DNA of 64,000 nucleotides. It comes from Magnetococcales bacterium. GTDB lineage: Bacteria > Pseudomonadota > Magnetococcia > Magnetococcales > JADFWU01. The notes beneath the pieces are model-generated. The model was not told where the DNA came from, did no database searches, and worked only from the letters and a program-made list of their open reading frames with translations. A program made the position numbers and the translations under genes. Shown one piece after another: positions 1-64,000 of the stretch. The stretch lies in assembly GCA_015234045.1 (NCBI GenBank), contig JADFWU010000012.1, positions 8,700-72,699 on the forward strand, in the 5' to 3' direction. Numbering within the stretch: position 1 is the first letter of the stretch; every line of letters begins with the position of its first letter.

Positions 1-2
1 CA

Positions 3-689
3 ACAGGTCAGTGGATCAGTAAGGCGGATGACAACCATTTTAGTGTGCGTTTGATGGTTCTGGAAGAGGGTAGATCACCTCAGGAGATCAAAACATTTTT
101 CAAACAGGTCGCTTCCAATCTGGATGAAGATCAGCTTCAGATGTTTCAGTTGCGCAACGGCAATCTTCTGGTGAGTTATGGTGATTTTTCCACCTATACG
201 GAAGGTGAAATGGTGGTTTCACAATTGACACCCCTGCTTCGCCGTTTTCACCCAGAAATTCAGGTCATTTCCAATCTACGAGAAGATCTCTACCGTGCGG
301 ATTTAACAGAAGATGGATTTAAGACCTTCAGCCAAGAGGTGAAAGCCTTTGGTCGTCATGCTCTGCGCTACTCCATTCAGGTCGGTGCATTCTTTGAAAA
401 AAGCCGAGCCGATCAATTTATCAGTTCATTGACTGAAAATGGCATGGATCCCTATCGCCTGGAGATACAGGACAGCAAAGGCCAGATATGGCACACCGTC
501 CATGTTGGCCGCTATGTCGATTATGAAAGCGCTAAAGCAGAAGCGGAACCCATGAAGAAAAAGCTGGGTGCCTATGTTTTTCCGCTGCACAGCTTTGTCT
601 CTGGGCTTTGGTGGAAAAATCAGATCAAACTACCATCTGAAACATCAACCATGGCGAAACAGGAGAATGAAACACCAGAAGCGGGCTAA
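3..689 (+). CDS. SPOR-domain protein, 5'-truncated by window edge
   Basis: The reading frame is open from the first bases, so the true start lies upstream; a GTG at base 45 is only an internal valine. The last ~95 residues read like a SPOR domain: RYSIQVGAFF opens it, followed by the alternating pattern ending in HTVHVGRYVDYESAKAEA. The preceding ~90 residues (QWISKADDNHFSVRLM, later LLVSYGDFSTYTEGE) look like a second, diverged SPOR-like unit, as in DamX-type proteins. SPOR domains bind denuded septal peptidoglycan, so a periplasmic cell-envelope role is expected. The stop is followed at once by a hairpin terminator. No signal peptide or membrane anchor can be judged because the N-terminus is missing. 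Confidence 0.75.
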   Translation, partial: TGQWISKADDNHFSVRLMVLEEGRSPQEIKTFFKQVASNLDEDQLQMFQLRNGNLLVSYGDFSTYTEGEMVVSQLTPLLRRFHPEIQVISNLREDLYRADLTEDGFKTFSQEVKAFGRHALRYSIQVGAFFEKSRADQFISSLTENGMDPYRLEIQDSKGQIWHTVHVGRYVDYESAKAEAEPMKKKLGAYVFPLHSFVSGLWWKNQIKLPSETSTMAKQENETPEAG

Positions 690-714
690 TTCTAACGTTC
701 CGTTACCATTATTG

Positions 715-749
715 AAAAAACCGTCGCCTTTGGGCTGGCGGTTTTTTTT
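715..749 (+). terminator. Rho-independent terminator after SPOR gene
   Basis: An A-rich run leads into a GC-rich stem (CCGTCGCC against GGCTGGCGG, with wobble pairs and a mismatch) and then a run of eight T. It closes the SPOR transcript about 25 bases after its stop. Confidence 0.8.
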
Positions 750-801
750 ATGTTTATGTTATCGTATTTAACAATAATCCTCTTTCCCAGGAGCAACGAT
801 C

Positions 802-1119
802 ATGGCTGTTTCGCAGAGCAACATTGGCACAGCCATTCGCGCACAAATGAGCGGTGCTAATGGCTCCGACCACGCCCGCTCTGCCCAAGCTGGTGCCCAA
901 CGGCGCGTCAGTGCTTCCAACAGCCCATCCGGTTCAGAAACGGCGCGGAGTTCGATCTCTGTTGCTGGTCAAGCCGCACCTCAACCCCGTGCCACACCAG
1001 CGGCTGAAGCGACACGTGTCACTATTTCCGCAGCTGGCCGGAAAATGGCCTCCAACATCGGCCACACCCTGCCTCAGGTGGAAGAATCCCGTGATCAGGC
1101 AGCCGCACGGAACCAATAA
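802..1119 (+). CDS. Small Ala/Ser/Arg-rich protein, unknown function
   Basis: A 105-residue protein starting with ATG after a good AGGAG ribosome site eight bases upstream. It is low in complexity, rich in Ala, Ser, Gln and Arg, and has no membrane segment, signal peptide or cysteine. Two similar phrases, SSISVAGQ and [10 protein letters not shown], suggest a short repeated motif. It lies between the terminator of the SPOR gene and a tRNA gene, so it is probably a single-gene transcript. I do not recognise the family. It is likely to be largely disordered. A longer frame that overlaps it starting at 854 has no ribosome site and is taken as a shadow. Confidence 0.5.
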
Positions 1120-1233
1120 TGCGTTCTTGGTAATAGAGAGTGTTGACAAACAAGATCAAGATAAGCATTCTTACCCAGCGCGTGAGCAGAGAGCCGCTCT
1201 AAATGGTGCTTTGAATCACGTAAAAATAAGTGT

Positions 1234-1310
1234 CGGGGCGTGGCGCAGCCAGGTAGCGCACTAGCATGGGGTGCTAGGGGTCGGAAGTTCGAATCTTCTC
1301 GCCCCGACCA
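1234..1310 (+). tRNA. tRNA-Pro (anticodon GGG)
   Basis: A 77-base cloverleaf: acceptor CGGGGCG pairs with CGCCCCG; D arm GCGC/GCGC; anticodon stem CTAGC/GCTAG around loop ATGGGGT, giving anticodon GGG; T arm with loop TTCGAAT; discriminator A and an encoded CCA end. It decodes CCC/CCU proline codons. It sits just upstream of the phosphorothioation operon; tRNA 3' ends are common integration points, but no second copy of the 3' end is seen downstream in this window. Confidence 0.97.
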
Positions 1311-1320
1311 ATTGTTGAAT

Positions 1321-1362
1321 AAAAAAAGCGGCTAGAGTTTGTTCTCTGTCCGCTTTTTTTTG
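1321..1362 (+). terminator. Rho-independent terminator after tRNA-Pro
   Basis: Near-perfect stem AAAAAAAGCGG / CCGCTTTTTTTT separated by an 18-base loop and ending in eight T. It lies ten bases after the tRNA and separates it from the next operon. Confidence 0.88.
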
Positions 1363-1462
1363 TGCTATTTTTCATGCTGCCCGACAAATAATCAGTTTAC
1401 AATTTTCTACTGTGGAATCATTTACAGGTCTATCCTCTAACCTGACATAATGGAGAGTTTTT

Positions 1463-2773
1463 TTGGACGATTCCGCAAATGCTGAGTTGACACGAACAGC
1501 ACTACGCACACTCTATGAACGTGATGAGCGTCCTTGGGTTGTGGCATTTTCCGGCGGTAAGGATTCAACAATCCTCGCTCAGCTGGTTTGTGAAACATTG
1601 GCAAGTTTGGGTGACCGTGCGAACAAACCTGTACATATTATCTCTTCCGATACACGGGTTGAAGCACCCAATATTGAGAATCACCTGAATAATACGATGA
1701 ACCAAATCAGTGCGTATGCCAAACGCTCTGGCCTTCCTCTTCACGTTGAGTTGGTTCAACCTGATCCACATGAGAGTTTTTGGGGCCTTCTTATTGGTAA
1801 AGGATATCCAGCACCAACGCGTTGGTTTCGCTGGTGTACATCCAAAATGAAAATCAAGCCCATGCGCCGCAGTATGGATAAGATTGCGGCACAATACGGC
1901 AGCATGATTCTGCTTTTGGGTACGCGACGTTCTGAAAGCCCTGAGCGTGCCAAACGTATTCAGGATAGAGCGTTAACCGACGCAGGACTCAACCCGCACC
2001 ATGAAATTCCCAATGCCTTGGTAGCCACACCAATCGTTGATTGGGATACGGAATCAGTCTGGGAATATTTACTCTCCAATCCACCACCCTGGCAGGGCAA
2101 TCACCGTTTCCTTTATGACCTTTACCGTCAGGCAGAGGGTGGAGAGTGTCCTGTAATCCTTGATTTAAGCCAACCCTCATGCGGCGGTAGTCGCTTTGGT
2201 TGCTGGACCTGCACAGTGGTCAAGCTAGACAAATCCATGCAGGGATTTATTGAGTCTGGTGAAGAGTGGATGCGACCGCTGAATGAGTTTCGTAACTGGC
2301 TCAAAGAGGTGCGTGAACGTTCAGATTGGAGACAAGCCAAGCGGCGCAGTGGTGTTATTGTTGAAGGGCGATTGGGACCATTTAAACCGGAAAAACGCAA
2401 ACTTATACTTGAAAAGCTGCTTCAACTTGAAAAGACGTGCAATAAATTATTGATCAGCGATGAGGAATTAGGTTATATTCAATCGGTATGGTCAGATGAA
2501 TTTGATCTGTCACGAAATGCAATTTTGGATCTATGTAAAAATTATGATCGCTATCCCAACCTTTGGGAGGATATCATGCCAATGGATTTTCAAGACGAAT
2601 TGTTAGAACGAATGATCGTTGAAAATAGTCTAGAGCCTGAACTTGCTCATGGTCTGTTGAAATTAGCATATGAGTATCATCATAACCTTGATCAGTATGG
2701 AAAAAAGACTGCTTTTACAAATGAGATCAGTTCGATTATTGAACGTTCAGCAACAAATGCGGAAAATGCATAA
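1463..2773 (+). CDS. dndC: DndC, phosphorothioation sulfurtransferase
   Basis: 436 residues. The PP-loop SGGKDST (residues 30-36) marks an ATP-pyrophosphatase of the PAPS-reductase superfamily. Later come RWCTSKMKIKP and, near residue 240, CGGSRFGCWTCTVVKLDKSM, the cysteine signature characteristic of DndC. DndC activates the DNA backbone with ATP and passes sulfur to it, replacing a non-bridging oxygen (phosphorothioation). The start is TTG, chosen because GGAG lies seven bases upstream and no ATG fits before the PP-loop. It is the first gene of a five-gene operon and is followed after three bases by dndD. No cysteine desulfurase (DndA) or DndB accompanies it, so sulfur probably comes from a housekeeping IscS. 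Confidence 0.92.
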   Translation: MDDSANAELTRTALRTLYERDERPWVVAFSGGKDSTILAQLVCETLASLGDRANKPVHIISSDTRVEAPNIENHLNNTMNQISAYAKRSGLPLHVELVQPDPHESFWGLLIGKGYPAPTRWFRWCTSKMKIKPMRRSMDKIAAQYGSMILLLGTRRSESPERAKRIQDRALTDAGLNPHHEIPNALVATPIVDWDTESVWEYLLSNPPPWQGNHRFLYDLYRQAEGGECPVILDLSQPSCGGSRFGCWTCTVVKLDKSMQGFIESGEEWMRPLNEFRNWLKEVRERSDWRQAKRRSGVIVEGRLGPFKPEKRKLILEKLLQLEKTCNKLLISDEELGYIQSVWSDEFDLSRNAILDLCKNYDRYPNLWEDIMPMDFQDELLERMIVENSLEPELAHGLLKLAYEYHHNLDQYGKKTAFTNEISSIIERSATNAENA

Positions 2774-2776
2774 GCT

Positions 2777-4825
2777 ATGATTTTTGAAAAAATTACTATC
2801 TCAAATCTTTTCTCTTATTTGGGAGAAGTTTCGTTTGATTTTACCGGCCAGCAACCGGATCGCCCGATTATATTAATCAGTGGACGTAATGGATTTGGCA
2901 AAACCAGTTTCCTGAATTCAATCAAACTGCTTTTTACTGGTCCCCATGAGGATCTTCGTAACTCTATTGTCAGCAAACGCAAATTAAGCCAAAGACGGTA
3001 CATACTTGGCCAGGGTGAAGAATGGATGGGGGCTTTACACCGCCATGCACGCACACAACTTAACACCCCTCGCTTCTACGTCCAGTGCGAATGGAACGAA
3101 CAAGACGGTGCCGTAACTGCTCTTCGAGAGTGGTTCCCTGATGGGGATTTTAACCCCGATGGAACATTATCTATCCACACTAATTTTATGGATGAGAAAC
3201 TTATAGGGAGTGATGCTCAACAATTCATTGAGAAACGGCTTCCTTCTTCATATCTCCCCTTTTTCTTTTTTGATGGTGAATTGGTTCAACATTTAGCTCA
3301 AGCCAACAAATCACAATTGGCTGATCAAGTAGAAGGAATTCTTAATATTGCACCAATCAATTCATTACTATTGTATTTGAATAAAGTTAATGGAGGATGG
3401 GCTAAAAAAGGTGCTAAAGCTAATGAACAACGCATACTAAATCAAATTAAGCGAGACTGTGAAGAGATAAATGATCAACTCTCTGCTTTGAAAGAGAAAA
3501 ACACAGAACTTAAGCATACCATTGAGTCCATTACAGATCAAATTGAAGATCTTGAAAGACGCATTAGAAGTCTACAGGGATTCGATGCTCAAGAGGAAGA
3601 GACTCAACTCAAAGCAAAACTCATTAGAATTCAAGATGAATTGGCCCAGTTACGAGTTGATGTGGTAAATCTATTCGCTCCTGCTGCACCACTAACAGTT
3701 AACCAACCTCTGCTTGAAAAAATTTCTCTTAAATTAGAACAACATGACACACAATCGCCTCATCCCAACAAAGAGTTTCTAGGCTATCTACGCCGGCATT
3801 TACCACTTCAAGTATTTGATCGCCCAGCCCCAAGTGATGTGCAATTGAGTAGCACTCAATCTCAATTCTTTCAGGATCGCCTCATACAAGCGTTGGATGG
3901 CAGCATTGAGCAAAGTAAAAATGACAAATCAATTCAAGGACTTCCTGTAGAGAAAACGCGTCGCTCAACACTGAAACGCATTTTGATTCCTATCCAAGAA
4001 AATGACCCACTACCTGATCATGCTCAGCGTTTAACTCAGATTAGGCGTCTTTCTCTTCAGCAATCAGAGATTAAACTGAAATTAGAAAATGCTAGCTCTC
4101 TTCACGAAGAAGATAGACATCAGCTTCAAAGTTTACGTGAACAAAAAAATGCTCTGAGTCAACAGAAGGAAAAACATTTACGCGATTCTGGCAGAACTGA
4201 TCTTGAGATTGAACAGAAAAAACGTGACCTTAAGCGTAAACAAATAGAACGCAATGATCAGGAGAAACAAATTGTAAAAGCAAGTAGATACCATGAACTT
4301 TCAAAACTTACAATCAAACTAAAAGATTGTTTTGATGATTATAAACAAGCACTAAGATCAAATCGTCGAAAATCTGTAGAAGAAACAATCAACCGTCATT
4401 ATAAAATATTAATGACCAGTAATGATTTATTACATAAAATCAGCGTAGATGAAAATTTCGGCATTCACTACGAAGATCAAGATGGTGCTTTACTTGGCAG
4501 TGCCAGCCTTTCAGCAGGCATGAAACAGTTGGCAGCAATTTCCCTGCTATGGGCATTAAAAGAGGTTGCTAAGAAATCTGTTCCTATCATTGTTGATACA
4601 CCTTTAGCTCGTATTGACCGAAAAAATCAAGAAAATCTACTACGCTCATATTTTCCTAAAGCATCTGAACAAGTGATTATGTTACCCACTGATTCTGAAC
4701 TGGACCCCACTAAATACAAGATTTTGTCTCCTTTCATTTATCGAGAGTATCAGCTTGACAATCCCAGTGGGGATGGTACGCAAGCACATGAACAGTCGAT
4801 GTATCCAGATGATCAGGAGGCATAA
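2777..4825 (+). CDS. dndD: DndD, SMC/Rad50-like ATPase of DNA phosphorothioation
   Basis: 682 residues, close to the usual DndD length. Walker A is GRNGFGKTS (residues 36-44). A hydrophobic FFFFDGE motif lies near residue 165. Long charged coiled-coil stretches cover about 215-285 and 430-500. The ABC signature SLSAGMKQL (about 577) and Walker B VPIIVDTPLARID (about 600) close the bipartite ATPase head. DndD is thought to supply ATP-driven DNA remodelling or nicking for sulfur insertion by DndC. It starts three bases after dndC, and its stop overlaps the next start by one base (TAATG), so the proteins are almost certainly co-translated. Confidence 0.92.
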   Translation: MIFEKITISNLFSYLGEVSFDFTGQQPDRPIILISGRNGFGKTSFLNSIKLLFTGPHEDLRNSIVSKRKLSQRRYILGQGEEWMGALHRHARTQLNTPRFYVQCEWNEQDGAVTALREWFPDGDFNPDGTLSIHTNFMDEKLIGSDAQQFIEKRLPSSYLPFFFFDGELVQHLAQANKSQLADQVEGILNIAPINSLLLYLNKVNGGWAKKGAKANEQRILNQIKRDCEEINDQLSALKEKNTELKHTIESITDQIEDLERRIRSLQGFDAQEEETQLKAKLIRIQDELAQLRVDVVNLFAPAAPLTVNQPLLEKISLKLEQHDTQSPHPNKEFLGYLRRHLPLQVFDRPAPSDVQLSSTQSQFFQDRLIQALDGSIEQSKNDKSIQGLPVEKTRRSTLKRILIPIQENDPLPDHAQRLTQIRRLSLQQSEIKLKLENASSLHEEDRHQLQSLREQKNALSQQKEKHLRDSGRTDLEIEQKKRDLKRKQIERNDQEKQIVKASRYHELSKLTIKLKDCFDDYKQALRSNRRKSVEETINRHYKILMTSNDLLHKISVDENFGIHYEDQDGALLGSASLSAGMKQLAAISLLWALKEVAKKSVPIIVDTPLARIDRKNQENLLRSYFPKASEQVIMLPTDSELDPTKYKILSPFIYREYQLDNPSGDGTQAHEQSMYPDDQEA

Positions 4826-6327
4826 TGGCTGATATTTTCACCAGTCAAGAAGATGAAAAATCCATTGAGAACATACTCTTAAAAGGGCTTATGGTTAAAG
4901 CACCTAAATGGGTTGTTATGCGCCTTGCTCTAGCTCATTCGCTCAAAATTCTCTCACCACCAGATGAGGAACTGGACCTGATTGACCAAAAAGGATCTGA
5001 ATATCATCTAGAGCAAGTCACAGGTCAGGGGCAAGGACGTAGCAGTTCAACAGGTCAACGCCAGGATTACACCGATGCCTTTCGCGGTTTACTCAGCGTT
5101 TATTCGGATGAAGATCTATTTGCGGATGAGCGCACCTTTAAGAAATATTTGCAACGCCATATTCGGCGTGGTCTGCGGGAATTTCGGAATGGATGGCGGG
5201 ATAGCCACAATTTTCATGAATATCTTTATCAAGAACTGTGTGCAGGGCTGAGCAGTACAACCAATCAAACAGAGACTGATTTCAAGGAACTATTAATTAC
5301 TGCTTTGATGGAGATCGGTATTTCTGGGCAAATCACACAGACCATTGATGGTCCACGCATTACCCGCTACTCAGTGAGATTAGAAGACCCAAATCACCTA
5401 GATCATATTCTCCGAGGGTTGGATAAAATCGCTTTTTCATTGGGCTTGAATAAACATGGTATTTTCCCTGTTGAAACCCAAGAGCGTAAAGTCATCGGTC
5501 TGGATATTCCTCGCCCTCGTAGCGCTTGGGACACCATCTCCGGTGTTCAATTATTGGAATGGGCTCAAAAACCACCAAAGGGGATGATTCTTCCTGTCTG
5601 CTTAGGCGTAAATGTAATCGGAGAACCAATCTTTTTTGATTTAGTCAATCAACCTCATCTTTTGGTTGGCGGTACCACTGGTAGCGGAAAAAGTGTCTGT
5701 CTACACGCTTTGCTTCTTTCTCTGCTGATAGGTGTGGAACATGATCAATTAGAGCTTTTCCTTATTGATCCCAAAAAAGTTGAATTTGCGCCTTATGCCA
5801 AAGCAGGCTCAAAACGTATTACTGTCGTTACTGATATTAAGGAAGCACAGAAAAAACTGAATGCCTTGGTTATTGAGATGGATGCACGTGCCACAGCCAT
5901 GGAACTGGCTGGTGTCCGTGATCTGGCTGAAGGACACAAAAAAGGCGTGATAGATAAACCCTATATCGCAGTTTTTGTTGAAGAATTGGCTGACTTGATC
6001 ATGCAATCCCCAGAGACTGAAGAGCTCTTGATCCGCCTCGCCCAAAAAGCACGTGCCACCGGCATTCACTTAGTTATTGCTACCCAGCGTCCTGATGCTC
6101 GGACAATAAATGGTCTGCTGCGCTCTAATATTCCTGCCCGTATTGCCCTGACCGTTCAAAAGGCTACCGAATCCAAAATTATTCTGGATGAAAATGGCGC
6201 CGAACGTCTCACGGGCAACGGAGATATGTTGACCCGCCTCAGTGGAGAAGAACTATTACGTGCCCATGGAGCGTATGTAACCGTTGATGATATTAAAGCA
6301 ACTGTACGTAATGAAGGGAGACACTAA
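4825..6327 (+). CDS. DndE-like domain fused to FtsK/SpoIIIE DNA translocase
   Basis: 500 residues. Residues 1-115 resemble the small DndE protein: KAPKWVVMRLALAHSLKI, a diverged linker, then an FKKYLQRHIRRGLREF helix. After this come the FtsK beta domain (GPRITRYSVRLEDPNHLDHI) and the RecA-like motor, with Walker A GGTTGSGKS near 282, LIDPKKVEFAPY, VFVEELADLIM and ATQRPDARTINGLLRSNIPA. The C-terminal FtsK gamma (DNA-orientation) domain is absent, as are the N-terminal membrane segments, so this is a soluble cytoplasmic motor. DndE binds nicked DNA in canonical Dnd systems; the fusion suggests modification or scanning coupled to translocation. AGGAGG precedes the ATG by four bases. Both neighbours overlap it by one base. 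The FtsK call is certain; the DndE call rests on motif likeness and gene order. Confidence 0.85.
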   Translation: MADIFTSQEDEKSIENILLKGLMVKAPKWVVMRLALAHSLKILSPPDEELDLIDQKGSEYHLEQVTGQGQGRSSSTGQRQDYTDAFRGLLSVYSDEDLFADERTFKKYLQRHIRRGLREFRNGWRDSHNFHEYLYQELCAGLSSTTNQTETDFKELLITALMEIGISGQITQTIDGPRITRYSVRLEDPNHLDHILRGLDKIAFSLGLNKHGIFPVETQERKVIGLDIPRPRSAWDTISGVQLLEWAQKPPKGMILPVCLGVNVIGEPIFFDLVNQPHLLVGGTTGSGKSVCLHALLLSLLIGVEHDQLELFLIDPKKVEFAPYAKAGSKRITVVTDIKEAQKKLNALVIEMDARATAMELAGVRDLAEGHKKGVIDKPYIAVFVEELADLIMQSPETEELLIRLAQKARATGIHLVIATQRPDARTINGLLRSNIPARIALTVQKATESKIILDENGAERLTGNGDMLTRLSGEELLRAHGAYVTVDDIKATVRNEGRH

Positions 6328-7475
6328 TGGAACCAACCATCTTAATACGTTCCTGCACTCCCATTGCGTTAACCGCAATTGGCATGGGACCATTTCAGGA
6401 AAAACCATTTCATTTGGAGTTTTTAAACCGAGAAAAAGAAAGCTGTAATTTTTTTCTATTAATCTCTGCTAATGCACGAGGAAAAACCACCCTGCTGGAA
6501 GCCATGACAAATCTGATGGCACTCCTCGATCCAAAAGCAACGCCTGCCTCACCACAAAAACGACTGTGGTCTAACCCTAGAGCCTGTGCCCAGTTGGATC
6601 TTCGGCTTGTTGTTAACATGGATGGAGTAGTCCGTGAAGTTCTTCTAACTCTGGCAGCCGGTCCAGGCAGACCGCATGAGATCAGAAGCTGGGAAAACAG
6701 CACTTTGCGAGAGGTGCAAACCGAGCAACATCTGTGGATTTCATGGAAACGTTCTCCAGGTGGTCATTGGTCACTGGAAAAGTCCAAAGATCCGCTGATT
6801 GATGAATTACGCGCCCAAGTTGGCATGGAGATGGAGAATGTTTATGAAACATTCGGACCTGATTCCATTGCCGTGCCGTCCCTACTCTACTTCGATGCCT
6901 ATCGAGATATTCCTACTGTTGAAGATCGAAATGAATCCATCAGCCGACCACCAGAGTGGGTGTTTCGCCCACACCACCATTTTGGATTACGTGGTGATCA
7001 GTGGCAACATAGTTTGGATAACCTGCTTGTTTGGCTGACATGGCTGGATGATGGGCGTGATAAAGAAGTTCAAGATCTACTCAATCGCTTTGTCTTCACC
7101 GGTACAAATAAAAAACTTAATCCAATTAGCCGTCAATATATGGAAGCGCGTGTTTCAAGTGGTGAAACCACTCATATGCTTGACCAACTCTCCAGCGGTG
7201 AAAAAAGTCTTGTACAATTATTGCTCAGGATACACCTACATTTAACTGAAAACTGCGTCATTCTGATTGATGAAATAGATGCACACCTACATGTCAAACT
7301 ACAACACCGCCTATATCAAGCCCTTAAACAGCTCATTCGAGAGAATCCCAGTATCACTCTCATTGCTACTACCCACTCCATGGAATTGATAGATCAGTTC
7401 ACCACTGATATGGATGCCGGAGAACCACTTCTCAGGCTTGGTGGACACCTTATTGATCTTGACGAAATTTATTGA
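6327..7475 (+). CDS. ABC/AAA15-type ATPase, AriA-like, paired with DUF4435 protein
   Basis: 382 residues. The nucleotide site is an unusual Walker A, ISANARGKTT (near residue 50), where the first glycine of GxxxxGKT is replaced. An ABC signature LSSGEKS (about 290), Walker B CVILIDEIDAHLH (about 312) and the switch histidine in ATTHSME (about 350) follow. This is the AAA15/21, OLD-like architecture, without long coiled coils. An ATPase of this sort directly followed by a DUF4435 TOPRIM-like protein is the layout of PARIS (AriA/AriB), where the ATPase senses a phage trigger and releases the nuclease. Here it is the fourth gene of the dnd operon, overlapping its upstream neighbour by one base. 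Role in defence is inferred. Confidence 0.75.
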   Translation: MEPTILIRSCTPIALTAIGMGPFQEKPFHLEFLNREKESCNFFLLISANARGKTTLLEAMTNLMALLDPKATPASPQKRLWSNPRACAQLDLRLVVNMDGVVREVLLTLAAGPGRPHEIRSWENSTLREVQTEQHLWISWKRSPGGHWSLEKSKDPLIDELRAQVGMEMENVYETFGPDSIAVPSLLYFDAYRDIPTVEDRNESISRPPEWVFRPHHHFGLRGDQWQHSLDNLLVWLTWLDDGRDKEVQDLLNRFVFTGTNKKLNPISRQYMEARVSSGETTHMLDQLSSGEKSLVQLLLRIHLHLTENCVILIDEIDAHLHVKLQHRLYQALKQLIRENPSITLIATTHSMELIDQFTTDMDAGEPLLRLGGHLIDLDEIY

Positions 7476-7490
7476 TAACGGAGATTTATC

Positions 7491-8396
7491 GTGGGGAATT
7501 TTGCCAAAACAAGTATTTCTAAAGCAATTAATAAACAGTATTCAAATCGAGTGATATTATATTTAGAATCAAAAGAAGACTATGATGTTTTTAAAGAGCG
7601 TTGGTACAAAGACTGGGGCGAATGGATCGATTTTAAAGCTGTGGATACACCAAAAGGTGGAGATGGCGGCTCCTCTCAAGTTTATCGACAAGTAGAATAC
7701 GATCGAGAAAATAATACGCCTGCCTTTGGAATTGTTGATCGTGATGCATTTCTCAATGATTTTATCTTTCCTGATCAAATGGATCAAATCTCATTTTTTG
7801 AATCCGATCATAGTGTTTTTGATAATATTCAAGTCCTTGAAAACCACATTAAAGTGCTGCGTCGATGGGAGATAGAGAACTATCTTCTTCATCCTGATGC
7901 CATTGCGAAATTAATAGAAAGTTGTGAAAATAACGAGGGAAAATGCGCATCAAATCAAGCATCTCAATGCTTATTGGACTTCTCTGATACCGCTATTCTA
8001 TTATCAGCTGCAATTTTAGTTCTCATGAAAGAAAAAGAGAAAGCTTTTACAGATAACTTTGGCAGAGATGCTACTAACAACGTAGAACGAAAAAAAATAA
8101 TTATTGAATATTTAGAAAAGCGTGATATCAAGAATATTGAAGATAAATTAAAAGAAATGATAAAACGCATTCATACATTTCAGCGTGAAGAATCATGCTC
8201 AGAAGAAGCACGATGGAACCAACTCAATCATTTAATAAACGGAAAAGTCTTCCTCACCCAATTTTGTCACTGGCTTGGCTTCAAAGATCCCAGACGATTA
8301 GAGCTAGCTGGCAGGATTCGGGACGATAAATTAATTGATCCTGAAATCCAAGAGTTCATGGACTCTTTGCAATCAAAAGCCAAACTATTGAGTTGA
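7491..8396 (+). CDS. DUF4435 TOPRIM-like (AriB/OLD-type) putative nuclease
   Basis: 301 residues, starting with GTG seven bases after GGAG. The N-terminal ILYLESKED (Glu26/Glu29), the acidic pair in GIVDRDAF (Asp83, Asp85) and RWEIENYLL (about 125-133) follow the DUF4435 pattern: a TOPRIM-type metal site of Glu plus DxD, then a conserved helix. In PARIS the equivalent AriB is the toxic effector nuclease; OLD-family TOPRIM domains cut DNA. It is the last gene of the phosphorothioation operon, 15 bases after the ATPase. The gene is visibly richer in A and T than dndC, which hints at separate ancestry for the pair. Substrate (DNA or tRNA) cannot be told from the sequence. Confidence 0.72.
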   Translation: MGNFAKTSISKAINKQYSNRVILYLESKEDYDVFKERWYKDWGEWIDFKAVDTPKGGDGGSSQVYRQVEYDRENNTPAFGIVDRDAFLNDFIFPDQMDQISFFESDHSVFDNIQVLENHIKVLRRWEIENYLLHPDAIAKLIESCENNEGKCASNQASQCLLDFSDTAILLSAAILVLMKEKEKAFTDNFGRDATNNVERKKIIIEYLEKRDIKNIEDKLKEMIKRIHTFQREESCSEEARWNQLNHLINGKVFLTQFCHWLGFKDPRRLELAGRIRDDKLIDPEIQEFMDSLQSKAKLLS

Positions 8397-8426
8397 TATA
8401 ATTATTGTATGAATAATGTGTGAACC

Positions 8427-9326
8427 CTAACTAAGTGGATCAGCCTCACTCAGGGCCAAGAACTCGCCTTGATGCAAAGTCTCCGCACAATTCGGTGGTA
8501 GGAATCGTTCTTTCAGCCCCTGAGCATCGGCCAGTTCCAAAACACGATAATCCCGTTTGGCGAGGAAATCAGAGAGGTCCTGGCGTTCGATGGTCCAGTT
8601 GAGCGGCTCATCCTTGAACATCAGATAGAGCTTCAAAAGAGGGCCGGTATTGTTGTATGCCGAAGTCATGGGAGAGACAGCGGAAAACACGAAACGCACA
8701 GGATGATCGGTCAAGCGTCGTAGGCTTTCCAAAAGCGTATCCACAGCACCAATGTCCAGATACATCAATACGCCTTCGCAGATAAATAGCGTCTTTCTTG
8801 ATGCATCGAATCCGTCGAAACCCTGCAACACCTCCAACAAAGCCCGCTCACTCAGATCTACCGGTAATAGGTGCAGATTGCTGCCCTGCTGCTGTCCGGC
8901 TCCGGCAAGAGCCGCCTGTTTGACTTGGCTGGTGGCTGGGTGATCAATTTCAATCAGTTGGATCTCATGCTTATTCAAATGCAAGCGCCACAGTAACGTA
9001 TCAAACCCTGCACCCAAACTGACAACTTGTGTGACGCCCTGTTCAATGGCCTGCATGGTCACTTGTTCAATGAACCGTTTACGCAGTGCATAATGAAGCG
9101 AGATGCCCGGCATAATCAGCCGTTCTAAAATAGGCAATGCACCACGAAACAGAGGATTCGCCAACTGCTTGAGACGGCGTTGGCCTTCTGGAGAACCTTC
9201 TAAAATGCGCGTACAAACCTCAGCTGTTTCCGGTGTAACCAGATCAAGATGGCCGCGACTGCGTGCCGTGTGAACCAATCCTTGCAGAACAGTGAATGCC
9301 GTAGAGCTTGCTTGATCTTCTTTCAT
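8427..9326 (-). CDS. SAM-dependent methyltransferase, leucine-carboxymethyltransferase-like family
   Basis: 299 residues. The SAM-binding motif VVSLGAGFDTLLWRL, the acidic strand end LIEIDHPATSQVKQAAL and ICEGVLMYL identify the LCMT/PPM1-like class I methyltransferase family. Bacterial members are mostly O-methyltransferases acting on carboxyl or hydroxyl groups of small molecules, often next to polyketide or NRPS genes. It converges on the phosphorothioation operon, with only 30 bases between stops, and is divergent from the patatin gene. No signal peptide; cytoplasmic. The substrate is unknown; an NRPS nine kilobases away makes a biosynthetic role possible but not shown. Confidence 0.82.
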   Translation of the reverse strand: MKEDQASSTAFTVLQGLVHTARSRGHLDLVTPETAEVCTRILEGSPEGQRRLKQLANPLFRGALPILERLIMPGISLHYALRKRFIEQVTMQAIEQGVTQVVSLGAGFDTLLWRLHLNKHEIQLIEIDHPATSQVKQAALAGAGQQQGSNLHLLPVDLSERALLEVLQGFDGFDASRKTLFICEGVLMYLDIGAVDTLLESLRRLTDHPVRFVFSAVSPMTSAYNNTGPLLKLYLMFKDEPLNWTIERQDLSDFLAKRDYRVLELADAQGLKERFLPPNCAETLHQGEFLALSEADPLS

Positions 9327-9461
9327 GGTTCACCATTGCGCTGTTAGGGGAAATCAGCCGGAAATAAGTGTATAATGCCTCACAATCCCATTGTCACCAA
9401 TGGTCTACGTTATAAGCATTATCCCTCATAGTTGATAGATTTCACAAAGGTATCGATCCGC
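9327..9461. promoter_or_regulatory. Divergent intergenic region with a -10 candidate
   Basis: This 135-base gap lies between two divergent genes and must hold both promoters. On the plus strand a perfect TATAAT (9371-9376) lies about 85 bases before the patatin start, but no good -35 box stands at 16-18 bases from it. AAAGG at 9446-9450 is the likely ribosome site of the patatin gene. Confidence 0.35.
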
Positions 9462-11669
9462 ATGGCGTCCGTTGGCCACCTGTCTGAAGAGACATACAAT
9501 ACGATTCTCCAGTCCAGTATATTTCAGGGCCAGAACGCGACACTCATGCGCCATCTCCTTGCCGATGCCAGAGAATGGCACTGCAAAACAGGACAGTTCA
9601 TTGCCCAGGGACATACGCCTCAAGAGATGCTGTTTTTATTGCTCAAAGGCGAGCTGGAAACGATTCCTGTGGATGGGACATCTTTCTTTGAAGCAACACC
9701 GCTGACACCGGGTACCCTGGTGGGCACACCGTCAGCTTGGGATGGCCTGTTATGGTCTGATTCGATCCGCTGCCGGAGCGCTGTCCATGTGGTGAGCATC
9801 ACTCTCTCCTCCTTGCGCGTGGCTGCGCGTGATTATCCTGAACAGCTGGGTCGGATTGCCGAATTTCGCGCTCTGATAGCGGATCAAACACGCCTGAATG
9901 GCGCATTGCAAAATAATGGCACAGCATTGCATCTGGATCAGGACGCAATCCGCGATTTAATCACCATCATGACACTGCGTAGCTATACCGGTGGCAGTAC
10001 CATTTTTCATTATGGTGATCAGGGTGATTCTCTATTGATCGTGGTCAGTGGACGACTTCGGGCCTCACGTATGGGTGAGGATGGACAACGCATTTTGTTC
10101 AACGATTACGGTCCTGGCTCCAGCGTGGGAGAGTTAAGCGTCATTCTTGAAGTGACCAGACAGGCAGATATCACAGCGGTTCGTGATTCCACTGTCGCGG
10201 TATTGAATCGGAAATTATTTGCCCGCATTCTGACCAAACATCCTGTTGCCATCAACCAAGCCTTTTCTCGGGTGATTTTTGATCACTTAAAAATCACTGA
10301 CGAGCCGAAACGACGCTACTCCCGCGTCATCACCCTGGTTCCTTTGCAATCAGTCAATCAAAGTCAGGATGTGGTGAGAAATCTGGCTAAAGCGCTTGAG
10401 TTTCATGGATCGGTCAAATACCTCACCCAAGCTCAGGGAGAAGCATTGTTGCCGGAAAAAGGCGGCAACACCCACTTTATTGAAGAGTTGGCCGAGCTGG
10501 AACAGGCATATGACTATGTTATCCTGGAGGGCAGTCATAAATACTCTCCGTGGACCCGTCAATGCATACGGCAATCGGATCATCTGCTGTTTATCGCTCA
10601 TGCCCTCGCTGACCCAGCACCAACCACTTTGGAACAAAAACTGATCCAGGAACCATGGTACGATCTACTGCACAAAAGTCTGATCCTAATCCACGATCAA
10701 GACAGTACTTTTCCCGAAAACAGTGCACACTGGTTGGCAGCACGTTCTGTTGAACGTCACTACCATATGCGCCAAGGAGATCATCAAGATTTTCAACGGC
10801 TGGCCCGATTTCTGATCGGCAAGGCCATTGGCCTTGTACTGGGTGGTGGCGGTGCCAGAGGCTTGGCTCATTTGGGACTGTTAAGAGCCATGTCCGAGTT
10901 GGATATTCCGATAGATATGATCGGTGGCAACAGTATTGGTGCCTTGATTGGTGCCAGCCATCTGACCGGCTTTACCGGTGATGAAGTGCTTGAGAATATT
11001 ATCCGTTTTTCCACCAGTGGTCAGCGTCCCGGACTGCCGATTCTATCCTTGATATCCGGCGTACCCATGGCCAGAGCAACCCGAAAGTTTTTCGGACAAC
11101 GGCACATTGAGGATCTGTGGATTCCCTATTTCAGCGTCTCTTGCAACCTGAGTCGTGCCGACCTCAAAACCCATGGTTCTGGTCTATTATGGCAAGCGGT
11201 ATTGGCCAGCAACTCACCCGCAGGACTGTTGCCTCCCGTGCCTGATCAAGGTGACCTACTGGTTGATGCCGCTGTACTCAACAACGTACCCGTGGATGTA
11301 ATGCGACAGCGCTTGGGAGAGGGCCAAATCATTGCCATTGATGTCAATATCCGTGATGAGTTGACTGTTGATCCCACAGCGACCCAACTCTCCGGCTGGC
11401 AGGTACTCAACGAGCGGTTCAACCCACTGAACAAAGCATCCTCACGAACACCGGGCATTATGGATATCATCACCCGCACCAGTATCATCGGTGCCGTGGC
11501 CCAACAGACCAAAACCCGTCAACTGGCGGATCTCTACCTCCAACCGCCGGTATCCGAGTACCCACTGTTTGGATTCCGCCATGGTGCCGATATTGTCGCT
11601 GCGGGATACCGCTACGGACTCAAAAAACTCTCTGCATGGTGGCAGGAACAAAACAGCACATCACTCTGA
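9462..11669 (+). CDS. NTE-type patatin phospholipase with two cyclic-nucleotide-binding domains
   Basis: About 735 residues. N-terminal residues ~20-130 form a degenerate cNMP-binding fold and ~150-280 a better one (IFHYGDQGDSLLIVVSGRL, then GSSVGELSVI). A Rossmann-like linker region (LVPLQSVNQSQDVVRNLAKAL) follows. The C-terminal patatin domain has the oxyanion loop LGGGGARGLAHLG, nucleophile elbow GNSIG, and catalytic Asp in VDAAVLNN. This matches neuropathy-target-esterase-like lysophospholipases, which hydrolyse membrane (lyso)phospholipids under cNMP control. I prefer the ATG at 9462, with AAAGG eleven bases upstream, over an in-frame TTG at 9432 lacking a ribosome site. Its last bases overlap the convergent radical SAM gene by nine bases. 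Confidence 0.88.
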   Translation: MASVGHLSEETYNTILQSSIFQGQNATLMRHLLADAREWHCKTGQFIAQGHTPQEMLFLLLKGELETIPVDGTSFFEATPLTPGTLVGTPSAWDGLLWSDSIRCRSAVHVVSITLSSLRVAARDYPEQLGRIAEFRALIADQTRLNGALQNNGTALHLDQDAIRDLITIMTLRSYTGGSTIFHYGDQGDSLLIVVSGRLRASRMGEDGQRILFNDYGPGSSVGELSVILEVTRQADITAVRDSTVAVLNRKLFARILTKHPVAINQAFSRVIFDHLKITDEPKRRYSRVITLVPLQSVNQSQDVVRNLAKALEFHGSVKYLTQAQGEALLPEKGGNTHFIEELAELEQAYDYVILEGSHKYSPWTRQCIRQSDHLLFIAHALADPAPTTLEQKLIQEPWYDLLHKSLILIHDQDSTFPENSAHWLAARSVERHYHMRQGDHQDFQRLARFLIGKAIGLVLGGGGARGLAHLGLLRAMSELDIPIDMIGGNSIGALIGASHLTGFTGDEVLENIIRFSTSGQRPGLPILSLISGVPMARATRKFFGQRHIEDLWIPYFSVSCNLSRADLKTHGSGLLWQAVLASNSPAGLLPPVPDQGDLLVDAAVLNNVPVDVMRQRLGEGQIIAIDVNIRDELTVDPTATQLSGWQVLNERFNPLNKASSRTPGIMDIITRTSIIGAVAQQTKTRQLADLYLQPPVSEYPLFGFRHGADIVAAGYRYGLKKLSAWWQEQNSTSL

Positions 11670-13352
11670 CGATTTACCTTCATCTTCTGGTACGGACACC
11701 ATCGCTGGATCATCAATAACACCACCCATCCACACCTGTATCCGCGCTTGCAGCAAAAGCAGATGAAGATAGACAAAACGACCACCCCAACCGCCTAGCT
11801 GAATTTTAACAATCTCCCATACACGACGAGGATAAAAACGCCAAATTGATTCAATAGGCAAACCAGGACGTCGATCAGTACGCACCTTATGACGCCATAT
11901 CCCCCCTTCCAAAGGGGATAACCTCTCCAGCGGAATCGAACCACTAAAAAGCAGCTGCAAGCCAAAAATCTCTTTTATCGGTAAACCAGAAACTAATGCC
12001 CGCCGAAATACCCGCCGTATGAATCGTCCTGAAAATAACCAAGACCAAGCATCGTTATACAACTGTTCCCAAACCTGTTCCGACATGTTGGGATGTGGTG
12101 TCAGTGCATGAATGCCATCATAAAAATTGAAATCAGGGTTAAGCGGTACACCCTCAGCCAACATGCGCTGATGATTGATAGAACCAGGTAACGGCGTGAG
12201 GATGGATAGATGTAATGAATCAATCGCCAGTTCATTCTGAAGTGTCTGCATATCCTCAGCGACAGTTTCGGGGGTGTCGTGATGCATGCCGATGATATAT
12301 CCACCATAGACCATGATGCCGACCCGTTTCCAAGCCAAAGCCATATCGCGCAGATCATCTATGGCACAAGTACGCTTGTTATCCTCAGTGAGATTGCCGT
12401 CCCGAACTGACTCAATACCGATGAATACGCGGGAACAACCTGCCCGGCGTGCGCCCTCTACAAAACCAGAGAGTTTATGGGCTCTGGTATCAATCTGCAT
12501 AAAGAAATCAATGGACAAGCCCTCCTCTTCCCGTAGCTTTGCAAGGATCTGGAATAACACACGCCATTGTGGATTTCTGGATAGATTATCATCCACCAAC
12601 GTAAAACGGATCACACCGGATTTGGCACACTGGCGAAAGTGCTCGGCAGTCTCTTCAGCAGAATGAGAGCGATATTTGTTTCCGAACACGTTAATAATAC
12701 AACAAAATGTACATTTATACGGACAACCGCGTCCCAACTCCACACCTGCAACAGGCGTAGCCATACGCTTGACCAATGTGTGATCCAGATAAGGCGGCGC
12801 TGCACCCAACAGATCAGGCAGATGGTCCAAACGGTTATAGAGAGGTTTGATCTGATCCAGCCAGATATCATCCAGCAATTGCTCGGCAAAGCCTTCCAAC
12901 TCTCCGGCAAACAGAGAGGCACCCACATCACGCGCGGATTGCAAACAGGGACTCCAATCAGGCGTTGTACTCAAACAAGCACTGACGTGAAACCCACCGA
13001 TCATCACAGGAATCTGTTGTTTGATAAACAGATCCGCCAGATCCACTGCTCTGGGATAATGTGCCGAAAGCACGCCTACCATCATGACCAAAGAACGATC
13101 CGCCTGCTGTAACCATTGGATCAATTTATCCCGATTGATCAGCTCACAGCTTTCATCAATGGGCCAAATCTCCATAGTCACACTGGCATCCAAATCGCGC
13201 TTCCCAGCTGCATCCCGTAACAATCCCTGAATGGCTGACAGGGTATAATTGGTGTTGAACACCCGCCAAAATTGAATGACATATCCCTCATCATCATAGC
13301 TGGCAGGTTGGATCATTACGATTCGCAAAGAAGAGGGGAACGGCTTATTCAT
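11661..13352 (-). CDS. B12-binding radical SAM enzyme
   Basis: About 563 residues from the ATG; an upstream in-frame TTG at 13436 would add 28 poorly supported residues. The N-terminal ~150 residues look like a cobalamin-binding Rossmann domain (LRIVMIQPASYDDEG, later VMIGGFHVSACL). The radical SAM core carries ELGRGCPYKCTFCCI, a CxxxCxxC iron-sulfur motif, followed by FTLVDDNLSRNP and a TIM-barrel pattern; IGMHHDTPETV and LTPLPGS are typical of the BchE/methyltransferase-like group. Such enzymes do radical methylations, cyclisations or rearrangements on lipids, tetrapyrroles and natural products. It is divergent from a VTT-family membrane gene. The substrate is not evident. Confidence 0.88.
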   Translation of the reverse strand: MNKPFPSSLRIVMIQPASYDDEGYVIQFWRVFNTNYTLSAIQGLLRDAAGKRDLDASVTMEIWPIDESCELINRDKLIQWLQQADRSLVMMVGVLSAHYPRAVDLADLFIKQQIPVMIGGFHVSACLSTTPDWSPCLQSARDVGASLFAGELEGFAEQLLDDIWLDQIKPLYNRLDHLPDLLGAAPPYLDHTLVKRMATPVAGVELGRGCPYKCTFCCIINVFGNKYRSHSAEETAEHFRQCAKSGVIRFTLVDDNLSRNPQWRVLFQILAKLREEEGLSIDFFMQIDTRAHKLSGFVEGARRAGCSRVFIGIESVRDGNLTEDNKRTCAIDDLRDMALAWKRVGIMVYGGYIIGMHHDTPETVAEDMQTLQNELAIDSLHLSILTPLPGSINHQRMLAEGVPLNPDFNFYDGIHALTPHPNMSEQVWEQLYNDAWSWLFSGRFIRRVFRRALVSGLPIKEIFGLQLLFSGSIPLERLSPLEGGIWRHKVRTDRRPGLPIESIWRFYPRRVWEIVKIQLGGWGGRFVYLHLLLLQARIQVWMGGVIDDPAMVSVPEDEGKSSE

Positions 13353-13459
13353 GAATAAAGTTCGCAACCAAGAAGTTTGCCAAGAGTGATTATGGCAGTG
13401 TTTAATATTTCGCAAGAATGACGAGCCTATGTTCAATTTTTATTTGGAACAACTATATC

Positions 13460-14110
13460 ATGGAAATCGGTAAAATCGGCGCAAAGCATTTCAGTGGTGC
13501 CATTGTTGTTGGTATTTTTATTGGTATTCTAATGATTGATCAGAGCCTTTTAAGCCGTATCACTACTGAGCTTGGCATTTTCGGGCCGATCTTTCTCATA
13601 CTGTTTCTAACACTGACCCAGATTTTAGCCCCATTGCCTGGCGCACCGGGTATTCTTCTGTCCATCTCACTATACGGCTTCCACTGGGCAACCGTCATGC
13701 TGATGATATCATGCGCGATCAGTGCGGTGGTTAATTTTCTCCTGGCACGTCGGTTTGGTCGGCCATTGGTGGAACGTCTGCTCGGTAGTGAGCGCATGAC
13801 CACCGTTGACCGTCTGGTACAATCCGATGAACGCACTCTACTGCTTTTTTCTCGTGCATTCGGCTTTGCCTTCTTCGATCTGGTCAGTTATGCCATTGGT
13901 CTGACCAAAATCCCATTCCAGAGATATATCCTCTATACCGTACTCTTTTCCCTGCCACCACTGGCTATTCAGTATTTTCTATTCAAAGACATGGATTTTC
14001 AAAGCCCGTCAGGTCTGATCTTTTTCATGGTCTCAGTTATTGGCACAGGCGGTATTATTGCCTGGTTTTTCCTGCGTATTCTGAAGGCTAAAACCGAGAA
14101 TCAGAACTGA
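13460..14110 (+). CDS. TVP38/TMEM64 (VTT/DedA-like) membrane protein
   Basis: About 216 residues with five or six hydrophobic segments. FGPIFLILFLTLTQILAP and PGAPGILLSISLYGF, followed by SAVVNFLLARRFGRPLVE, are the re-entrant loop and signature of the VTT (SNARE-associated/DedA) family. Family members sit in the inner membrane and have been linked to lipid (undecaprenyl phosphate or phospholipid) transport and membrane homeostasis. An ATG at 13418 would add 14 residues overlapping the divergent radical SAM open frame; neither start has a strong ribosome site, so the start is uncertain. It converges on the NRPS gene with 28 bases between stops. Confidence 0.75.
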   Translation: MEIGKIGAKHFSGAIVVGIFIGILMIDQSLLSRITTELGIFGPIFLILFLTLTQILAPLPGAPGILLSISLYGFHWATVMLMISCAISAVVNFLLARRFGRPLVERLLGSERMTTVDRLVQSDERTLLLFSRAFGFAFFDLVSYAIGLTKIPFQRYILYTVLFSLPPLAIQYFLFKDMDFQSPSGLIFFMVSVIGTGGIIAWFFLRILKAKTENQN

Positions 14111-14138
14111 GTCTTTTGATCGCTTCCACTCCTAGCTG

Positions 14139-17100
14139 TCAGCCCTTACGATCCAAACAATGCCGTACGCTTTGCACCAACTTTTGCAGATATTTTCCAC
14201 GGGTCATGCCTGCATGTCCACCCATGACATCCTTGATCACAAGTCCCTGAGGAAAATAGCGCTGTCGCCGTCCAAACATCCGCCAGGACCAACCGGACAT
14301 AGGCGTACCTTGTATCAATATTGCCAAACCTGGATAGGGCTGATGGGCGGATTGATTCAAGGCCCGCAACTGGATCTGTAGCCCTGAATCCCCAAAACGC
14401 CGGGTTAAATGGAATCGACGTCCGGTCATTTTGACCATCGCACTGATCAAACGATAACCCCAATAATAAACCGGAATCAGGGTGGGATAGATGGTATCCA
14501 ACAAGATAGGCGGCCCTGGCTTCATCCCCTGTTCAGTAAGCAGCTGTCCCACAAACAAAGCGGCCGATCCGCCAATGGAATAACCACCGATATGAATCTC
14601 CTGTTCGGTAGTGAATTGACGAATACAGCGCACATAACGAACCGCCAACTGAGCCATGGAAGGTGGCCCATCCTCATCAGAATAACAACCCGGCGGTTGG
14701 AGCAGAAAAAAAGGATATTGAGGGCCGAGCGCCTCTGCAATACGTCCCAATCTTTGCCGGTCTCCCAAAGCGGATGCAATACAAAAAAAGGGAGGGTTCT
14801 GCTTGATTCCCGGCAATATGGGATTCAACACCATGCAGGTGACTTCATCAATCAGCCCCTGCCCGTCTGTCTGAGCCGAGGCGCTACTGAGTGAACCTTG
14901 CTGTTGCGCCTGGATAATCTGTCCGATAGCCGCGATGGTAGGTTGTTGAAAAAGCGCCCGTAGCGGCAACGTAACCGCGTATTTTTTCTCCATCTCCGCC
15001 ATCAAGGTGAGAGCGGATAAAGAGTCACCACCCAGGGTGAAAAAATCGTCATGAACACTGATTTTTTCTTGGGACAGCACCCCTTCCCAAAGAGCCAGCA
15101 ACTCCTTTTCCAAAAGCGTATCAGGCGGAACAATCTGGCGTGAGACGGCCTTACTAATTTGCGGTTTGGGCAGTTGAGTGTAATCCACTTTGCCGTTGTC
15201 ACTCAGAGGTAAAGTTTCTACGATTTGAATAACGGAAGGAATCATATAATCCGGCAAACGCTTGCGTAAAAAATGGCGCAATGCTTTCTCTGAGAGTATG
15301 AGAGAATCTACAGCATCTTGGATCACATAGGCTGCCAACACCTCACCGTTTCCTTGATTTTCAGGCAATGGAAACAGCTGTACAGCGACCAACTGCACCG
15401 CAGGATGCTGAATCAAAACCGACTCGATCTCTTCCAGCTCAATACGATACCCACGCAACTTGACCTGTCGATCCATACGTCCCAGAAACAACAATTGACC
15501 ATCCGCTCGCCATTGCCCACGATCACCAGTGCGATACATGCGCGCACCGGCAACAGGGCTGAAGGGATCAGCAACAAACTGCTTTTCTGTCAACTCAGGA
15601 TGATTCAAATACCCTTTTGCCAACGCCGAACCACCAATATGTATCTGCCCGGATTTACCAATAGGAACCACCTGCCCTGCCCGGTCCAACACATAAATTC
15701 GACTATGATCAAGGGGTTTTCCCAACGGAAGATAGCCCGTTTCCAAACTTGGATCACCAGCCCAACAGGTGGCTAGAATGGTTGCCTCGGTAGGTCCGTA
15801 GAAGTTTAATAGACGACAGTTCAACCCCTGTTGAACCTGTGTAGCCAGCGCAGCAGATAGCGCCTCACCACCACTGGTTACGATGCGCAATGCCTCCAAT
15901 TTACAAGCTTCGGCACCTTTTACAAAACCATCCAACATAGCAGGAACAAGGGATAAAATCGTAATCCTATGCGCTTCAGCCAATGTTGCCAAAACCTGGG
16001 GCGTTTGCCGCCCTGCTGGAGGCAACACCAGACACGCACCAATACTCAATGGCAGAAAAATTTCATGGGCTGCCGGATCAAATCCCAAGCGGAAAAACTG
16101 CAACACACGATCCGCAGCGCTGATTTGCACTGTTTCTGCCATCCAAGCCAGCCGACAAGCCAAAGCCCAATGTCCAACCATCACACCCTTTGGCTGACCG
16201 GTCGTGCCCGAAGTATGGATCACATAAGCTAACGTATCACGCGCTTCAGAGAGTGGCGGATCGCTTTCAAACCCTTCCAACTCAAGCCCCTCAGGCCAGA
16301 ACGGGAATGCTGATTTCAACACAATGCACTTACAAGATAGCCCTTGCAGCAAAGCCGCCTCTTCCTCAGAGGTGATCAGTAACGCAACACCAGCAGTTTC
16401 ACACATCGCTTTGATACGCGCTGGTGGATGTTCTGGATCAAGGGGCAGATAACCGCCTCGCGCCTTGAGGATAGCCAATACCGCAACAATCATGGCGGGT
16501 GAACGATGAATACAAATCCCTACCGCGCTGTTCGATCTCACACCCAATTCGATAAGGTGGTGCGCCAATTGATTGGCCGAGCGGTTTAAATCTCCATAAT
16601 CCATTGAATGATCTGCCCAACGGAGCGCTTCAGCATGTGGTGTCAGCTGTGCTTGATGCTCAAACGCTTGATGGACCGGCATCCATGATGAGACATGCGC
16701 GCCCTCTATTGCGGGATTGAAGCCTGAAACAATCTGTTCTTTCTGAGCTGGTGGCAGAAAATCCAACCGTCCCATAGGTCGCTCGGGATGAGCCATAACC
16801 GCATCAAGTAAATGCCTGGCCCGCTCTACCATCAAAGAGCGCTCTTCGGTTGGAACACGATCACGATTGAATTCAAACAGCAGTTGAATATCCTCATCAG
16901 GATGGTTTTCCAGAATAGTAACCAACAGAGCATGAGAGCCCAATCCAGAAAATATTCTACTGGAATGGGCAGGGATTCCGTTGAAATCGGTGGTCAGATC
17001 CCATTTATCATGGGTCAAAACGACATCAAACAGGCGTTTCTCTCCACCGGCAAGCCCTGTCATACGGGCGATTTCACCAACGGGAAAGCGTTTATGGCGG

Positions 17101-18044
17101 AAACTTTTCCGCATCTGTTGGATCACGTCGGTTAATAGCTGTTCAAAAGTCTGTTCAGGATTCCAAGTTAGGCGTATAGGATTGAGATCTACCAACATTC
17201 CGGGCGTATTGCGTAACAAACCGCTGCGGTGATGCACGGGGATGCCGATGACCACCTCTCCTTCTTGATCGGATGCCATGAGCAGAGGAACCAGCAATCC
17301 CAGGAAAAGGTGATACGGAACACCTTGGTACTGCTTGCTCCATTTTATAATTTGGTTAAACCTATCGCGAGAAAAACGCAAGGAGAGCGTCTGTACCGGA
17401 CTGGGACACCCTGACTGACCGGGAAACAGAGCTGATACTGGTCGGTCAAACATCGTTTGCCAATAGTCCCGATCTCTGGCAAAAGCCGCTGACTGACGAT
17501 ATGTGCGTTCTGAAGCCAGATAATCCAGATAAGAGGCCCCATTGTGTTGCGGTGGCGCTATTCCTTCCGATAGATAAGAGTAAATCTCGGCCCAGCGCCT
17601 GAGCAGCACTGCGGTTGAAAAGCCATCGCAAATCACATGATGGTATTTGTGGGAAAAAATGCTATACGCATCACCAACACGCGCCAGTCTGAACTGAAAC
17701 AACAGGGTATCATCCAGAGGAAAAGGGCGTGAGAAGCGCTCAACGATCCAGGCCATAGCCTGCTCTTTTTGTGCGGCGGTAAAAGACTTTATTTCCAGCT
17801 GTGGTTTTGGATCAGCATGCCAGATCTGTACAGGTGCCGCGCCTCTGGCTGAAGGAATCAGGCGCAGTGCATCCGTTTCTCTGACCAGCTGTATCAGGGC
17901 CTGTTGCAGCAAAGCAGGATCTAATCCCAGTGCAATTTGTCCGAAGCCACCGACAACAAGGTGATGGGAATCAACACAAAGCAGCTGATCCAACCACAGG
18001 TCCCGTTGATTGGCGGCCAGCGCGTAAGTGTGATCCTGATCCAT
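14139..18044 (-). CDS. Single-module non-ribosomal peptide synthetase (C-A-T-TE)
   Basis: 1,301 residues from the ATG preceding LAANQRDLWLDQLL, the usual condensation-domain opening; the frame extends upstream 35 codons without support. Condensation domain ~1-440 with intact HHVICDG (135-141). Adenylation domain ~460-960: A3 HTSGTTGQPKGV near 610, NFYGPTEATI, YRTGDRGQW, GRMDRQVKLRGYRIEL and LPLSDNGKVDY. Its pocket starts at FDPAAHEIF in place of the common FDASVWEIF. Carrier domain FFTLGGDSLS (Ser near 1006) takes phosphopantetheine. Thioesterase ~1070-1300 with GYSIGG and a late His in MGGHAGM. The assembly loads one amino acid, condenses it with a donor made elsewhere and releases it, so N-acyl amino acids or small amides are plausible products. 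Substrate is not predictable by eye. Confidence 0.93.
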   Translation of the reverse strand: MDQDHTYALAANQRDLWLDQLLCVDSHHLVVGGFGQIALGLDPALLQQALIQLVRETDALRLIPSARGAAPVQIWHADPKPQLEIKSFTAAQKEQAMAWIVERFSRPFPLDDTLLFQFRLARVGDAYSIFSHKYHHVICDGFSTAVLLRRWAEIYSYLSEGIAPPQHNGASYLDYLASERTYRQSAAFARDRDYWQTMFDRPVSALFPGQSGCPSPVQTLSLRFSRDRFNQIIKWSKQYQGVPYHLFLGLLVPLLMASDQEGEVVIGIPVHHRSGLLRNTPGMLVDLNPIRLTWNPEQTFEQLLTDVIQQMRKSFRHKRFPVGEIARMTGLAGGEKRLFDVVLTHDKWDLTTDFNGIPAHSSRIFSGLGSHALLVTILENHPDEDIQLLFEFNRDRVPTEERSLMVERARHLLDAVMAHPERPMGRLDFLPPAQKEQIVSGFNPAIEGAHVSSWMPVHQAFEHQAQLTPHAEALRWADHSMDYGDLNRSANQLAHHLIELGVRSNSAVGICIHRSPAMIVAVLAILKARGGYLPLDPEHPPARIKAMCETAGVALLITSEEEAALLQGLSCKCIVLKSAFPFWPEGLELEGFESDPPLSEARDTLAYVIHTSGTTGQPKGVMVGHWALACRLAWMAETVQISAADRVLQFFRLGFDPAAHEIFLPLSIGACLVLPPAGRQTPQVLATLAEAHRITILSLVPAMLDGFVKGAEACKLEALRIVTSGGEALSAALATQVQQGLNCRLLNFYGPTEATILATCWAGDPSLETGYLPLGKPLDHSRIYVLDRAGQVVPIGKSGQIHIGGSALAKGYLNHPELTEKQFVADPFSPVAGARMYRTGDRGQWRADGQLLFLGRMDRQVKLRGYRIELEEIESVLIQHPAVQLVAVQLFPLPENQGNGEVLAAYVIQDAVDSLILSEKALRHFLRKRLPDYMIPSVIQIVETLPLSDNGKVDYTQLPKPQISKAVSRQIVPPDTLLEKELLALWEGVLSQEKISVHDDFFTLGGDSLSALTLMAEMEKKYAVTLPLRALFQQPTIAAIGQIIQAQQQGSLSSASAQTDGQGLIDEVTCMVLNPILPGIKQNPPFFCIASALGDRQRLGRIAEALGPQYPFFLLQPPGCYSDEDGPPSMAQLAVRYVRCIRQFTTEQEIHIGGYSIGGSAALFVGQLLTEQGMKPGPPILLDTIYPTLIPVYYWGYRLISAMVKMTGRRFHLTRRFGDSGLQIQLRALNQSAHQPYPGLAILIQGTPMSGWSWRMFGRRQRYFPQGLVIKDVMGGHAGMTRGKYLQKLVQSVRHCLDRKG

Positions 18045-18293
18045 GTAGAATTCTAATATCAGAGAGGAAAATGGAATGCGCCATCCACAGCGTATTGTTG
18101 GGCAGTGCCGCGTTACGCATGCTCGACCCGTTTCATATGCAGAATACAACCACGCACTCTACCACGGGCACCAACACAACGGCAAGTTCATCAGACACAT
18201 AATATGGAAGTATTTCCAATGGTTATGTACCATACACATCAACAGAGACATGGTAAATTACCGGAGTTTATCTCTCTTAGGAATATCTATAAC

Positions 18294-19862
18294 TCACAAA
18301 TAGCCTTCAACGGGCAGCACATCAGGATACGCATTACGCAACCCAGCAAAATCATCAAACCCGGCCAGTTCGCGCAGCAGTTCGATAATACCCATTACAG
18401 ACGGGCCCATGCGGGCTCCCATGGCCACTTTGAGAAAACCAGGGCTACTGCCATCTGATCGTTTATCATTATGAACGATGACGCACTCGGCTCGATGGTG
18501 TCGAAAGCCAAAGCTGGTGCCTAGTTGGAAAGAGAGTCCTCTCTGTTGGGTCTGATCCACCAGTACGCCTTGTAGAAAAGCCAGATTGTCCAAGCTATCC
18601 TGACCAGCAGCAAAATGTAATAGAATAAAGGGTGACTCTGCCCATCTGAAATGGCTCTTTCTAGTCAACGCAGGATGGGCAATATGGTGAAATAATTTGC
18701 CTTGATCCGATACCAAAGCAAGCGCCACACGGCGGTTGTTATCAAGGACTGCTTGGGTATGGGTATCGAATCGGTCCCAATTGAAAACCCATGGCACATC
18801 CAGCAGTGCCATTTCATCAAAGGATAGCGCACTACCCAACAGTTTTCGGATGCCACGAAGGCGTCGGAAAAACCGTTTGGCCGACGGTGTATCAGCACTA
18901 CTATCATTATGTGGCGTGTGTATAGCGATTATGCCCGCACTGGCAAGCTCAAGCCCAACTTGATCCAACTTAAGCGCTGAACGCACTTCCAAGGCGATTT
19001 GAGGTGGATTGAATTTAACCGCATCAATCAGATCTGCCATACTGAATGTCGATCCGATCAATGTTGAGTCCACCACTAAAATCCATGGTCGATTGGCAGG
19101 ACGATTACGCGCAGCGCGTACCAATTGTATCGGATCAAGCAGAGTCTGTTGTCTGTCATAACGCACCGGCTCTACAAAAAGCACATCACTGATGCCTTGC
19201 CGGAATCGATTGAACAACTCACGCTGATTCTTGATTCGTTTCCAGGTCAGACCTTTTGGTTGTAAATATCGAAACAAACGTATTGTTTCCAAATAGTTGC
19301 CATACATATCCAAGCGCAACGTCGTCTGATTTTCACCCTGAAAATAATAGGGTAGAACCGTTAACAAACTGGAAATTGCACCCATTCCTGAACCGAATAC
19401 GATATGCTGGGTGTACCAATTTTTTACGTCTGGATAATTACGATTACAACGACTCTCCAACCGGACTGGTGCAATGACTCGTTCGTAGAGAAAGTTGAAT
19501 CCTTTGCTCACTGGCATTGCGGATCTATCCGAATCCAAGGCCGGTGACTTTAGCGAGTGATCCGCGATATCGTGAGCAAAGTTCATCCAATGTTTGCGTA
19601 AAGCCATGGCAAGCGTTTCAAGCCGCCGCTCACCACTGAGACACTCAAGGTCGGGATCAGCCAACAGTTCGATCAATTGTGTATGCCACGGCAATAATGC
19701 AGAAGCGAGCGCACCATTATAGGCGATCAGTTGATTCGCCAATGCACGCAGATAACGCCCCTCTGCCAAACACGGTTGCGTTTCTGATGAATTCGCGGTC
19801 TCATCTGTTGACTGTTCGCGTCTAAACGCCTTATTTGAGATTGAATGTATCGTTATTTTCAT
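18294..19862 (-). CDS. Fold-type-I PLP-dependent enzyme, divergent Cys/Met-metabolism type
   Basis: 522 residues. The central part resembles PLP enzymes of the aspartate-aminotransferase fold: IVFGSGMGAISSLLTVLPYY is a cofactor-phosphate glycine loop, ILVVDSTLIGSTFSM supplies the Asp that pairs with the pyridine nitrogen, and SALKLDQVGLELASAGI has a lysine placed like the Schiff-base lysine of the gamma-lyase/synthase family. About 150 N-terminal residues (helical, polar) precede the catalytic domain and match nothing I recognise. It lies 249 bases upstream of the NRPS on the same strand, so the two may act in one pathway, for example making or modifying the NRPS building block. Family assignment is by motif and remains tentative. 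Confidence 0.6.
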   Translation of the reverse strand: MKITIHSISNKAFRREQSTDETANSSETQPCLAEGRYLRALANQLIAYNGALASALLPWHTQLIELLADPDLECLSGERRLETLAMALRKHWMNFAHDIADHSLKSPALDSDRSAMPVSKGFNFLYERVIAPVRLESRCNRNYPDVKNWYTQHIVFGSGMGAISSLLTVLPYYFQGENQTTLRLDMYGNYLETIRLFRYLQPKGLTWKRIKNQRELFNRFRQGISDVLFVEPVRYDRQQTLLDPIQLVRAARNRPANRPWILVVDSTLIGSTFSMADLIDAVKFNPPQIALEVRSALKLDQVGLELASAGIIAIHTPHNDSSADTPSAKRFFRRLRGIRKLLGSALSFDEMALLDVPWVFNWDRFDTHTQAVLDNNRRVALALVSDQGKLFHHIAHPALTRKSHFRWAESPFILLHFAAGQDSLDNLAFLQGVLVDQTQQRGLSFQLGTSFGFRHHRAECVIVHNDKRSDGSSPGFLKVAMGARMGPSVMGIIELLRELAGFDDFAGLRNAYPDVLPVEGYL

Positions 19863-20036
19863 TCTGGGCTATGGCTAAATGTCTCTTGAATTTAAAAGGG
19901 CATGTTGCACCATATCCCCCCCAGAAAGCACATTAGATCATACTTTATCTCGAATTTCTTCTTTTTCCTCTTCGCCTTGATGAAACCCTATGAAACTTCA
20001 GGAAATTAATTTAAATCTATTCAGGATCAACAAGAT

Positions 20037-20363
20037 ATGAACATAGAACTTTCCATCAATGAAGCACTATACAAAATTCGCAACAAAACCTGCGTACCCA
20101 GTTATCTGTGGCAATGCATGATTAAGACAGATTGTAACAGTAATACAGCGTTAATTCCCATGCGTAGATCAACCTTACCGCGCATTGAATCGGCACTGAT
20201 TACACTCAGAGATAGCGGACTCATCCACGACTATCACATAGAAGAAATGGCGGATGAATCAAAGAGAATCGGATTGCGTATTATCGGGATTTCGGCACTG
20301 TTTTTTCAAACAGTACAGCAAGATTTTCCAGCTGGAAAACTGTGTGATATTTCTGCTGAGTGA
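20037..20363 (+). CDS. Hypothetical small protein
   Basis: 108 residues opening MNIELSINEALYKIRN, with a mixed helical/strand character and no membrane segment. A modest GGA element lies about a dozen bases before the ATG. It is isolated between the divergent PLP enzyme and the tail-fibre-like gene. A shifted frame (20254-20577) overlaps its end without a ribosome site and looks accidental. No family recognised. The gene is plausible, not certain. Confidence 0.4.
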   Translation: MNIELSINEALYKIRNKTCVPSYLWQCMIKTDCNSNTALIPMRRSTLPRIESALITLRDSGLIHDYHIEEMADESKRIGLRIIGISALFFQTVQQDFPAGKLCDISAE

Positions 20364-20599
20364 TCTCGATGCGTTCACTTATTCACAAAGATATCCAGTG
20401 ACTTTCAAGGTCAAAAATAATCGCTCACACTGTGCAGATATTTTGCAACAATCGCATTATTCTCTTAAACTGTTGTCTATCTCAATTTTCACACAGATCA
20501 CTGCCCCTTGTATTATCTTATTTGACAAAACATACGAGATACATACCATCCCCTGCCCGCCAGATTCTTTGGTTTGACAGATTTTAGAAGAGGTCCGAC

Positions 20600-22597
20600 A
20601 TGCACCGTATTGATGGTCCCGGAAGTACCCAAAATGGTCGTTTCCAAGAAGGTGACAATAACCAACTCGGTACGGTTGTGTCTGCTGACTGGCTGAATGC
20701 AGTTCAGGATGAGATGATCCAAGTCGTCAAAGCCAGCGGCCAATCCTTGGACAAGGGAAACAACAAACAACTCAGCCGCGCACTGGCCAGCCAATATGCC
20801 AGCCAAGTTGCCAATTATGATCAACTGCGCCGTTCCAATATAGACACATCGGCTACGCCATTGGTTTTGGTCGCAGGACGTACAAGACCGGGTGATGGTG
20901 GTGAAGGCGTGTTTGCGGCAATACCAGCACATTCAGGCAAAGACAATGATGGCACGTTGCTTAAAGCGGCAAATGGTGCGCTTTGGCAACGCCTGGGCAA
21001 TCTGATTACACCTCAGATGTTCGGCGCTTCAGGCAATGGTGCCAGCAATGATACAAATGCCTTCAAAGCGGTTGCGGATTTCCTGGCGCAATCACCTCAT
21101 GCCATTGGGAAATTCCTACGTATTCCAGCCACAGACAAGTTCTATAAAATCACCGATACGATCCATTTTCGTGATTTTGTCAAGAATCCGCTCTATATCA
21201 CTTTTGAACACGGTGCCATCATACATTATGAAGGCAATGGCTGGTTGTGGGATCTACAAAACTATAAAAACAGTAAACGCGCCGGCCCCAAGGAGCAACG
21301 CCCGGTCCATTGGATTGGTGGCTATTTTAAAGGTGGCGCACAAGCGAAAGGCTGCTTTCGCATTACCGACACATCCGGCAGCTTGTTCAAAGGCATGGAA
21401 ATCCATTTCAAAACCGGTACTGCCATTGAACAAAGAAACTGGGAGCACTTCTGCGAAAACAATACCTATCGTGACTATCGTATTCTTTCATCACGCTGGT
21501 TTAATTTCCTTGGCAAGAAAGCAACCGGCGGTCCTGGCCGTCATGAATCCCAGGCACGGACACGCCTGATCAACGGCTTTGCCAATGGTTCACCGTCCGC
21601 CGATATCCAGCACGCTATCAATGTTCAATCCAGCCTGTATGACTCAATTATTGATGTCATTGGTGGCAACCCTGGTAACTATGTTGCGCTGATCAAATGG
21701 CAACCCAAATCTGGCCAAGGTACCACCATTCGCAACATTAAGGTCGAGACCATGGGCAGTGGCTTGGACAGATCTGCCAGCGCAAAATACCGCGCCAAAA
21801 GTAACCGATTGACGATTTCAGATTTCAACCCCTTGGAACCACGCACCAAAGCCATGAAAGCGTTTTCCCGCAATAGCGACCCAGGCCGACGCATTACCTT
21901 GCTTGGCGCCACCAAGGATGGCGAAGATTTTCACACACGGATCAATAAAATCATCTCTAAAAATGAGGTCGAGTTATATGATCCTGTTCCCATCGGCGGA
22001 CAGGGACCATTTATCATGCACGGCACCTACATCGTAGAACTCCGCCAAAACGCCGGGGCTGTCTCTTTCTACGATAACAAGGTGATGGGCGGAACAGAGT
22101 ATTACAACACTTCCCGCGAGGGACGCTCTGCCAATGCCATGGGCTATGACACCCTCTCCTACGTAGGAAAATTGGATGCCTGGGATTCAAAAAACGCGGC
22201 GCTAAACGTCTTTGAAAAAGTGCGTACACGGCGCGTATTGGCAGATGAAATCGCCCTACCCAATACCGGCATATATGAACGGCTGTTCGACTTCTCAGGA
22301 AAGCAATCCCACACCATTGAGCGCGCGGATCTGGCCTGGGAAGCAGGCTATGGCGTGATGATGCTCATGATCGAAAGCGCAAAACCAATGGGACCGCGTG
22401 GCATCTGGGCACTGGCACGTTTCTCCGATGATGACACCAATGCAGAAGTGCGCGAGATCATTCAAAGAAAAGGCAGAAAAGGGACTCAACTGTCGGTAAA
22501 ATGGGACAGCAAAGGATTAGTGATCGGTCGCAGCAATGGCCAACACGATGGCACCTACATTGCCCGGATTGTTTCGGGTAAAAGCATGGGGATGTAG
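20600..22597 (+). CDS. Pectate-lyase-like protein with phage tail-fibre N-terminus
   Basis: 665 residues. The first ~50 residues (MHRIDGPGSTQNGRFQEGDN, then VVSADWLNAVQDEMIQVV) are nearly the standard N-terminus of phage tail-fibre proteins that anchor to a baseplate or tail. Residues ~140-420 fit a right-handed beta-helix: MFGASGNGASNDTNAFKAV is the typical opening of pectate-lyase-like depolymerases, followed by Gly/Asn-rich turns. The rest is a beta-rich C-terminal region. No other phage genes surround it; it faces an exopolysaccharide operon. It may be a domesticated tailspike that trims the cell's own polysaccharide or belongs to a tailocin encoded elsewhere. No signal peptide, so it is not Sec-exported. 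The AGAGG site before the ATG supports the start. Confidence 0.75.
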   Translation: MHRIDGPGSTQNGRFQEGDNNQLGTVVSADWLNAVQDEMIQVVKASGQSLDKGNNKQLSRALASQYASQVANYDQLRRSNIDTSATPLVLVAGRTRPGDGGEGVFAAIPAHSGKDNDGTLLKAANGALWQRLGNLITPQMFGASGNGASNDTNAFKAVADFLAQSPHAIGKFLRIPATDKFYKITDTIHFRDFVKNPLYITFEHGAIIHYEGNGWLWDLQNYKNSKRAGPKEQRPVHWIGGYFKGGAQAKGCFRITDTSGSLFKGMEIHFKTGTAIEQRNWEHFCENNTYRDYRILSSRWFNFLGKKATGGPGRHESQARTRLINGFANGSPSADIQHAINVQSSLYDSIIDVIGGNPGNYVALIKWQPKSGQGTTIRNIKVETMGSGLDRSASAKYRAKSNRLTISDFNPLEPRTKAMKAFSRNSDPGRRITLLGATKDGEDFHTRINKIISKNEVELYDPVPIGGQGPFIMHGTYIVELRQNAGAVSFYDNKVMGGTEYYNTSREGRSANAMGYDTLSYVGKLDAWDSKNAALNVFEKVRTRRVLADEIALPNTGIYERLFDFSGKQSHTIERADLAWEAGYGVMMLMIESAKPMGPRGIWALARFSDDDTNAEVREIIQRKGRKGTQLSVKWDSKGLVIGRSNGQHDGTYIARIVSGKSMGM

Positions 22598-22607
22598 AGC
22601 AGGATCA

Positions 22608-22637
22608 TTCCAGAGTCTGTTACAACAGGCTCTGGAA
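22608..22637. terminator. Hairpin after the tail-fibre-like gene
   Basis: TTCCAGAG-T-CTGT pairs with ACAG-G-CTCTGGAA around a short loop, a 13-pair stem with one wobble, starting ten bases after the stop. There is no T run, so termination is only probable. Confidence 0.5.
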
Positions 22638-22694
22638 CAAACCCATTTATAGAGTGAGCCCCAAAATCAGACGATGAATCACAACCCGAGTGGA

Positions 22695-22783
22695 AGCCCT
22701 GGTGATGTTTTTGCGCCGCTTCTGATGTACGAAGCAGATCATCAGAGCAAAAACATCACCAGGGCTGGCATCACCAGGGCTGG
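22695..22783. repeat. 20-bp perfect inverted repeat plus 15-bp tandem duplication
   Basis: AGCCCTGGTGATGTTTTTGC (22695-22714) is repeated exactly as its reverse complement at 22747-22766, with 32 bases between them. Inside the loop, TCTGAT (22721) and ATCAGA (22741) also pair and extend the stem on one side. The right arm runs straight into a tandem duplication of CATCACCAGGGCTGG (22754-22768 and 22769-22783). It lies between convergent genes, where a strong bidirectional terminator is expected, but the duplicated arm suggests a small mobile or REP-like palindrome. Confidence 0.8.
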
Positions 22784-22816
22784 AACGGCTGACTGTTCAA
22801 ATTTCAGACAAAACCC

Positions 22817-24121
22817 CTATAAATGCAGCGTCTTTGGAATACCAAACATACTGACACCCAATTTTTTCTTGACCACCACAACCAAGATCACATTCTTTAC
22901 TGTCATCAATAACGCAAAGCTCGCCGCAGCACCAATGCCACCATACAGGGTGATCAACAGGTAGTTCACTGGGATGGAACAGAGCATAATCAGTAAGTTG
23001 ACCTTCATGACTGCGTTTTCATTGCCTGTCATGGTCAATTGAAACTGTACGGATGCCGTGATTGTGTTCACATATTGCCCTAATGCAATCACAACCAGCA
23101 TGGGTGCGGCTAACGCGTAATTCGGGCCAAAGACCCAAAGGATTTGTTCGGAAAACAGGAAAATAGCCAGCAACAGTGGCGTGGTGAACAGGATTAAACT
23201 CAGACTGGTTAAGCGTGCCAAATTTTCAATACGATCAATTTGCTCATTTTCATGGTAAATCGCATAGCGTGGCGCAACGAAATTATTCGCTACCATGATA
23301 ATGAATGAAATAAGAAACGCCGTACGGTGGGCAACATTGTATAAAGCAACATCCTGGCTATCTGCCAAAATGCCCAAAATCAGAGAACCACTCCACAACA
23401 TGACAAAATTAAGCCCAATCGCTCCCATGATCGGCAAAGATGCCCGCAACATCTCCGGGCTCTTGGCATAATCCACAGCCTGTGAAGACAATTTGATTTT
23501 CGTGTAGTAAACCCATCCGCCGACAATAGCCACCAATACCGAAGCAGTGGCATAAATCGCCATCAATCCATGGGCTGTAATGGCCGCACTACTTAACCAA
23601 GCCACTAGCCCGATGGCTAGAAGTACGACACCTGGAATGGCTCCCGCTTCATAAAACGTTGCCAATATCGGTTTACGCAATCCTTTCAAGACACCGCAGT
23701 GCAAACGCGCAACGCTAAATGGCACCAACGCCAGCGCGACCATGATGATCACATCGACAAATTCGGGTTTGGAAAAGAGCGTAGAGGCCAACCACTCAGC
23801 GAAATACCAGCTGATCGCACCGAAAACAATTCCAAGTACAACCGATGTGGCAAAGGCAGTGCGATAAATTCCGGAAATAATGCCGGTGGCCTGTTCTTTC
23901 CATCTTGGCGCGATAAAACGAATCAGAGAGTTCTCAAACCCAAACCGAGGCAGAATACTGATTGCCATCAGCAGATTGAGCCCGAGATAGAAAAGCCCAG
24001 CTTCGGACACAGGCAGATAATGGGTAATGCCGATGTTCATCGCAAAACCTAATCCAGCCCCAAGGCCGCGTGAACCAACACCCATCAGGCCTTTTAGCAG
24101 GATCGTCTTTACACGTTTCAT
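22817..24121 (-). CDS. Polysaccharide flippase, Wzx/MATE-like
   Basis: 434 residues with about twelve hydrophobic segments. It opens VKTILLKGLMGVGSRGLGAG, then LGFAMNIGITHYLPVSEAG, the usual start of oligosaccharide flippases of the MOP superfamily, and ends in a basic tail. It would move lipid-linked repeat units across the inner membrane. It is the last gene of a six-gene leftward operon holding chain-length control, glycosyltransferases and sulfotransferases, 17 bases after the Wzz-like gene. Confidence 0.85.
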   Translation of the reverse strand: MKRVKTILLKGLMGVGSRGLGAGLGFAMNIGITHYLPVSEAGLFYLGLNLLMAISILPRFGFENSLIRFIAPRWKEQATGIISGIYRTAFATSVVLGIVFGAISWYFAEWLASTLFSKPEFVDVIIMVALALVPFSVARLHCGVLKGLRKPILATFYEAGAIPGVVLLAIGLVAWLSSAAITAHGLMAIYATASVLVAIVGGWVYYTKIKLSSQAVDYAKSPEMLRASLPIMGAIGLNFVMLWSGSLILGILADSQDVALYNVAHRTAFLISFIIMVANNFVAPRYAIYHENEQIDRIENLARLTSLSLILFTTPLLLAIFLFSEQILWVFGPNYALAAPMLVVIALGQYVNTITASVQFQLTMTGNENAVMKVNLLIMLCSIPVNYLLITLYGGIGAAASFALLMTVKNVILVVVVKKKLGVSMFGIPKTLHL

Positions 24122-24138
24122 CGCATTATCACTGTATA

Positions 24139-25044
24139 TCAGGAAGCTGTTTTTATCCGTTGCTTGGCACTCTGGCGTTTACGTTCTTCAAGGATCAAGC
24201 TTAGAAACACACCAATCAACAGACCACCAATCAAACCCAACGCGATAATCAATTTACGTCTGGGACGCACAAAATTATCCAGATCAGGCGCGACAGGTGG
24301 ATCGATCACTTTGAATGCAAACTCTTTTCTAATCTCAGCAAAAGTGATGGACTTGGTGTGTGATTCAATCAGACTGTAAAGCGCTTGTCGTACATCTGAG
24401 GTGGACGTGCGTTCAATTTTATCAGCCAAATAGGCCAGTATCTGTTCAGACTCCTGAATAGTCTGTGTACGCATTTTTTCATTGATACTTTGCACGATCT
24501 TCAGCACCCAGTCTCGGGCCACTTCTGGATCTCTCCACTCAATTGCCAACGAGACCAAACCTGTGGTCTTGTCTTCAGTAACAAATCGAATCGTATTGAC
24601 AAACATATCCACAGAGTCCCAAAGCGTGGGCGGTGGGTTATCCTCATCCACAATCCACTTTTGATTCTCAGCATCCCACTGTTTGGCATAGAAAATGGGC
24701 ATCAATCCATTGTCCACAATCAGATCACTGGCAAATCCGCGTGATTTTAGTGTCGCCAAAGAGAGCGCCTGCGCTGATCCTCCTGAACCGATATCAATAC
24801 CTGCCAAAGAGGTTAATCCACCTAAGCGATCTGTCAAACTGGACATCTTTGACATGCTTTCAGGATTGGATGCAAACAGAACTGTCTCAACCCGATAGAC
24901 GGGCTGTTGGTAAAAAGCAAAACCAACCGCCGCCGCAGTAATCGCTGTTGTGACGAGAAGAATGAACCATTTGCGCCTCAATAAAACATTAATCGCATCA
25001 AAAAAGCCGGTTTCATCATCTGAGATCGTTGAATGTGAAGCCAT
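24139..25044 (-). CDS. Wzz-type polysaccharide chain-length determinant
   Basis: 301 residues with one membrane segment near residue 30-50 (WFILLVTTAITAAAVGFAFY) and one at the C-terminus (LIIALGLIGGLLIGVFLSLI). The large middle part is periplasmic and helical, and the proline-rich FKVIDPPVAPDLDNFVRPRR just before the second segment is the Wzz hallmark. There is no fused or adjacent tyrosine kinase. It sets polymer length in Wzy-dependent assembly; no Wzy polymerase or outer-membrane exporter is seen here, so the locus is incomplete in the window. Confidence 0.87.
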   Translation of the reverse strand: MASHSTISDDETGFFDAINVLLRRKWFILLVTTAITAAAVGFAFYQQPVYRVETVLFASNPESMSKMSSLTDRLGGLTSLAGIDIGSGGSAQALSLATLKSRGFASDLIVDNGLMPIFYAKQWDAENQKWIVDEDNPPPTLWDSVDMFVNTIRFVTEDKTTGLVSLAIEWRDPEVARDWVLKIVQSINEKMRTQTIQESEQILAYLADKIERTSTSDVRQALYSLIESHTKSITFAEIRKEFAFKVIDPPVAPDLDNFVRPRRKLIIALGLIGGLLIGVFLSLILEERKRQSAKQRIKTAS

Positions 25045-25128
25045 GGATCTATGAAACTCCCTAAACGGGCAAAAAAACAGTTATCAAAACCCGGTGCATT
25101 TTAGGCCCTGTTGAGATAAACCGGTTGC

Positions 25129-26283
25129 TCACAGATCAAACTGAGCATTCCTATCCTGTTGATAAGCACGGTAAACCGTATCAACAGCCTTGGAAAAACG
25201 GTTTTTGAAATTTTCAGCGGAAAACAGCTCCGCACGCGTGCGGCAGGATGTGGATTTATAGAGCGCCTGATCCTGCTCAAATTGCGCGACAGCCTGCTGG
25301 ATTGCCTGTGGTGTCTGTTCATGAAAAAAGAGACCAGTCGGATGTTCAGAATCCTGCTCTTTGCTGCGAATGGTCTCCAAAGCACCACCACGACCATAAG
25401 CAATAACCGGCGTTCCACATGCCATGGATTCAACCGGTGTGATACCGAAATCTTCTTCAGCCGCAAACACAAACGCCTTGGCCCGCTGCATATGATCCTT
25501 CATAACATCAAAGGATTGATAACCCATCACCGAGATATTGGGCGCAGCTTGCCGTTGCACCTTCTTCATGTCCGGTCCATCACCAATGACTACCAGCTTC
25601 TTATCTGGCATCTGTGCAAAAGCTTCAACAATAAGATCAATCCGTTTATAAGGCACCATACGAGAAGCGGTCAGATAAAAATCATCCTTGGCATCATTCA
25701 TGGAGAATCCCTCAACATCCACAGGTGGATAGATCACCTGGGATTCTCGGCGATACACCTTACGCACGCGACGCGCAATAAAATGGGAATTCACAATAAA
25801 ATGATCCACACAATTGGAACTACTCACGTCCCACATGCGGATATAGTGCAATATTGACCGAACAAAAAAGGACCTGAAACCGCGCTGCAAACCACTCTCT
25901 TTTAAATACTGATTCTGCAAGTCCCACGCATAGCGCATAGGCGAATGTACATAACTGACATGTACCTGGTCCGGCCCGGTGATCACCCCTTTGGCAACAG
26001 CATAGGAACTGGAAATAATCAGGTCATAACCGGCCAGATCCAACTGCTCAATGGCCAAAGGCATTAACGGAAGATAGGCACGGTATTTTTTCTTACCCCA
26101 AGGCAGAGACTGAATAAAAGATGTGGTGGAAGATTTTCCTTTCAGAAATCCGCGATCCTTCTCCGGGATGGAATCAACCAAAGTAAAGATATCAGCATCA
26201 GGATAGAGATCTAAAATCTGTTCCAACACCCGTTCAGCACCAGCATAAGTGACAAGCCAGTCATGTATAATTGCCGTTTTCAC
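25129..26283 (-). CDS. Glycosyltransferase family 4
   Basis: 384 residues from the GTG that begins KTAIIHDWLVTYAGAERVL. The typical GT-B fold is visible: the N-terminal acceptor-site glycine region, YDLIISSSYAVAKGV, then the C-terminal donor domain YLTASRMVPYKRIDLIVEAF and the retaining-enzyme motif EDFGITPVESMACGTPVIAY. It adds a sugar from a nucleotide-sugar donor during repeat-unit assembly on the cytoplasmic face. The start codon overlaps the stop of the upstream glycosyltransferase (GTGA), and this overlap decides the start. Confidence 0.9.
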   Translation of the reverse strand: MKTAIIHDWLVTYAGAERVLEQILDLYPDADIFTLVDSIPEKDRGFLKGKSSTTSFIQSLPWGKKKYRAYLPLMPLAIEQLDLAGYDLIISSSYAVAKGVITGPDQVHVSYVHSPMRYAWDLQNQYLKESGLQRGFRSFFVRSILHYIRMWDVSSSNCVDHFIVNSHFIARRVRKVYRRESQVIYPPVDVEGFSMNDAKDDFYLTASRMVPYKRIDLIVEAFAQMPDKKLVVIGDGPDMKKVQRQAAPNISVMGYQSFDVMKDHMQRAKAFVFAAEEDFGITPVESMACGTPVIAYGRGGALETIRSKEQDSEHPTGLFFHEQTPQAIQQAVAQFEQDQALYKSTSCRTRAELFSAENFKNRFSKAVDTVYRAYQQDRNAQFDL

Positions 26284-27305
26284 TCGACCACCGCCTCTAA
26301 CGTTTTCCAAGTCTGCTCCGCTGACTTCTGCCAGCTGAATTGCGCTGCTCTTGCATAACCTGCGTCGATCAAAGAACGGTTCAACGCATCATCCTCGCCC
26401 AACTGTCTGATACCATCCGCAATGGCCTCGACATCATCAGGATCAACCAAGATAGCGGCCTCCCCTGCCACTTCCGGTAGTGACGCTCGATTGCTGGTCA
26501 GAACAGGCGTACCACAGGCCATCGCTTCCAAAACAGTTAAACCAAAACCTTCAAACAGTGAAGGATAAAGAAACGCCCGCGCATCACAATAAAGCAGTGG
26601 CAAGTCGGCATCGGGCACATAGCCCAGTGTACGCACCCCTTCTGGAAAAACAAATTGCTGCTGTTTGAATGCGCTGCCACCACCGCCGATAACCAACAAT
26701 TCATAATTGCTGCGAAATTCCGGTGAGAGCGTCTGCCAGGCACTGAGCAATTTTTTCAGATTTTTACGTGGATCCAAGGAGCCAACGATCAAAAAATAGG
26801 GACGCTCAATACCATAACGCTGCCGTAACGCGTCTGGCACCTCTTGCTGTTTGAATACATCGTGATTTACGCCATTATGGATAGCAACCACTCGATCTTC
26901 AGGCAACGCGACGTTATCCAGTATGACACTGCGCGAAAATTCCGAAACCGTAATCACCATCCGACTGCTCTTCAGCAACCTGGGAACCACCTGCCGTCGC
27001 CAAAGTGCATATTTTTTGGAAAACCATTCAGGATGCACCAAAACAGCACCATCATGCAGAGTCAGTACTTTATTGGAACAGGTGAGCGGCCCTGTATTTG
27101 TCGGACACCACAGAACCGATTGCGGACGTTTGGCACAGATAAACTGCTCCCACAAACTGGGTTTCTTTCGCCCCAGCCAACTGTGGGTCGGATCAAGAAC
27201 AGTAAACGGTTTATTATCCTGCTGCCACTGTTTGACTATTTCAAATGCGTAGCGCTGAACGCCTGTCAATTGCTGTGCGCGGTACTTACCGTTGACTGTG
27301 ATCAT
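26280..27305 (-). CDS. Glycosyltransferase family 4
   Basis: 341 residues beginning MITVNGKYRAQQLTGVQRYA, a common opening of GT4 enzymes; in-frame codons upstream lie inside the sulfotransferase gene and are excluded. YFLIVGSLDPRKNLKKLLSA is the donor domain and LFEGFGLTVLEAMACGTPVL the catalytic Glu motif. It works in the same repeat-unit pathway as its neighbour. It overlaps the preceding sulfotransferase by 20 bases, indicating translational coupling. Confidence 0.9.
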   Translation of the reverse strand: MITVNGKYRAQQLTGVQRYAFEIVKQWQQDNKPFTVLDPTHSWLGRKKPSLWEQFICAKRPQSVLWCPTNTGPLTCSNKVLTLHDGAVLVHPEWFSKKYALWRRQVVPRLLKSSRMVITVSEFSRSVILDNVALPEDRVVAIHNGVNHDVFKQQEVPDALRQRYGIERPYFLIVGSLDPRKNLKKLLSAWQTLSPEFRSNYELLVIGGGGSAFKQQQFVFPEGVRTLGYVPDADLPLLYCDARAFLYPSLFEGFGLTVLEAMACGTPVLTSNRASLPEVAGEAAILVDPDDVEAIADGIRQLGEDDALNRSLIDAGYARAAQFSWQKSAEQTWKTLEAVVE

Positions 27306-28221
27306 CTTGAATCCAGTGGGAAAGATCCCGTTGCAACATCTTCCCCAGCTGTTGGATATCCTCTTTAAATATCTCAATCAGTCGTGAGCGCGTTTCAGGC
27401 ATCATTTTGGGTTTTACAGGTTTATTATTAAAGGATCGTATCCGCTCCATCACCGCATGAGCAAAAGGTCTTGGCAGAATATCGCGCACAAAGTTCCGCA
27501 AGCGACTCGGGCGATTGAAAATATAGGAGACCAACGGCCAACGCGCCTCTCCAGAGGCGTTATGGTGCTGACTCTTTTCCCGTTTTGGTAAAGTGATATC
27601 CAACTCTAAAAAGCGCAAAACATCCTGAACAACCTTCAGAGAGTCAACACGATAGTCATCCAGAAACACCACTTTGACCTGTTGATGACCAAAAATCTGG
27701 AGATAGCGTTGTACCTGTTGGCTATACATGCCCATCTGCACATAATGCCAACTGAACTCCCAACCATCCTGCATGCGTTGTAACTCTTTATCCAACGCAT
27801 GATCAAACGTCTCTTTTTCACGACAATCGCGTTTGAGATGCCGGTAGTGAGACCACGCTCTGTCCACAGGATTACGCAACATGATGATGATGCGTGCATC
27901 CGGGTTATAGGCATGGATCAATGCGGGTGCTTGATCATCATAAAGATACGCTACAGAAGCATCGCAATAATAGTGCGCTTGTTTGCTCTGATCATCTGAA
28001 CCTGACTCTGTAAAGCTGGACTCATACGCTTCAAGGGAAGCAGCTACATAGGTGGCTAACTTATCTCCAGGACCATTGCCAGGCACATTGGCACACCCTT
28101 TGGAGAAAAAATTTTGTTCCTTATGATCAGGAACACGGATCTCCTGGGATGCCATTAGCTCATAGAAAAGCGAGGTTGTTCCAGACTTAGCCGAACCAAC
28201 GATGAACAGATTGGCCTTCAC
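27286..28221 (-). CDS. PAPS-dependent sulfotransferase
   Basis: 311 residues. The 5'-phosphosulfate loop FIVGSAKSGTTSLFYEL lies at the N-terminus and the 3'-phosphate site IIMLRNPVDRAWSHYRHLKR near residue 115-135, the two PAPS-binding signatures of the sulfotransferase family. It would put sulfate on a sugar hydroxyl of the polysaccharide or on a lipid. Start is GTG, overlapping the stop of the upstream gene by four bases (GTGA). Set in an operon with two glycosyltransferases, Wzz and Wzx, it points to a sulfated exopolysaccharide. Confidence 0.88.
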   Translation of the reverse strand: MKANLFIVGSAKSGTTSLFYELMASQEIRVPDHKEQNFFSKGCANVPGNGPGDKLATYVAASLEAYESSFTESGSDDQSKQAHYYCDASVAYLYDDQAPALIHAYNPDARIIIMLRNPVDRAWSHYRHLKRDCREKETFDHALDKELQRMQDGWEFSWHYVQMGMYSQQVQRYLQIFGHQQVKVVFLDDYRVDSLKVVQDVLRFLELDITLPKREKSQHHNASGEARWPLVSYIFNRPSRLRNFVRDILPRPFAHAVMERIRSFNNKPVKPKMMPETRSRLIEIFKEDIQQLGKMLQRDLSHWIQDDHSQR

Positions 28222-28928
28222 CTTTGCAACTCCTCTTCAGAAAACACTGACACACTCAGATATTGCTGGTAAAGCGCCATACATTCGGAAAACCTGGGAT
28301 GCGTGATAATCTTTTCGGAAATTTCCGCTTTGAGTTTCTCTTTTTCTGCTGAGGGGCCTGCATAGAGATTAGGCAGACGCTTTCTCTCGGCAGTCTTCTG
28401 TTTTAGTACTTCGAACACCTTATCCTGCCGTTGCTGATCCATTTTTTCACATGCAAAGGAGGCATTAAACTTCGCATTCATGGCGTGAACGACTTCTGGC
28501 AATCTTTTTGTGTGGTCTGCAAAGTCACTGACCAGCATATGATCCCTGAACGGCCATACCTTGCGATGGTAATAACAGTAATTCCAAATTGCCGCATCAA
28601 CTGACAAACGCCGATCACTGACAAGAAGAGAGGCCAAAACCTGCTGTGGTGGACGAATGAAAAACAGTGTGGGAATTTGCCGCTGACTGGCCGCTTCAAC
28701 CAAATAGGGCAAATGGATATGATGCGCCACCGAAATATCCGGGTTAAACATCAGCAACGCCCGAAAAACAAAGCTATTGCCTGAACGCGGAAAACCCGCC
28801 AGACACAAATCGGTCTGACTATTAACACCCTTGATTCGATATCGCGGAAATACGCTGAGGAAACGGGCCGACCAGACGCGGGCACCAATGATCTGTTTGA
28901 TTTTGAAAAAAGCGTCTTTAAGAAACAT
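28218..28928 (-). CDS. Sulfotransferase-like P-loop protein
   Basis: 236 residues from the ATG before FLKDAFFKIKQ, with AAGAG nine bases upstream; an in-frame TTG five codons earlier is less likely. LCLAGFPRSGNSFVFRAL is a 5'-phosphosulfate-type loop, and FFIRPPQQVLASLL resembles the second PAPS site. Family members transfer sulfate; this one is shorter and more divergent than its neighbour and could be a kinase-like P-loop relative. It is the first gene of the leftward polysaccharide operon. Confidence 0.7.
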   Translation of the reverse strand: MFLKDAFFKIKQIIGARVWSARFLSVFPRYRIKGVNSQTDLCLAGFPRSGNSFVFRALLMFNPDISVAHHIHLPYLVEAASQRQIPTLFFIRPPQQVLASLLVSDRRLSVDAAIWNYCYYHRKVWPFRDHMLVSDFADHTKRLPEVVHAMNAKFNASFACEKMDQQRQDKVFEVLKQKTAERKRLPNLYAGPSAEKEKLKAEISEKIITHPRFSECMALYQQYLSVSVFSEEELQR

Positions 28929-29024
28929 ACCGTGACTCTTCAAGGAACATGGATATTTAAAGCCATGAATGATGCAAACAGGATACAGATTGTGACATGA
29001 AAATCAAATTTCTGAGGCAGTTTT

Positions 29025-29053
29025 TGTATACAAAATACGCAAGCACATGACAT
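29025..29053 (-). promoter_or_regulatory. Possible sigma-70 promoter of the polysaccharide operon
   Basis: Read on the minus strand: ATGTCA, a 17-base spacer, then TATACA, each matching four of six consensus positions, about 100 bases before the first sulfotransferase start. The surrounding gap (28929-29126) is A/T-rich and holds nothing else I can name. Confidence 0.3.
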
Positions 29054-29126
29054 CCCATTGTGAAACAACACGCGCTTCCCTAATAAAACAACATACAAAC
29101 ATGTCGTTAGAATAATTTATCAGAAT

Positions 29127-30635
29127 TTATTGGCTGTTCAGCTGATGGTATTTCCACGCTTCCAGTACTTTATTCTGGAGTTCTGGATAGGGCGTATCCT
29201 TACGCAGGTAGTGGCTGGCACCAGCATCATGACACTCATCCCACACTTCGGCCTGATCAACCGATGTTAACATAATCACACAGGCACTTTTATCTGATTC
29301 CATAATGCTTTTCAGCGTCTTTATACCATCCATCACCGGCATTTCGATATCCAGCAAAGTCACATCCGGTTTCAATGTTAAATAGTGTGCCAAGCCCTCT
29401 TTACCGTTTTCTGCCTCTCCAACAATGTCAAAGCCGCCTTTACCAAACGCCTTTCCATAAAGCAAACGCAGTGCATAATCATCATCAATCACCAACAGAC
29501 GTAAATTCCTATCCAGCACGATATGTTCATCCACAACACTCTGAGATTCATAGGCTGTTTTAGACAGATAAACAGTGAACGTAGCCCCTTTGCCAGCAAC
29601 ACTCGTCACATCAACAACACCCTTATGGGCATCAACGATCTTTTTAACAATCGCCAAACCAAGCCCAGTACTACGCTGATTACCCGTTGGACGTGTGCTG
29701 AGTTTTTGAAATGCGATAAAGAGCTTATCCAACTCTTTTTCAGGAATGCCAACCCCTTGATCCTGGACCTGGAAAAAAATACGGCTGTCCTTCTGACCAG
29801 TACGGACTGTAATGGTTGAGTTCGGTGGTGTAAATTTCAGCGCATTGCCGATGATATTATCCACCACCTGAGCCATACGTTCTGGATCCATAACCGTGGT
29901 GACACCATGCTCCAATTCTTTACGAATGGTCACATCAGTCTGTGCGGCTGTGATGGAGAGAAGTGTCAGACGGTCTTCAATCAATTCTGTCAAATCAACT
30001 GGTTGCAGATTCAGCTCAAATTGACCACTCTCAATGACGGTGACATCCAGAAGATCACTGATCAGCTTCAACATCTGGTTGCTGACGTTATGGATAGTGG
30101 TGGTAAACTCCTGCCTTTCATTCTCAGAAAGATCAATATTGACCATCATGTCAGACAAGCCGTGAATAGCATTCAACGGATTGCGTAGATCATGTGCTGC
30201 CATACCGAGAAAACTGTTTTTTAGATTATTCAATTCCAGCAAATGTCGCTTCTGTTGCTCAACGGCAAGATGGGTTTGGATGCGGGCTAGAACGACATCC
30301 GGATTGAATGGTTTACGGATAAAGTCCACCGCACCCAGTTGAAGGCCTCTGGTCTCGTCAGCGGGCGAATCCATACCGGTGATAAAAATCACTGGTATAT
30401 CGCTGGTTTGCTCACTCTTTTTCAAGCGACGACACACTTCAAAACCATCCATTCCCGGCATCATCACATCCAAAAGGATGATATCCGGTGCAGGATCACT
30501 TACCGCTCTTTTCAGTGCCTGCTCACCATTTTTGGCCACAACGGTCTTGTAATTATTGGCCAAAAGCCCTACCAAGACATCAATATTGGTTTTCTCATCC
30601 TCAACGATCAATATTTTGATCTTTGCACTGCCCAT
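29127..30635 (-). CDS. Hybrid histidine kinase, REC-HisKA-HATPase-REC
   Basis: About 502 residues from the ATG preceded by AGGGG. Receiver 1 (~5-120) has IVEDE, phospho-Asp in LLDVMMPGMDGFE and Lys in FIRKPF. The dimerisation domain carries MAAHDLRNPLNAIHG (His near 147), followed by the ATPase with DNIIGNALKFT, DQGVGIPE and GLGLAIVKK. A second receiver (~375-500) has VIDDDY and LLDIEMPVMDG. No sensor or membrane segment is present, so input comes through the N-terminal receiver from other kinases. It is the last gene of the che-like operon, 35 bases after the large hybrid kinase. Confidence 0.9.
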   Translation of the reverse strand: MGSAKIKILIVEDEKTNIDVLVGLLANNYKTVVAKNGEQALKRAVSDPAPDIILLDVMMPGMDGFEVCRRLKKSEQTSDIPVIFITGMDSPADETRGLQLGAVDFIRKPFNPDVVLARIQTHLAVEQQKRHLLELNNLKNSFLGMAAHDLRNPLNAIHGLSDMMVNIDLSENERQEFTTTIHNVSNQMLKLISDLLDVTVIESGQFELNLQPVDLTELIEDRLTLLSITAAQTDVTIRKELEHGVTTVMDPERMAQVVDNIIGNALKFTPPNSTITVRTGQKDSRIFFQVQDQGVGIPEKELDKLFIAFQKLSTRPTGNQRSTGLGLAIVKKIVDAHKGVVDVTSVAGKGATFTVYLSKTAYESQSVVDEHIVLDRNLRLLVIDDDYALRLLYGKAFGKGGFDIVGEAENGKEGLAHYLTLKPDVTLLDIEMPVMDGIKTLKSIMESDKSACVIMLTSVDQAEVWDECHDAGASHYLRKDTPYPELQNKVLEAWKYHQLNSQ

Positions 30636-30670
30636 TTTTTCATCCCCTGAAGACCTTCTATAAGCTCTTA

Positions 30671-33409
30671 TCATATCTCAGAAAGCACCGCCACCAGCTG
30701 CTGAAAAATCACCTGTGCCTGTTCGAATTCATAGTCATCAATCAACAATTCCAGCTGGTTGAACTGCGCGTCATAGTGAGAAGAGCCCACTATTTTTTTC
30801 AATTTATTCACCACATCCAGCGCGTCAGAGTCCCCATCCTCTATCAACACTGTCAGTCTGCTAATCAGCGCATCTATTTGCGTCTTATCAACCTTCCTAT
30901 CAAGTGTCTTTTGCTCAATTTCTGTGTTGGTATGTTGTTTTTCCTGTTCGAACAACTGTGCAAGCCCAACCATTACAGGCTTTACAGCTTCAGAAAGCAA
31001 GTTTAGCTGACCGCTTATATTTGTATCGTCACCGAATTTAATGGCTTCTTCAAGCTGTGCGGATATCTCGTATAGCTTTGTCGCACCAATGGTGCCCGAT
31101 ACCCCTTTGAATGTATGAGCCAACCGCTGGGCAGTCTGTCCATCTCCTATATCCAACGCTGATTTTATCTGCTCGGCAATGCCCTGATTCCTGGTATAAA
31201 TACCACGCAGCACTTTTAGATAAAGTGTTTTATTATCATTGACGCTGTGTAGACCACGATTCATATCAATACCGTCCAGGGTATCTGGCAACAAGACGGT
31301 TTGTCTTTCTATTTCAGCTGGGATCTGTTGTTGTGCAACGACCTCCTGTTGTTCACGCTCATCCAGAGGGTTGGTTTTATCAGCAATCAACTGCTTTGGT
31401 TTGATAAAACGGCTCAATATCTGAAACATACTGGTTGGATTTATCGGCTTGTCAATATGTTCATCCATCCCAGCCTGAAGACACTTTTCCCGATCGCTTG
31501 CCATGGCATTGGCTGTCATGGCGATAATGGGCAGGTCTGCAAAGCGCTCATCTTCCCGAATGATGCGTGTTGCGACATAACCATCCATTATCGGCATCTG
31601 TATATCCATCAATACAGCATCAAATTGTACCAACTCAATAGCGGCCACACCTTCCTGACCATTGCTGGCAATTTGGACCGTAGCGCCTTCTTCTTCCAAT
31701 AATTCCTTAGCAATCTGTTGATTTATTTCATTATCTTCCACGAGAAGGATATGTGAGCCGCGCAACGCGTTCTCATTGGCTATTTGTTCCCTAAGTGCCG
31801 TATTCGCGTGAGCGACTCGATGCCCCAACACGGTCATGGACGCAGCAAATATCATTGATGTATTAACAGGCTTGGTGAGAAAAACATCCACATCATCAGT
31901 GCGTGCGGCTTTGACCACGTCTTGCTGGGAATAGGTTGTCAACAGGATGATTTTTGGCAATTTTTTCTGAGAAAAACGCCGTTTGATCTCATGGGCGGTT
32001 TCCATACCACCCATTATTTCCATATTCCGGTCGAGATACACGATTTCAAAGGGTTGATTGTTGCCAAGTGCGTTTTCTATTTCAAACAACGCCTCCTCAC
32101 CAGAGGCTACGGCGGTCACTTGGAAAGAAAAAGAGGCCAAGGACTTTTGCGTCACCTCTCGGACAATGGGATTATTATCAGCCACCAAAACACGTAAACC
32201 AATCAGATCTCGTGAAGGCAATCGGAACCGGCGCCGGTCTGTATCTTTTCGGGAAAATGTTGCAGTAAACTGGAACGTACTGCCTTGTTCAGGGGCACTC
32301 TCTACCCAGATTTCACCGCCCATCATCTTGACTAAACGCTTGCTGATAGTGAGTCCCAGACCAGTACCGCCAAATCTCCGAGTTGTGGAGCTATCTGCTT
32401 GCGAAAAGGCTTGAAAGAGCTGCTTTTGCTGTGCTTCGCTCATGCCAATACCGGTATCTTTCACTTTAAAAACCAGTACAACACGGTACTCTTGCAACGC
32501 TTTTACATGAGTGGAGAGGACAACATTGCCTTGTTTAGTAAATTTGACCGCATTACTGGCCAGATTAGTCAACACCTGCCCCAAACGAAGCGGATCACCA
32601 ATCAGATTGAGCGGTACATCCTTATCTACATGGAAACTGACTTCCAGCCCATTCTCTTCGGCTTTTATGGAGATCAGATTGGCAACATTCTTGAGCACAT
32701 CATCCAGATAGAACGGCACAAGCTCCATGGTAAGCTTGCCCGCCTCAATCTTGGAAAAGTCCAAAATATCGTTAATAATGCCTAACAGAGATTGTGCCGA
32801 ATTATTGACTTTTTGAAGGTAATCCCGCTGCCTTGCATCCAGATCGGTCTTCAATGCCAAATGAGACATGCCGATAATGGCATTCATGGGTGTGCGGATC
32901 TCATGGCTCATATTGGCCAAAAAATCGCTTTTTGCCTGATTGGCACTTTGAGCAATCTGCTTTGATTTTTCCAGCTCTCGTGCCTGATTGCGTAACAGAT
33001 GTTCTCGGGAAACCGTGTTGGTAATATCCTCAATCTGAATCATGCAGTAGCGTATTCCATCCGAATCTCGTATGGCTTTCACCAATACCATTTGACTCAT
33101 TTTGGCATTTTTACCGCCTTTTTCTGATGCGGTATAGAGCGGAAACAGTCTGGGGGTCAAACGATGTGACAATGCTGTTGGCAAACCGTTTGTCAAAGCA
33201 CCTTCCACGGCGCGTTCAACACGCGAGTTAACCAGATTAGGAAATAATTCAAAAATAGGTTGATTGAATACGGTATCAAATGGAAGGTGTGAGCCTTTCT
33301 CCATCCATTCATTCCAGAAGACAATTTTCTGGTCAGGATCAAGTATGACGATACCCACGGCACTTACATCCAAGGCTCTGGTGAGCAAGTGTTTATCCAT
33401 CTCAGCCAT
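30671..33409 (-). CDS. Large hybrid histidine kinase, PAS-HisKA-HATPase-REC-REC-Hpt
   Basis: 912 residues, cytoplasmic. A PAS domain (~5-120) opens with [20 protein letters not shown]. The kinase core has [18 protein letters not shown] (His near 169), [10 protein letters not shown] and [13 protein letters not shown]. Receiver 1 (~405-520) is partly degenerate: its acidic pocket reads VADNN and the phosphoacceptor lies in [11 protein letters not shown]. Receiver 2 (~550-670) is canonical ([18 protein letters not shown]). A C-terminal Hpt (~740-830) carries [13 protein letters not shown]. This layout supports a multistep His-Asp-His relay within one protein, like BarA-type kinases. Its operon partners could act on the same output. 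Confidence 0.9.
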
Positions 33410-33430
33410 AGTTACTTACCACTGTTTTCA

Positions 33431-34117
33431 CTACCACTGACCAAGAATTGTTTCCAACTCTTTTTTCAGAACTGCCATCGCCTGTCGGGTAAAAAGTAAT
33501 ACCACGAAACCACTCAATGTGTGCTGTTTCTTCTCCTCATCACTGGTCTTAAAATCCATCATCAACAGCACAGCCCGTTCATCATCGGCGACTGAATCAC
33601 CCATAATGGCTCTCTGCTGAGTTGCCAAGTGTGAAGTAATATTTAATAAAAATTCGCTGGAGCCTTTGAGAAATTCAGCGGCCTCAAAATCAAACTCTAC
33701 CGACATCATCTGGGTAAAACTTGCCAGAAAAGCGTTCAGGATTACGTTACCCACATCGAGCAACGTCTCCTGCTCCAACTCAGACAATATATCCAGCGGC
33801 ATATCATCACTGAGCAGAGTACGCACCAACTCCAAACTTTCAGCACCCGGGAAAATCAGCAACGCCGTGCCCGACAACTCACCAATAAAATTCTGCCGAA
33901 CAGCGACCAATTTTTCTTTCTGATTTGCCACCAGATGGGCTGTCGCCTCTTCATAAGAAACGATTTTCAACTGTGGAAGAGAAAGAAGAACTTCATTATC
34001 AACCATTTGACTCAGGGAATCAGCCGCCATCCCCAGCCCCATGTTAAAGAACTCCTTCAGAGCATCTTCTTCCAATGCGCTTAGTTTAAACACACGCCTA
34101 CACTCCACTTTTTCCAT
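33431..34117 (-). CDS. CheC-like phosphatase (CheC/CheX/FliY family)
   Basis: 228 residues from the ATG before EKVECRRVFKLS; a TTG three codons earlier is possible. Two phosphatase-like helices, LKEFFNMGLGMAADSLSQMV and LLDVGNVILNAF, keep the pattern E/D-x-x-N of CheC active sites. CheC proteins dephosphorylate CheY-type receivers. It lies between a single-domain receiver and the large hybrid kinase in one leftward operon, so it probably resets that receiver. No flagellar genes are nearby. Confidence 0.78.
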   Translation of the reverse strand: MEKVECRRVFKLSALEEDALKEFFNMGLGMAADSLSQMVDNEVLLSLPQLKIVSYEEATAHLVANQKEKLVAVRQNFIGELSGTALLIFPGAESLELVRTLLSDDMPLDILSELEQETLLDVGNVILNAFLASFTQMMSVEFDFEAAEFLKGSSEFLLNITSHLATQQRAIMGDSVADDERAVLLMMDFKTSDEEKKQHTLSGFVVLLFTRQAMAVLKKELETILGQW

Positions 34118-34178
34118 GTTTAACAACGCTACTTCAGAAACACTTTCTCATAGTGCTATTCACCAAGGCAGAAACCAT

Positions 34179-34544
34179 TCAATGTCCAATATGCTTCATA
34201 ATCTCGGCAACCTTTGCCGCATTAATCGGTTTTTTGATAAAACCCAACCCCATGGATTCCGCACGAATACGCATGCGTTCCTGAATATTGGCAGTGACCA
34301 GATGAATCGACATGCTTGGTGCCGTTTCCATCATTCTTTCAGCCAGATCAATACCATTCATGCCAGGCATATTGAAATCAACCAGGGCGAGATCAACGGA
34401 CTTATCCGCCATCAATGCCAAAGCCTCATCACCATTGGCCGCTTCCAATAGGGTCCAATCTGCCATACTGGTAGCAAATATTTTTCTCACCATCATCCGC
34501 GCTAAACTACTATCATCAATGATTATTGCCGTTTGGTTACTCAT
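34179..34544 (-). CDS. Single-domain response regulator (CheY-like)
   Basis: 121 residues from the ATG with GGAG upstream; longer in-frame starts lack support. TAIIIDDSSLARMMVRKIF supplies the acidic pair, ALVDFNMPGMNGIDL the phospho-Asp, HLVTANIQ the Thr and GFIKKPI the Lys. There is no output domain, so it signals by protein contact. It is the likely target of the CheA-like kinase upstream and of the CheC-like phosphatase 61 bases downstream. Confidence 0.9.
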   Translation of the reverse strand: MSNQTAIIIDDSSLARMMVRKIFATSMADWTLLEAANGDEALALMADKSVDLALVDFNMPGMNGIDLAERMMETAPSMSIHLVTANIQERMRIRAESMGLGFIKKPINAAKVAEIMKHIGH

Positions 34545-34656
34545 CCATACACTCCGACTCGCTTCCATAATAAAGAGGCAAAACGCCCCGCCATCCCAGA
34601 CCACTGAAAGATCACCACGTGACTTTCACGTATGCTAACGCGCCATTTTATTTAAA

Positions 34657-34736
34657 GTGGGCGTTGCCCACACCCAGCAGAGGCGGCACAGCCTCCTCTG
34701 CACTCCAACCAGTTTTAGAAACTATGTTTTTCTAAG
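34657..34736. repeat. Cluster of three hairpins between CheA-like and receiver genes
   Basis: GTGGGC-GTT-GCCCAC (34657-34671), GCAGAGG / CCTCTGC (34677-34701) and TTAGAAA / TTTCTAA inside a CCAAC/GTTGG clamp stand side by side. They occupy most of the 200-base gap after the CheA-like gene. They could attenuate or stabilise the operon transcript or be a REP-like element. Confidence 0.6.
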
Positions 34737-34746
34737 TTGGTGCGGT

Positions 34747-36456
34747 TTAATCAATAAAATTTATGATTTCTGGTACATTCAATAAAAAGGATACAGAACC
34801 ATCAGGCATCACCGCAGAACCAGCTAATACTGAAATCTGTGAAAAAATGCGGTTCATCGGCTTGATGACCATACTTGCTGGCCCCAAAATGCCATCCACC
34901 TCCAAACCAAAAGTCCGCTCCTCTGAATGCAGTATAACAACGTCCAATGCACGCTTCTGTTCAATACGCCCAAGCTCTCTTTTGATATCGCGACTCGGTC
35001 CAATCCGCGCCAATACCCGCTGAAGAGGAATCAAAGGAAGTAACTGCTCACGCAAACGAACCATAGGCATCTGCATTTTGCCTTCGATGTTTTTCTTCAC
35101 ATCCGATCCGTAGAAAGAGATCAACTCCATAATATTGGTTTGAGGAATTGCGAACACACCACCGGCGTTTTTCACCAACAAACCCGGCACAATCGCCATG
35201 GTCTGCGGAATCCGCAATCGAAACTGCGAACCCACACCCACGTCACTGGTGATGGAAATTGTACCACCAACCTTATCCAATGCGGCTTTCACCACATCCA
35301 TACCCGTACCGCGACCGGATATTCTGCTCACCTGTTGGGCCGTGGTCATGCCCGGCAACATGATCAGATTGAGCATATCCTGTTCGTTCATGGTCATGGC
35401 TTGTTCGGAAGTGATCAGCCCTTTTTCAATGGCTTTATCACGGATTTTATTACCATCAATACCCCGCCCATCATCACGGATATCCAAATAGATCTGGCCA
35501 TGTCTTTGTGCCGCAGTCATCTCAACCCGGCCAATGGGTTTCTTTCCCAGATCAGTTCGGTCTTCTGGTTTCTCTATACCATGATCAATGGCATTGCGGA
35601 TCAAATGTCCCAGCAATTCTTTGATAGAGACCAGAATATTTCGATCCACTTCCGTCTCTTCACCTCTGAGATCCAACAGAACTTTTTTACCTGTCTCAAC
35701 AGCCAGGTCACGCACCAGACGATGGTAACTTTCCCAGATCATACCGATAGGCTGAAGGCGGTATTTGAGCACCTCATCCTGAAGCACGTGGATAAGGTCG
35801 CCATGCTCTTCGAGCACCTGCTCCAACTGATCCGGCTCACGCTGAATCAAATACTTCAACTGGTTGAAGGTTGCACCCAATTCACCAATCCGGTTCATCA
35901 ATATGTCCAAACGCGCAATGGACAAACGTACGGATTCCAATTGAGGTGCGGCAGATTCCCGAGATTCTTCACTGGTTGAAGGCGCAGTTTCAGTGGTGTC
36001 TGATTCAGACAGATCAAACTCAAAACCACCTTTTCCCGCGTCAGAAGCCATTTGATCATCAATATCCATCAACAGGCGTTCTATTTTCGAGATATGGTCC
36101 GAAAAATCCACGTCCCCTTCTGCACCAGTACGCTTTATCTCCTCCAGCGTCTTACGAACGGCATCCAACACGCCCAGCAAGGCGCTGTTGATCTCTTGAT
36201 TGATCGTGCAATCACCATCACGCATATGTTCCAAAAGGGTTTCAGAAGCGTGGGTGAGCTCTTCCACCTTCTCAAAACCCATCAAACGACAATTGCCTTT
36301 AACCGTATGCATATCCCGAAATACCGCATTCAAAAGCGCACTGTCTGAAGGAACAGTCTCAAGTTGAAGCAGTCCGCGTTCGATACGGTTCAACGCTTCG
36401 CGGTTCTCCGCAAAAAACTCTTCGAGGAGCGCTTGTTGTGTGGCTTGGTCAAACAT
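34747..36456 (-). CDS. CheA-like histidine kinase (Hpt-P3-P4-CheW)
   Basis: 569 residues from the ATG at FDQATQQALLEEFF; an ATG 23 codons upstream is possible but lacks a ribosome site. P1/Hpt (~1-110) holds DMHTVKGNCRLMGF with His50. A Ser/Thr/Glu-rich linker replaces the P2 domain. P3 dimerisation (~195-255) and the P4 ATPase follow, with HLIRNAIDHGIE, IRDDGRGID and SGRGTGMDVVK. P5, a CheW-like domain, ends the protein. Lack of P2 and of nearby MCP, CheW, CheR and CheB genes argues for a che-like system that controls something other than swimming, or one assembled with parts encoded elsewhere. First gene of the operon. Confidence 0.88.
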   Translation of the reverse strand: MFDQATQQALLEEFFAENREALNRIERGLLQLETVPSDSALLNAVFRDMHTVKGNCRLMGFEKVEELTHASETLLEHMRDGDCTINQEINSALLGVLDAVRKTLEEIKRTGAEGDVDFSDHISKIERLLMDIDDQMASDAGKGGFEFDLSESDTTETAPSTSEESRESAAPQLESVRLSIARLDILMNRIGELGATFNQLKYLIQREPDQLEQVLEEHGDLIHVLQDEVLKYRLQPIGMIWESYHRLVRDLAVETGKKVLLDLRGEETEVDRNILVSIKELLGHLIRNAIDHGIEKPEDRTDLGKKPIGRVEMTAAQRHGQIYLDIRDDGRGIDGNKIRDKAIEKGLITSEQAMTMNEQDMLNLIMLPGMTTAQQVSRISGRGTGMDVVKAALDKVGGTISITSDVGVGSQFRLRIPQTMAIVPGLLVKNAGGVFAIPQTNIMELISFYGSDVKKNIEGKMQMPMVRLREQLLPLIPLQRVLARIGPSRDIKRELGRIEQKRALDVVILHSEERTFGLEVDGILGPASMVIKPMNRIFSQISVLAGSAVMPDGSVSFLLNVPEIINFID

Positions 36457-36654
36457 GCGTCTTGGACATACCTCGCCATTTGAATGAGGAACTCTATAAT
36501 TTTGTATGCTGAAAAGAGACTCCATGCAACTGATTGTTAGTTCTATTCGTAATTATGCATGAAGAAGCGACTAAGCGGGTACTTTTCAATCATCCAAAGT
36601 AGAAGATCGTCCAGTTGAATGGGAAAAGAGGGAATTAACGTATTGATTGACTTA

Positions 36655-37074
36655 TCAGGTACTCTCCGGCATCCAAAGATAAAACCCTTCTGACTGAAGA
36701 CACTCCATTATCTGGTGTTGTTCACCACATACCCGTACAAAGTGTGCCGGGCACCGACAATCCGACGCACCTAACCGCTTAAAGGGCGCATCAACCAATC
36801 CATTATCCAACAACATCCGCGCAATTTCGCACTCTCGATCCGCCATACTTACCCAGGCTGAACGCAATTGAGAAGCAGAATTCATTAACAGATAATCCAC
36901 ATGCCAGCGCACTTTTTTATCATCGGAAAAATGCCGCCCTACCCGCTTTTGCCAAGCTCTTTTAGCCGATCCCACGTAGAGATAACGTCCCGCACCAATG
37001 GTGGCCAAACCCCAAGCACCAACGGTTATGGCTGTTTGATGGGTAAAAAAGATATTCAACAGGTAGGTTGCCAT
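36655..37074 (-). CDS. DUF123 GIY-YIG-like protein
   Basis: 139 residues. GAGRYLYVGSAKRAWQKRVGRH carries the GIY-YIG-like pattern (Y-x-Y-V-G) and KVRWHVDYLL is the DUF123 hallmark. The C-terminal ASDCRCPAHFVRV has cysteines that may bind metal. DUF123 proteins are found alone or fused to endonuclease III and are suspected nucleases. The ATG touches the rtcB stop (TGAATG), so translation is coupled with an RNA ligase. Confidence 0.8.
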   Translation of the reverse strand: MATYLLNIFFTHQTAITVGAWGLATIGAGRYLYVGSAKRAWQKRVGRHFSDDKKVRWHVDYLLMNSASQLRSAWVSMADRECEIARMLLDNGLVDAPFKRLGASDCRCPAHFVRVCGEQHQIMECLQSEGFYLWMPEST

Positions 37075-38304
37075 TCAGCCTTTCACACAGACAACTTGCT
37101 TGAGCGTATGCAGCACCGTAACCAAATCCTCCTGAGCCTTCATCACCGCATCGATATTTTTATACGCTGCTGGTGTCTCATCCAGAACGCTCTTATCTTT
37201 TCGACAACATACGCCGCGAGTGGCTTTTTCATGTGCCTCAACGGAAAAACGTTTCCGCGCAACAGTGCGCGACATCGCCCGACCCGCACCATGGGAACAG
37301 GAACAGAATGAAGCCTTATTGCCCTTACCCTGGACTATGTATGAACGCGCCCCCATGCTGCCGGGAATGATACCGTAATCACCGCGACGCGCCCGCAAAG
37401 CCCCTTTGCGGGTCACCCACACAGTTGCACCGTAGTGGCGCTCCTTGGCCACATAGTTGTGGTGACAGTTTACTGCCATCTTGCCCAACATAAATGTTTC
37501 AAAATGGGCTTTCAGCACAGCCACCACCCGCGCCATCATCACTTCTCGATTCATCAACGCATAGCGCTGTGCCCAATCCACTGCTTGTATGTATTCGTTG
37601 AAAAGTCGGCAATCCTCGGGCAGATAGGCCAAATCCTTATGCGGTACTTTAAGACCACGCCGTTGCACTTCCTCTTTGGCTTTACTGATAAAATAACTGC
37701 CGATCCGATTACCCACCCCTCGGGAACCGGAATGCAGCATGATCCAAACCCGATCCGCCTCGTCCAGACATAGTTCAATGAAATGATTACCAGTGCCCAG
37801 CGTGCCGAGATGGTGGATATTGTTGGATTGTGCAAGTTTTGGATGTTTATCAGAGAGCGTTTTCAATCCGCGCATCAAGGGCGGCTGTCCTGCTTTAGGA
37901 CGACTCCAGGCCGTGGCCACATCATCCGGGATATCCTGTTGCCAGGAACCTTTATCCTGCCGATGATCACCAGAACTACGACCATGGGGAATGGATGCTT
38001 CAATATCGAAACGGATGGATTCAAGACAATCAGGCAGGTGTTCAGCACGCAGTGAGGTTTCAACAGCCATCATGCCGCAGCCGATATCCACACCAACCGC
38101 AGCGGGTATCACCGCTTTATAACAGGGAATGACACTACCGATGGTCGCACCATAGCCCAAATGGACATCGGGCATGGCGGCAACATGGTGATGCACAATG
38201 GGTAGAGCGGCGACATTGACAAGTTGTTGCCATGCCGCCTTCTCTACCGGCACGCCGTCCACCCAGGCTTCAATACGCCCTTGACGCGCCGTTTCGGGCA
38301 TCAT
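37075..38304 (-). CDS. rtcB: RtcB RNA-splicing ligase
   Basis: 409 residues, the normal length. PDVHLGYGATIGSVIP and GVDIGCGMMAVET (metal-binding Cys near residue 77), then LGTGNHFIEL, MLHSGSRGVGNRIG, NCHHNYVAKE and CSHGAGRAMSR, with the guanylylated His near residue 340, are all present. RtcB joins RNA 2',3'-cyclic phosphate or 3'-phosphate ends to 5'-hydroxyl ends using Mn and GTP, repairing tRNA and rRNA cut by ribotoxins. No archease or RtcR regulator is next to it. Two adjacent ATG codons start it. Confidence 0.97.
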   Translation of the reverse strand: MMPETARQGRIEAWVDGVPVEKAAWQQLVNVAALPIVHHHVAAMPDVHLGYGATIGSVIPCYKAVIPAAVGVDIGCGMMAVETSLRAEHLPDCLESIRFDIEASIPHGRSSGDHRQDKGSWQQDIPDDVATAWSRPKAGQPPLMRGLKTLSDKHPKLAQSNNIHHLGTLGTGNHFIELCLDEADRVWIMLHSGSRGVGNRIGSYFISKAKEEVQRRGLKVPHKDLAYLPEDCRLFNEYIQAVDWAQRYALMNREVMMARVVAVLKAHFETFMLGKMAVNCHHNYVAKERHYGATVWVTRKGALRARRGDYGIIPGSMGARSYIVQGKGNKASFCSCSHGAGRAMSRTVARKRFSVEAHEKATRGVCCRKDKSVLDETPAAYKNIDAVMKAQEDLVTVLHTLKQVVCVKG

Positions 38305-38330
38305 TTTTGCCGCTTTGCGCTTTCTCCGAC

Positions 38331-39020
38331 TCAGGAAGCTTTCTCCCGTTTGACACGGCGGGCAGCCTTCTCATGGCCAAGATCAGACGCTTTTTGCCAT
38401 GCATTCATGGCATCGCCACTGCGTTTGAGCTGAGAAAGCAGATTTCCCATATTGAACCAGAGTGCGGCATTATCCGCCGCATGCTTACTGGCAGCTTCGT
38501 AGGCAGTCAACGCCTCGAAAAAGCGTTTGCTCTCATGTAATACCCAACCCAAGGTGAACAGCATCTCGCCATTTTCCGGTTGGAGGTCAACAGCGGCCTG
38601 AGCGGCTAATTCCGCTTCTTTAAACTGTTTACGACCAATAGCACGGACTGCATGAGCCTGATGTGCAGCAGCATTACCCGGCTTCATCACCCGACGCAGA
38701 TTTTTCTGATTATTTTGAGCCCGTTCATGATTGGCATCCAGAGCCAGCACTTTACGATAGGCGGTGTCAGCCTCAAACAGGCGATCGGATTCATGTAACA
38801 CCCAAGCCAGAGTAAACCACATCTCTGCACTGCGCGGTTGTGCATCAGTTGCGGCACGCGCTGCCACTTCCGCTTCCTTGTGGTGTCCTTCCTTCATGGC
38901 CCAAACAGCCTGAGCCTGAGCAGTACCCGCCCGCTTTTGTGCCTCTGTGGCTTGCGATGCTTGTGCTGTAGATGTTTCGGCTTTTTCTGTTGATTTTGCT
39001 TTACTGCCTTGTTTGGCCAT
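38331..39020 (-). CDS. TPR-repeat protein with internal duplication
   Basis: 229 residues. After a low-complexity Ala/Lys/Gln-rich N-terminus (~40 residues) come two copies of a ~70-residue unit: AVWAMKEGHHKEAEVAARAA with MWFTLAWVLHESDRLFEA, then AVRAIGRKQFKEAELAAQAA with MLFTLGWVLHESKRFFEA. A last TPR (LWFNMGNLLSQLKRSGDAM) and a basic tail end it. No signal peptide. TPR proteins are adaptors; it lies 26 bases upstream of rtcB and is probably co-transcribed, but a link to RNA repair is not shown. Confidence 0.82.
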   Translation of the reverse strand: MAKQGSKAKSTEKAETSTAQASQATEAQKRAGTAQAQAVWAMKEGHHKEAEVAARAATDAQPRSAEMWFTLAWVLHESDRLFEADTAYRKVLALDANHERAQNNQKNLRRVMKPGNAAAHQAHAVRAIGRKQFKEAELAAQAAVDLQPENGEMLFTLGWVLHESKRFFEALTAYEAASKHAADNAALWFNMGNLLSQLKRSGDAMNAWQKASDLGHEKAARRVKREKAS

Positions 39021-39351
39021 GATAATACACTACCTTGTAATCAGAATTAAGTTGCTCTTCTATAAAATGGTGGTGTCCTTCTGTCACCCCCCTTAAGGGC
39101 CGCTCTCTTATACCTGAATTTCGAAAAAATTGAAATGAAATTCTAGGAACTACCCCTCTCCTGAATCCACTTGAAACGCTGGTATTTCATCCGTTAAACT
39201 ACCGTATCAATTTGACAATTTAAGACTGAAAAAGATATGCTTAGTCAATTGATCATATGCATTAGTTATACTTGGTGATTATTGATTAATCTTATCTTAA
39301 CACTGTCAGGATTATTTATTTAACACTTCTTCCTGGGTTAGACATCTTACC
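39021..39351 (+). promoter_or_regulatory. Intergenic region with a candidate promoter at 39212-39241
   Basis: A 331-base A/T-rich gap between divergent genes. A perfect TTGACA (39212-39217) is followed after 18 bases by TATGCT (39236-39241), a weak -10, giving a leader of about 100 bases for the downstream cyclase. A short palindrome CCCTTAAGGG lies at 39090-39099. Nothing else is recognised. Confidence 0.4.
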
Positions 39352-41298
39352 ATGAAGTTAACTGTCGTTAAATCACTGCTTCTGGATCCATTTTTACGCA
39401 ATCTGGCCCTGGTTGCCATAGTGATTGCTCTGATTTTCCCGACCTATGAATGGTTTCGGGTTCATCCCATGTTTCAGAGCCATCTAACAAGCCTGACAGA
39501 AGATACCGCATTTCGTACCGCCAACCATCTGATTCCTCAATTAACACCCCATATCAAAACACACCTCACTACGGACACACTGCCTGCGGCGTTTATTGTT
39601 GAAATGGAAACGGTAATCCACGATTTCAATCTGGAGAAATTAAAGCTGTTCTCTCCCGCTGGAGAAGTAGTCTACTCCTCTGATTCCAAAGATATCGGCA
39701 CTGTAAACAAGCATGACTATTTTCACAATCAGGTATCCAAAGGCGAGACATTTTCCAAGGTCGTTCAAAAGCAGCATGCCAGCATGGAAGGCAGGATACT
39801 GAACCAGGATGTCGCTGAGATCTATATCCCGATCATGCAAGAGGGTCTGTTTTTGGGTGCGTTTGAGTTTTATATGGATATATCCGAACCTAAAAGCGAT
39901 TTGGATAATCTGATATCACAAGCAACCCGAGATCTGGCAGCTCTCACCCTTGGATTGATTATTGTCTTATTCGTTGTTCTGCTTCGCGCCAGCAAGGAGA
40001 GCGCCCGCCGTCAGATTGCTCAAGCAGATCTTGAAGAGAGTGAAGCCCGTTTCCGCAGCATTGCCATCGCCGCATGGGATGGCCTGATAATGATGGATCA
40101 CACAGGACGCGTGGTTTACGTCAACCCGGCTGCTGAACGCCTGTTTGGCTATGATGCTGATGAAATGATCGGTGCCCTTGTGATTGATATCATGATACCT
40201 AAACGGTTCCATAGTGCGGTTCGAGAGGCCTTGAATAAATATTCAAAATCGGGTCATGGCCCAATGATCAACCGAACTACCGAACTGATTGCCCGTCGTA
40301 AAAATGGTACGGAATTTCCGATGGAAATCTCACTTAGCCCGTTACGCCGCAATGGGCAGTGGTCATCGGTTGGCATTGTACGCGATATTTCCAAACGTAA
40401 AGAACTGGAACAACGCCTCAAACTTGGCTCCAACGTTATCCAACACGCCATGGAAGGCGTTTTGGTTACCAATAAAGACAGCACCATTGAAATGGTCAAT
40501 CCAGCTTTTACGGCGATCACTGGTTATTCGCTGGAAGAGGTGGTTGGAAAATCACCTAAAATGCTGCGTTCAGGACGCCATGACGAGGCCTTTTACAACG
40601 GCATGTGGAAAGAACTGGACAAGACCGGCAAGTGGCGTGGTGAGATTTGGAACCGCCGTAAGGATGGTGGCATCTATCCGCAACTACTCAGCATCAGTGC
40701 CATTCGTGATACAAACAGCTGTATCACACACTATGTGGGTATCACATCGGATATCAGTCAGCGTAAGGTGTTTGAAGATTACCTGCAAAAGCTGGCCTTT
40801 TATGACCCACTCACAGCCATTCCCAACCGAATGCTATTCCATGATCGCCTGACCAATGAGCTGCGCCAGGCAGAACGGCGAGATCATAAAATCGCGGTAT
40901 TTTATCTGGACTTGGATCATTTCAAACCCATTAATGATACCTATGGCCACGAAGCGGGTGATCTACTGCTCCAACAAGTTGCCAAACGGCTCACCAATTT
41001 ACTGCGCAAAGAAGATACCATCGCCCGCCTGGGCGGAGATGAGTTCGCTGCGATCCTGCGTTGTCTCAATGAGCCGGAAAAAGATGCCATCATGGTGGCT
41101 GAAAAAATCATCCACGCCATTGCTGAGCCCTTCCACATCGATAAACATGTCTGCCGAATTGGCACCAGCGTTGGCATCAGTTTCTTCCCTGGAACCGCCA
41201 TCAGCCAGGATGAATTGGTCAGCCAAGCCGATGAGGCGATGTACCAGGCCAAAAAGAGCGGACGCAATCAGTATGTTATCTATACACCCTCGGAATAA
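39352..41298 (+). CDS. Membrane PAS-PAS-GGDEF diguanylate cyclase
   Basis: 648 residues. A membrane segment (~17-38) and a second (~193-212) enclose a ~150-residue periplasmic sensor, probably a Cache-like fold (KLKLFSPAGEVVYSS). Two PAS domains follow (~225-345, with GLIMMDHTGRVVYVNPAAER; ~355-475, with EEVVGKSPKML). The GGDEF domain ends the protein: YLDLDHFKPINDTYGHEAGD, inhibitory-site RKED exactly five residues before GGDEF (~561). Both sites are intact, so it should make c-di-GMP with product inhibition. No EAL domain. It is a stand-alone gene. Confidence 0.93.
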   Translation: MKLTVVKSLLLDPFLRNLALVAIVIALIFPTYEWFRVHPMFQSHLTSLTEDTAFRTANHLIPQLTPHIKTHLTTDTLPAAFIVEMETVIHDFNLEKLKLFSPAGEVVYSSDSKDIGTVNKHDYFHNQVSKGETFSKVVQKQHASMEGRILNQDVAEIYIPIMQEGLFLGAFEFYMDISEPKSDLDNLISQATRDLAALTLGLIIVLFVVLLRASKESARRQIAQADLEESEARFRSIAIAAWDGLIMMDHTGRVVYVNPAAERLFGYDADEMIGALVIDIMIPKRFHSAVREALNKYSKSGHGPMINRTTELIARRKNGTEFPMEISLSPLRRNGQWSSVGIVRDISKRKELEQRLKLGSNVIQHAMEGVLVTNKDSTIEMVNPAFTAITGYSLEEVVGKSPKMLRSGRHDEAFYNGMWKELDKTGKWRGEIWNRRKDGGIYPQLLSISAIRDTNSCITHYVGITSDISQRKVFEDYLQKLAFYDPLTAIPNRMLFHDRLTNELRQAERRDHKIAVFYLDLDHFKPINDTYGHEAGDLLLQQVAKRLTNLLRKEDTIARLGGDEFAAILRCLNEPEKDAIMVAEKIIHAIAEPFHIDKHVCRIGTSVGISFFPGTAISQDELVSQADEAMYQAKKSGRNQYVIYTPSE

Positions 41299-41501
41299 TG
41301 GGTACTCGGCACACTTATTCTGATAATTATTGAAACTATTCTTTGATACATAACATCAAAGAGATAGGACAATAATAAATGAAAGAAAAATCACTTTTAC
41401 TGATAACAAACAATCCATCGGATTAAAATTATATCTGTTGAAACAGAGAGGTTGAGCATGACTTTTGCTTTCTATATGAGGTAGATGTAGCATTCACTTG
41501 A

Positions 41502-41519
41502 GTATGCAACCGCGCATAC
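41502..41519. repeat. Short palindrome upstream of ATPase-protease pair
   Basis: GTATGC-AACCGC-GCATAC, a six-pair inverted repeat ending 15 bases before the ATPase start and next to its GGAG ribosome site. It could be an operator or an RNA hairpin controlling translation. The rest of the gap from 41299 shows nothing clear. Confidence 0.4.
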
Positions 41520-41534
41520 AAAGCTTGGAGTTGG

Positions 41535-42545
41535 ATGACAATGGCAAATGGTGATCAACTCAAGTCTCTCATGAAATCCCATTTTGAGGGAGACGACAAC
41601 CGCTTTTACTCAGTCGCTATGCAGGTTGCGGCCAACTCTGCCCGTTCTGGTCATGGGCGGCTTGCACGAGAACTGCGTGACTTGGTTGATAAAGCCAAAG
41701 CGGGACATTTTTCTGATTATAAGCGCCAAAATACTGTTGCCATCAACCAACCAAAAGGCGATCTCGCCAATCTGCTTTCGGTCTCCTATCCTGAATACCG
41801 TTTCAAAGATATGGTACTGGATGAAACAATAGATAAACGCCTGCAACGCATCCTCAAAGAACAGCGCCACCATCAAAAAATTAGAAAATACGGCTTGTCA
41901 CCACGCCGCAAACTGCTTCTTGTCGGTCCGCCAGGCACTGGAAAAACCATGTCTGCATCGGTACTTGCCGGTGAGCTTGGCATTCCTCTTTTTTTGGTCC
42001 GACTTGATGCGTTAATCACCAAGTTCATGGGCGAAACCGCTGCAAAGCTTCGCCAACTTTTCGATGCAATTGCTGAAACACGCGGCATCTATTTCTTTGA
42101 TGAATTTGACGCTATCGGCTCACAACGTAGCTTTGGCAATGATGTTGGAGAGATCCGCCGTGTCTTGAACAGCTTTTTACAAATGATCGAACAGGATGAT
42201 TCAACATCCATGATCATCTCGGCGACCAACCATCCTGAAATATTGGACTATGCACTTTTCCGCCGTTTTGATGACGTTGTTGAATATTCTTTACCTGATC
42301 AAGCTAATATTATAAAATTATTGAAATCAAGACTTACGCTATTCAACGCACCGGATTTTGAACTCCCTTGGGAAGCACTCGCCCAGCAAGCTGAAGGACT
42401 AAGCTATGCTGAAATCGCTCGTGCCGCAGAAGAGTCCATAAAATCAGCGCTCATCTGTGATCAAAAAATCACGAGCCCAGAGATGGTTCTTGAAATGATT
42501 AATGAGCGTAAAGCATTTATTGCGTTAAAACAGACTGAAACATAA
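41535..42545 (+). CDS. ietA: AAA ATPase, IetA-like, partner of subtilisin-like protease
   Basis: 336 residues. The AAA core has Walker A VGPPGTGKT (~130-138), Walker B IYFFDEFDAIG (~185-195), a sensor-1-like MIISATNHPEIL and the arginine region ALFRRFDDVVEY. The N-terminal ~100 residues are helical and hold no known domain. An AAA protein of this size directly upstream of a large S8 protease matches IetAS, a two-gene anti-phage system. GGAG stands four bases before the ATG; a second ATG two codons later is also possible. The pair is followed after 16 bases by the protease gene. The match is by architecture and motif only. Confidence 0.75.
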   Translation: MTMANGDQLKSLMKSHFEGDDNRFYSVAMQVAANSARSGHGRLARELRDLVDKAKAGHFSDYKRQNTVAINQPKGDLANLLSVSYPEYRFKDMVLDETIDKRLQRILKEQRHHQKIRKYGLSPRRKLLLVGPPGTGKTMSASVLAGELGIPLFLVRLDALITKFMGETAAKLRQLFDAIAETRGIYFFDEFDAIGSQRSFGNDVGEIRRVLNSFLQMIEQDDSTSMIISATNHPEILDYALFRRFDDVVEYSLPDQANIIKLLKSRLTLFNAPDFELPWEALAQQAEGLSYAEIARAAEESIKSALICDQKITSPEMVLEMINERKAFIALKQTET

Positions 42546-42561
42546 AGAGAAAAACATCACC

Positions 42562-45081
42562 ATGCCGCCAAGAGATAAGAAACATATTGACGTGTCACAA
42601 TTGACAACTAATGATAAATTTAAACGGCCTAAAGATGGCGGAAACGACAAGAAAAAAACCAATAAAAGAGATCGGCTTTCTCATGGCTCCGATATTCAGA
42701 AGAGTCTCAAACAAATCAAAATTGACACAATAAATCTTAAGATAGAGCAGGCACAAGCCGGACTTACCGAAGATTTTGGCTTATTAATTAATTTTTCAGT
42801 CTCTGATCAATTCGATTTTGAATTAAGCAGCTTTGGTAATGACCCGAAAAAAATTGAAGTCCGCAATATAAGACAAGACAAAGGCAAAACACATATCACT
42901 GTCTTTGTACCTGATGGCAAGCTGGAACATTTCGAAAAGAAAATCAATGAGTATTTGAATGAAGAGACAAAGACAAACAAGCCAAGACATAAAAAACTGA
43001 TCGAAGCCATTGATGAAATCAGGATTTCTGTTTTGAAAGGACTCTGGACCGACACAGCACCATTCCCAACCGATGAGAATATATCTATTTGGTGGGAAAT
43101 TTGGTTATCAAAAGTACATTGTACAGATTCTGCACTTGAGCAATTCAATAATCTGGTTACCAAACTTGGGATGAAGATCGCCCAAGGAGAGATCAATTTC
43201 CCTGAACGCAAGATCATCTTAATCCAGGCCACACCACAACAGTTACGCCAATCATTCAAACTCCTTAATCGTGTTGCGGAAATCCGACTAGCCAAAGAGA
43301 CGGCTGATTTTTTCTTAGAACTTGCTCCGAAAGAACAGAAAGAGTGGGCAACAGACCTCTATAATCGTGTCACACTACCTGAAGAAGGGGCACAAGTTCC
43401 GCACATCTGCATCTTGGATACTGGTATTAACAATGGGCACATATTGCTTCAGGATGCATTGAGTGACTACGATTGCCATTCGGTTAATCCATCAGCTTGG
43501 GGAGTGGATGACAGAGATGGACATGGTACAGAAATGGCTGGATTATCCCTATACGGTGATCTAATAGAACCTCTATCTCACGCTTATCCTGTTCAAATAA
43601 GCCATCGCCTGGAATCCGTTAAGCTATTACAGAAAAATGGCGACAACGCCGACCCTGCCCTCTACGGACATCTAACTTGGGAATCTATTTCTCGCGTTGA
43701 GATTGAAGATCATACCCGCCAACGTGTTTTCAGCATGGCCATAACAACAGACGATGATCGTGATAAAGGGCGGCCTTCAGCTTGGTCAGGTAGTGTTGAC
43801 AACCTCTCCTTTGGTAACAAAACCGAAGAATATAGCCAACGCCTATTTATCTTATCTGCTGGCAACCTTGAAAAAAACAATCTGGCAGATTGGTTGAGCT
43901 ATCCAGATGATAACTCCTTAGCTGGAATCCAAGATCCTGGCCAGTCATGGAATGCCTTAACCGTTGGAGCATTTACCAATAAAGTGCACATTCCTGATGA
44001 GCTAACATCCAGTTATCAACCACTGGCCAAAGCAGGAGCACTATCACCCTACTCCACAACCTCATCATCTTGGGATAACGATTGGCCACTCAAGCCTGAC
44101 GTGCTTTTTGAAGGTGGAAATTTGGCACGAGATAATAGTCTTGCTATAGGAATGGATAGCTTACAACTGCTAACAACATCTCATGAACCTACAAAACGCC
44201 TTTATTCTTATAGCAATGCCACAAGTGCCGCAACAGCCCAATGTGCCCGTATGGCCGCTCAGTTGATGGCTGAGTACCCTGATTATTGGCCAGAAACCAT
44301 TCGAGGCTTGATTGTTCACTCAGCTGAATGGACAAAATGGATGACTACCTCATATCTAAACAAGAGACAAACTAAAGGCTCTTATAAAAATCTTGTACGG
44401 CACTGCGGGTTTGGCATCCCAGACATTGAGAAAGCACGTAAAAGCGCGAAAAACGATTTGGTATTAATCGCACAAAATCAATTACACCCATTTAAAATGA
44501 ATGATAAAAAAGGCAAAAGTGATATTATATTTTCAGAGATTGGAATGCATGACCTACCCTGGCCAACAGAAGATTTGGAGAGGCTGGGAAACACATCTGT
44601 AGAGTTGAGAGTCACACTTTCTTATTTTATTGAGGCTAACCCTTCGGAGCGCGGCTTTAAGGGCAGATACCATTATCCCTCTCACAACCTCAGATTTTTT
44701 GTTAAACGTCCAGTGGAATCATTCCATGAGTTCCAAAAAAGAGTGAACGAAGAACATCGGGACGATACCTATAAATCAATGGGAACCAAGGATACAGGCT
44801 GGCTATTAGGCACCAAAGCACGGCACCGTGGTTCACTTCACACAGACATCTGGAAAGGCCCAGCCGTTGATCTCGCCCAGATGGAGAGCATTGCTATTCA
44901 ACCTGTTACTGGCTGGTGGAAAACCCTGAAATCTCAAAATCGTTACAACAATTTTGCGCGCTATACTCTCCTGGTTTCAATTCGCTCACCTGAGACTAAA
45001 TTGGATCTGTACAATCTGATTGAAAAAGAGATTGAAAACAGAATAGCAGTCAAGTCAGATCAAGAAGTTGTCATTGATTAA
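42562..45081 (+). CDS. ietS: Subtilisin-like (S8) serine protease, IetS-like
   Basis: 839 residues, intracellular (no signal peptide; basic, polar N-terminus). The catalytic triad is complete: Asp286 in CILDTGIN, His321 in RDGHGTEMAGL and Ser555 in SNATSAATAQCARMAAQL; the serine motif has Ala in place of the usual Gly (ATS for GTS). The ~280 residues before Asp and ~280 after Ser are much longer than in secreted subtilases and show no recognised domain, as in defence-associated subtilases. Probably the effector of an AAA-controlled system, cleaving a host or phage protein upon infection. Same strand, 16 bases after the ATPase. Confidence 0.78.
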   Translation: MPPRDKKHIDVSQLTTNDKFKRPKDGGNDKKKTNKRDRLSHGSDIQKSLKQIKIDTINLKIEQAQAGLTEDFGLLINFSVSDQFDFELSSFGNDPKKIEVRNIRQDKGKTHITVFVPDGKLEHFEKKINEYLNEETKTNKPRHKKLIEAIDEIRISVLKGLWTDTAPFPTDENISIWWEIWLSKVHCTDSALEQFNNLVTKLGMKIAQGEINFPERKIILIQATPQQLRQSFKLLNRVAEIRLAKETADFFLELAPKEQKEWATDLYNRVTLPEEGAQVPHICILDTGINNGHILLQDALSDYDCHSVNPSAWGVDDRDGHGTEMAGLSLYGDLIEPLSHAYPVQISHRLESVKLLQKNGDNADPALYGHLTWESISRVEIEDHTRQRVFSMAITTDDDRDKGRPSAWSGSVDNLSFGNKTEEYSQRLFILSAGNLEKNNLADWLSYPDDNSLAGIQDPGQSWNALTVGAFTNKVHIPDELTSSYQPLAKAGALSPYSTTSSSWDNDWPLKPDVLFEGGNLARDNSLAIGMDSLQLLTTSHEPTKRLYSYSNATSAATAQCARMAAQLMAEYPDYWPETIRGLIVHSAEWTKWMTTSYLNKRQTKGSYKNLVRHCGFGIPDIEKARKSAKNDLVLIAQNQLHPFKMNDKKGKSDIIFSEIGMHDLPWPTEDLERLGNTSVELRVTLSYFIEANPSERGFKGRYHYPSHNLRFFVKRPVESFHEFQKRVNEEHRDDTYKSMGTKDTGWLLGTKARHRGSLHTDIWKGPAVDLAQMESIAIQPVTGWWKTLKSQNRYNNFARYTLLVSIRSPETKLDLYNLIEKEIENRIAVKSDQEVVID

Positions 45082-45122
45082 CACCAACATAATGGCTCCT
45101 GATATTTGAAATAATAGCAGTA

Positions 45123-45221
45123 TTTATTGACTTTACCAAACGTACTTTTCTCAAATCGGCTGCTGGGTTAGCTGCCATGGTGAGACGCGATGGCCCCGGT
45201 TACGGACTGGCCAACCGTTGA
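45123..45221 (+). pseudogene. Remnant of a Tat-type signal peptide gene
   Basis: In one frame this stretch reads FIDFTKRTFLKSAAGLAAMV, very like a twin-arginine leader (S/T-R-R-x-F-L-K) with Lys in place of the first Arg, followed by a short unrelated tail and a stop. There is no usable start codon or ribosome site. It looks like the 5' end of a lost exported enzyme. The rest of the gap up to 45452 shows no gene. Confidence 0.4.
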
Positions 45222-45452
45222 CTCTTCAGCGGGAAAGTAGACTAAACATCAATGGAGATTTGCCATGTTTGAATCAAGCGAATGATACTTATTATCAAAT
45301 AATTCAAGCTTTGTCTCGCAGTGATACAAACCATCCGTCAAACGTTACATAATCCCTCTCTCGCATACAAAATAATACACTTCTACCAATTCAACAATCT
45401 GCCTTATGGCTCTATCATGATAGATAGGGGAAATAATTTGAGAGGCGTGTTT

Positions 45453-47117
45453 ATGAAAACAGTCGGAGCGAAAATTATATCCGTCGTAGGCGGCGTGGCG
45501 TTTTTGAGTTTGGTTGGGCTTATTGCGTTTTATACCTACCACCATGAACAGAGTCTGCTTGAACAGAATCGCACTAACCGTCTTGAAACCGTTGACTCAG
45601 TGATTCAAGGGTTGGATGCACTTATGCTGGCAGGCTCTGCCGGTATTGCTCAATCCTATGCAGATTCGTTGCAAAATGTTACTGGTTTTGAGGATCTGCG
45701 TATTTTGCGTACCGATGGTCATGAAGCCTATCGTGACAACCAGACGGTAATGATCGTCAATTGGAATCGTGGCGAAGATGTATTCACCACACGTCTGCAC
45801 GAAACCAGCAACAGAATCATCAAATCAGATGACGTTTACCTAAAGCAAATGCTCAAGACCCAAGAGACCGTCTCTTTTCATGAATTGGGTAATCATGGTG
45901 AAGATGCCCTCACCTTTCTAACCCCTATTAAAAATCAAAAAAGCTGTCACCACTGTCACGGGAAGGATGAAGATATTCTCGGTGCAGTTAAACTGACAAC
46001 GTCACTGAACACAGTTAATGCAGCAATCCGTGACACGCGCATGCATGCCATTTGGGTATTGGCAATTTCACTGTCATTGCTGCTTGCTCTGACCTATCTT
46101 TTGATCCGTAGCACCGTCATTCGACCCATTCAGCAAGTAACTCACGCCATGCGTCAGTTAACTGATGGGGATCTGACTCAGAATATTCCTGTTCCTGGTA
46201 GCGATGAGATTTCCACCATGGCTCGGTGCTTCAATACCATGGGTCGTCAGCTTCTCAACACCTACACCGGTCTTCAGCATGAACAGAACAAACTGACCAC
46301 CATTATTCTCAGTGCGCGTGAAGGCATTGTGGTCACTGATTCCAAACGCCATATTGTTCTGGCCAATCCTTCTGCTGAACGACTTCTGGAAAAACGTTTG
46401 GAAGAGATTGTCACAGGTGGTCTGCTCAATTTATTCAACAATCCCTCATTAATGCAGAAATTACTGATCGCCAAAGATGAAGACAGTCACCATACGGTAA
46501 TTTTACTAAATGGCCGCCATCTCAGCATTTATGCATCGGTTATTCTATCACCTCAGGGCAAAGAGATCGGTTCGGCCGCTATGATTCGGGATATTACCGA
46601 AGAAAAACGGCTGGAGACCCATCTTCGCAATCTTTCCTATATGGACGAGTTGACCCAACTACTCAATAGACGTCGAATGGATGAACTGCTTACGCGAGAA
46701 GCCAAACTGGCCAAACGCCATAATGCAGAACTCACTGTTATCATGTTCGATGTAGATCACTTTAAAAAATTCAATGATGATCATGGCCACGATCAAGGGG
46801 ATCGTGTTCTCACTGCGCTTGGTGTTGCCATGAAACAGTGTTTCAGGGAAACTGATTTCTGTTGTCGGTATGGCGGTGAGGAGTTTTGTGTCATCCTGCC
46901 AAACACCGATCTTGAGGGCGGCCGTCAAGCAGCCGAAGAGCTACGCAGACATATAGAACAGATGCTCGTGGATGGCCTGACAGTAACGATCAGCCTAGGC
47001 GTTGCCTCCATGAAGGTGTCAGAATATCCTGATCCCAATGTACTGATTAAATTGGCTGATAATGCTCTCTATATTGCCAAAAAAGAGGGCAGAAATCGCG
47101 TGAGAGAAGCTTCTTGA
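45453..47117 (+). CDS. Haem-c sensor diguanylate cyclase (HAMP-PAS-GGDEF)
   Basis: 554 residues from the ATG with GAGG seven bases upstream; the frame stays open 44 codons further up but without a ribosome site. A membrane segment (~8-28) is followed by a periplasmic sensor holding CHHCH (Cys165, Cys168, His169), a covalent haem c site as in Tll0287/DUF3365-like sensors. A second membrane segment (~200-220), a HAMP domain, a PAS-like domain (KLTTIILSAREGIVVTDSKR) and a GGDEF domain follow, with FDVDHFKKFNDDHGHDQGD, RETD inhibitory site and GGEEF. It should couple redox, oxygen or NO sensing to c-di-GMP synthesis. The cytochrome gene begins 16 bases after its stop. Confidence 0.9.
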   Translation: MKTVGAKIISVVGGVAFLSLVGLIAFYTYHHEQSLLEQNRTNRLETVDSVIQGLDALMLAGSAGIAQSYADSLQNVTGFEDLRILRTDGHEAYRDNQTVMIVNWNRGEDVFTTRLHETSNRIIKSDDVYLKQMLKTQETVSFHELGNHGEDALTFLTPIKNQKSCHHCHGKDEDILGAVKLTTSLNTVNAAIRDTRMHAIWVLAISLSLLLALTYLLIRSTVIRPIQQVTHAMRQLTDGDLTQNIPVPGSDEISTMARCFNTMGRQLLNTYTGLQHEQNKLTTIILSAREGIVVTDSKRHIVLANPSAERLLEKRLEEIVTGGLLNLFNNPSLMQKLLIAKDEDSHHTVILLNGRHLSIYASVILSPQGKEIGSAAMIRDITEEKRLETHLRNLSYMDELTQLLNRRRMDELLTREAKLAKRHNAELTVIMFDVDHFKKFNDDHGHDQGDRVLTALGVAMKQCFRETDFCCRYGGEEFCVILPNTDLEGGRQAAEELRRHIEQMLVDGLTVTISLGVASMKVSEYPDPNVLIKLADNALYIAKKEGRNRVREAS

Positions 47118-47133
47118 TAAGGGTCAGATAAAA

Positions 47134-47922
47134 ATGAATAAGCAACGCTCTTTCAAAATCGTTTTTGCCACACTCATCACTGTCAGCCTTGCATTAACCA
47201 GTATGTGGCGTGCCTGGGCTGATGACGAGATGGATGATGGTGAAGATCAATTCATCTTAGCTCTGGGTGGACGCGCTTACGATAACTGGATGGGCCTGTT
47301 GGATCAACACACCCTGAAAATGCGTAATCTGGATCGACGAAAATTCCTATCCAACCATCCCGCTTACCCGAAAGAAGGTAGAAAACGCGGTCTGACTACA
47401 TGGCGCTGTAAGGAGTGCCACGGCTGGGATTACAAAGGTGTGGATGGTGCCTACGGATCTGGTTCTCATTACACCGGAATCAAGGGTGTACGTGCTTATG
47501 AGAACAAAGATCCCTCTCAAATTATCAACATTATCCGGGATGAGCGCCACGGCTATTCAGAAAAAATGATTGATGACGAAACAGCCCAAGCCTTGGCACT
47601 GTTCATTGCCAAAGGTCAAGTGGATATGGATCGTTATATTGATCGAGCCAGTAAAAAATTCATCGGTACTGCGGCAAATGGCACCAGCTATTACATGACA
47701 ATCTGTGCCATGTGCCATGGTGTCAAAGGGTTTGCCATCAATTTCAAAACCGCTGACCATCCCGAATATCTAGGCACAGTAGCTAACAAAAACCCGTGGG
47801 AAGCCTTCCACAAAATCCGCAACGGTCACCCTGGCAAAGAGATGGTCTCCATGCGGGCTGTGGATGTACAGGTCCAGGTGGATATCCTTGCCTATACTCA
47901 AGGATTACCGGTCAAGAAATAA
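47134..47922 (+). CDS. Periplasmic dihaem cytochrome c
   Basis: 262 residues. A Sec signal peptide (MNKQRSFKIVFATLITVSLA, cleavage probably after AWA) precedes an acidic mature start. Two haem c sites are present: CKECH (Cys92) and CAMCH (Cys191), each within a cytochrome-c-like domain, with candidate distal Met ligands in EKMIDDE and KEMVSM. It probably carries electrons or reports redox state in the periplasm. Co-transcribed with the haem-c cyclase, which suggests it delivers electrons or signal to that sensor. A terminator follows 29 bases after the stop. Confidence 0.88.
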   Translation: MNKQRSFKIVFATLITVSLALTSMWRAWADDEMDDGEDQFILALGGRAYDNWMGLLDQHTLKMRNLDRRKFLSNHPAYPKEGRKRGLTTWRCKECHGWDYKGVDGAYGSGSHYTGIKGVRAYENKDPSQIINIIRDERHGYSEKMIDDETAQALALFIAKGQVDMDRYIDRASKKFIGTAANGTSYYMTICAMCHGVKGFAINFKTADHPEYLGTVANKNPWEAFHKIRNGHPGKEMVSMRAVDVQVQVDILAYTQGLPVKK

Positions 47923-47951
47923 TTTCAATTCGATCCGCTTCAAAAAGTTTC

Positions 47952-47983
47952 AAAAGCCAGAAGCTCTGCTCTCTGGCTTTTTG
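47952..47983 (+). terminator. Rho-independent terminator of cyclase-cytochrome operon
   Basis: AAAAGCCAGA pairs with TCTGGCTTTTT around a ten-base loop; the T run follows directly. A textbook terminator. Confidence 0.9.
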
Positions 47984-48118
47984 CGTTACTGAATCTATTG
48001 AAATCAAATAATTGATAAAATCCTTACAGCAACATATGAACAGAATAGCAGGTTTCACACTCTAACAGTTAGTAAAGGTCGAAACGCTTTTCAACATCTG
48101 GAAAAGTGGGGAATTATC

Positions 48119-48445
48119 ATGCTCAGATTTGCGTCAAATACCACAGAAAAAACCGTCTGCTCTTACACACCTGTTGCACAACGGCGTGGCGATATCACGC
48201 TGCATATTGAGGAGCATTTGACACAAGATCAGCTGATTGAACTCAAGCAGGCATTGCGTTCAATCGAAGGCGTGGAGGATGTGCATATTCAGAAGACACA
48301 TGTTCATCTGCTGGTGGTCTACTACGACACCTTCCTCACCACGTCAGACAAGATTTTTGCGGCGGTACAAAACCATTCACTTAATCCCTACAGAGCACGC
48401 CATCTCTGGGGACCACAGATCCATGCCCAAATGATTAGCCTTTAG
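48119..48445 (+). CDS. Small protein, possible ferredoxin-like (HMA-type) fold
   Basis: 108 residues, ATG preceded by GGGG at a normal distance. After a ~25-residue leader the pattern strand-helix-strand-strand-helix appears: DITLHIEEHL, QLIELKQALRSIEGVEDVHI, HVHLLVVYYD, TTSDKIFAAVQNHSL. This resembles heavy-metal-associated domains, but the CxxC metal site is missing. It stands alone between the cytochrome terminator and the giant gene. Function unknown; the fold is a guess by eye. Confidence 0.55.
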   Translation: MLRFASNTTEKTVCSYTPVAQRRGDITLHIEEHLTQDQLIELKQALRSIEGVEDVHIQKTHVHLLVVYYDTFLTTSDKIFAAVQNHSLNPYRARHLWGPQIHAQMISL

Positions 48446-48552
48446 CTCCAGGCGTTACGCAATGGCCGGTTGAAACAGGCATCAAAGCGTGTACCCGTCA
48501 TTCAACTGCGTAACACACTCCCTGGCACCCAGAAAGGCGAACCATGAATTGG

Positions 48553-48588
48553 CTCCACCATTTCCTCAACGATTAGGAGATGGTGGAG
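48553..48588. terminator. Strong hairpin between convergent genes
   Basis: CTCCACCATTTCCT pairs with AGGAGATGGTGGAG (one wobble) around eight bases, a 14-pair stem 16 bases beyond the giant gene's stop. It lacks a clear T run on either strand. Probably a bidirectional terminator or a 3'-end stabiliser. Confidence 0.6.
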
Positions 48589-48604
48589 CAATCATTCAGG
48601 TTGG

Positions 48605-51600
48605 TCAGGTCATATCGACAAAGTTTTGCGTGACAGTGTCATCAATCAGCAAGGTTGCCGAGTCGAGGGTATACGTACCATAGGTGATGCTATCAATCAC
48701 CGTATCGGTTTCGGTATTCCAGATACCACCGATATTCACCGTATCACCGGCATCACCCGTGATGATCAACTGATCACTCTCATCGGAAAGATCCAGAATA
48801 TCAGCAAGATCCAACGTGACACTGTTGTCACCAGAACCGGTCAGATCGATATTCTCAATGCCTTTATAGAGGGCATTATCAATCTGTGTCAGGTCCAAAC
48901 TCAACGCATCTCCATCCAACATCAGTGTATCATCGTCGGCACCACCATCGACGGTGCCAAGATCCAGACTATCCCAGACCAGGATATCATCACCAGGCCC
49001 ACCATTCAGGATGTCATTACCAAGCCCACCATCCAGGTAATCATCACCATCACCACCCATCAAGGTGTCATCACCGATACTACCCTTCAGTAAGTCATCA
49101 CCACCATACCCCATCAAAGCATCAGCGCCACTACTGCCCAACATGGCATCATTACCCTCTGTGCCTAACTGCGTCAGCCCGCCTTGAGCACCAGAATCAT
49201 GAACCGTGATACCAATGGTTCCAGAATCAGAAAGCCCACCCTGATCAGTAACGGTATAGCTAAAACTATCCGTGCCGACAAAGCTGGTATCCGGTGTATA
49301 GGTGTAGGTGCCATCGGTAGTACTGAAGACCAATGTACCGTGGGTAACATCAGCATCCAGAGCAAAATTCAACGTGCTAATGTCATCATCCACATCATTG
49401 TCAATGACAGTGTGGCTGATGGCTTGATCCATACTGGCCAATATGACACCAGCTGCATCAACACCCCCTGTGGAAGCCACAGAAGCCTGATTCAAAGCGG
49501 ATAAACCGGTGAGATCAGCCATATCAAAGTTACCAATCAGATTGGCATCACTGACATCCAGTGACTGATACATGTTCTCTCGGATTTCTTCTTCAGAGCG
49601 GATGGTGTCCCAAATACGCACTTCATCCAGATCACCGTTCAAGGTTTGGTCCAGATTGGAGTTACCGCCGATATACAGTCGGCTATTGCCTCCATCGGTT
49701 GGATCACCATTAGAATATGTGCCGGAACCAACCAACACGCCATCCAGATAGAGCGTGACCTCATTGGTGGTAGCATCTCGAACCAAACTGACATGGTGCC
49801 ACGCATCGGTAGTCAAGTTGGTATCAAAGGTTACCTCATTCAACAGGATATCCGTTCCACTCTCATGGAAGTAGACCAGATCACCATTCACATCCACTTT
49901 TAGCGCATAGTAGGCGTTATTGAGATATGTCGTTATCCCCTGCTCATGGAAAGCCATCAGGAACTGTTCATCCGTTCCAACCGCGTCCAAACGAACCCAG
50001 GTTTCCAGGGTCAGATCACCTGCAATAGCAAAGGCATCCAATGTTCCACGACCTGCGTCTACCACATCACCGACACCATCCAACGTAAGATGATCACCCA
50101 ACGTTGGAATTGCAGGCGCATCGTTGATTGGATTGATATTGACGGTCACCTGCTCGGTATTGTGACCGCTGTATTGATCATGGACATTGAGCGTGAATGT
50201 CTCACTGCCATCAAAGTCAGGATCGGGCGTGTACGTCCATGCACCAGTTCCAGGATCAACAGTGAGCGTACCGTTGATCGGTGCCTCTTCAACACCAAAG
50301 GTAAGCGCATCTCCTTCTTCATCTGTAGAGGTAATACCACTTGTGATCGCGGTATCTTCGTCCAGACTGATCGGAGAACCATCCTGAACCGTCATGCTGG
50401 GCACAAAATTAAGTGCTGATGTTTGTGTGGTATCACTGAACGCAGTAGTACCACCACTGGTTGAAACAGTAATGTTGATATCACCACTGGCATTACTATC
50501 ACTCTGATCCCACAAACGGTAGGTCAGATTGGCGGTAGAGCCACTGGTATAGTCAACAGTGCCTTCATAACGCAGCAGTGCATCACCATCCAGCAACGTT
50601 GCTGTGGCATCGGCCAAAGTGCCAAAGGTATTCCAGTTGGTGCCGCTATCCGTGCTGTACGCCCAAGAACCATTGGTCTCAGTGAGTCCGGTAATGGCAA
50701 CACCCAGCACATCACCATCCGGGTCCGTGCCGATCAAATCAACAAAGTCTGAAACCAGAACACCGCTCGTGCTCACTGTTACAACATCATCAGGCATCAT
50801 GATGGCTGGGCCTGCGATATCCGAAACCGTTGAGACAACAGATCCAGCCCAATCTGCATCACCACCACTGGTTCCGACCAGATTGTCCGCAACACCGCCG
50901 GTACTTTCATCAAGCGGCCAGTAACCAACCAGTCCCTCTTCAGCACCACTCAGCGTGCGGAAGATATCCGATTGAATATCCGCCTGTGTCCGACTGACAT
51001 CCCAGACGCGCACCTCATCCATATCACCATCAAAGTAGTTGCTGCCCGCTTCATCCCGTCCAATAGTCAGAATCCCGTTCTGACCGCCGGAAAGCGGGTT
51101 AACATAGTCCAACCTACCGGCCAGTTGACCATCCAGGTAGAGCGTGACGGTTTGGTCAACACTGTCACGGGACAGTGCCACGTGATACCAGGTATCGGAA
51201 GCGATTGGTGGATTATCAAAGGCAAGTGTTTCGAAGGATTCTGCACCATACTCCTGCACAAGCGTGAACGTACCATCAGAGTCAATTGAAAGGCTGTAGA
51301 GCGTATTGTCCACATCCGCCGCCGCACCACCGCTGAAACAGACAATAGGATGGCTTGTGGTACCCAAAGTTGGTTTAACCCAGGCTTCAATTGTCAGATC
51401 TTCAGTGATTACAAACGGCTGACCAACACCACCACCCGCGTTCAGATACTCGGAAGTACCACCCAGTGTGACATGACGGGTAAACGACTCAAAATAGGGC
51501 GCATCCTGAGTACCAGTCACCGTGACATCAATGACAGCGTCACTACCTCCGCCCAATTCATCGCTGACACGCACGGTAAAGCTATCAGCACCGAAGAAAT

Positions 51601-54600
51601 TGACATCTGGTTCATAGACCCAATCACCGGTACTGACATTCAGAGAAACCACACCACTCTCCGGTTGTCCGGTCACTGAATAGCTGAGGGTTGAGCTGTC
51701 ATAGTCATCCGAACCAATCGTACCGTTGAGCGTACCCTCTTCCCCAATGCTATACGACCCGGGCTGGGCGGATGGTGCCATATTGATGGAGCGATAGAGC
51801 GTTGCCGTACTGAAAGCGGTAACACCGCCCGTACCTGCTGTGGCGATATCTACAGAACTACCATCAACAGCACCATCGGAACCATCCCAAGCTCTCAGCT
51901 GAATATAGGCATCCAGATACCCACTACCAGCGGTATCCGGCGTATAACGGACCAGGTTATTGACATCCGAAGTAAGTACCAATGCAGCGGCTTCGGTAAC
52001 AGCACCAACAGCACTCCAGCTGGTACCACCATCCATGGAGTATTCCCAGCTGCCATCACCACCATTATCCGCATCAACGATGGCAACACCAAGCGACTCA
52101 GGATCAGGATCAGTAAAGTAGCCTTCCAGCAACTCCGCCACCAAGAAGTCGGTTGCCGCCCCGCCCATAACGTTCAGCGGTGCCGCACTCACATTTGGTG
52201 TAGTCAACGTATCCGACAGTCCAGGCAACGTGCTGGACACATCTACCAGCGCATAAGCAGAACTACCAGCATCAACAGCAGTGGCATCCCCTGCTCCATC
52301 AACCCCATCAACCCGATTGGTCACCACGGTTACATCATCCATGGCCCAATAGCCTACCAGACCAAAACTACCATCGGTGACAATCGTATTCATTTCAGCA
52401 CGAATTTCATCACCACTGCGGGCAACATCCCAGATACGCACCTCATCCATCAGGCCATCAAAACGATTCAGGCTACCACTCAAACTGCCGATATAAAGCT
52501 GACCGTTTTCACCACCGGATGGCCCGGTATCAAAGTTGGTTGTACCGGCAATTTCTCCATCCAAATAGAGGGTTACCGTCTGTCCTGCCCGTACCAATGC
52601 CACATGGTGCCAAGCATCTTGTGAAGGTGCGGCATTCGTTGCCCACTCAACAAAATTTCCAGATTCAAATTCATGTGAGTAGACAAAGAAGCCATCAGCA
52701 ACCAGAGAAAGCTCGTACAATCCGTTGTCAGTGGCGTTACTCGTTGCATCACCGTAGAAACTGATCAGTGTCTGATCACCACTACCGGTACTATCCTGAT
52801 TAAACCAAGCCTCAATGGTCATATCACCAGTCAGAGCCAAAGCATCCTCAAAGCCCCGTCCTGCTTCCAGATGAACCTGACCATCCATGGACATGGCCGT
52901 ATCAAAACGAGACATGACCGGCACATCCTGAATACCATTAACCGTGACAGACTGTGAGGCTGTATTGGTACTGAAAGCCGTATCAGCGCCCGTACCCGCA
53001 GCTGTGATATCCACGCCTGTCTGACCATTGGTAGCACCTGTATTGGTCTGATCCCAGGCCCGGTAGGTAATATTGGCATCACCACTGAAGTCAGCTTCAG
53101 GAATAAAACGGATAGCCGTGCCTGTATCAGGCATCAGAGTCACGGCGTTGGACTCGCTTACCGAGACCATATTGGTCCAAGTCACGGTCGCGGCATTGAT
53201 ATCCGTAGTGAATGACCATGTTCCGGCGGCATCATCTGTTTCCGTGACGGCAAGGCCAACACCATCACCATCCACATCACTGCCAACACGTGATAACAGA
53301 TCGGACACCAAAGCTGTCGTGCCACTGGTGTCGTCTTCATCAATTGCGTCGAAACCCTGTGCATTGAACAAAATTGATGTGAAGGAGCGGGATTCCAAGT
53401 TTGAGTTGTAATCAGTGGCCTGACTGTAATCCAAGGTAGTGCCTGCCGCACTGCCATCGGAAATCCAGAAATCAGTGCTATTGGAAGAGTTGCTTCCATT
53501 AGGATAGGAATAGGAATATTCATGTGCCCGAACAACGGCAACAGCCTTGTCACCCATTGCAAACAGGTTTTGAACAGAAGCCGATTCGTAACCATATGTC
53601 ACATCATTATAGTGGCTGTCTTGGGCAATATCCTTGACCAGCTGAGTACCCTCAACGGTTCCGTCTGTCTTCCATAACTCATTGCCATCATTACCATCGC
53701 TATCAGCAAGGAAGAACAGAGAACCATCCACCTCGGTGAAATGACTCGCCTGGCCAAGATTTCCGTATGATGAATTCGTATTGAACGAAGTCAATTTAAC
53801 GGTATTGCCTGCGGTGCCATCTGATTTCCACACTTCCCAACCATTACCACTATCAGCAGCAAAGACCAGTTCACTATTGAATTCGGTTAATTCACCAAAA
53901 CTGGTTGAGTAGGCATATCCACTGTATGAGTTCGTGCCGGTATTTATCTCGGCAACCAAGGATGGCGTAGATGAACCGGCATCCAATTTCCACAGCTCTG
54001 TTCCATGTGCATCACGTCCATCGTCAGCAACAAAGAAGAGAGTTGATCCAACAACGGTAAAGTCATGTGCATAGCTGCCGTAGTTAGCCACGGTATTAAT
54101 ATCAGCTACGAGAGTCGTTCCTGCATCCGTGCCATCCGAGCGCCACAACTCAGTATTTGCAACGCTACCATCATTGGCCCTGAAGTAGAGATAGCCATCG
54201 AATTCAATCAGATCATCCGCCCAACTGGAGCTACTGCCTGTATAGATATCCGACACCAGAGAAACGGTTCCATCATCACCTTCTACCTTATACAACTCAC
54301 GACCATAGGTCTCATCCGTGGCCACGAAGAACATATCACCATCAAAAGCGGTAAAATTAGTCGGAGACGATGAGGCATTAGCCGTTGAATTGATATCTTC
54401 AACAAGCGTTGTACCTGCTGCTGTACCATCGGTTTTCCACAACTCATTACCGGTCGTACCGTCATTGGCTGCAAAGAAGAGATACCCGTTCATCTCTTCC
54501 GCATTAACACCATAGGCCGAGGCCGCATTGCCTGAGATGGCTCCGCTGTTCGAACTGCCAGAATAGATATCTTTGATAAAGGTTGCCGTGAAACCATCAA

Positions 54601-57600
54601 AGATCCAAGGCTCATACCCTGTTGTGCCGCCGTTATTCGCAGTGAATACCAACTGGTTATCCAGAATAGCCATCGCTTGGTTGGAATTTGCTGCATTCCA
54701 GCTTGGCGAAAACGTCTCCAAGCCACCATCTGCGGTATACATGGAGAGTACTGGCGTGTAGTCACTACTCATAAACATGACGGCTTCAAAGCCATCAATC
54801 AATTCAGGCGCATCCTGAACAGCTGCTACTGTTACGGTAATAGTACTGGTATCGGTTTTCTCTCCATCAATACCGATCAGACCATTGTCATTGAGAGTGA
54901 CTGTAATGGTGTCCGTACCATTCGCATTGCTATCCCCTTGATAGAGCACACCGTCAGTTGCCGCCAAGGTTGCGTTGATCTCATCCAGAGAACCGGTAAT
55001 GGTCACTATGCCCGATGACTGACCCTCAACCTGACCCGCAGCAACACCGCCTGTCACACTCTCATCTATGACAAACCAACCGGCATTGGCTGAGAATGTC
55101 AGAGAGACATTGCCCGTACCTGCTTCCAGATCATCCACAGAGAGGTCGGTGATACTAACAGCAGTATCTTCATCAACACTGAAGGCTGTTGTAGAGGCTG
55201 TTAATGTTGGTGCATCATTGATCGCGTTGACTATGGCTGCATTGGTATAAGCCATTGCACTAAAAGCCGTTGCACCGCCCACTTCGCTATCCAGATCAAG
55301 CGTTCCACTATCATCAGCATCCAAATCAACAGTAGCGCCATTGCTGGCACCCGCATTGGTCTGATCCCAAGCAAGATAGGTAAAGTCAACCGTACCCGAC
55401 CACTCGGCATCGGGAATAAAACGCACCGCAGTCGGCGCGGTTGCACTTAGAGTCAATGCCGCATCATTACTCAACGAAACCAGAGGAGTCCAAGTAACCG
55501 TGGTGGCATCCACATCCAGCGTGTATTGCCAATCACCGTTGGTGCTGTCTACAGAGGTCAGCGCGATACCAAGGGAATCACCATCACCATCAACAACCGA
55601 TTTGCTGATTAAATCAGAAATCAAAATACCAGGATCAGTGGTGTTATCTTCATCAATGATCAGCGTATTCGGTGACAAATCCAGCGCATGCGCCAGATAG
55701 AGTTCATCACCGGACATAAAGTCATCCCCTTTGGCCACTGAATCCAGCAGGTTAGTGCCCACTTCAGTACCATCAGAGGTCCAGAAATCAAAACCATTAC
55801 TCCAAGCATAGTTGGCATAGCTGTCAGCATTTACAACGGCAACCACCTTATCATCCAAGGCAAACAAACCGCTTAGATAACCGGTATGATAGGCATGATA
55901 GTCAGTCGATGCAGTAATATCTTTGACCAGGACAGTCCCTTCCACCGTGCCATCGGTCTTCCACAACTCATTACCATCAATACCATCTGAATCGGCCAGG
56001 AAAAAGAGCACTCCATTTTGAACAACCAAATTGGTATTGGATAGAGCAGAGCTGTTGCTAAAATCTGTGATCTGGACAGTGTTGCCTGCCGTACCATCTG
56101 AAGACCAGAGACTCCACTGATTGCCATCATGGGCGGTAAAAAACAGCTGACCATTAAACTCGGTGAAGCTGTCAAAACTCGTCGAGCTCGAATAACCATA
56201 AATAGCGTTTGTATTAATCTCCGTCACCATGGATGGTGTTGAAGACCCCGCATCCAGCGTCCATAGCTCTCTGCCATGTTCGCCACGGCTTGTCCGATAG
56301 CCGTCAGAAGCAATGAAAAAGAGCGTGCTTCCAACAACGGTAAAGTTGTCAGGAGAACTACTATAAGAACCGTAACTACTGATATCGCTAAACAGTGCGG
56401 TACCACTTGCAGTACCATCGGAAGACCAAAGCTCACGCCCTTCGGCATCGCTTCTGGCACTGAAGAAAATCTGATTATCGAACACAACAAGATTATTTGG
56501 GGAGCTACTTCCAGACCCTGCATAACTATCTACTACCAATGAAAACGTCTCATCGGTGGTATCAAATGTGAACAGTTCACTGCCATATGCACTGGAAGAG
56601 GCACTGAAGAACAGATTTCCGCCTAATTCAACAAAATTATCCGCATTAGATCCATAAGTTCGGTGACTACTGATGTCAGCAGCCAACTTGGTGCCTGTTG
56701 TTGTCCCATCACTCATCCACAGTTCTTCATTATGCGTTCCATCATCCGCGACAAAGAATGCTGTGCCATTGATTTCAATACCTTGGAACTCACCGAGTGT
56801 AGAGCGTGATGACGAAGAACCATCATGGATATCCTTCACCATTTCGGCAGAGAAACCATCCGAGTGCCACAACTCATTACCCGAGGTACCATCATTACCA
56901 GTAAACAGAACCTCATCACCCAATACCAGCATGCCCGGTGAGGAGAAAGTCGTGGCTGTCTCTGAAGGCACAGACATGACACCATCAGCGAGTGTCAGTG
57001 TGTACAATCCGTCCGTAAGGCCGGGCGAGAACATGACGGTCGGAATGGTTGTCAGAATCTCAGGCGCTTCCTGAACCGCGCTGATAGTGATTCCAATAGA
57101 AGCCGTGTCGGTCAGCGCACCACCGCCGGTTGCGCCATCATCAGAGATTTCTACGGTGAACGTGTCGGTTCCAGAGTAGTTTTCAAGCGCTTTGTAAACC
57201 ACACCAGCCCCATCTGCCAACGTGGTATTGATCTCATCAAGAGTGCCAACAATGGTCACCACATGATCACCATTGCGGCTGATATCACCAGTGATGACAC
57301 CACCAGCCACCGCATCATTGACGGTGAGATAACCGCTATCCACACTCAATGTCAGAATAACATCACTGCTGCCTGCATCACTATCCGCAACCGACAGGCC
57401 AGTGATGGCAACATCTGTATCCTCGCTTACGGTAAAGCTTGCTGTACCTGCTGAAGCTGTCGGAGCATCATTGACCGCATTAACGGTAATGGAATTGGTA
57501 TAATCCGCCGCACTAAAGGCACTGGTACCACCTGTTCCCAAGGCAGTAATGTCAACGCTACCACCATTGGTTGCACCACTGTTGGTCTGATCCCAGGCTC

Positions 57601-60600
57601 GATAGGTGATGGTGGCATCACCATAGAACTCAGCATCTGGAACAAAACGAACAGCCGTAAACCAATCACTAGCCAACGTTAACGCTGCTGTTTCGCTGAC
57701 TGAAACAATCGGTGTCCATGTAACTGTAGTAGCGCCGGTATTCAGCGTGTATTCCCAAGTACCGTTAGCCGAATCCACAGCTGTGATGGCCAGACCAGCA
57801 CTATCGGAAGCGTCTCCATCCACTACCGACAGAGCCGTTAATTCTAAAATAGTAGCGTTGGTTACCGAGGAGGCACCCTCATCAATAGCGTTGAGTGCTA
57901 TTGGTGCTATTGTCACTTCATGGAATATATCTTCACTGCCATTAATCCAATTATCCGTTTTCATTACGGTAGCGATTTTGGATGTACCAAACGTGCTACC
58001 ATCTGACGACCAGACATCGAAACCATGATCACCATAGTAGGAGTTATAGGTATTGACCACTGCAAACAGGGAGTCATTACTCGTGAATAGACCGGTTAGA
58101 TCACCGCTGTAGTAACTACCACCCGTATAATAGGATAATCCAGCGATATCTTTGACAAGCGTGGTGCCTTCCGTGGTGCCATCAGTTTTCCAAAGTTCAT
58201 TACCATTAACGTTATCAGTGTCAGCCAGGAAGAAAAGTGAACCATTCACTTCTGTCAGTTGAGTTGCCTGCCCCACAAAGGAAGAGAGCCCTGTGCCTTC
58301 GTGAAAATCTGTCACTTTAACGGTATTGGCATCTGTCCCATCTGAAGACCACAACTCCCACCCTGATCCATCATGAGCCGCAAAGATGAGCTGCCCATTA
58401 AAGGCAATGCTTTCTCCAAAGCTCGTATCGTAGGCACTGCCATAATAATCTGTCCCGGCATGTAAATCCTTAACCAGACTTGGCGTTGTACTGCCCGCTT
58501 CTATCTTCCACAACTCTCGACCATGGTCAGTAGAAATTTGATCTCCATCATCAGCATTGAAGAAAAGCGTGCTACCGACAACAGTCAGATTATGGGGGCT
58601 ACTGCCTAAGGAATCGCTATTGATATCTGCCACCATTACAGTGCCAGCACTATTGCCATCAGTCACCCAAAGCTCTGTACCATTGCCATAGGAGTAGGCG
58701 GTAAAAAAGAGCTGATTATCAAAGACTGTCAGATTGTCCGGGTTACTGCTGGAGTAGCTGTAGTAATCGGCAATATCCTTAACAAGAGTAACCGTCTCAT
58801 CCGTGCCTTCCAGCTTATGGAGTTCACGACCGAGGTCTGTTGTTTCAGCACTGAAGAATAGATCACCGCCAAACTCAACAAAATGGGTCGGGTGGGAACC
58901 AAGGCTTGAATTGATATTGATATCCGCAACAAGCGTTGTACCCTCAGCCGTTCCATCGGTTTTCCACAGTTCAGCACCATTAACACCATCTGATGCAGAG
59001 AAAAATAGTGAATTATTAAACTCGATGCTGTTCGAACCACCCAAAGCGGCACTGTAGATAGCATTTGAGCTACCGCTACCTGGGTTAATATCTACCAGCA
59101 TTTCTGCGGTGTTTCCATCGGATGACCACAGTTCAGAGCCATACGTGCTATCCAGACCAAGGAACAGTATTTGATCATTAAGGGTATCCATATAGACGGA
59201 AGAATTCACCAATCCAGGACTGGAAACAGTGTGCAGACCGCTTTCGCTTCCTTCATCCAGGAGATATAGCCCATTGGATAGTGCTGGTGAGAACACAGCC
59301 GTAGGAATGGTTGCGAGCAATTCGGGTGCGTCTTGAATGGAAGTCACGGAGATTGCGACTGAATCCGTCACTGCCAATGCACCACCAACACCGGAGTTCC
59401 CAGTATCGGAAACAGTAATGGATAGCGAATCTGAGCCATTAAAATTCTCTGCGCCACGATAAACAACGCCGGAAACGTCACTAAGTGTGGCATTGATCTG
59501 ATCAATGGTTCCAGTCAGAGTCACGGTTTGATTACCGTTACCGGAGATATCCGTTGAAACCAGACCATCCGTTACTGCATCGTTGATGGTTAATGTGCCT
59601 GAATAGGTAGCAAGGGTCACGCTAACCGCTTCAGAACCAGCGTCAATGTCGTCTATCGCCAACCCTGTCAGTGTCAGGTCACTGTCTTCATCAACAGTGT
59701 AGTATGTACCCGGGATGGTAAGCGTTGGCGCATCATTACTGCCGTAGACCGTCACACTGGATTCAATCAACGTCTCACTGAAAGCCGATCCACCGCCAAC
59801 AGTAGAGGCATCGGTTGTGGTGCCATCACTACCGGTGGTCTGATCCCAAGCCCGGAAAGAGATGCCCGCATCACCACTCCAATCCGCATTCGGTACAAAG
59901 CGCACGTAGGTACCACTCATGTACGCCAGCGTCAGTGCATTACTGTCGGAGAGACCATCCATATCATTCCAGCTACTGCCGGAATCCAATGAGTATTGCC
60001 ACATACCATTGGTGTTATCGGTATAGGTAATGGCGATTCCAGATTCGGATGCATCATCAACATCCGACTGATTCCCGTTAAGAATATCACCAATCCAACG
60101 ACCGGTATTATCGGCCTCAGCCACATCCTCTTCCAATACTGGGAAGTAACCGGTCTTCCATGTCATTGTGGTTAGATTATAGGGATTGGCTGAACCGGAA
60201 CCACTGGTGATATCCTCTAGCAGAATCGTTCCATCGGTAGTGCCATCACTACTCCACAGTTCAATCCCATTGGTTGATGTTCCAGCGGAGAAATAGAGCG
60301 TATTATCAACCACGGTCAAATGGTTCACTGATTCATAATCAAACGCTTTTACCAGTGTCGTACCAGTCGATGTGCCATCGGTTACCCAAAGTCCAGTGTC
60401 GCTATTGGCATCATCTGCGACAAAGTAGAGTGACCCATTCATCTCTGTGAAATCGAATGGATAGGACGAGGCATAATTGGTTGCGTTGATATCCTTCAGA
60501 ATGGTCGTACCCGCTGTCGTACCATCTGAAATCCACAGCTCACGGCCTTCAATGCCACTATCTTGGACAGAAAGGATCAAATTCCCGTTGAGTTCGGCCA

Positions 60601-63600
60601 TTTCCACAACGGATGAGCCAAAGCTATTGACCAGTGTCGTACCGGCTTCAGTACCATCAGTGACCCACAACTCGGTGCCATCTGTGTATTTGGTATCTGC
60701 CTTGAAGAATAGAGCGTCACCAACCTGAGTAAAGCTGGTTGGATTGGCGCTGTACGCACCTGTTAACAGATTTTTGACCTGACTCATATTCCCACTGTTG
60801 TCAACTTTCCACAGCTCAGAACCTGTGTCAGCAGTCGTGCCAGCGAAGATCAGATCACCATTAAACTCCGTCAAACTGTTTGCATCATACAGTTCAGCAG
60901 AACCACTGGTATCCGTCACCTCAACAGTGCCTCCAGCTGTGCCATTCGTCTTATACAGGTTTGGCGGACCACCTACGTCTGTTGCACTGAAGAACAGATA
61001 ATCACCCACAACCGTCAGTTCAGAAGGTGAAGAGCCGTAGTGACTGGCAGGATTAATCTCCGCTACCAACGCCGTACCAGCACTTGACCCATCACTCACC
61101 CATAATTCCGAGTTGTTATAACTATCGACGGCTGAGAAAAACAGCTTGTCTTGAAAGAGTGTCAGATTGGATACGTAAGAAGAAGATGCGCCACTGTTAA
61201 TATCCTTGACCAAGACAGTGCCTGAAAGCGTCCCATCAGATTTCCACAGCTCATTGCCCACGCTATTATCATCAGCAACAAAGAAAATCGATTCACCAAG
61301 CTGTGTCAACTCTGACGGAGTGCTGCTAACAGCCACCGAAATCGTCGTTGTGCTTGTAACCGTCGTAAATCCTGGATAGGGACCATTTGGTCCATAACCA
61401 CCTGGAATGTAGGCATAATTATTTATTACCTGCGTCTCTTCCGGTGCAATATCTTTGACCAACTGACCGGAAGTTCCATCATATTGCCACAGCTCATCGC
61501 CTTGATAAGTGTCACCATCATTGGCAACAAAGAACAACGTGTCGTGGCTTAGAGCCAATTCAGGCGCAGTATTGGTGCCCGTCACTACAACAGTGGTATT
61601 CGTGTCCGTAGCTGAGACCATGCCATCATCAATACTGATGGTGAAACTTGTCGTGTGGGTCTGACCAAAAGCAATGGTATCTTCCGGTGTGAACACCAAT
61701 CCCGTCACAGCGGCTTGGGCTTCGTCAACCGTGGCTCCGGTAAGCGTATAAACACCACCGCCCGCATCAGTCAGACCATTCAGTGCTGTGAATGTACCCA
61801 CGGTGGAATCATCAATAACCACAGCCACATCAAGTATCGCACCCACGTCCACATCGTCCAACACAACTGAGCCAAACAGAGCGGAAGAATCAAATTCACC
61901 CATTGTCTGTCCAGCATCAGTGCCGGTAATGGTTGGCGCATCGTTGATTGAGGTTGTCACCACTGAGGATGCGGAATCAACCACAGCACCATAACCATCA
62001 TCTACCGAGATAGAGAAATAGGTGTACTCGGTCAGTCCGACCTCAACCCGGTTTTCAGTGGGGTCAAAAACAAGGCCCTGCAACTCAGCTTGCACAACCG
62101 AGGCAGTACCGCTGAGTGTATAGCTTCCGTCACCATTATCACTGCCTGAGACCAGATTGCTCAGTGATCCTTTATCCATATCATCAAGCATCACAGTGAC
62201 AGACAATGTCTGTTCAGCCGCTGTATCGTCATCAGTGATGGAGACCGTACTAAACGGTGAAATAGCAGCAGTATCATCAACCGTCTGATCGGCACTCACA
62301 CCAGAAATAACCGGCGAATCATTGACCGCCGTACTGATAACGGAGTTAACCGTATCAGTAACCACACCACCAGCCCCATCATCGACCGAAATAGTAAAGA
62401 CCGTGGTTACGGTAGTACCCACAGCAACCAGGTCTGAAGCTGGTGTAAATTCCAGCCCTTGAATTGCTGTTGTTACAGCCGTCTCAGTTCCGGTGTACTC
62501 ATAAACACCGCCACTCAGGTCAGCAAAGTAACCATTGGAATCTGTAAGTGTTCCTTCGGATGGATCATCCAAAGCAATGGTGACCGTCAAGCTCTGAGCC
62601 ACTGCCGTATCAGGATCACTGACCACATAGCCTGAGAAAGGCGCAATAGAGGCGTTATCATCCACCGACTGATTGGCCCCAGATCCGCTGACCTGTGGTG
62701 TATCATTAACTGCGACAACAACCACTGTACTTGCGGTCGAAGTGGTTGAGGCCGTGCCATCATCCACCACTACCGAGAATTGAACTGTCTCAGAGAGATC
62801 CACACCCACACGATCTTCAACAGGTGTGAATGACATGCTTTGAACAGCGGTTTGAGCATCAGCGGGTGTGCCGTTAAATGCGTAAACACCACCGGATTGA
62901 TCCGTAAACCCGCTGTCTGTACTCAAACTACCCTGATCTGGATTAACCAACGCGACGGTAACCGTCACTGTTGTCGAGCTATCCACATCGGAAACCGCCA
63001 TGGTGCTAAACGGTGCAATAGTAGCGTTATCATCAACATACTGACCGGACAACTCATCGGAAATGACCGGTGCATCATTGACTGATTCAACGGTCATAGA
63101 TGCGCTATTGGTACCCGTGCTGTACGCAGAAGTACTATCCAGGTTGGAAAGATCAACATACGCCCCTGAATAGTCACTACTGCCATCCCAAATATGGAAC
63201 TCAATGGAGATATCTCCACCAATCTCCTCACCGGGCTGGAAGCGAATCAAATCATCCGCTGCCAATACAAACGCACTACTGGACGACACAGACGCAATGT
63301 CATACCAGTATGTGCCATCATCCGTGCTGTACTGCCATGTACCGATACCACTGTCCTCAGTCGCCACCAGTGCAACACCGTGAGACGTATCCTCACTGTC
63401 CACATCAACCATGGTGTCATCAATCAGTGTAGAAACAGACACACCAACACCATTGATATCATCTTCACTAATCGCAGTGAGAGTCGTATCACCCGTTGCA
63501 GCAATTGGTTGATCATTGACAGCGGTAATATCAAGATCAATGCTCTGACTATCGAGACTAAAGGCGGATGTGCCGCCAGAACTGCTGGTGTCAGCATATG

Positions 63601-64000
63601 CCCCAACAGAACCCTCAGTCTGATCCCAAGCCAAATAGGTCAGGCTGGCATAATCCCCATTTTCGCCATCGGGCAGATAGCGTACTAAACTGCTGCCTTC
63701 CAGAAGCAGAGCCGCAGAACTGCTAACCGTACCGATATCAGACCAGTTGGCACCACTGTCCGTTGAGTACTGCCAAACCCCTGCACTACTGCTACCCTCA
63801 TCCGTGGCAATGATTGCCATACCACTGAGCGCACTGGAATCCACATCCGCGACATCACTACCCAACAGCGTATCAACCGAGTAACCAGAACTCTCCTGGT
63901 CATCCTCTGTCATACTGCTCAAAGACCAATCATAGGCGCTCAGTGTTGGTGCATCATTGACATCAGACACATCCAGCGTAGCGGTTACCGTGTCATCGGA
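48605..64000 (-). CDS. Giant RTX/cadherin-like repeat surface protein, 5'-truncated
   Basis: At least 5,131 residues; the frame continues through base 64000, and a GTG at 63970 is merely an internal valine. From N to C in the window: wide WQYSTDSG...WDQT-type and NDAPTL-bounded Ig/cadherin modules; four ~120-residue cadherin-like units; four super-units, each with an ELWxSDGT-type propeller-like array plus two Ig-like modules; three LamG (concanavalin-like) domains each with partner modules; a final cadherin-like module; RTX nonapeptides GGDGDDYLDGGLGNDILNGG; and an acidic uncleaved tail. This is the design of type I-secreted, calcium-stiffened adhesins. No secretion genes are in the window. 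Cysteine is almost absent, as usual for such proteins. Exact substrate or partner is unknown. Confidence 0.92.
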   Translation of the reverse strand, partial: SDDTVTATLDVSDVNDAPTLSAYDWSLSSMTEDDQESSGYSVDTLLGSDVADVDSSALSGMAIIATDEGSSSAGVWQYSTDSGANWSDIGTVSSSAALLLEGSSLVRYLPDGENGDYASLTYLAWDQTEGSVGAYADTSSSGGTSAFSLDSQSIDLDITAVNDQPIAATGDTTLTAISEDDINGVGVSVSTLIDDTMVDVDSEDTSHGVALVATEDSGIGTWQYSTDDGTYWYDIASVSSSSAFVLAADDLIRFQPGEEIGGDISIEFHIWDGSSDYSGAYVDLSNLDSTSAYSTGTNSASMTVESVNDAPVISDELSGQYVDDNATIAPFSTMAVSDVDSSTTVTVTVALVNPDQGSLSTDSGFTDQSGGVYAFNGTPADAQTAVQSMSFTPVEDRVGVDLSETVQFSVVVDDGTASTTSTASTVVVVAVNDTPQVSGSGANQSVDDNASIAPFSGYVVSDPDTAVAQSLTVTIALDDPSEGTLTDSNGYFADLSGGVYEYTGTETAVTTAIQGLEFTPASDLVAVGTTVTTVFTISVDDGAGGVVTDTVNSVISTAVNDSPVISGVSADQTVDDTAAISPFSTVSITDDDTAAEQTLSVTVMLDDMDKGSLSNLVSGSDNGDGSYTLSGTASVVQAELQGLVFDPTENRVEVGLTEYTYFSISVDDGYGAVVDSASSVVTTSINDAPTITGTDAGQTMGEFDSSALFGSVVLDDVDVGAILDVAVVIDDSTVGTFTALNGLTDAGGGVYTLTGATVDEAQAAVTGLVFTPEDTIAFGQTHTTSFTISIDDGMVSATDTNTTVVVTGTNTAPELALSHDTLFFVANDGDTYQGDELWQYDGTSGQLVKDIAPEETQVINNYAYIPGGYGPNGPYPGFTTVTSTTTISVAVSSTPSELTQLGESIFFVADDNSVGNELWKSDGTLSGTVLVKDINSGASSSYVSNLTLFQDKLFFSAVDSYNNSELWVSDGSSAGTALVAEINPASHYGSSPSELTVVGDYLFFSATDVGGPPNLYKTNGTAGGTVEVTDTSGSAELYDANSLTEFNGDLIFAGTTADTGSELWKVDNSGNMSQVKNLLTGAYSANPTSFTQVGDALFFKADTKYTDGTELWVTDGTEAGTTLVNSFGSSVVEMAELNGNLILSVQDSGIEGRELWISDGTTAGTTILKDINATNYASSYPFDFTEMNGSLYFVADDANSDTGLWVTDGTSTGTTLVKAFDYESVNHLTVVDNTLYFSAGTSTNGIELWSSDGTTDGTILLEDITSGSGSANPYNLTTMTWKTGYFPVLEEDVAEADNTGRWIGDILNGNQSDVDDASESGIAITYTDNTNGMWQYSLDSGSSWNDMDGLSDSNALTLAYMSGTYVRFVPNADWSGDAGISFRAWDQTTGSDGTTTDASTVGGGSAFSETLIESSVTVYGSNDAPTLTIPGTYYTVDEDSDLTLTGLAIDDIDAGSEAVSVTLATYSGTLTINDAVTDGLVSTDISGNGNQTVTLTGTIDQINATLSDVSGVVYRGAENFNGSDSLSITVSDTGNSGVGGALAVTDSVAISVTSIQDAPELLATIPTAVFSPALSNGLYLLDEGSESGLHTVSSPGLVNSSVYMDTLNDQILFLGLDSTYGSELWSSDGNTAEMLVDINPGSGSSNAIYSAALGGSNSIEFNNSLFFSASDGVNGAELWKTDGTAEGTTLVADININSSLGSHPTHFVEFGGDLFFSAETTDLGRELHKLEGTDETVTLVKDIADYYSYSSSNPDNLTVFDNQLFFTAYSYGNGTELWVTDGNSAGTVMVADINSDSLGSSPHNLTVVGSTLFFNADDGDQISTDHGRELWKIEAGSTTPSLVKDLHAGTDYYGSAYDTSFGESIAFNGQLIFAAHDGSGWELWSSDGTDANTVKVTDFHEGTGLSSFVGQATQLTEVNGSLFFLADTDNVNGNELWKTDGTTEGTTLVKDIAGLSYYTGGSYYSGDLTGLFTSNDSLFAVVNTYNSYYGDHGFDVWSSDGSTFGTSKIATVMKTDNWINGSEDIFHEVTIAPIALNAIDEGASSVTNATILELTALSVVDGDASDSAGLAITAVDSANGTWEYTLNTGATTVTWTPIVSVSETAALTLASDWFTAVRFVPDAEFYGDATITYRAWDQTNSGATNGGSVDITALGTGGTSAFSAADYTNSITVNAVNDAPTASAGTASFTVSEDTDVAITGLSVADSDAGSSDVILTLSVDSGYLTVNDAVAGGVITGDISRNGDHVVTIVGTLDEINTTLADGAGVVYKALENYSGTDTFTVEISDDGATGGGALTDTASIGITISAVQEAPEILTTIPTVMFSPGLTDGLYTLTLADGVMSVPSETATTFSSPGMLVLGDEVLFTGNDGTSGNELWHSDGFSAEMVKDIHDGSSSSRSTLGEFQGIEINGTAFFVADDGTHNEELWMSDGTTTGTKLAADISSHRTYGSNADNFVELGGNLFFSASSSAYGSELFTFDTTDETFSLVVDSYAGSGSSSPNNLVVFDNQIFFSARSDAEGRELWSSDGTASGTALFSDISSYGSYSSSPDNFTVVGSTLFFIASDGYRTSRGEHGRELWTLDAGSSTPSMVTEINTNAIYGYSSSTSFDSFTEFNGQLFFTAHDGNQWSLWSSDGTAGNTVQITDFSNSSALSNTNLVVQNGVLFFLADSDGIDGNELWKTDGTVEGTVLVKDITASTDYHAYHTGYLSGLFALDDKVVAVVNADSYANYAWSNGFDFWTSDGTEVGTNLLDSVAKGDDFMSGDELYLAHALDLSPNTLIIDEDNTTDPGILISDLISKSVVDGDGDSLGIALTSVDSTNGDWQYTLDVDATTVTWTPLVSLSNDAALTLSATAPTAVRFIPDAEWSGTVDFTYLAWDQTNAGASNGATVDLDADDSGTLDLDSEVGGATAFSAMAYTNAAIVNAINDAPTLTASTTAFSVDEDTAVSITDLSVDDLEAGTGNVSLTFSANAGWFVIDESVTGGVAAGQVEGQSSGIVTITGSLDEINATLAATDGVLYQGDSNANGTDTITVTLNDNGLIGIDGEKTDTSTITVTVAAVQDAPELIDGFEAVMFMSSDYTPVLSMYTADGGLETFSPSWNAANSNQAMAILDNQLVFTANNGGTTGYEPWIFDGFTATFIKDIYSGSSNSGAISGNAASAYGVNAEEMNGYLFFAANDGTTGNELWKTDGTAAGTTLVEDINSTANASSSPTNFTAFDGDMFFVATDETYGRELYKVEGDDGTVSLVSDIYTGSSSSWADDLIEFDGYLYFRANDGSVANTELWRSDGTDAGTTLVADINTVANYGSYAHDFTVVGSTLFFVADDGRDAHGTELWKLDAGSSTPSLVAEINTGTNSYSGYAYSTSFGELTEFNSELVFAADSGNGWEVWKSDGTAGNTVKLTSFNTNSSYGNLGQASHFTEVDGSLFFLADSDGNDGNELWKTDGTVEGTQLVKDIAQDSHYNDVTYGYESASVQNLFAMGDKAVAVVRAHEYSYSYPNGSNSSNSTDFWISDGSAAGTTLDYSQATDYNSNLESRSFTSILFNAQGFDAIDEDDTSGTTALVSDLLSRVGSDVDGDGVGLAVTETDDAAGTWSFTTDINAATVTWTNMVSVSESNAVTLMPDTGTAIRFIPEADFSGDANITYRAWDQTNTGATNGQTGVDITAAGTGADTAFSTNTASQSVTVNGIQDVPVMSRFDTAMSMDGQVHLEAGRGFEDALALTGDMTIEAWFNQDSTGSGDQTLISFYGDATSNATDNGLYELSLVADGFFVYSHEFESGNFVEWATNAAPSQDAWHHVALVRAGQTVTLYLDGEIAGTTNFDTGPSGGENGQLYIGSLSGSLNRFDGLMDEVRIWDVARSGDEIRAEMNTIVTDGSFGLVGYWAMDDVTVVTNRVDGVDGAGDATAVDAGSSAYALVDVSSTLPGLSDTLTTPNVSAAPLNVMGGAATDFLVAELLEGYFTDPDPESLGVAIVDADNGGDGSWEYSMDGGTSWSAVGAVTEAAALVLTSDVNNLVRYTPDTAGSGYLDAYIQLRAWDGSDGAVDGSSVDIATAGTGGVTAFSTATLYRSINMAPSAQPGSYSIGEEGTLNGTIGSDDYDSSTLSYSVTGQPESGVVSLNVSTGDWVYEPDVNFFGADSFTVRVSDELGGGSDAVIDVTVTGTQDAPYFESFTRHVTLGGTSEYLNAGGGVGQPFVITEDLTIEAWVKPTLGTTSHPIVCFSGGAAADVDNTLYSLSIDSDGTFTLVQEYGAESFETLAFDNPPIASDTWYHVALSRDSVDQTVTLYLDGQLAGRLDYVNPLSGGQNGILTIGRDEAGSNYFDGDMDEVRVWDVSRTQADIQSDIFRTLSGAEEGLVGYWPLDESTGGVADNLVGTSGGDADWAGSVVSTVSDIAGPAIMMPDDVVTVSTSGVLVSDFVDLIGTDPDGDVLGVAITGLTETNGSWAYSTDSGTNWNTFGTLADATATLLDGDALLRYEGTVDYTSGSTANLTYRLWDQSDSNASGDINITVSTSGGTTAFSDTTQTSALNFVPSMTVQDGSPISLDEDTAITSGITSTDEEGDALTFGVEEAPINGTLTVDPGTGAWTYTPDPDFDGSETFTLNVHDQYSGHNTEQVTVNINPINDAPAIPTLGDHLTLDGVGDVVDAGRGTLDAFAIAGDLTLETWVRLDAVGTDEQFLMAFHEQGITTYLNNAYYALKVDVNGDLVYFHESGTDILLNEVTFDTNLTTDAWHHVSLVRDATTNEVTLYLDGVLVGSGTYSNGDPTDGGNSRLYIGGNSNLDQTLNGDLDEVRIWDTIRSEEEIRENMYQSLDVSDANLIGNFDMADLTGLSALNQASVASTGGVDAAGVILASMDQAISHTVIDNDVDDDISTLNFALDADVTHGTLVFSTTDGTYTYTPDTSFVGTDSFSYTVTDQGGLSDSGTIGITVHDSGAQGGLTQLGTEGNDAMLGSSGADALMGYGGDDLLKGSIGDDTLMGGDGDDYLDGGLGNDILNGGPGDDILVWDSLDLGTVDGGADDDTLMLDGDALSLDLTQIDNALYKGIENIDLTGSGDNSVTLDLADILDLSDESDQLIITGDAGDTVNIGGIWNTETDTVIDSITYGTYTLDSATLLIDDTVTQNFVDMT
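48960..49180 (-). repeat. RTX calcium-binding nonapeptide repeats
   Basis: About six consecutive GGxGxDxLx units (for example GYGGDDLLKG, GGDGDDYLDG, GGLGNDILNG) near the C-terminus, followed by ~120 residues of acidic, beta-rich secretion-signal region. They bind calcium outside the cell and mark type I secretion. Confidence 0.9.
49510..52910 (-). repeat. Three-copy ~1.4-kb repeat with LamG domains
   Basis: LamG-like domains occupy roughly 52330-52905, 50900-51490 and 49510-50105. Each shows a VxLxxG..L.AGxG opening, DLTIEAW-type strand, WHHVALVRD-type strand, VTLYLDGxxxG, LYIGxxxG and MDEVRIWDxxRS. Between them stand WEYS/WAYS modules and a DEDTAITS-type cadherin module. The starts are about 1,415 and 1,385 bases apart. 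Confidence 0.8.
53350..61570 (-). repeat. Four-copy ~2.25-kb super-repeat with ELWxSDGT arrays
   Basis: Each super-unit starts at an (x)APEL/I phrase (anchors near 61570, 59335, 57075 and 54825, spacing about 2,235, 2,260 and 2,250 bases). A ~1.4-kb array then carries multiple copies of the ELWxSDGTxxGTxLVxDI motif, as in propeller-like repeats (array ends near 60150, 57910, 55680 and 53350). In each it is followed by a WxYTL...RFIPDAE...YRAWDQT module; the first three also carry an NDAPT...DEDT...GVxY Ig-like module before the next array. Confidence 0.75.
61570..63075 (-). repeat. Four cadherin/Ig-like repeats of ~120 residues
   Basis: Protein-level tandem units inside the giant gene. Each opens with NDxPxISG-like text, then QxVDDxAxIAPFS, a GSL/GTL-containing strand, a GxYxxxGT strand, LxFTPxxxxV, and FxISVDDG. 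The period is near 360-380 bases. The fourth copy has drifted (GQTMGEFDSSALFGSV). Confidence 0.75.

Follow-up and report, generated by a model that had tools for sequence, protein, structure and literature searches.

The window, the whole stretch of 64,000 nucleotides analysed here, belongs to a Magnetococcales draft genome of 3.65 Mb. It contains five genes, all on the plus strand, at positions 1463-2773, 2777-4825, 4825-6327, 6327-7475 and 7491-8396, which encode, in this order, DndC, DndD, a DndE::FtsK fusion, an ABC ATPase of the OLD/PtuA/AriA class and an AriB-type Toprim protein (DUF4435). A previous sequence-only reading had placed these five open reading frames at the same coordinates, strand and spacing, all of which were reproduced. 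Its claim of a single operon was supported by the co-directional arrangement with spacings of 3, −1, −1 and 15 nt from dndC to the Toprim gene. Terminator-like sites within the operon were not in excess over shuffled sequences. The G+C content of the operon was 42% versus 48% for the remainder of the window, which fits a transfer-borne acquisition.

Just 5' of dndC, a tRNA-Pro (GGG) gene was located (1234-1361, +), followed by a hairpin and T-run recognised by eye, which should isolate the tRNA gene from the operon. Use of this tRNA gene as an island attachment site was ruled out, since its 3' end is not repeated elsewhere in the window. An Rfam search returned a tRNA as the sole match, and neither a reverse transcriptase nor an msr-msd element was seen. 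Farther along the window, a single-module non-ribosomal peptide synthetase with condensation, AMP-binding, carrier and thioesterase domains is encoded at 14139-18149 (−), and an open reading frame of 5121 amino acids at 48605-63970 (−) carries laminin-G, cadherin-like, bacterial Ig and RTX calcium-binding repeats, which predict a giant adhesin-like protein of the RTX type, secreted or at the cell surface.

Profile searches named every component proposed from the letters alone, namely DndC, DndD, DndE, FtsK, AAA_21/AAA_15 and DUF4435. The dndC product (1463-2773, +), a PP-loop sulfurtransferase, scored 354 bits with TIGR03183 (cut-off 290) and 407 bits with the PADLOC DndC model, and its FSGGKDST loop and GCWTC cysteines are intact. 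Its C-terminus is fused to an Sp-DndD-like domain (residues 375-428; 2585-2746, +), which was recognised with a profile of 10 free-standing copies; searched against 2233 open reading frames, this profile matched the window DndC with 22.5 bits (E = 2.9e-6), and it also matched the corresponding place in other DndC proteins of the window type. The curated Pfam Sp-DndD model gave no detection in the window DndC, so that the assignment relies on the purpose-built profile together with the position of the match. Sp-DndD is found as a separate gene of about 65 codons between dndC and dndD in Marinobacter, Methylobacter and Aureimonas, and just 5' of the module's ABC-ATPase gene in Rhizobium and Mesorhizobium. 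The gene identities in the sequence-only reading consequently stand, with the Sp-DndD domain, as matched by our own profile, as the part it had overlooked.

The dndD product (2777-4825, +) is a coiled-coil ABC ATPase with intact Walker A, Walker B and signature motifs, scoring 268 bits with TIGR03185 (cut-off 246). Despite the top PADLOC scores deriving from PbeC models (PbeC 385 bits, DndD 298 bits), no C-x(1,2)-C motif was present among 22 aligned DndD proteins, and an identity as a zinc-hook (CxC) ATPase was ruled out for want of the motif. In the third protein (4825-6327, +), a DndE domain (residues 6-121; Pfam DndE 31.9 bits, cut-off 25) precedes an FtsK alpha domain (residues 147-229; FtsK_alpha 28.9 bits) and an FtsK motor (residues 254-495, approximately; FtsK_SpoIIIE 140 bits); seven further genomes of the order contain such fusions at 65-72% identity. 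DndC, DndD and DndE, by which a Dnd system is recognised, were thus found within one operon, with DndE as the FtsK fusion. DndB was not found in the genome by a search whose control worked. No DndF, DndG or DndH gene is among the operon genes. DptF/DptH-type matches were absent genome-wide, a weak negative, the search being equally silent in all control genomes.

The fourth gene (6327-7475, +) encodes an ATPase with 62.5 bits for AAA_21 and 43 bits for AAA_15, in which the signature, Walker B and switch histidine are intact and the alignment revealed a variant Walker A, SANARGKT. The structural model (pLDDT 90) aligned over its whole length with PtuA (retron-Eco7 and Ec78) at Z 22 (22.4); against AriA, Z was 17.6, so the modelled fold lies closer to PtuA of retrons and Septu than to AriA. 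Using PADLOC, the window ATPase scored 64 bits as AriA; of four further members scanned, two had PtuA as their best model. The label 'AriA' is, therefore, less certain for this protein.

For the fifth gene (7491-8396, +), the DUF4435 score was marginal: 27.2 bits, with the cut-off at 27, and 25.9 bits when the genome was searched. The PADLOC AriB model gave 43 bits. Structure prediction resolved the call: a confident model (pLDDT 88) matched AriB best (Z 14.6 over 249 residues), with OLD Toprim domains next (Z 8.6). A profile search against PDB sequences yielded nothing useful, the likeness to AriB being visible only by fold comparison. Among 25 aligned homologues, E26 and D83 were invariant and D85 nearly so; the E26 codon (7566-7568, +) aligns with the catalytic glutamate of the Toprim fold, and the E26A exchange inactivates AriB in PARIS (PMC12409363). 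AriB grips its tRNA through lysines K60 and K64 (PMC12409363); equivalents are not apparent in the glycine-rich loop of the present protein, whose substrate may accordingly not be tRNA.

According to the published rule, PARIS is called from an adjacent AAA_15 (at least 32 bits) or AAA_21 (at least 27 bits) gene and a DUF4435 gene (at least 27 bits). The two genes in the window lie 15 nt apart and reach 43 bits for AAA_15, 62.5 bits for AAA_21 and a marginal 27.2 bits for DUF4435; the AriB-type fold and the invariant E26/D83 agree with PARIS as well. Of the AriA/AriB-like pair proposed from sequence, the layout and the AriB-type Toprim were upheld, while the AriA identity of the ATPase is doubtful (PtuA Z 22.4 vs AriA 17.6). 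'PARIS-like' remains a fair label for the layout and the nuclease.

To place the pair in context, the genomic neighbourhoods of the ATPase subfamily were surveyed. At least 37 loci were counted, in Magnetococcales, Gammaproteobacteria, Accumulibacter, Desulfobacterota, Rhizobiales and one more proteobacterial family, and DndE::FtsK is encoded directly upstream in 33 of them, including one degraded copy on plasmid L045. The Toprim gene follows the ATPase gene at every locus whose contig extends far enough. Within the Magnetococcales, all eight DndE::FtsK loci (window counted) adjoin the ATPase and Toprim genes in the five-gene order. Alignment of the ATPase against 84,980 species genomes revealed at least about 20 full-length relatives with 34-67% identity, below which the matches fell abruptly to generic ATPase fragments; the loci were from Thiocystis, Marinobacter, Methylobacter, Accumulibacter, Halochromatium, Thiorhodococcus, Desulfobacterota, Rhizobium and others, nearly all with the order DndC-DndD-DndE::FtsK-ATPase-Toprim. 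Carriers available in culture include Marinobacter koreensis and Thiocystis violacea. In the order of Halochromatium, a strong DndE::FtsK match was obtained in 13 of 210 genomes (14 loci), and the pair was present at 13 of the 14. Among 72,556 plasmid records there were two ATPase matches, both directly 3' of DndE::FtsK. Viral carriage was rejected, as a scan of IMG/VR yielded only partial, generic ATPase matches.

Across loci, neighbouring genes between dndD and the Toprim gene lie −8 to +30 nt apart. The same order with like spacing in several classes places the layout beyond chance and rules out an annotation artefact. Pairwise distances of the five proteins were correlated for every combination of two components (r = 0.81-0.96, p ≤ 5e-4), which in part reflects shared ancestry. 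In the tree of the fusion protein, a Desulfobacterales copy is nested among those of Chromatiaceae and Accumulibacter, pointing to movement of the operon between phyla as a unit. Hence, the pair recurs with Dnd, in the five-gene order, in distant genomes, and its Toprim member is of the AriB type by profile and by fold; on these two points the sequence-only reading had staked its proposal.

This distribution bears on the possibility that the pair is an independent PARIS-like guard, which would by itself sense phage anti-restriction (DNA-mimic) proteins, such as the Ocr-like ones that trigger PARIS, and be merely co-transcribed with Dnd as a back-up. The narrow agreement of DUF4435 with the PARIS rule, the survival of the pair alone or without the Dnd core at L059, L063 and L265, and the precedent of PARIS modules in BREX loci (PMC12839542) speak for such a guard. 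It should, however, adjoin many systems, whereas this subfamily stands behind DndE::FtsK in 33 of at least 37 loci and co-varies with it, and its ATPase is closer to PtuA than to AriA. We consider an independent guard unlikely. The near-exclusive linkage and co-inheritance suggest instead that the trigger signal would pass through the Dnd machine.

The association has exceptions in both directions. The DndC-DndD-DndE::FtsK core occurs without the pair in G170, G813, Aureimonas, R. phaseoli and B. glumae. Such core-only loci often include a TusA sulfurtransferase gene, and G194, a congener of G170, has both the pair and TusA. TusA genes were observed 3' of the DndE::FtsK or the Toprim gene at L047 (10227-10463), L048 (10263-10466) and L214 (about 9892-10131), and TusA is a possible sulfur donor for phosphorothioation in Dnd systems of the DndE::FtsK type. 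In G813 (L252, 3761-5589, −), a short GIY-YIG-nuclease-like gene and a DGQHR (DndB-like) gene, both identified by eye, replace the pair. Conversely, L059 and L265 contain the ATPase-Toprim pair without Dnd genes; at L265 the pair (9175-11265, +) adjoins a gene for a protein that by eye resembles FHA-domain proteins. In Thiomargarita (L060), the order is DndD-ATPase-Toprim-DndE, without FtsK. The pair is thus separable, yet when present it is nearly tied to the Dnd core; the dependence is not absolute, given a core that occurs without the pair and a pair that occurs twice without Dnd.

Partial losses were informative in the same respect. G016, a genome rated 100% complete, has no DndC match genome-wide, and only the Sp end of dndC remains, with dndD, dndE::ftsK and the ATPase and Toprim genes all open. 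In Halochromatium, the last third of dndC is left and the same four downstream genes are open. L063 retained dndC, and dndD and dndE::ftsK persist only as remnants, with the ATPase-Toprim pair open; an HNH_2 gene (8782-9714, +) occupies the deletion site, with the remnants on either side. At L033, L037, L038 and L069, dndC is broken by internal deletion, 5' loss or a stop codon, downstream genes being mostly open, a pattern that reads as repeated loss of the modification enzyme. L033 combines a dndC deletion with a TAG in the ATPase gene, and L038 carries a TAA in dndC. The loss loci stem mostly from draft metagenome assemblies, and with other copies visibly decaying, their open frames may be recent survivors.

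The sequence-only reading had proposed that the modification state, or phage attack on it, gates the effector. Gating by modification state was not supported, as the pair is open in G016, Halochromatium, L063, L059 and L265; phage attack may be the gate. Apparently, neither unmodified host DNA nor loss of the Dnd core releases the nuclease, and since its gene and that of the ATPase stay open where the DndC catalytic domain is missing, where DndD and DndE::FtsK are missing and where the two occur by themselves, phosphorothioate (PT) is probably not the antidote. The simplest reading of the retention of the pair in G016, Halochromatium and L063 is that the ATPase itself would restrain the Toprim protein and that the trigger would be a positive infection signal.

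The same loci weigh on the interpretation of the pair as the restriction arm of an ordinary PT-based restriction-modification system, which would cut PT-free DNA directly while PT protects the host, as with DndI and DndFGH. Its co-operonic position with modification genes accords with this interpretation. The fold matches include class 2 OLD proteins (Z 8.6), which are described as Toprim nucleases, and other PT effectors, such as DndI, act in this way (PMC11662687). Against it, G016 and Halochromatium keep ATPase and Toprim genes open with the DndC catalytic domain deleted, the closest fold, AriB, is that of a tRNA nuclease, and profiles revealed no PT-reading domain in either protein. Conventional PT restriction is, in our view, a minority possibility. 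Much less probable is a PT-independent translocation alarm, in which DndD and DndE::FtsK would scan DNA and signal to the pair, with dndC optional. The two loci that lack the DndC catalytic domain with the remainder open, the fusion of a specificity protein to a DNA translocase and the description of PT-less ABC-DndE systems (PMC10853773) are consistent with it; yet most loci have a dndC with intact PP-loop and cysteines that co-varies with the rest, and the dndC losses may be recent decay.

The likeliest explanation, to which we give about even odds, is a Dnd anti-invader operon with a dedicated, ATPase-caged and infection-triggered Toprim effector pair. In this preferred mechanism, DndC (including the small protein fused to it), DndD and DndE::FtsK would form one machine, in which DndE might read the sequence, DndD loop or clamp the DNA, FtsK translocate and DndC insert sulfur. 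By analogy to PARIS, the ABC ATPase would assemble with the Toprim nuclease and keep it inactive until, upon infection, it frees or activates its partner, whereupon the nuclease would cut either DNA or, like PARIS, tRNA, and the infected cell would stop. The trigger could reach the ATPase via the Dnd machine, as might happen if a complex of DndD and DndE::FtsK stalled on invader DNA or was blocked by it or by an anti-restriction protein. A bolder version, which we hold to be rather doubtful, is that the DndE-guided FtsK motor and not the PT mark is the sensor arming the PtuA/AriA-class ATPase and the AriB-type Toprim protein, with modification dispensable. If true, a DNA-modification machine would double as an invasion alarm in a translocation-coupled abortive immunity.

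DndFGH is missing from the majority of genomes that carry Dnd modification genes (PMC10853773). For the purpose of Dnd modification in such cases, the operon offers a testable answer, a conserved effector pair on the same transcript; the operon, which by its genes would tag DNA with sulfur, seems to come with a kill switch of its own, in a layout that recurs in distant bacteria. Two separately studied fields, Dnd and the PARIS/OLD-type suicide nucleases, are thereby joined, and the natural losses of dndC, of dndD-dndE::ftsK or of the pair are ready-made deletion mutants for dissecting the control hierarchy.

The DndE::FtsK fusion itself is already published as clade-3 HerA/FtsK (Rakesh et al. 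2024, PMC10853773 and its ref. 24), and the association of PARIS-like OLD-ABC/Toprim pairs with BREX as back-up effectors is likewise known (PMC12839542). We found no description of a Dnd operon with a built-in ATPase-Toprim pair; the 2020 ABC-ATPase classification (ref. 24 of PMC10853773), which lay outside the search, may show one. The clade-3 HerA/FtsK Dnd systems share with the window a DndD-related ABC ATPase next to DndE::FtsK together with DndC and Sp-DndD, but the main text of PMC10853773 contains no reference to a downstream OLD-type ATPase and Toprim protein, and the nucleases near Dnd genes given in that main text are HKD, HNH, REase, URI, HEPN and PIN, with no Toprim. The related operons of Aureimonas, R. 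phaseoli and B. glumae, unlike that of the window, are without the pair. With DndCDEA-PbeABCD, the operon shares an ABC ATPase, DndE and a small protein common to the modification and effector arms, and Mesorhizobium and Rhizobium have a separate dndC-dndD-dndE set before the window-type module; it differs in lacking the CxC hook and PbeA (no gene for an HKD nuclease with SF2 helicase is present in the operon or adjacent) and in its effector, an ATPase with a Toprim protein. The ATPase fold is that of Septu and retron-Eco7 PtuA (Z 20-22), but the partner is a Toprim protein and not the HNH nuclease PtuB. PARIS is similar in its adjacent ATPase and DUF4435 Toprim genes, in the AriB fold over nearly the full length and in the conserved catalytic Glu/Asp, and dissimilar in that the window pair sits in a Dnd operon, its ATPase is nearer to PtuA, its Toprim protein is only about 10% identical to AriB in the structural alignment, and the tRNA-holding lysines are not evident. 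The BREX-recruited OLD-ABC/Toprim modules (PMC12839542) resemble the window pair as a back-up suicide pair within a modification-based defence locus; here, however, the pair is hosted by Dnd and belongs to a near-exclusive subfamily, not to the generic one.

Follow-up and report, generated by a model that had tools for sequence, protein, structure and literature searches.

Fusions of clade-3 HerA/FtsK domains to DndE, encoded beside a DndD-related ATPase, appear in the main text of Rakesh, Aravind and Krishnan 2024 (PMC10853773), so that a DndE-FtsK fusion is not new by itself. The second system of concern here, PARIS, is an abortive-infection system whose known examples are triggered by phage proteins, and the TOPRIM nuclease of the studied PARIS cuts tRNA. 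Its published detection rule calls for neighbouring genes that match AAA_21 and DUF4435, each with at least 27 bits (PMC9122126). An ATPase-DUF4435 pair has also been found inside the BREX operon of Salmonella (StySA), where it is dispensable for modification (PMC9009780).

The stretch analysed here (64,000 nucleotides of a Magnetococcales contig, hereafter the window) contains a five-gene operon in the order dndC–dndD–dndE-ftsK–ariA–ariB, in which a dndE-ftsK fusion is the third gene. The location of these genes and of their domains is given in Table 1. The genes are tightly spaced, with one-base start/stop overlaps or short gaps and with Shine-Dalgarno-like sequences. A tRNA-Pro gene immediately precedes them, and a search for an att-like repeat of its end found none.

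Table 1. Position of the operon features in the window and of related features in other loci.
Feature	Locus	Position	Strand	Size or residues	Basis
tRNA-Pro (GGG), immediately 5' of the operon	window	1234..1310	+		flank
dndC, PAPS-reductase-like sulfurtransferase with C-terminal Sp-like domain	window	1463..2773	+	436 aa	TIGR03183; PADLOC
DndC C-terminal domain, homologous to the stand-alone Sp-DndD small protein	window	2585..2770	+	residues 375-436	profile comparison
dndD, coiled-coil ABC ATPase	window	2777..4825	+		TIGR03185, 268.4 bits vs 245.85
dndE-ftsK fusion	window	4825..6327	+	500 aa	single open frame
DndE domain	window	4840..5187	+	residues 6-121	PF08870, 31.9 bits; hhalign vs canonical DndE
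FtsK alpha domain	window	5263..5511	+	residues 147-229	PF17854, 28.9 bits
FtsK/SpoIIIE motor	window	5584..6309	+	residues 254-495	PF01580, 140.5 bits over 254-423
ariA-like ABC/OLD-type ATPase	window	6327..7475	+	382 aa	AAA_21; PADLOC; solved AriA
ariB-like DUF4435 TOPRIM nuclease (predicted)	window	7491..8396	+	301 aa	PF14491; PADLOC; alignment
Sp / DndC C-terminal domain	L034	7770-7964			
Sp / DndC C-terminal domain	L035	5211-5423			
Sp / DndC C-terminal domain	L135	5398-5613			
TusA after dndE-ftsK	L135	9227-9463			Pfam
TusA after dndE-ftsK	L136	9263-9466			annotation
TusA after dndE-ftsK	L043	5324-5566			Pfam

Three other genes of the window may be mentioned. The frame at 9432-11669 has a cyclic-nucleotide-binding domain, an NTE-type P-loop and a patatin phospholipase domain (Pfam), and its product is a predicted bacterial homologue of neuropathy target esterase. 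On the minus strand, a long frame (14139-18149) is non-ribosomal peptide synthetase-like, with condensation, adenylation, carrier and thioesterase domains recognised by eye, and a frame of 5121 codons (48605-63970) that has laminin-G, cadherin-like, bacterial Ig and RTX calcium-binding repeats towards the C-terminal end probably encodes a giant secreted adhesin-like protein.

The fusion gene occupies exactly the frame given in a preliminary description of this DNA, which had read its N-terminus as DndE. PF08870 indeed covers residues 6-121 above its curated cut-off of 25 (E 1.7e-7), a cut-off passed in 9 of the 10 fusion-bearing genomes. When the profile of 12 fusion N-domains was compared with that of seven canonical stand-alone DndEs, hhalign aligned 112 columns (prob 94.9, E 4.3e-8). 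The seven canonical proteins in turn, taken as a profile, lead to the DndE crystal structures 7x4e, 4lrv and 5wtu, so that the tie of the N-domain to these structures passes through canonical DndEs as intermediates; searched directly against solved structures, the N-domain profile gave nothing meaningful, with DndE not among the matches. Against a few DndEs, most of them of Pbe type, the same profile gave prob 4.1 and no alignment. The AlphaFold model of the fusion, built from a two-sequence alignment, is poor (pLDDT 46, with 24-40 for the DndE domain, where two ribbon-helix-helix units would be expected), and the DndE assignment is drawn from the sequence profiles, which are clear.

The remainder of the fusion had been described as the beta domain and motor of FtsK. 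The motor is there, and 12/12 aligned fusions keep its Walker A motif (GTTGSGKS), the acidic residues of Walker B and the ATQRP sensor, but the FtsK part starts with an alpha domain (Pfam cut-off 22.9), and the earlier description was incomplete in this respect. This alpha domain is separate from the DndE domain and C-terminal to it, so the N-terminus is not an ordinary FtsK alpha domain. Inspection of the sequence by eye agrees with the earlier reading that the fusion has neither a membrane segment nor a gamma domain. The same genome encodes its cellular FtsK in another gene, and that protein has a winged-helix-like tail at its C-terminus. In the tree, the motor of the window fusion is separated from 24 FtsKs of other loci (support 100/100), nearly all of cellular type, and all 15 fusion motors form one clade against these (100/100). 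The DndD partners of the fusions fall into two separate groups of the DndD tree; the single motor clade together with these two groups suggests one motor capture followed by reshuffling with DndD.

Upstream of the fusion, the dndC product scores 353.8 bits with TIGR03183 (cut-off 290.4) and E 2.5e-122 with the PADLOC DndC model, and an SGGKDS loop and a Cys motif are visible. The label PbeC given by PADLOC to the dndD product was rejected: cysteine scanning detects no CxC zinc hook (neither CxC nor CxxC, where three Pbe-type proteins carry CVC/CIC) and the tree places the protein outside the Pbe/CxC clade. Neither DndA nor DndB is encoded in the operon. The genome encodes IscS, a candidate sulfur donor, so that DndC, DndD and DndE are present beside a sulfur donor, with DndE paired to DndD in the operon.

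The C-terminal domain of DndC is homologous to Sp, the stand-alone small protein of Sp-DndD operons (PF20306). A profile of the C-termini of canonical DndCs retrieved 5/5 Sp-DndD proteins of fusion operons from 14,503 frames (E 1.7e-5 to 4e-4), and direct comparison of the DndC C-terminus with the Sp profile gave prob 96 and E 2e-9, the domain of the window DndC alone being more weakly related (prob 85). Short DndCs (355-379 residues) are accompanied by a separate Sp gene and long DndCs have the domain built in. The domain survives in relatives with a deleted catalytic part, which suggests that Sp is the adaptor part of DndC, retained for the ATPase complex once sulfur transfer was lost. Seen as a detached C-terminal domain of DndC, Sp is likely to link DndC to the ATPase as an adaptor. 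A limited literature search met with no earlier mention of this homology, which looks new.

The two downstream genes follow the PARIS rule with 62.5 bits for AAA_21 and 27.2 bits for PF14491 (DUF4435), the second value being marginal. The AriA-like protein further matches the PADLOC AriA model (E 5.5e-18) and solved AriA (E 1e-8), mainly over its C-terminal ATPase half. The AriB-like protein matches the PADLOC AriB model (E 1.2e-11); its profile found no match among solved structures, and its AlphaFold model, also from a two-sequence alignment, is poor (pLDDT 38). Residues E26, D30, D83, E127, E129 and N130 are invariant in 11/11 aligned proteins and D85 is found in 10/11, so that the TOPRIM catalytic acidic residues (E26, D30, D83) are kept. 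E26 shares its residue number with the mutated catalytic residue of E. coli AriB. The preliminary description had allowed that such fusions may be catalogued already, which is the case (PMC10853773), and had singled out the pairing with the downstream genes as the new part of the locus, a view strengthened by the PARIS-like nature of the pair and by the recurrence of this gene order in lineages far apart.

All five genes recur in this arrangement in further genomes of the taxonomic order to which the window belongs, and in one more distant genome of the phylum, from another family (G194, locus L044). Without the first gene, the order dndD–dndE-ftsK–ariA–ariB occurs on a Mesorhizobium plasmid, with a DndC-D-E set upstream, and in a Desulfobacteraceae contig. 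Only two records among 72,556 plasmids searched match the DndE N-domain, and the same two are the only ones to match the AriA-like protein. Among 398 genomes of the phylum, 10 have the fusion and 10 a close (strong) AriA match, 9 being common to both. A scan of genome contigs, dominated by ordinary FtsKs, returned one true relative (L046), and a scan of viral contigs returned none. DndE-FtsK, AriA and AriB diverge in a correlated manner (Mantel r 0.92-0.97; within the window's order, r 0.63 for DndE-FtsK against AriA or AriB). A copy on a plasmid of Rhizobium sp. RCAM05350 (L033, 3969-13520), in which many frameshifts split most genes, probably through sequencing error, was left out as evidence of decay.

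The Dnd-type and AriAB modules usually occur together yet are separable, since each is found without the other. An AriA-AriB pair belonging to the operon-specific type occurs in genome G037 with no Dnd genes, and its AriA sits among the operon-linked AriAs in the tree (91/87). This pair (L168, 9675-11765) lies 3' of a small FHA-like protein recognised by eye. Conversely, AriAB is absent and TusA directly follows dndE-ftsK in G164 and on plasmids of Aureimonas and Rhizobium phaseoli (loci L043, L135 and L136). This position of TusA ties the Dnd core to sulfur transfer and suggests a dedicated sulfur relay to DndC.

Eight genomes of the window's order, including that of the window, have the fusion; G081 was left out of the dndC count as its contig ends inside dndD. 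The sulfurtransferase part of dndC is absent or broken in four of the remaining seven, and dndC is whole in the window genome, G125 and G026. In G041, ca. the last 62 DndC residues alone precede dndD; in G141, an 80-residue stand-alone DndC remnant lies 5' of dndD; in G057, an in-frame deletion has removed residues ca. 122-356; and in G065 (L042), dndC has one stop and one frameshift. This last case may reflect sequencing error; an assembly gap was rejected as the cause, the N run being located elsewhere. The loss genomes are drafts, and the G141 operon lies on two contigs with a short gap between them. No second DndC was found elsewhere in these four genomes, each of which has one DndE.

Among the remaining operon genes, one visible break occurs (AriA in G057), DndD being partly unseen in G141 and G081. 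Breaks are thus found in 4/7 dndC genes and in 1/31 others (Fisher p 0.002, a guide only as genes and genomes are not independent). Where they could be estimated, dN/dS ratios are at or below about 0.35 for the fusion, AriA, AriB and the DndC remnant, also between two DndC-less genomes; in G041 and G141, where catalytic DndC is gone, purifying selection acts on dndE-ftsK, ariA and ariB, all of them intact. The sister of G141 in the motor tree is G125, in which DndC is kept, so that at least two separate losses would have occurred if this branch holds. The gene set is apparently able to survive when the enzyme that adds sulfur is lost. Such loss of the sulfurtransferase part of DndC looks new and, being found in several relatives, suggests that modification is not the sole role of the fusion complex.

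The reading that we favour, with moderate confidence, is that of a composite anti-invader operon in which a Dnd-derived scanning complex carries an embedded PARIS-type layer and phosphorothioation is optional. The DndD-type coiled-coil ABC ATPase would pair with the DNA-binding DndE domain, and the fused FtsK motor would move this complex along double-stranded DNA; the preliminary description had likewise suggested that a protein tracking along DNA carries out modification or sensing. DndC, where whole and anchored through its C-terminal Sp-like domain, could add the phosphorothioate, a housekeeping cysteine desulfurase supplying the sulfur. In the second module, the AriA-like ATPase would keep the AriB-like TOPRIM nuclease inactive until infection releases it and cell growth stops. 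The trigger would most likely be a phage protein that blocks or bypasses the first module, and we lean towards phage proteins, rather than the scanning complex, as what sets off AriAB. The two modules would be inherited together as a rule and remain separable.

Joint retention and correlated divergence would also fit a single integrated complex instead of two layers. In such a five-protein pathway, DndD/DndE-FtsK would scan DNA and itself trigger AriA-AriB on invader DNA, with DndC as an add-on; the adjacency and gene order strictly kept across distant hosts, the near confinement of this AriA family to fusion operons and the joint retention of Sp-DndD-E/FtsK-AriA-AriB after the DndC catalytic loss in G041 and G141 all point that way. 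We regard it as a tentative possibility, because the stand-alone pair of G037 and the operons with TusA in place of AriAB show that neither module needs the other, and known PARIS responds to phage proteins. That a former DNA-modification complex, turned into a phosphorothioate-independent Dnd-type scanner (Sp-DndD-DndE/FtsK), directly licenses the PARIS-type abortive nuclease, the whole acting as a motor-driven invader sensor, is likewise a tentative possibility. A plain Dnd modification complex, with FtsK merely a motor and AriAB an unrelated neighbour, would agree with the TusA-type operons, which share the same core; the conserved order in distant lineages, the overlapping genes and the correlated divergence make this quite unlikely. 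Ordinary restriction-modification, in which DndC-D-E/FtsK would mark self DNA with phosphorothioate and AriA-AriB would attack unmarked DNA, could draw on the complete DndC of the window, the IscS of its genome and the TOPRIM nuclease of the operon. It is nevertheless very unlikely: loss of DndC would expose unmarked self DNA to attack, and G041 and G141 have no DndC catalytic domain at all beside their conserved dndE-ftsK, ariA and ariB, while the TOPRIM nuclease of the PARIS studied so far has tRNA as its target.

Of the closest known systems, the Dnd variant of PMC10853773 has, like the window, an operon of phosphorothioate type in which a DndE-HerA/FtsK protein is encoded beside an ABC ATPase related to DndD, whereas a search of the main text of that paper found no OLD-ABC/TOPRIM (PARIS) pair, no TusA and no reduction of DndC to its C-terminal domain. 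PbeABCD/CxC systems likewise have a small protein, a coiled-coil ABC ATPase and a DndE-type protein in a row; in contrast, the CxC hook is missing from the window ATPase, which groups apart from the Pbe clade, its DndE domain resembles canonical DndE, and the operon has no HKD-helicase PbeA. DndFGH also contains a defence protein with a captured FtsK-type motor (the C-terminal HerA/FtsK of DndH), but DndH has ca. 1700 aa and a nuclease and the window fusion 500 aa and DndE; a DndH model found no match in the window genome and was equally silent in every control genome.

As in PARIS, the downstream pair consists of an AAA_21 ATPase followed by a DUF4435 TOPRIM protein, with the difference that it is embedded in a Dnd operon and that its AriB-like member is divergent, just over the family cut-off. 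The operon adds a DNA motor to the DNA-reading subunit, and the natural loss of catalytic DndC allows one to test directly if complexes of Dnd type do more than write sulfur. Like StySA BREX of Salmonella, the window has a PARIS-type pair within a DNA-modification-based defence operon, the core being methylation/BREX in StySA and Dnd with an FtsK motor here. The gene set looks like a new combined anti-phage system, in which two separately studied defences, Dnd phosphorothioation and PARIS, are joined in one recurrent operon.
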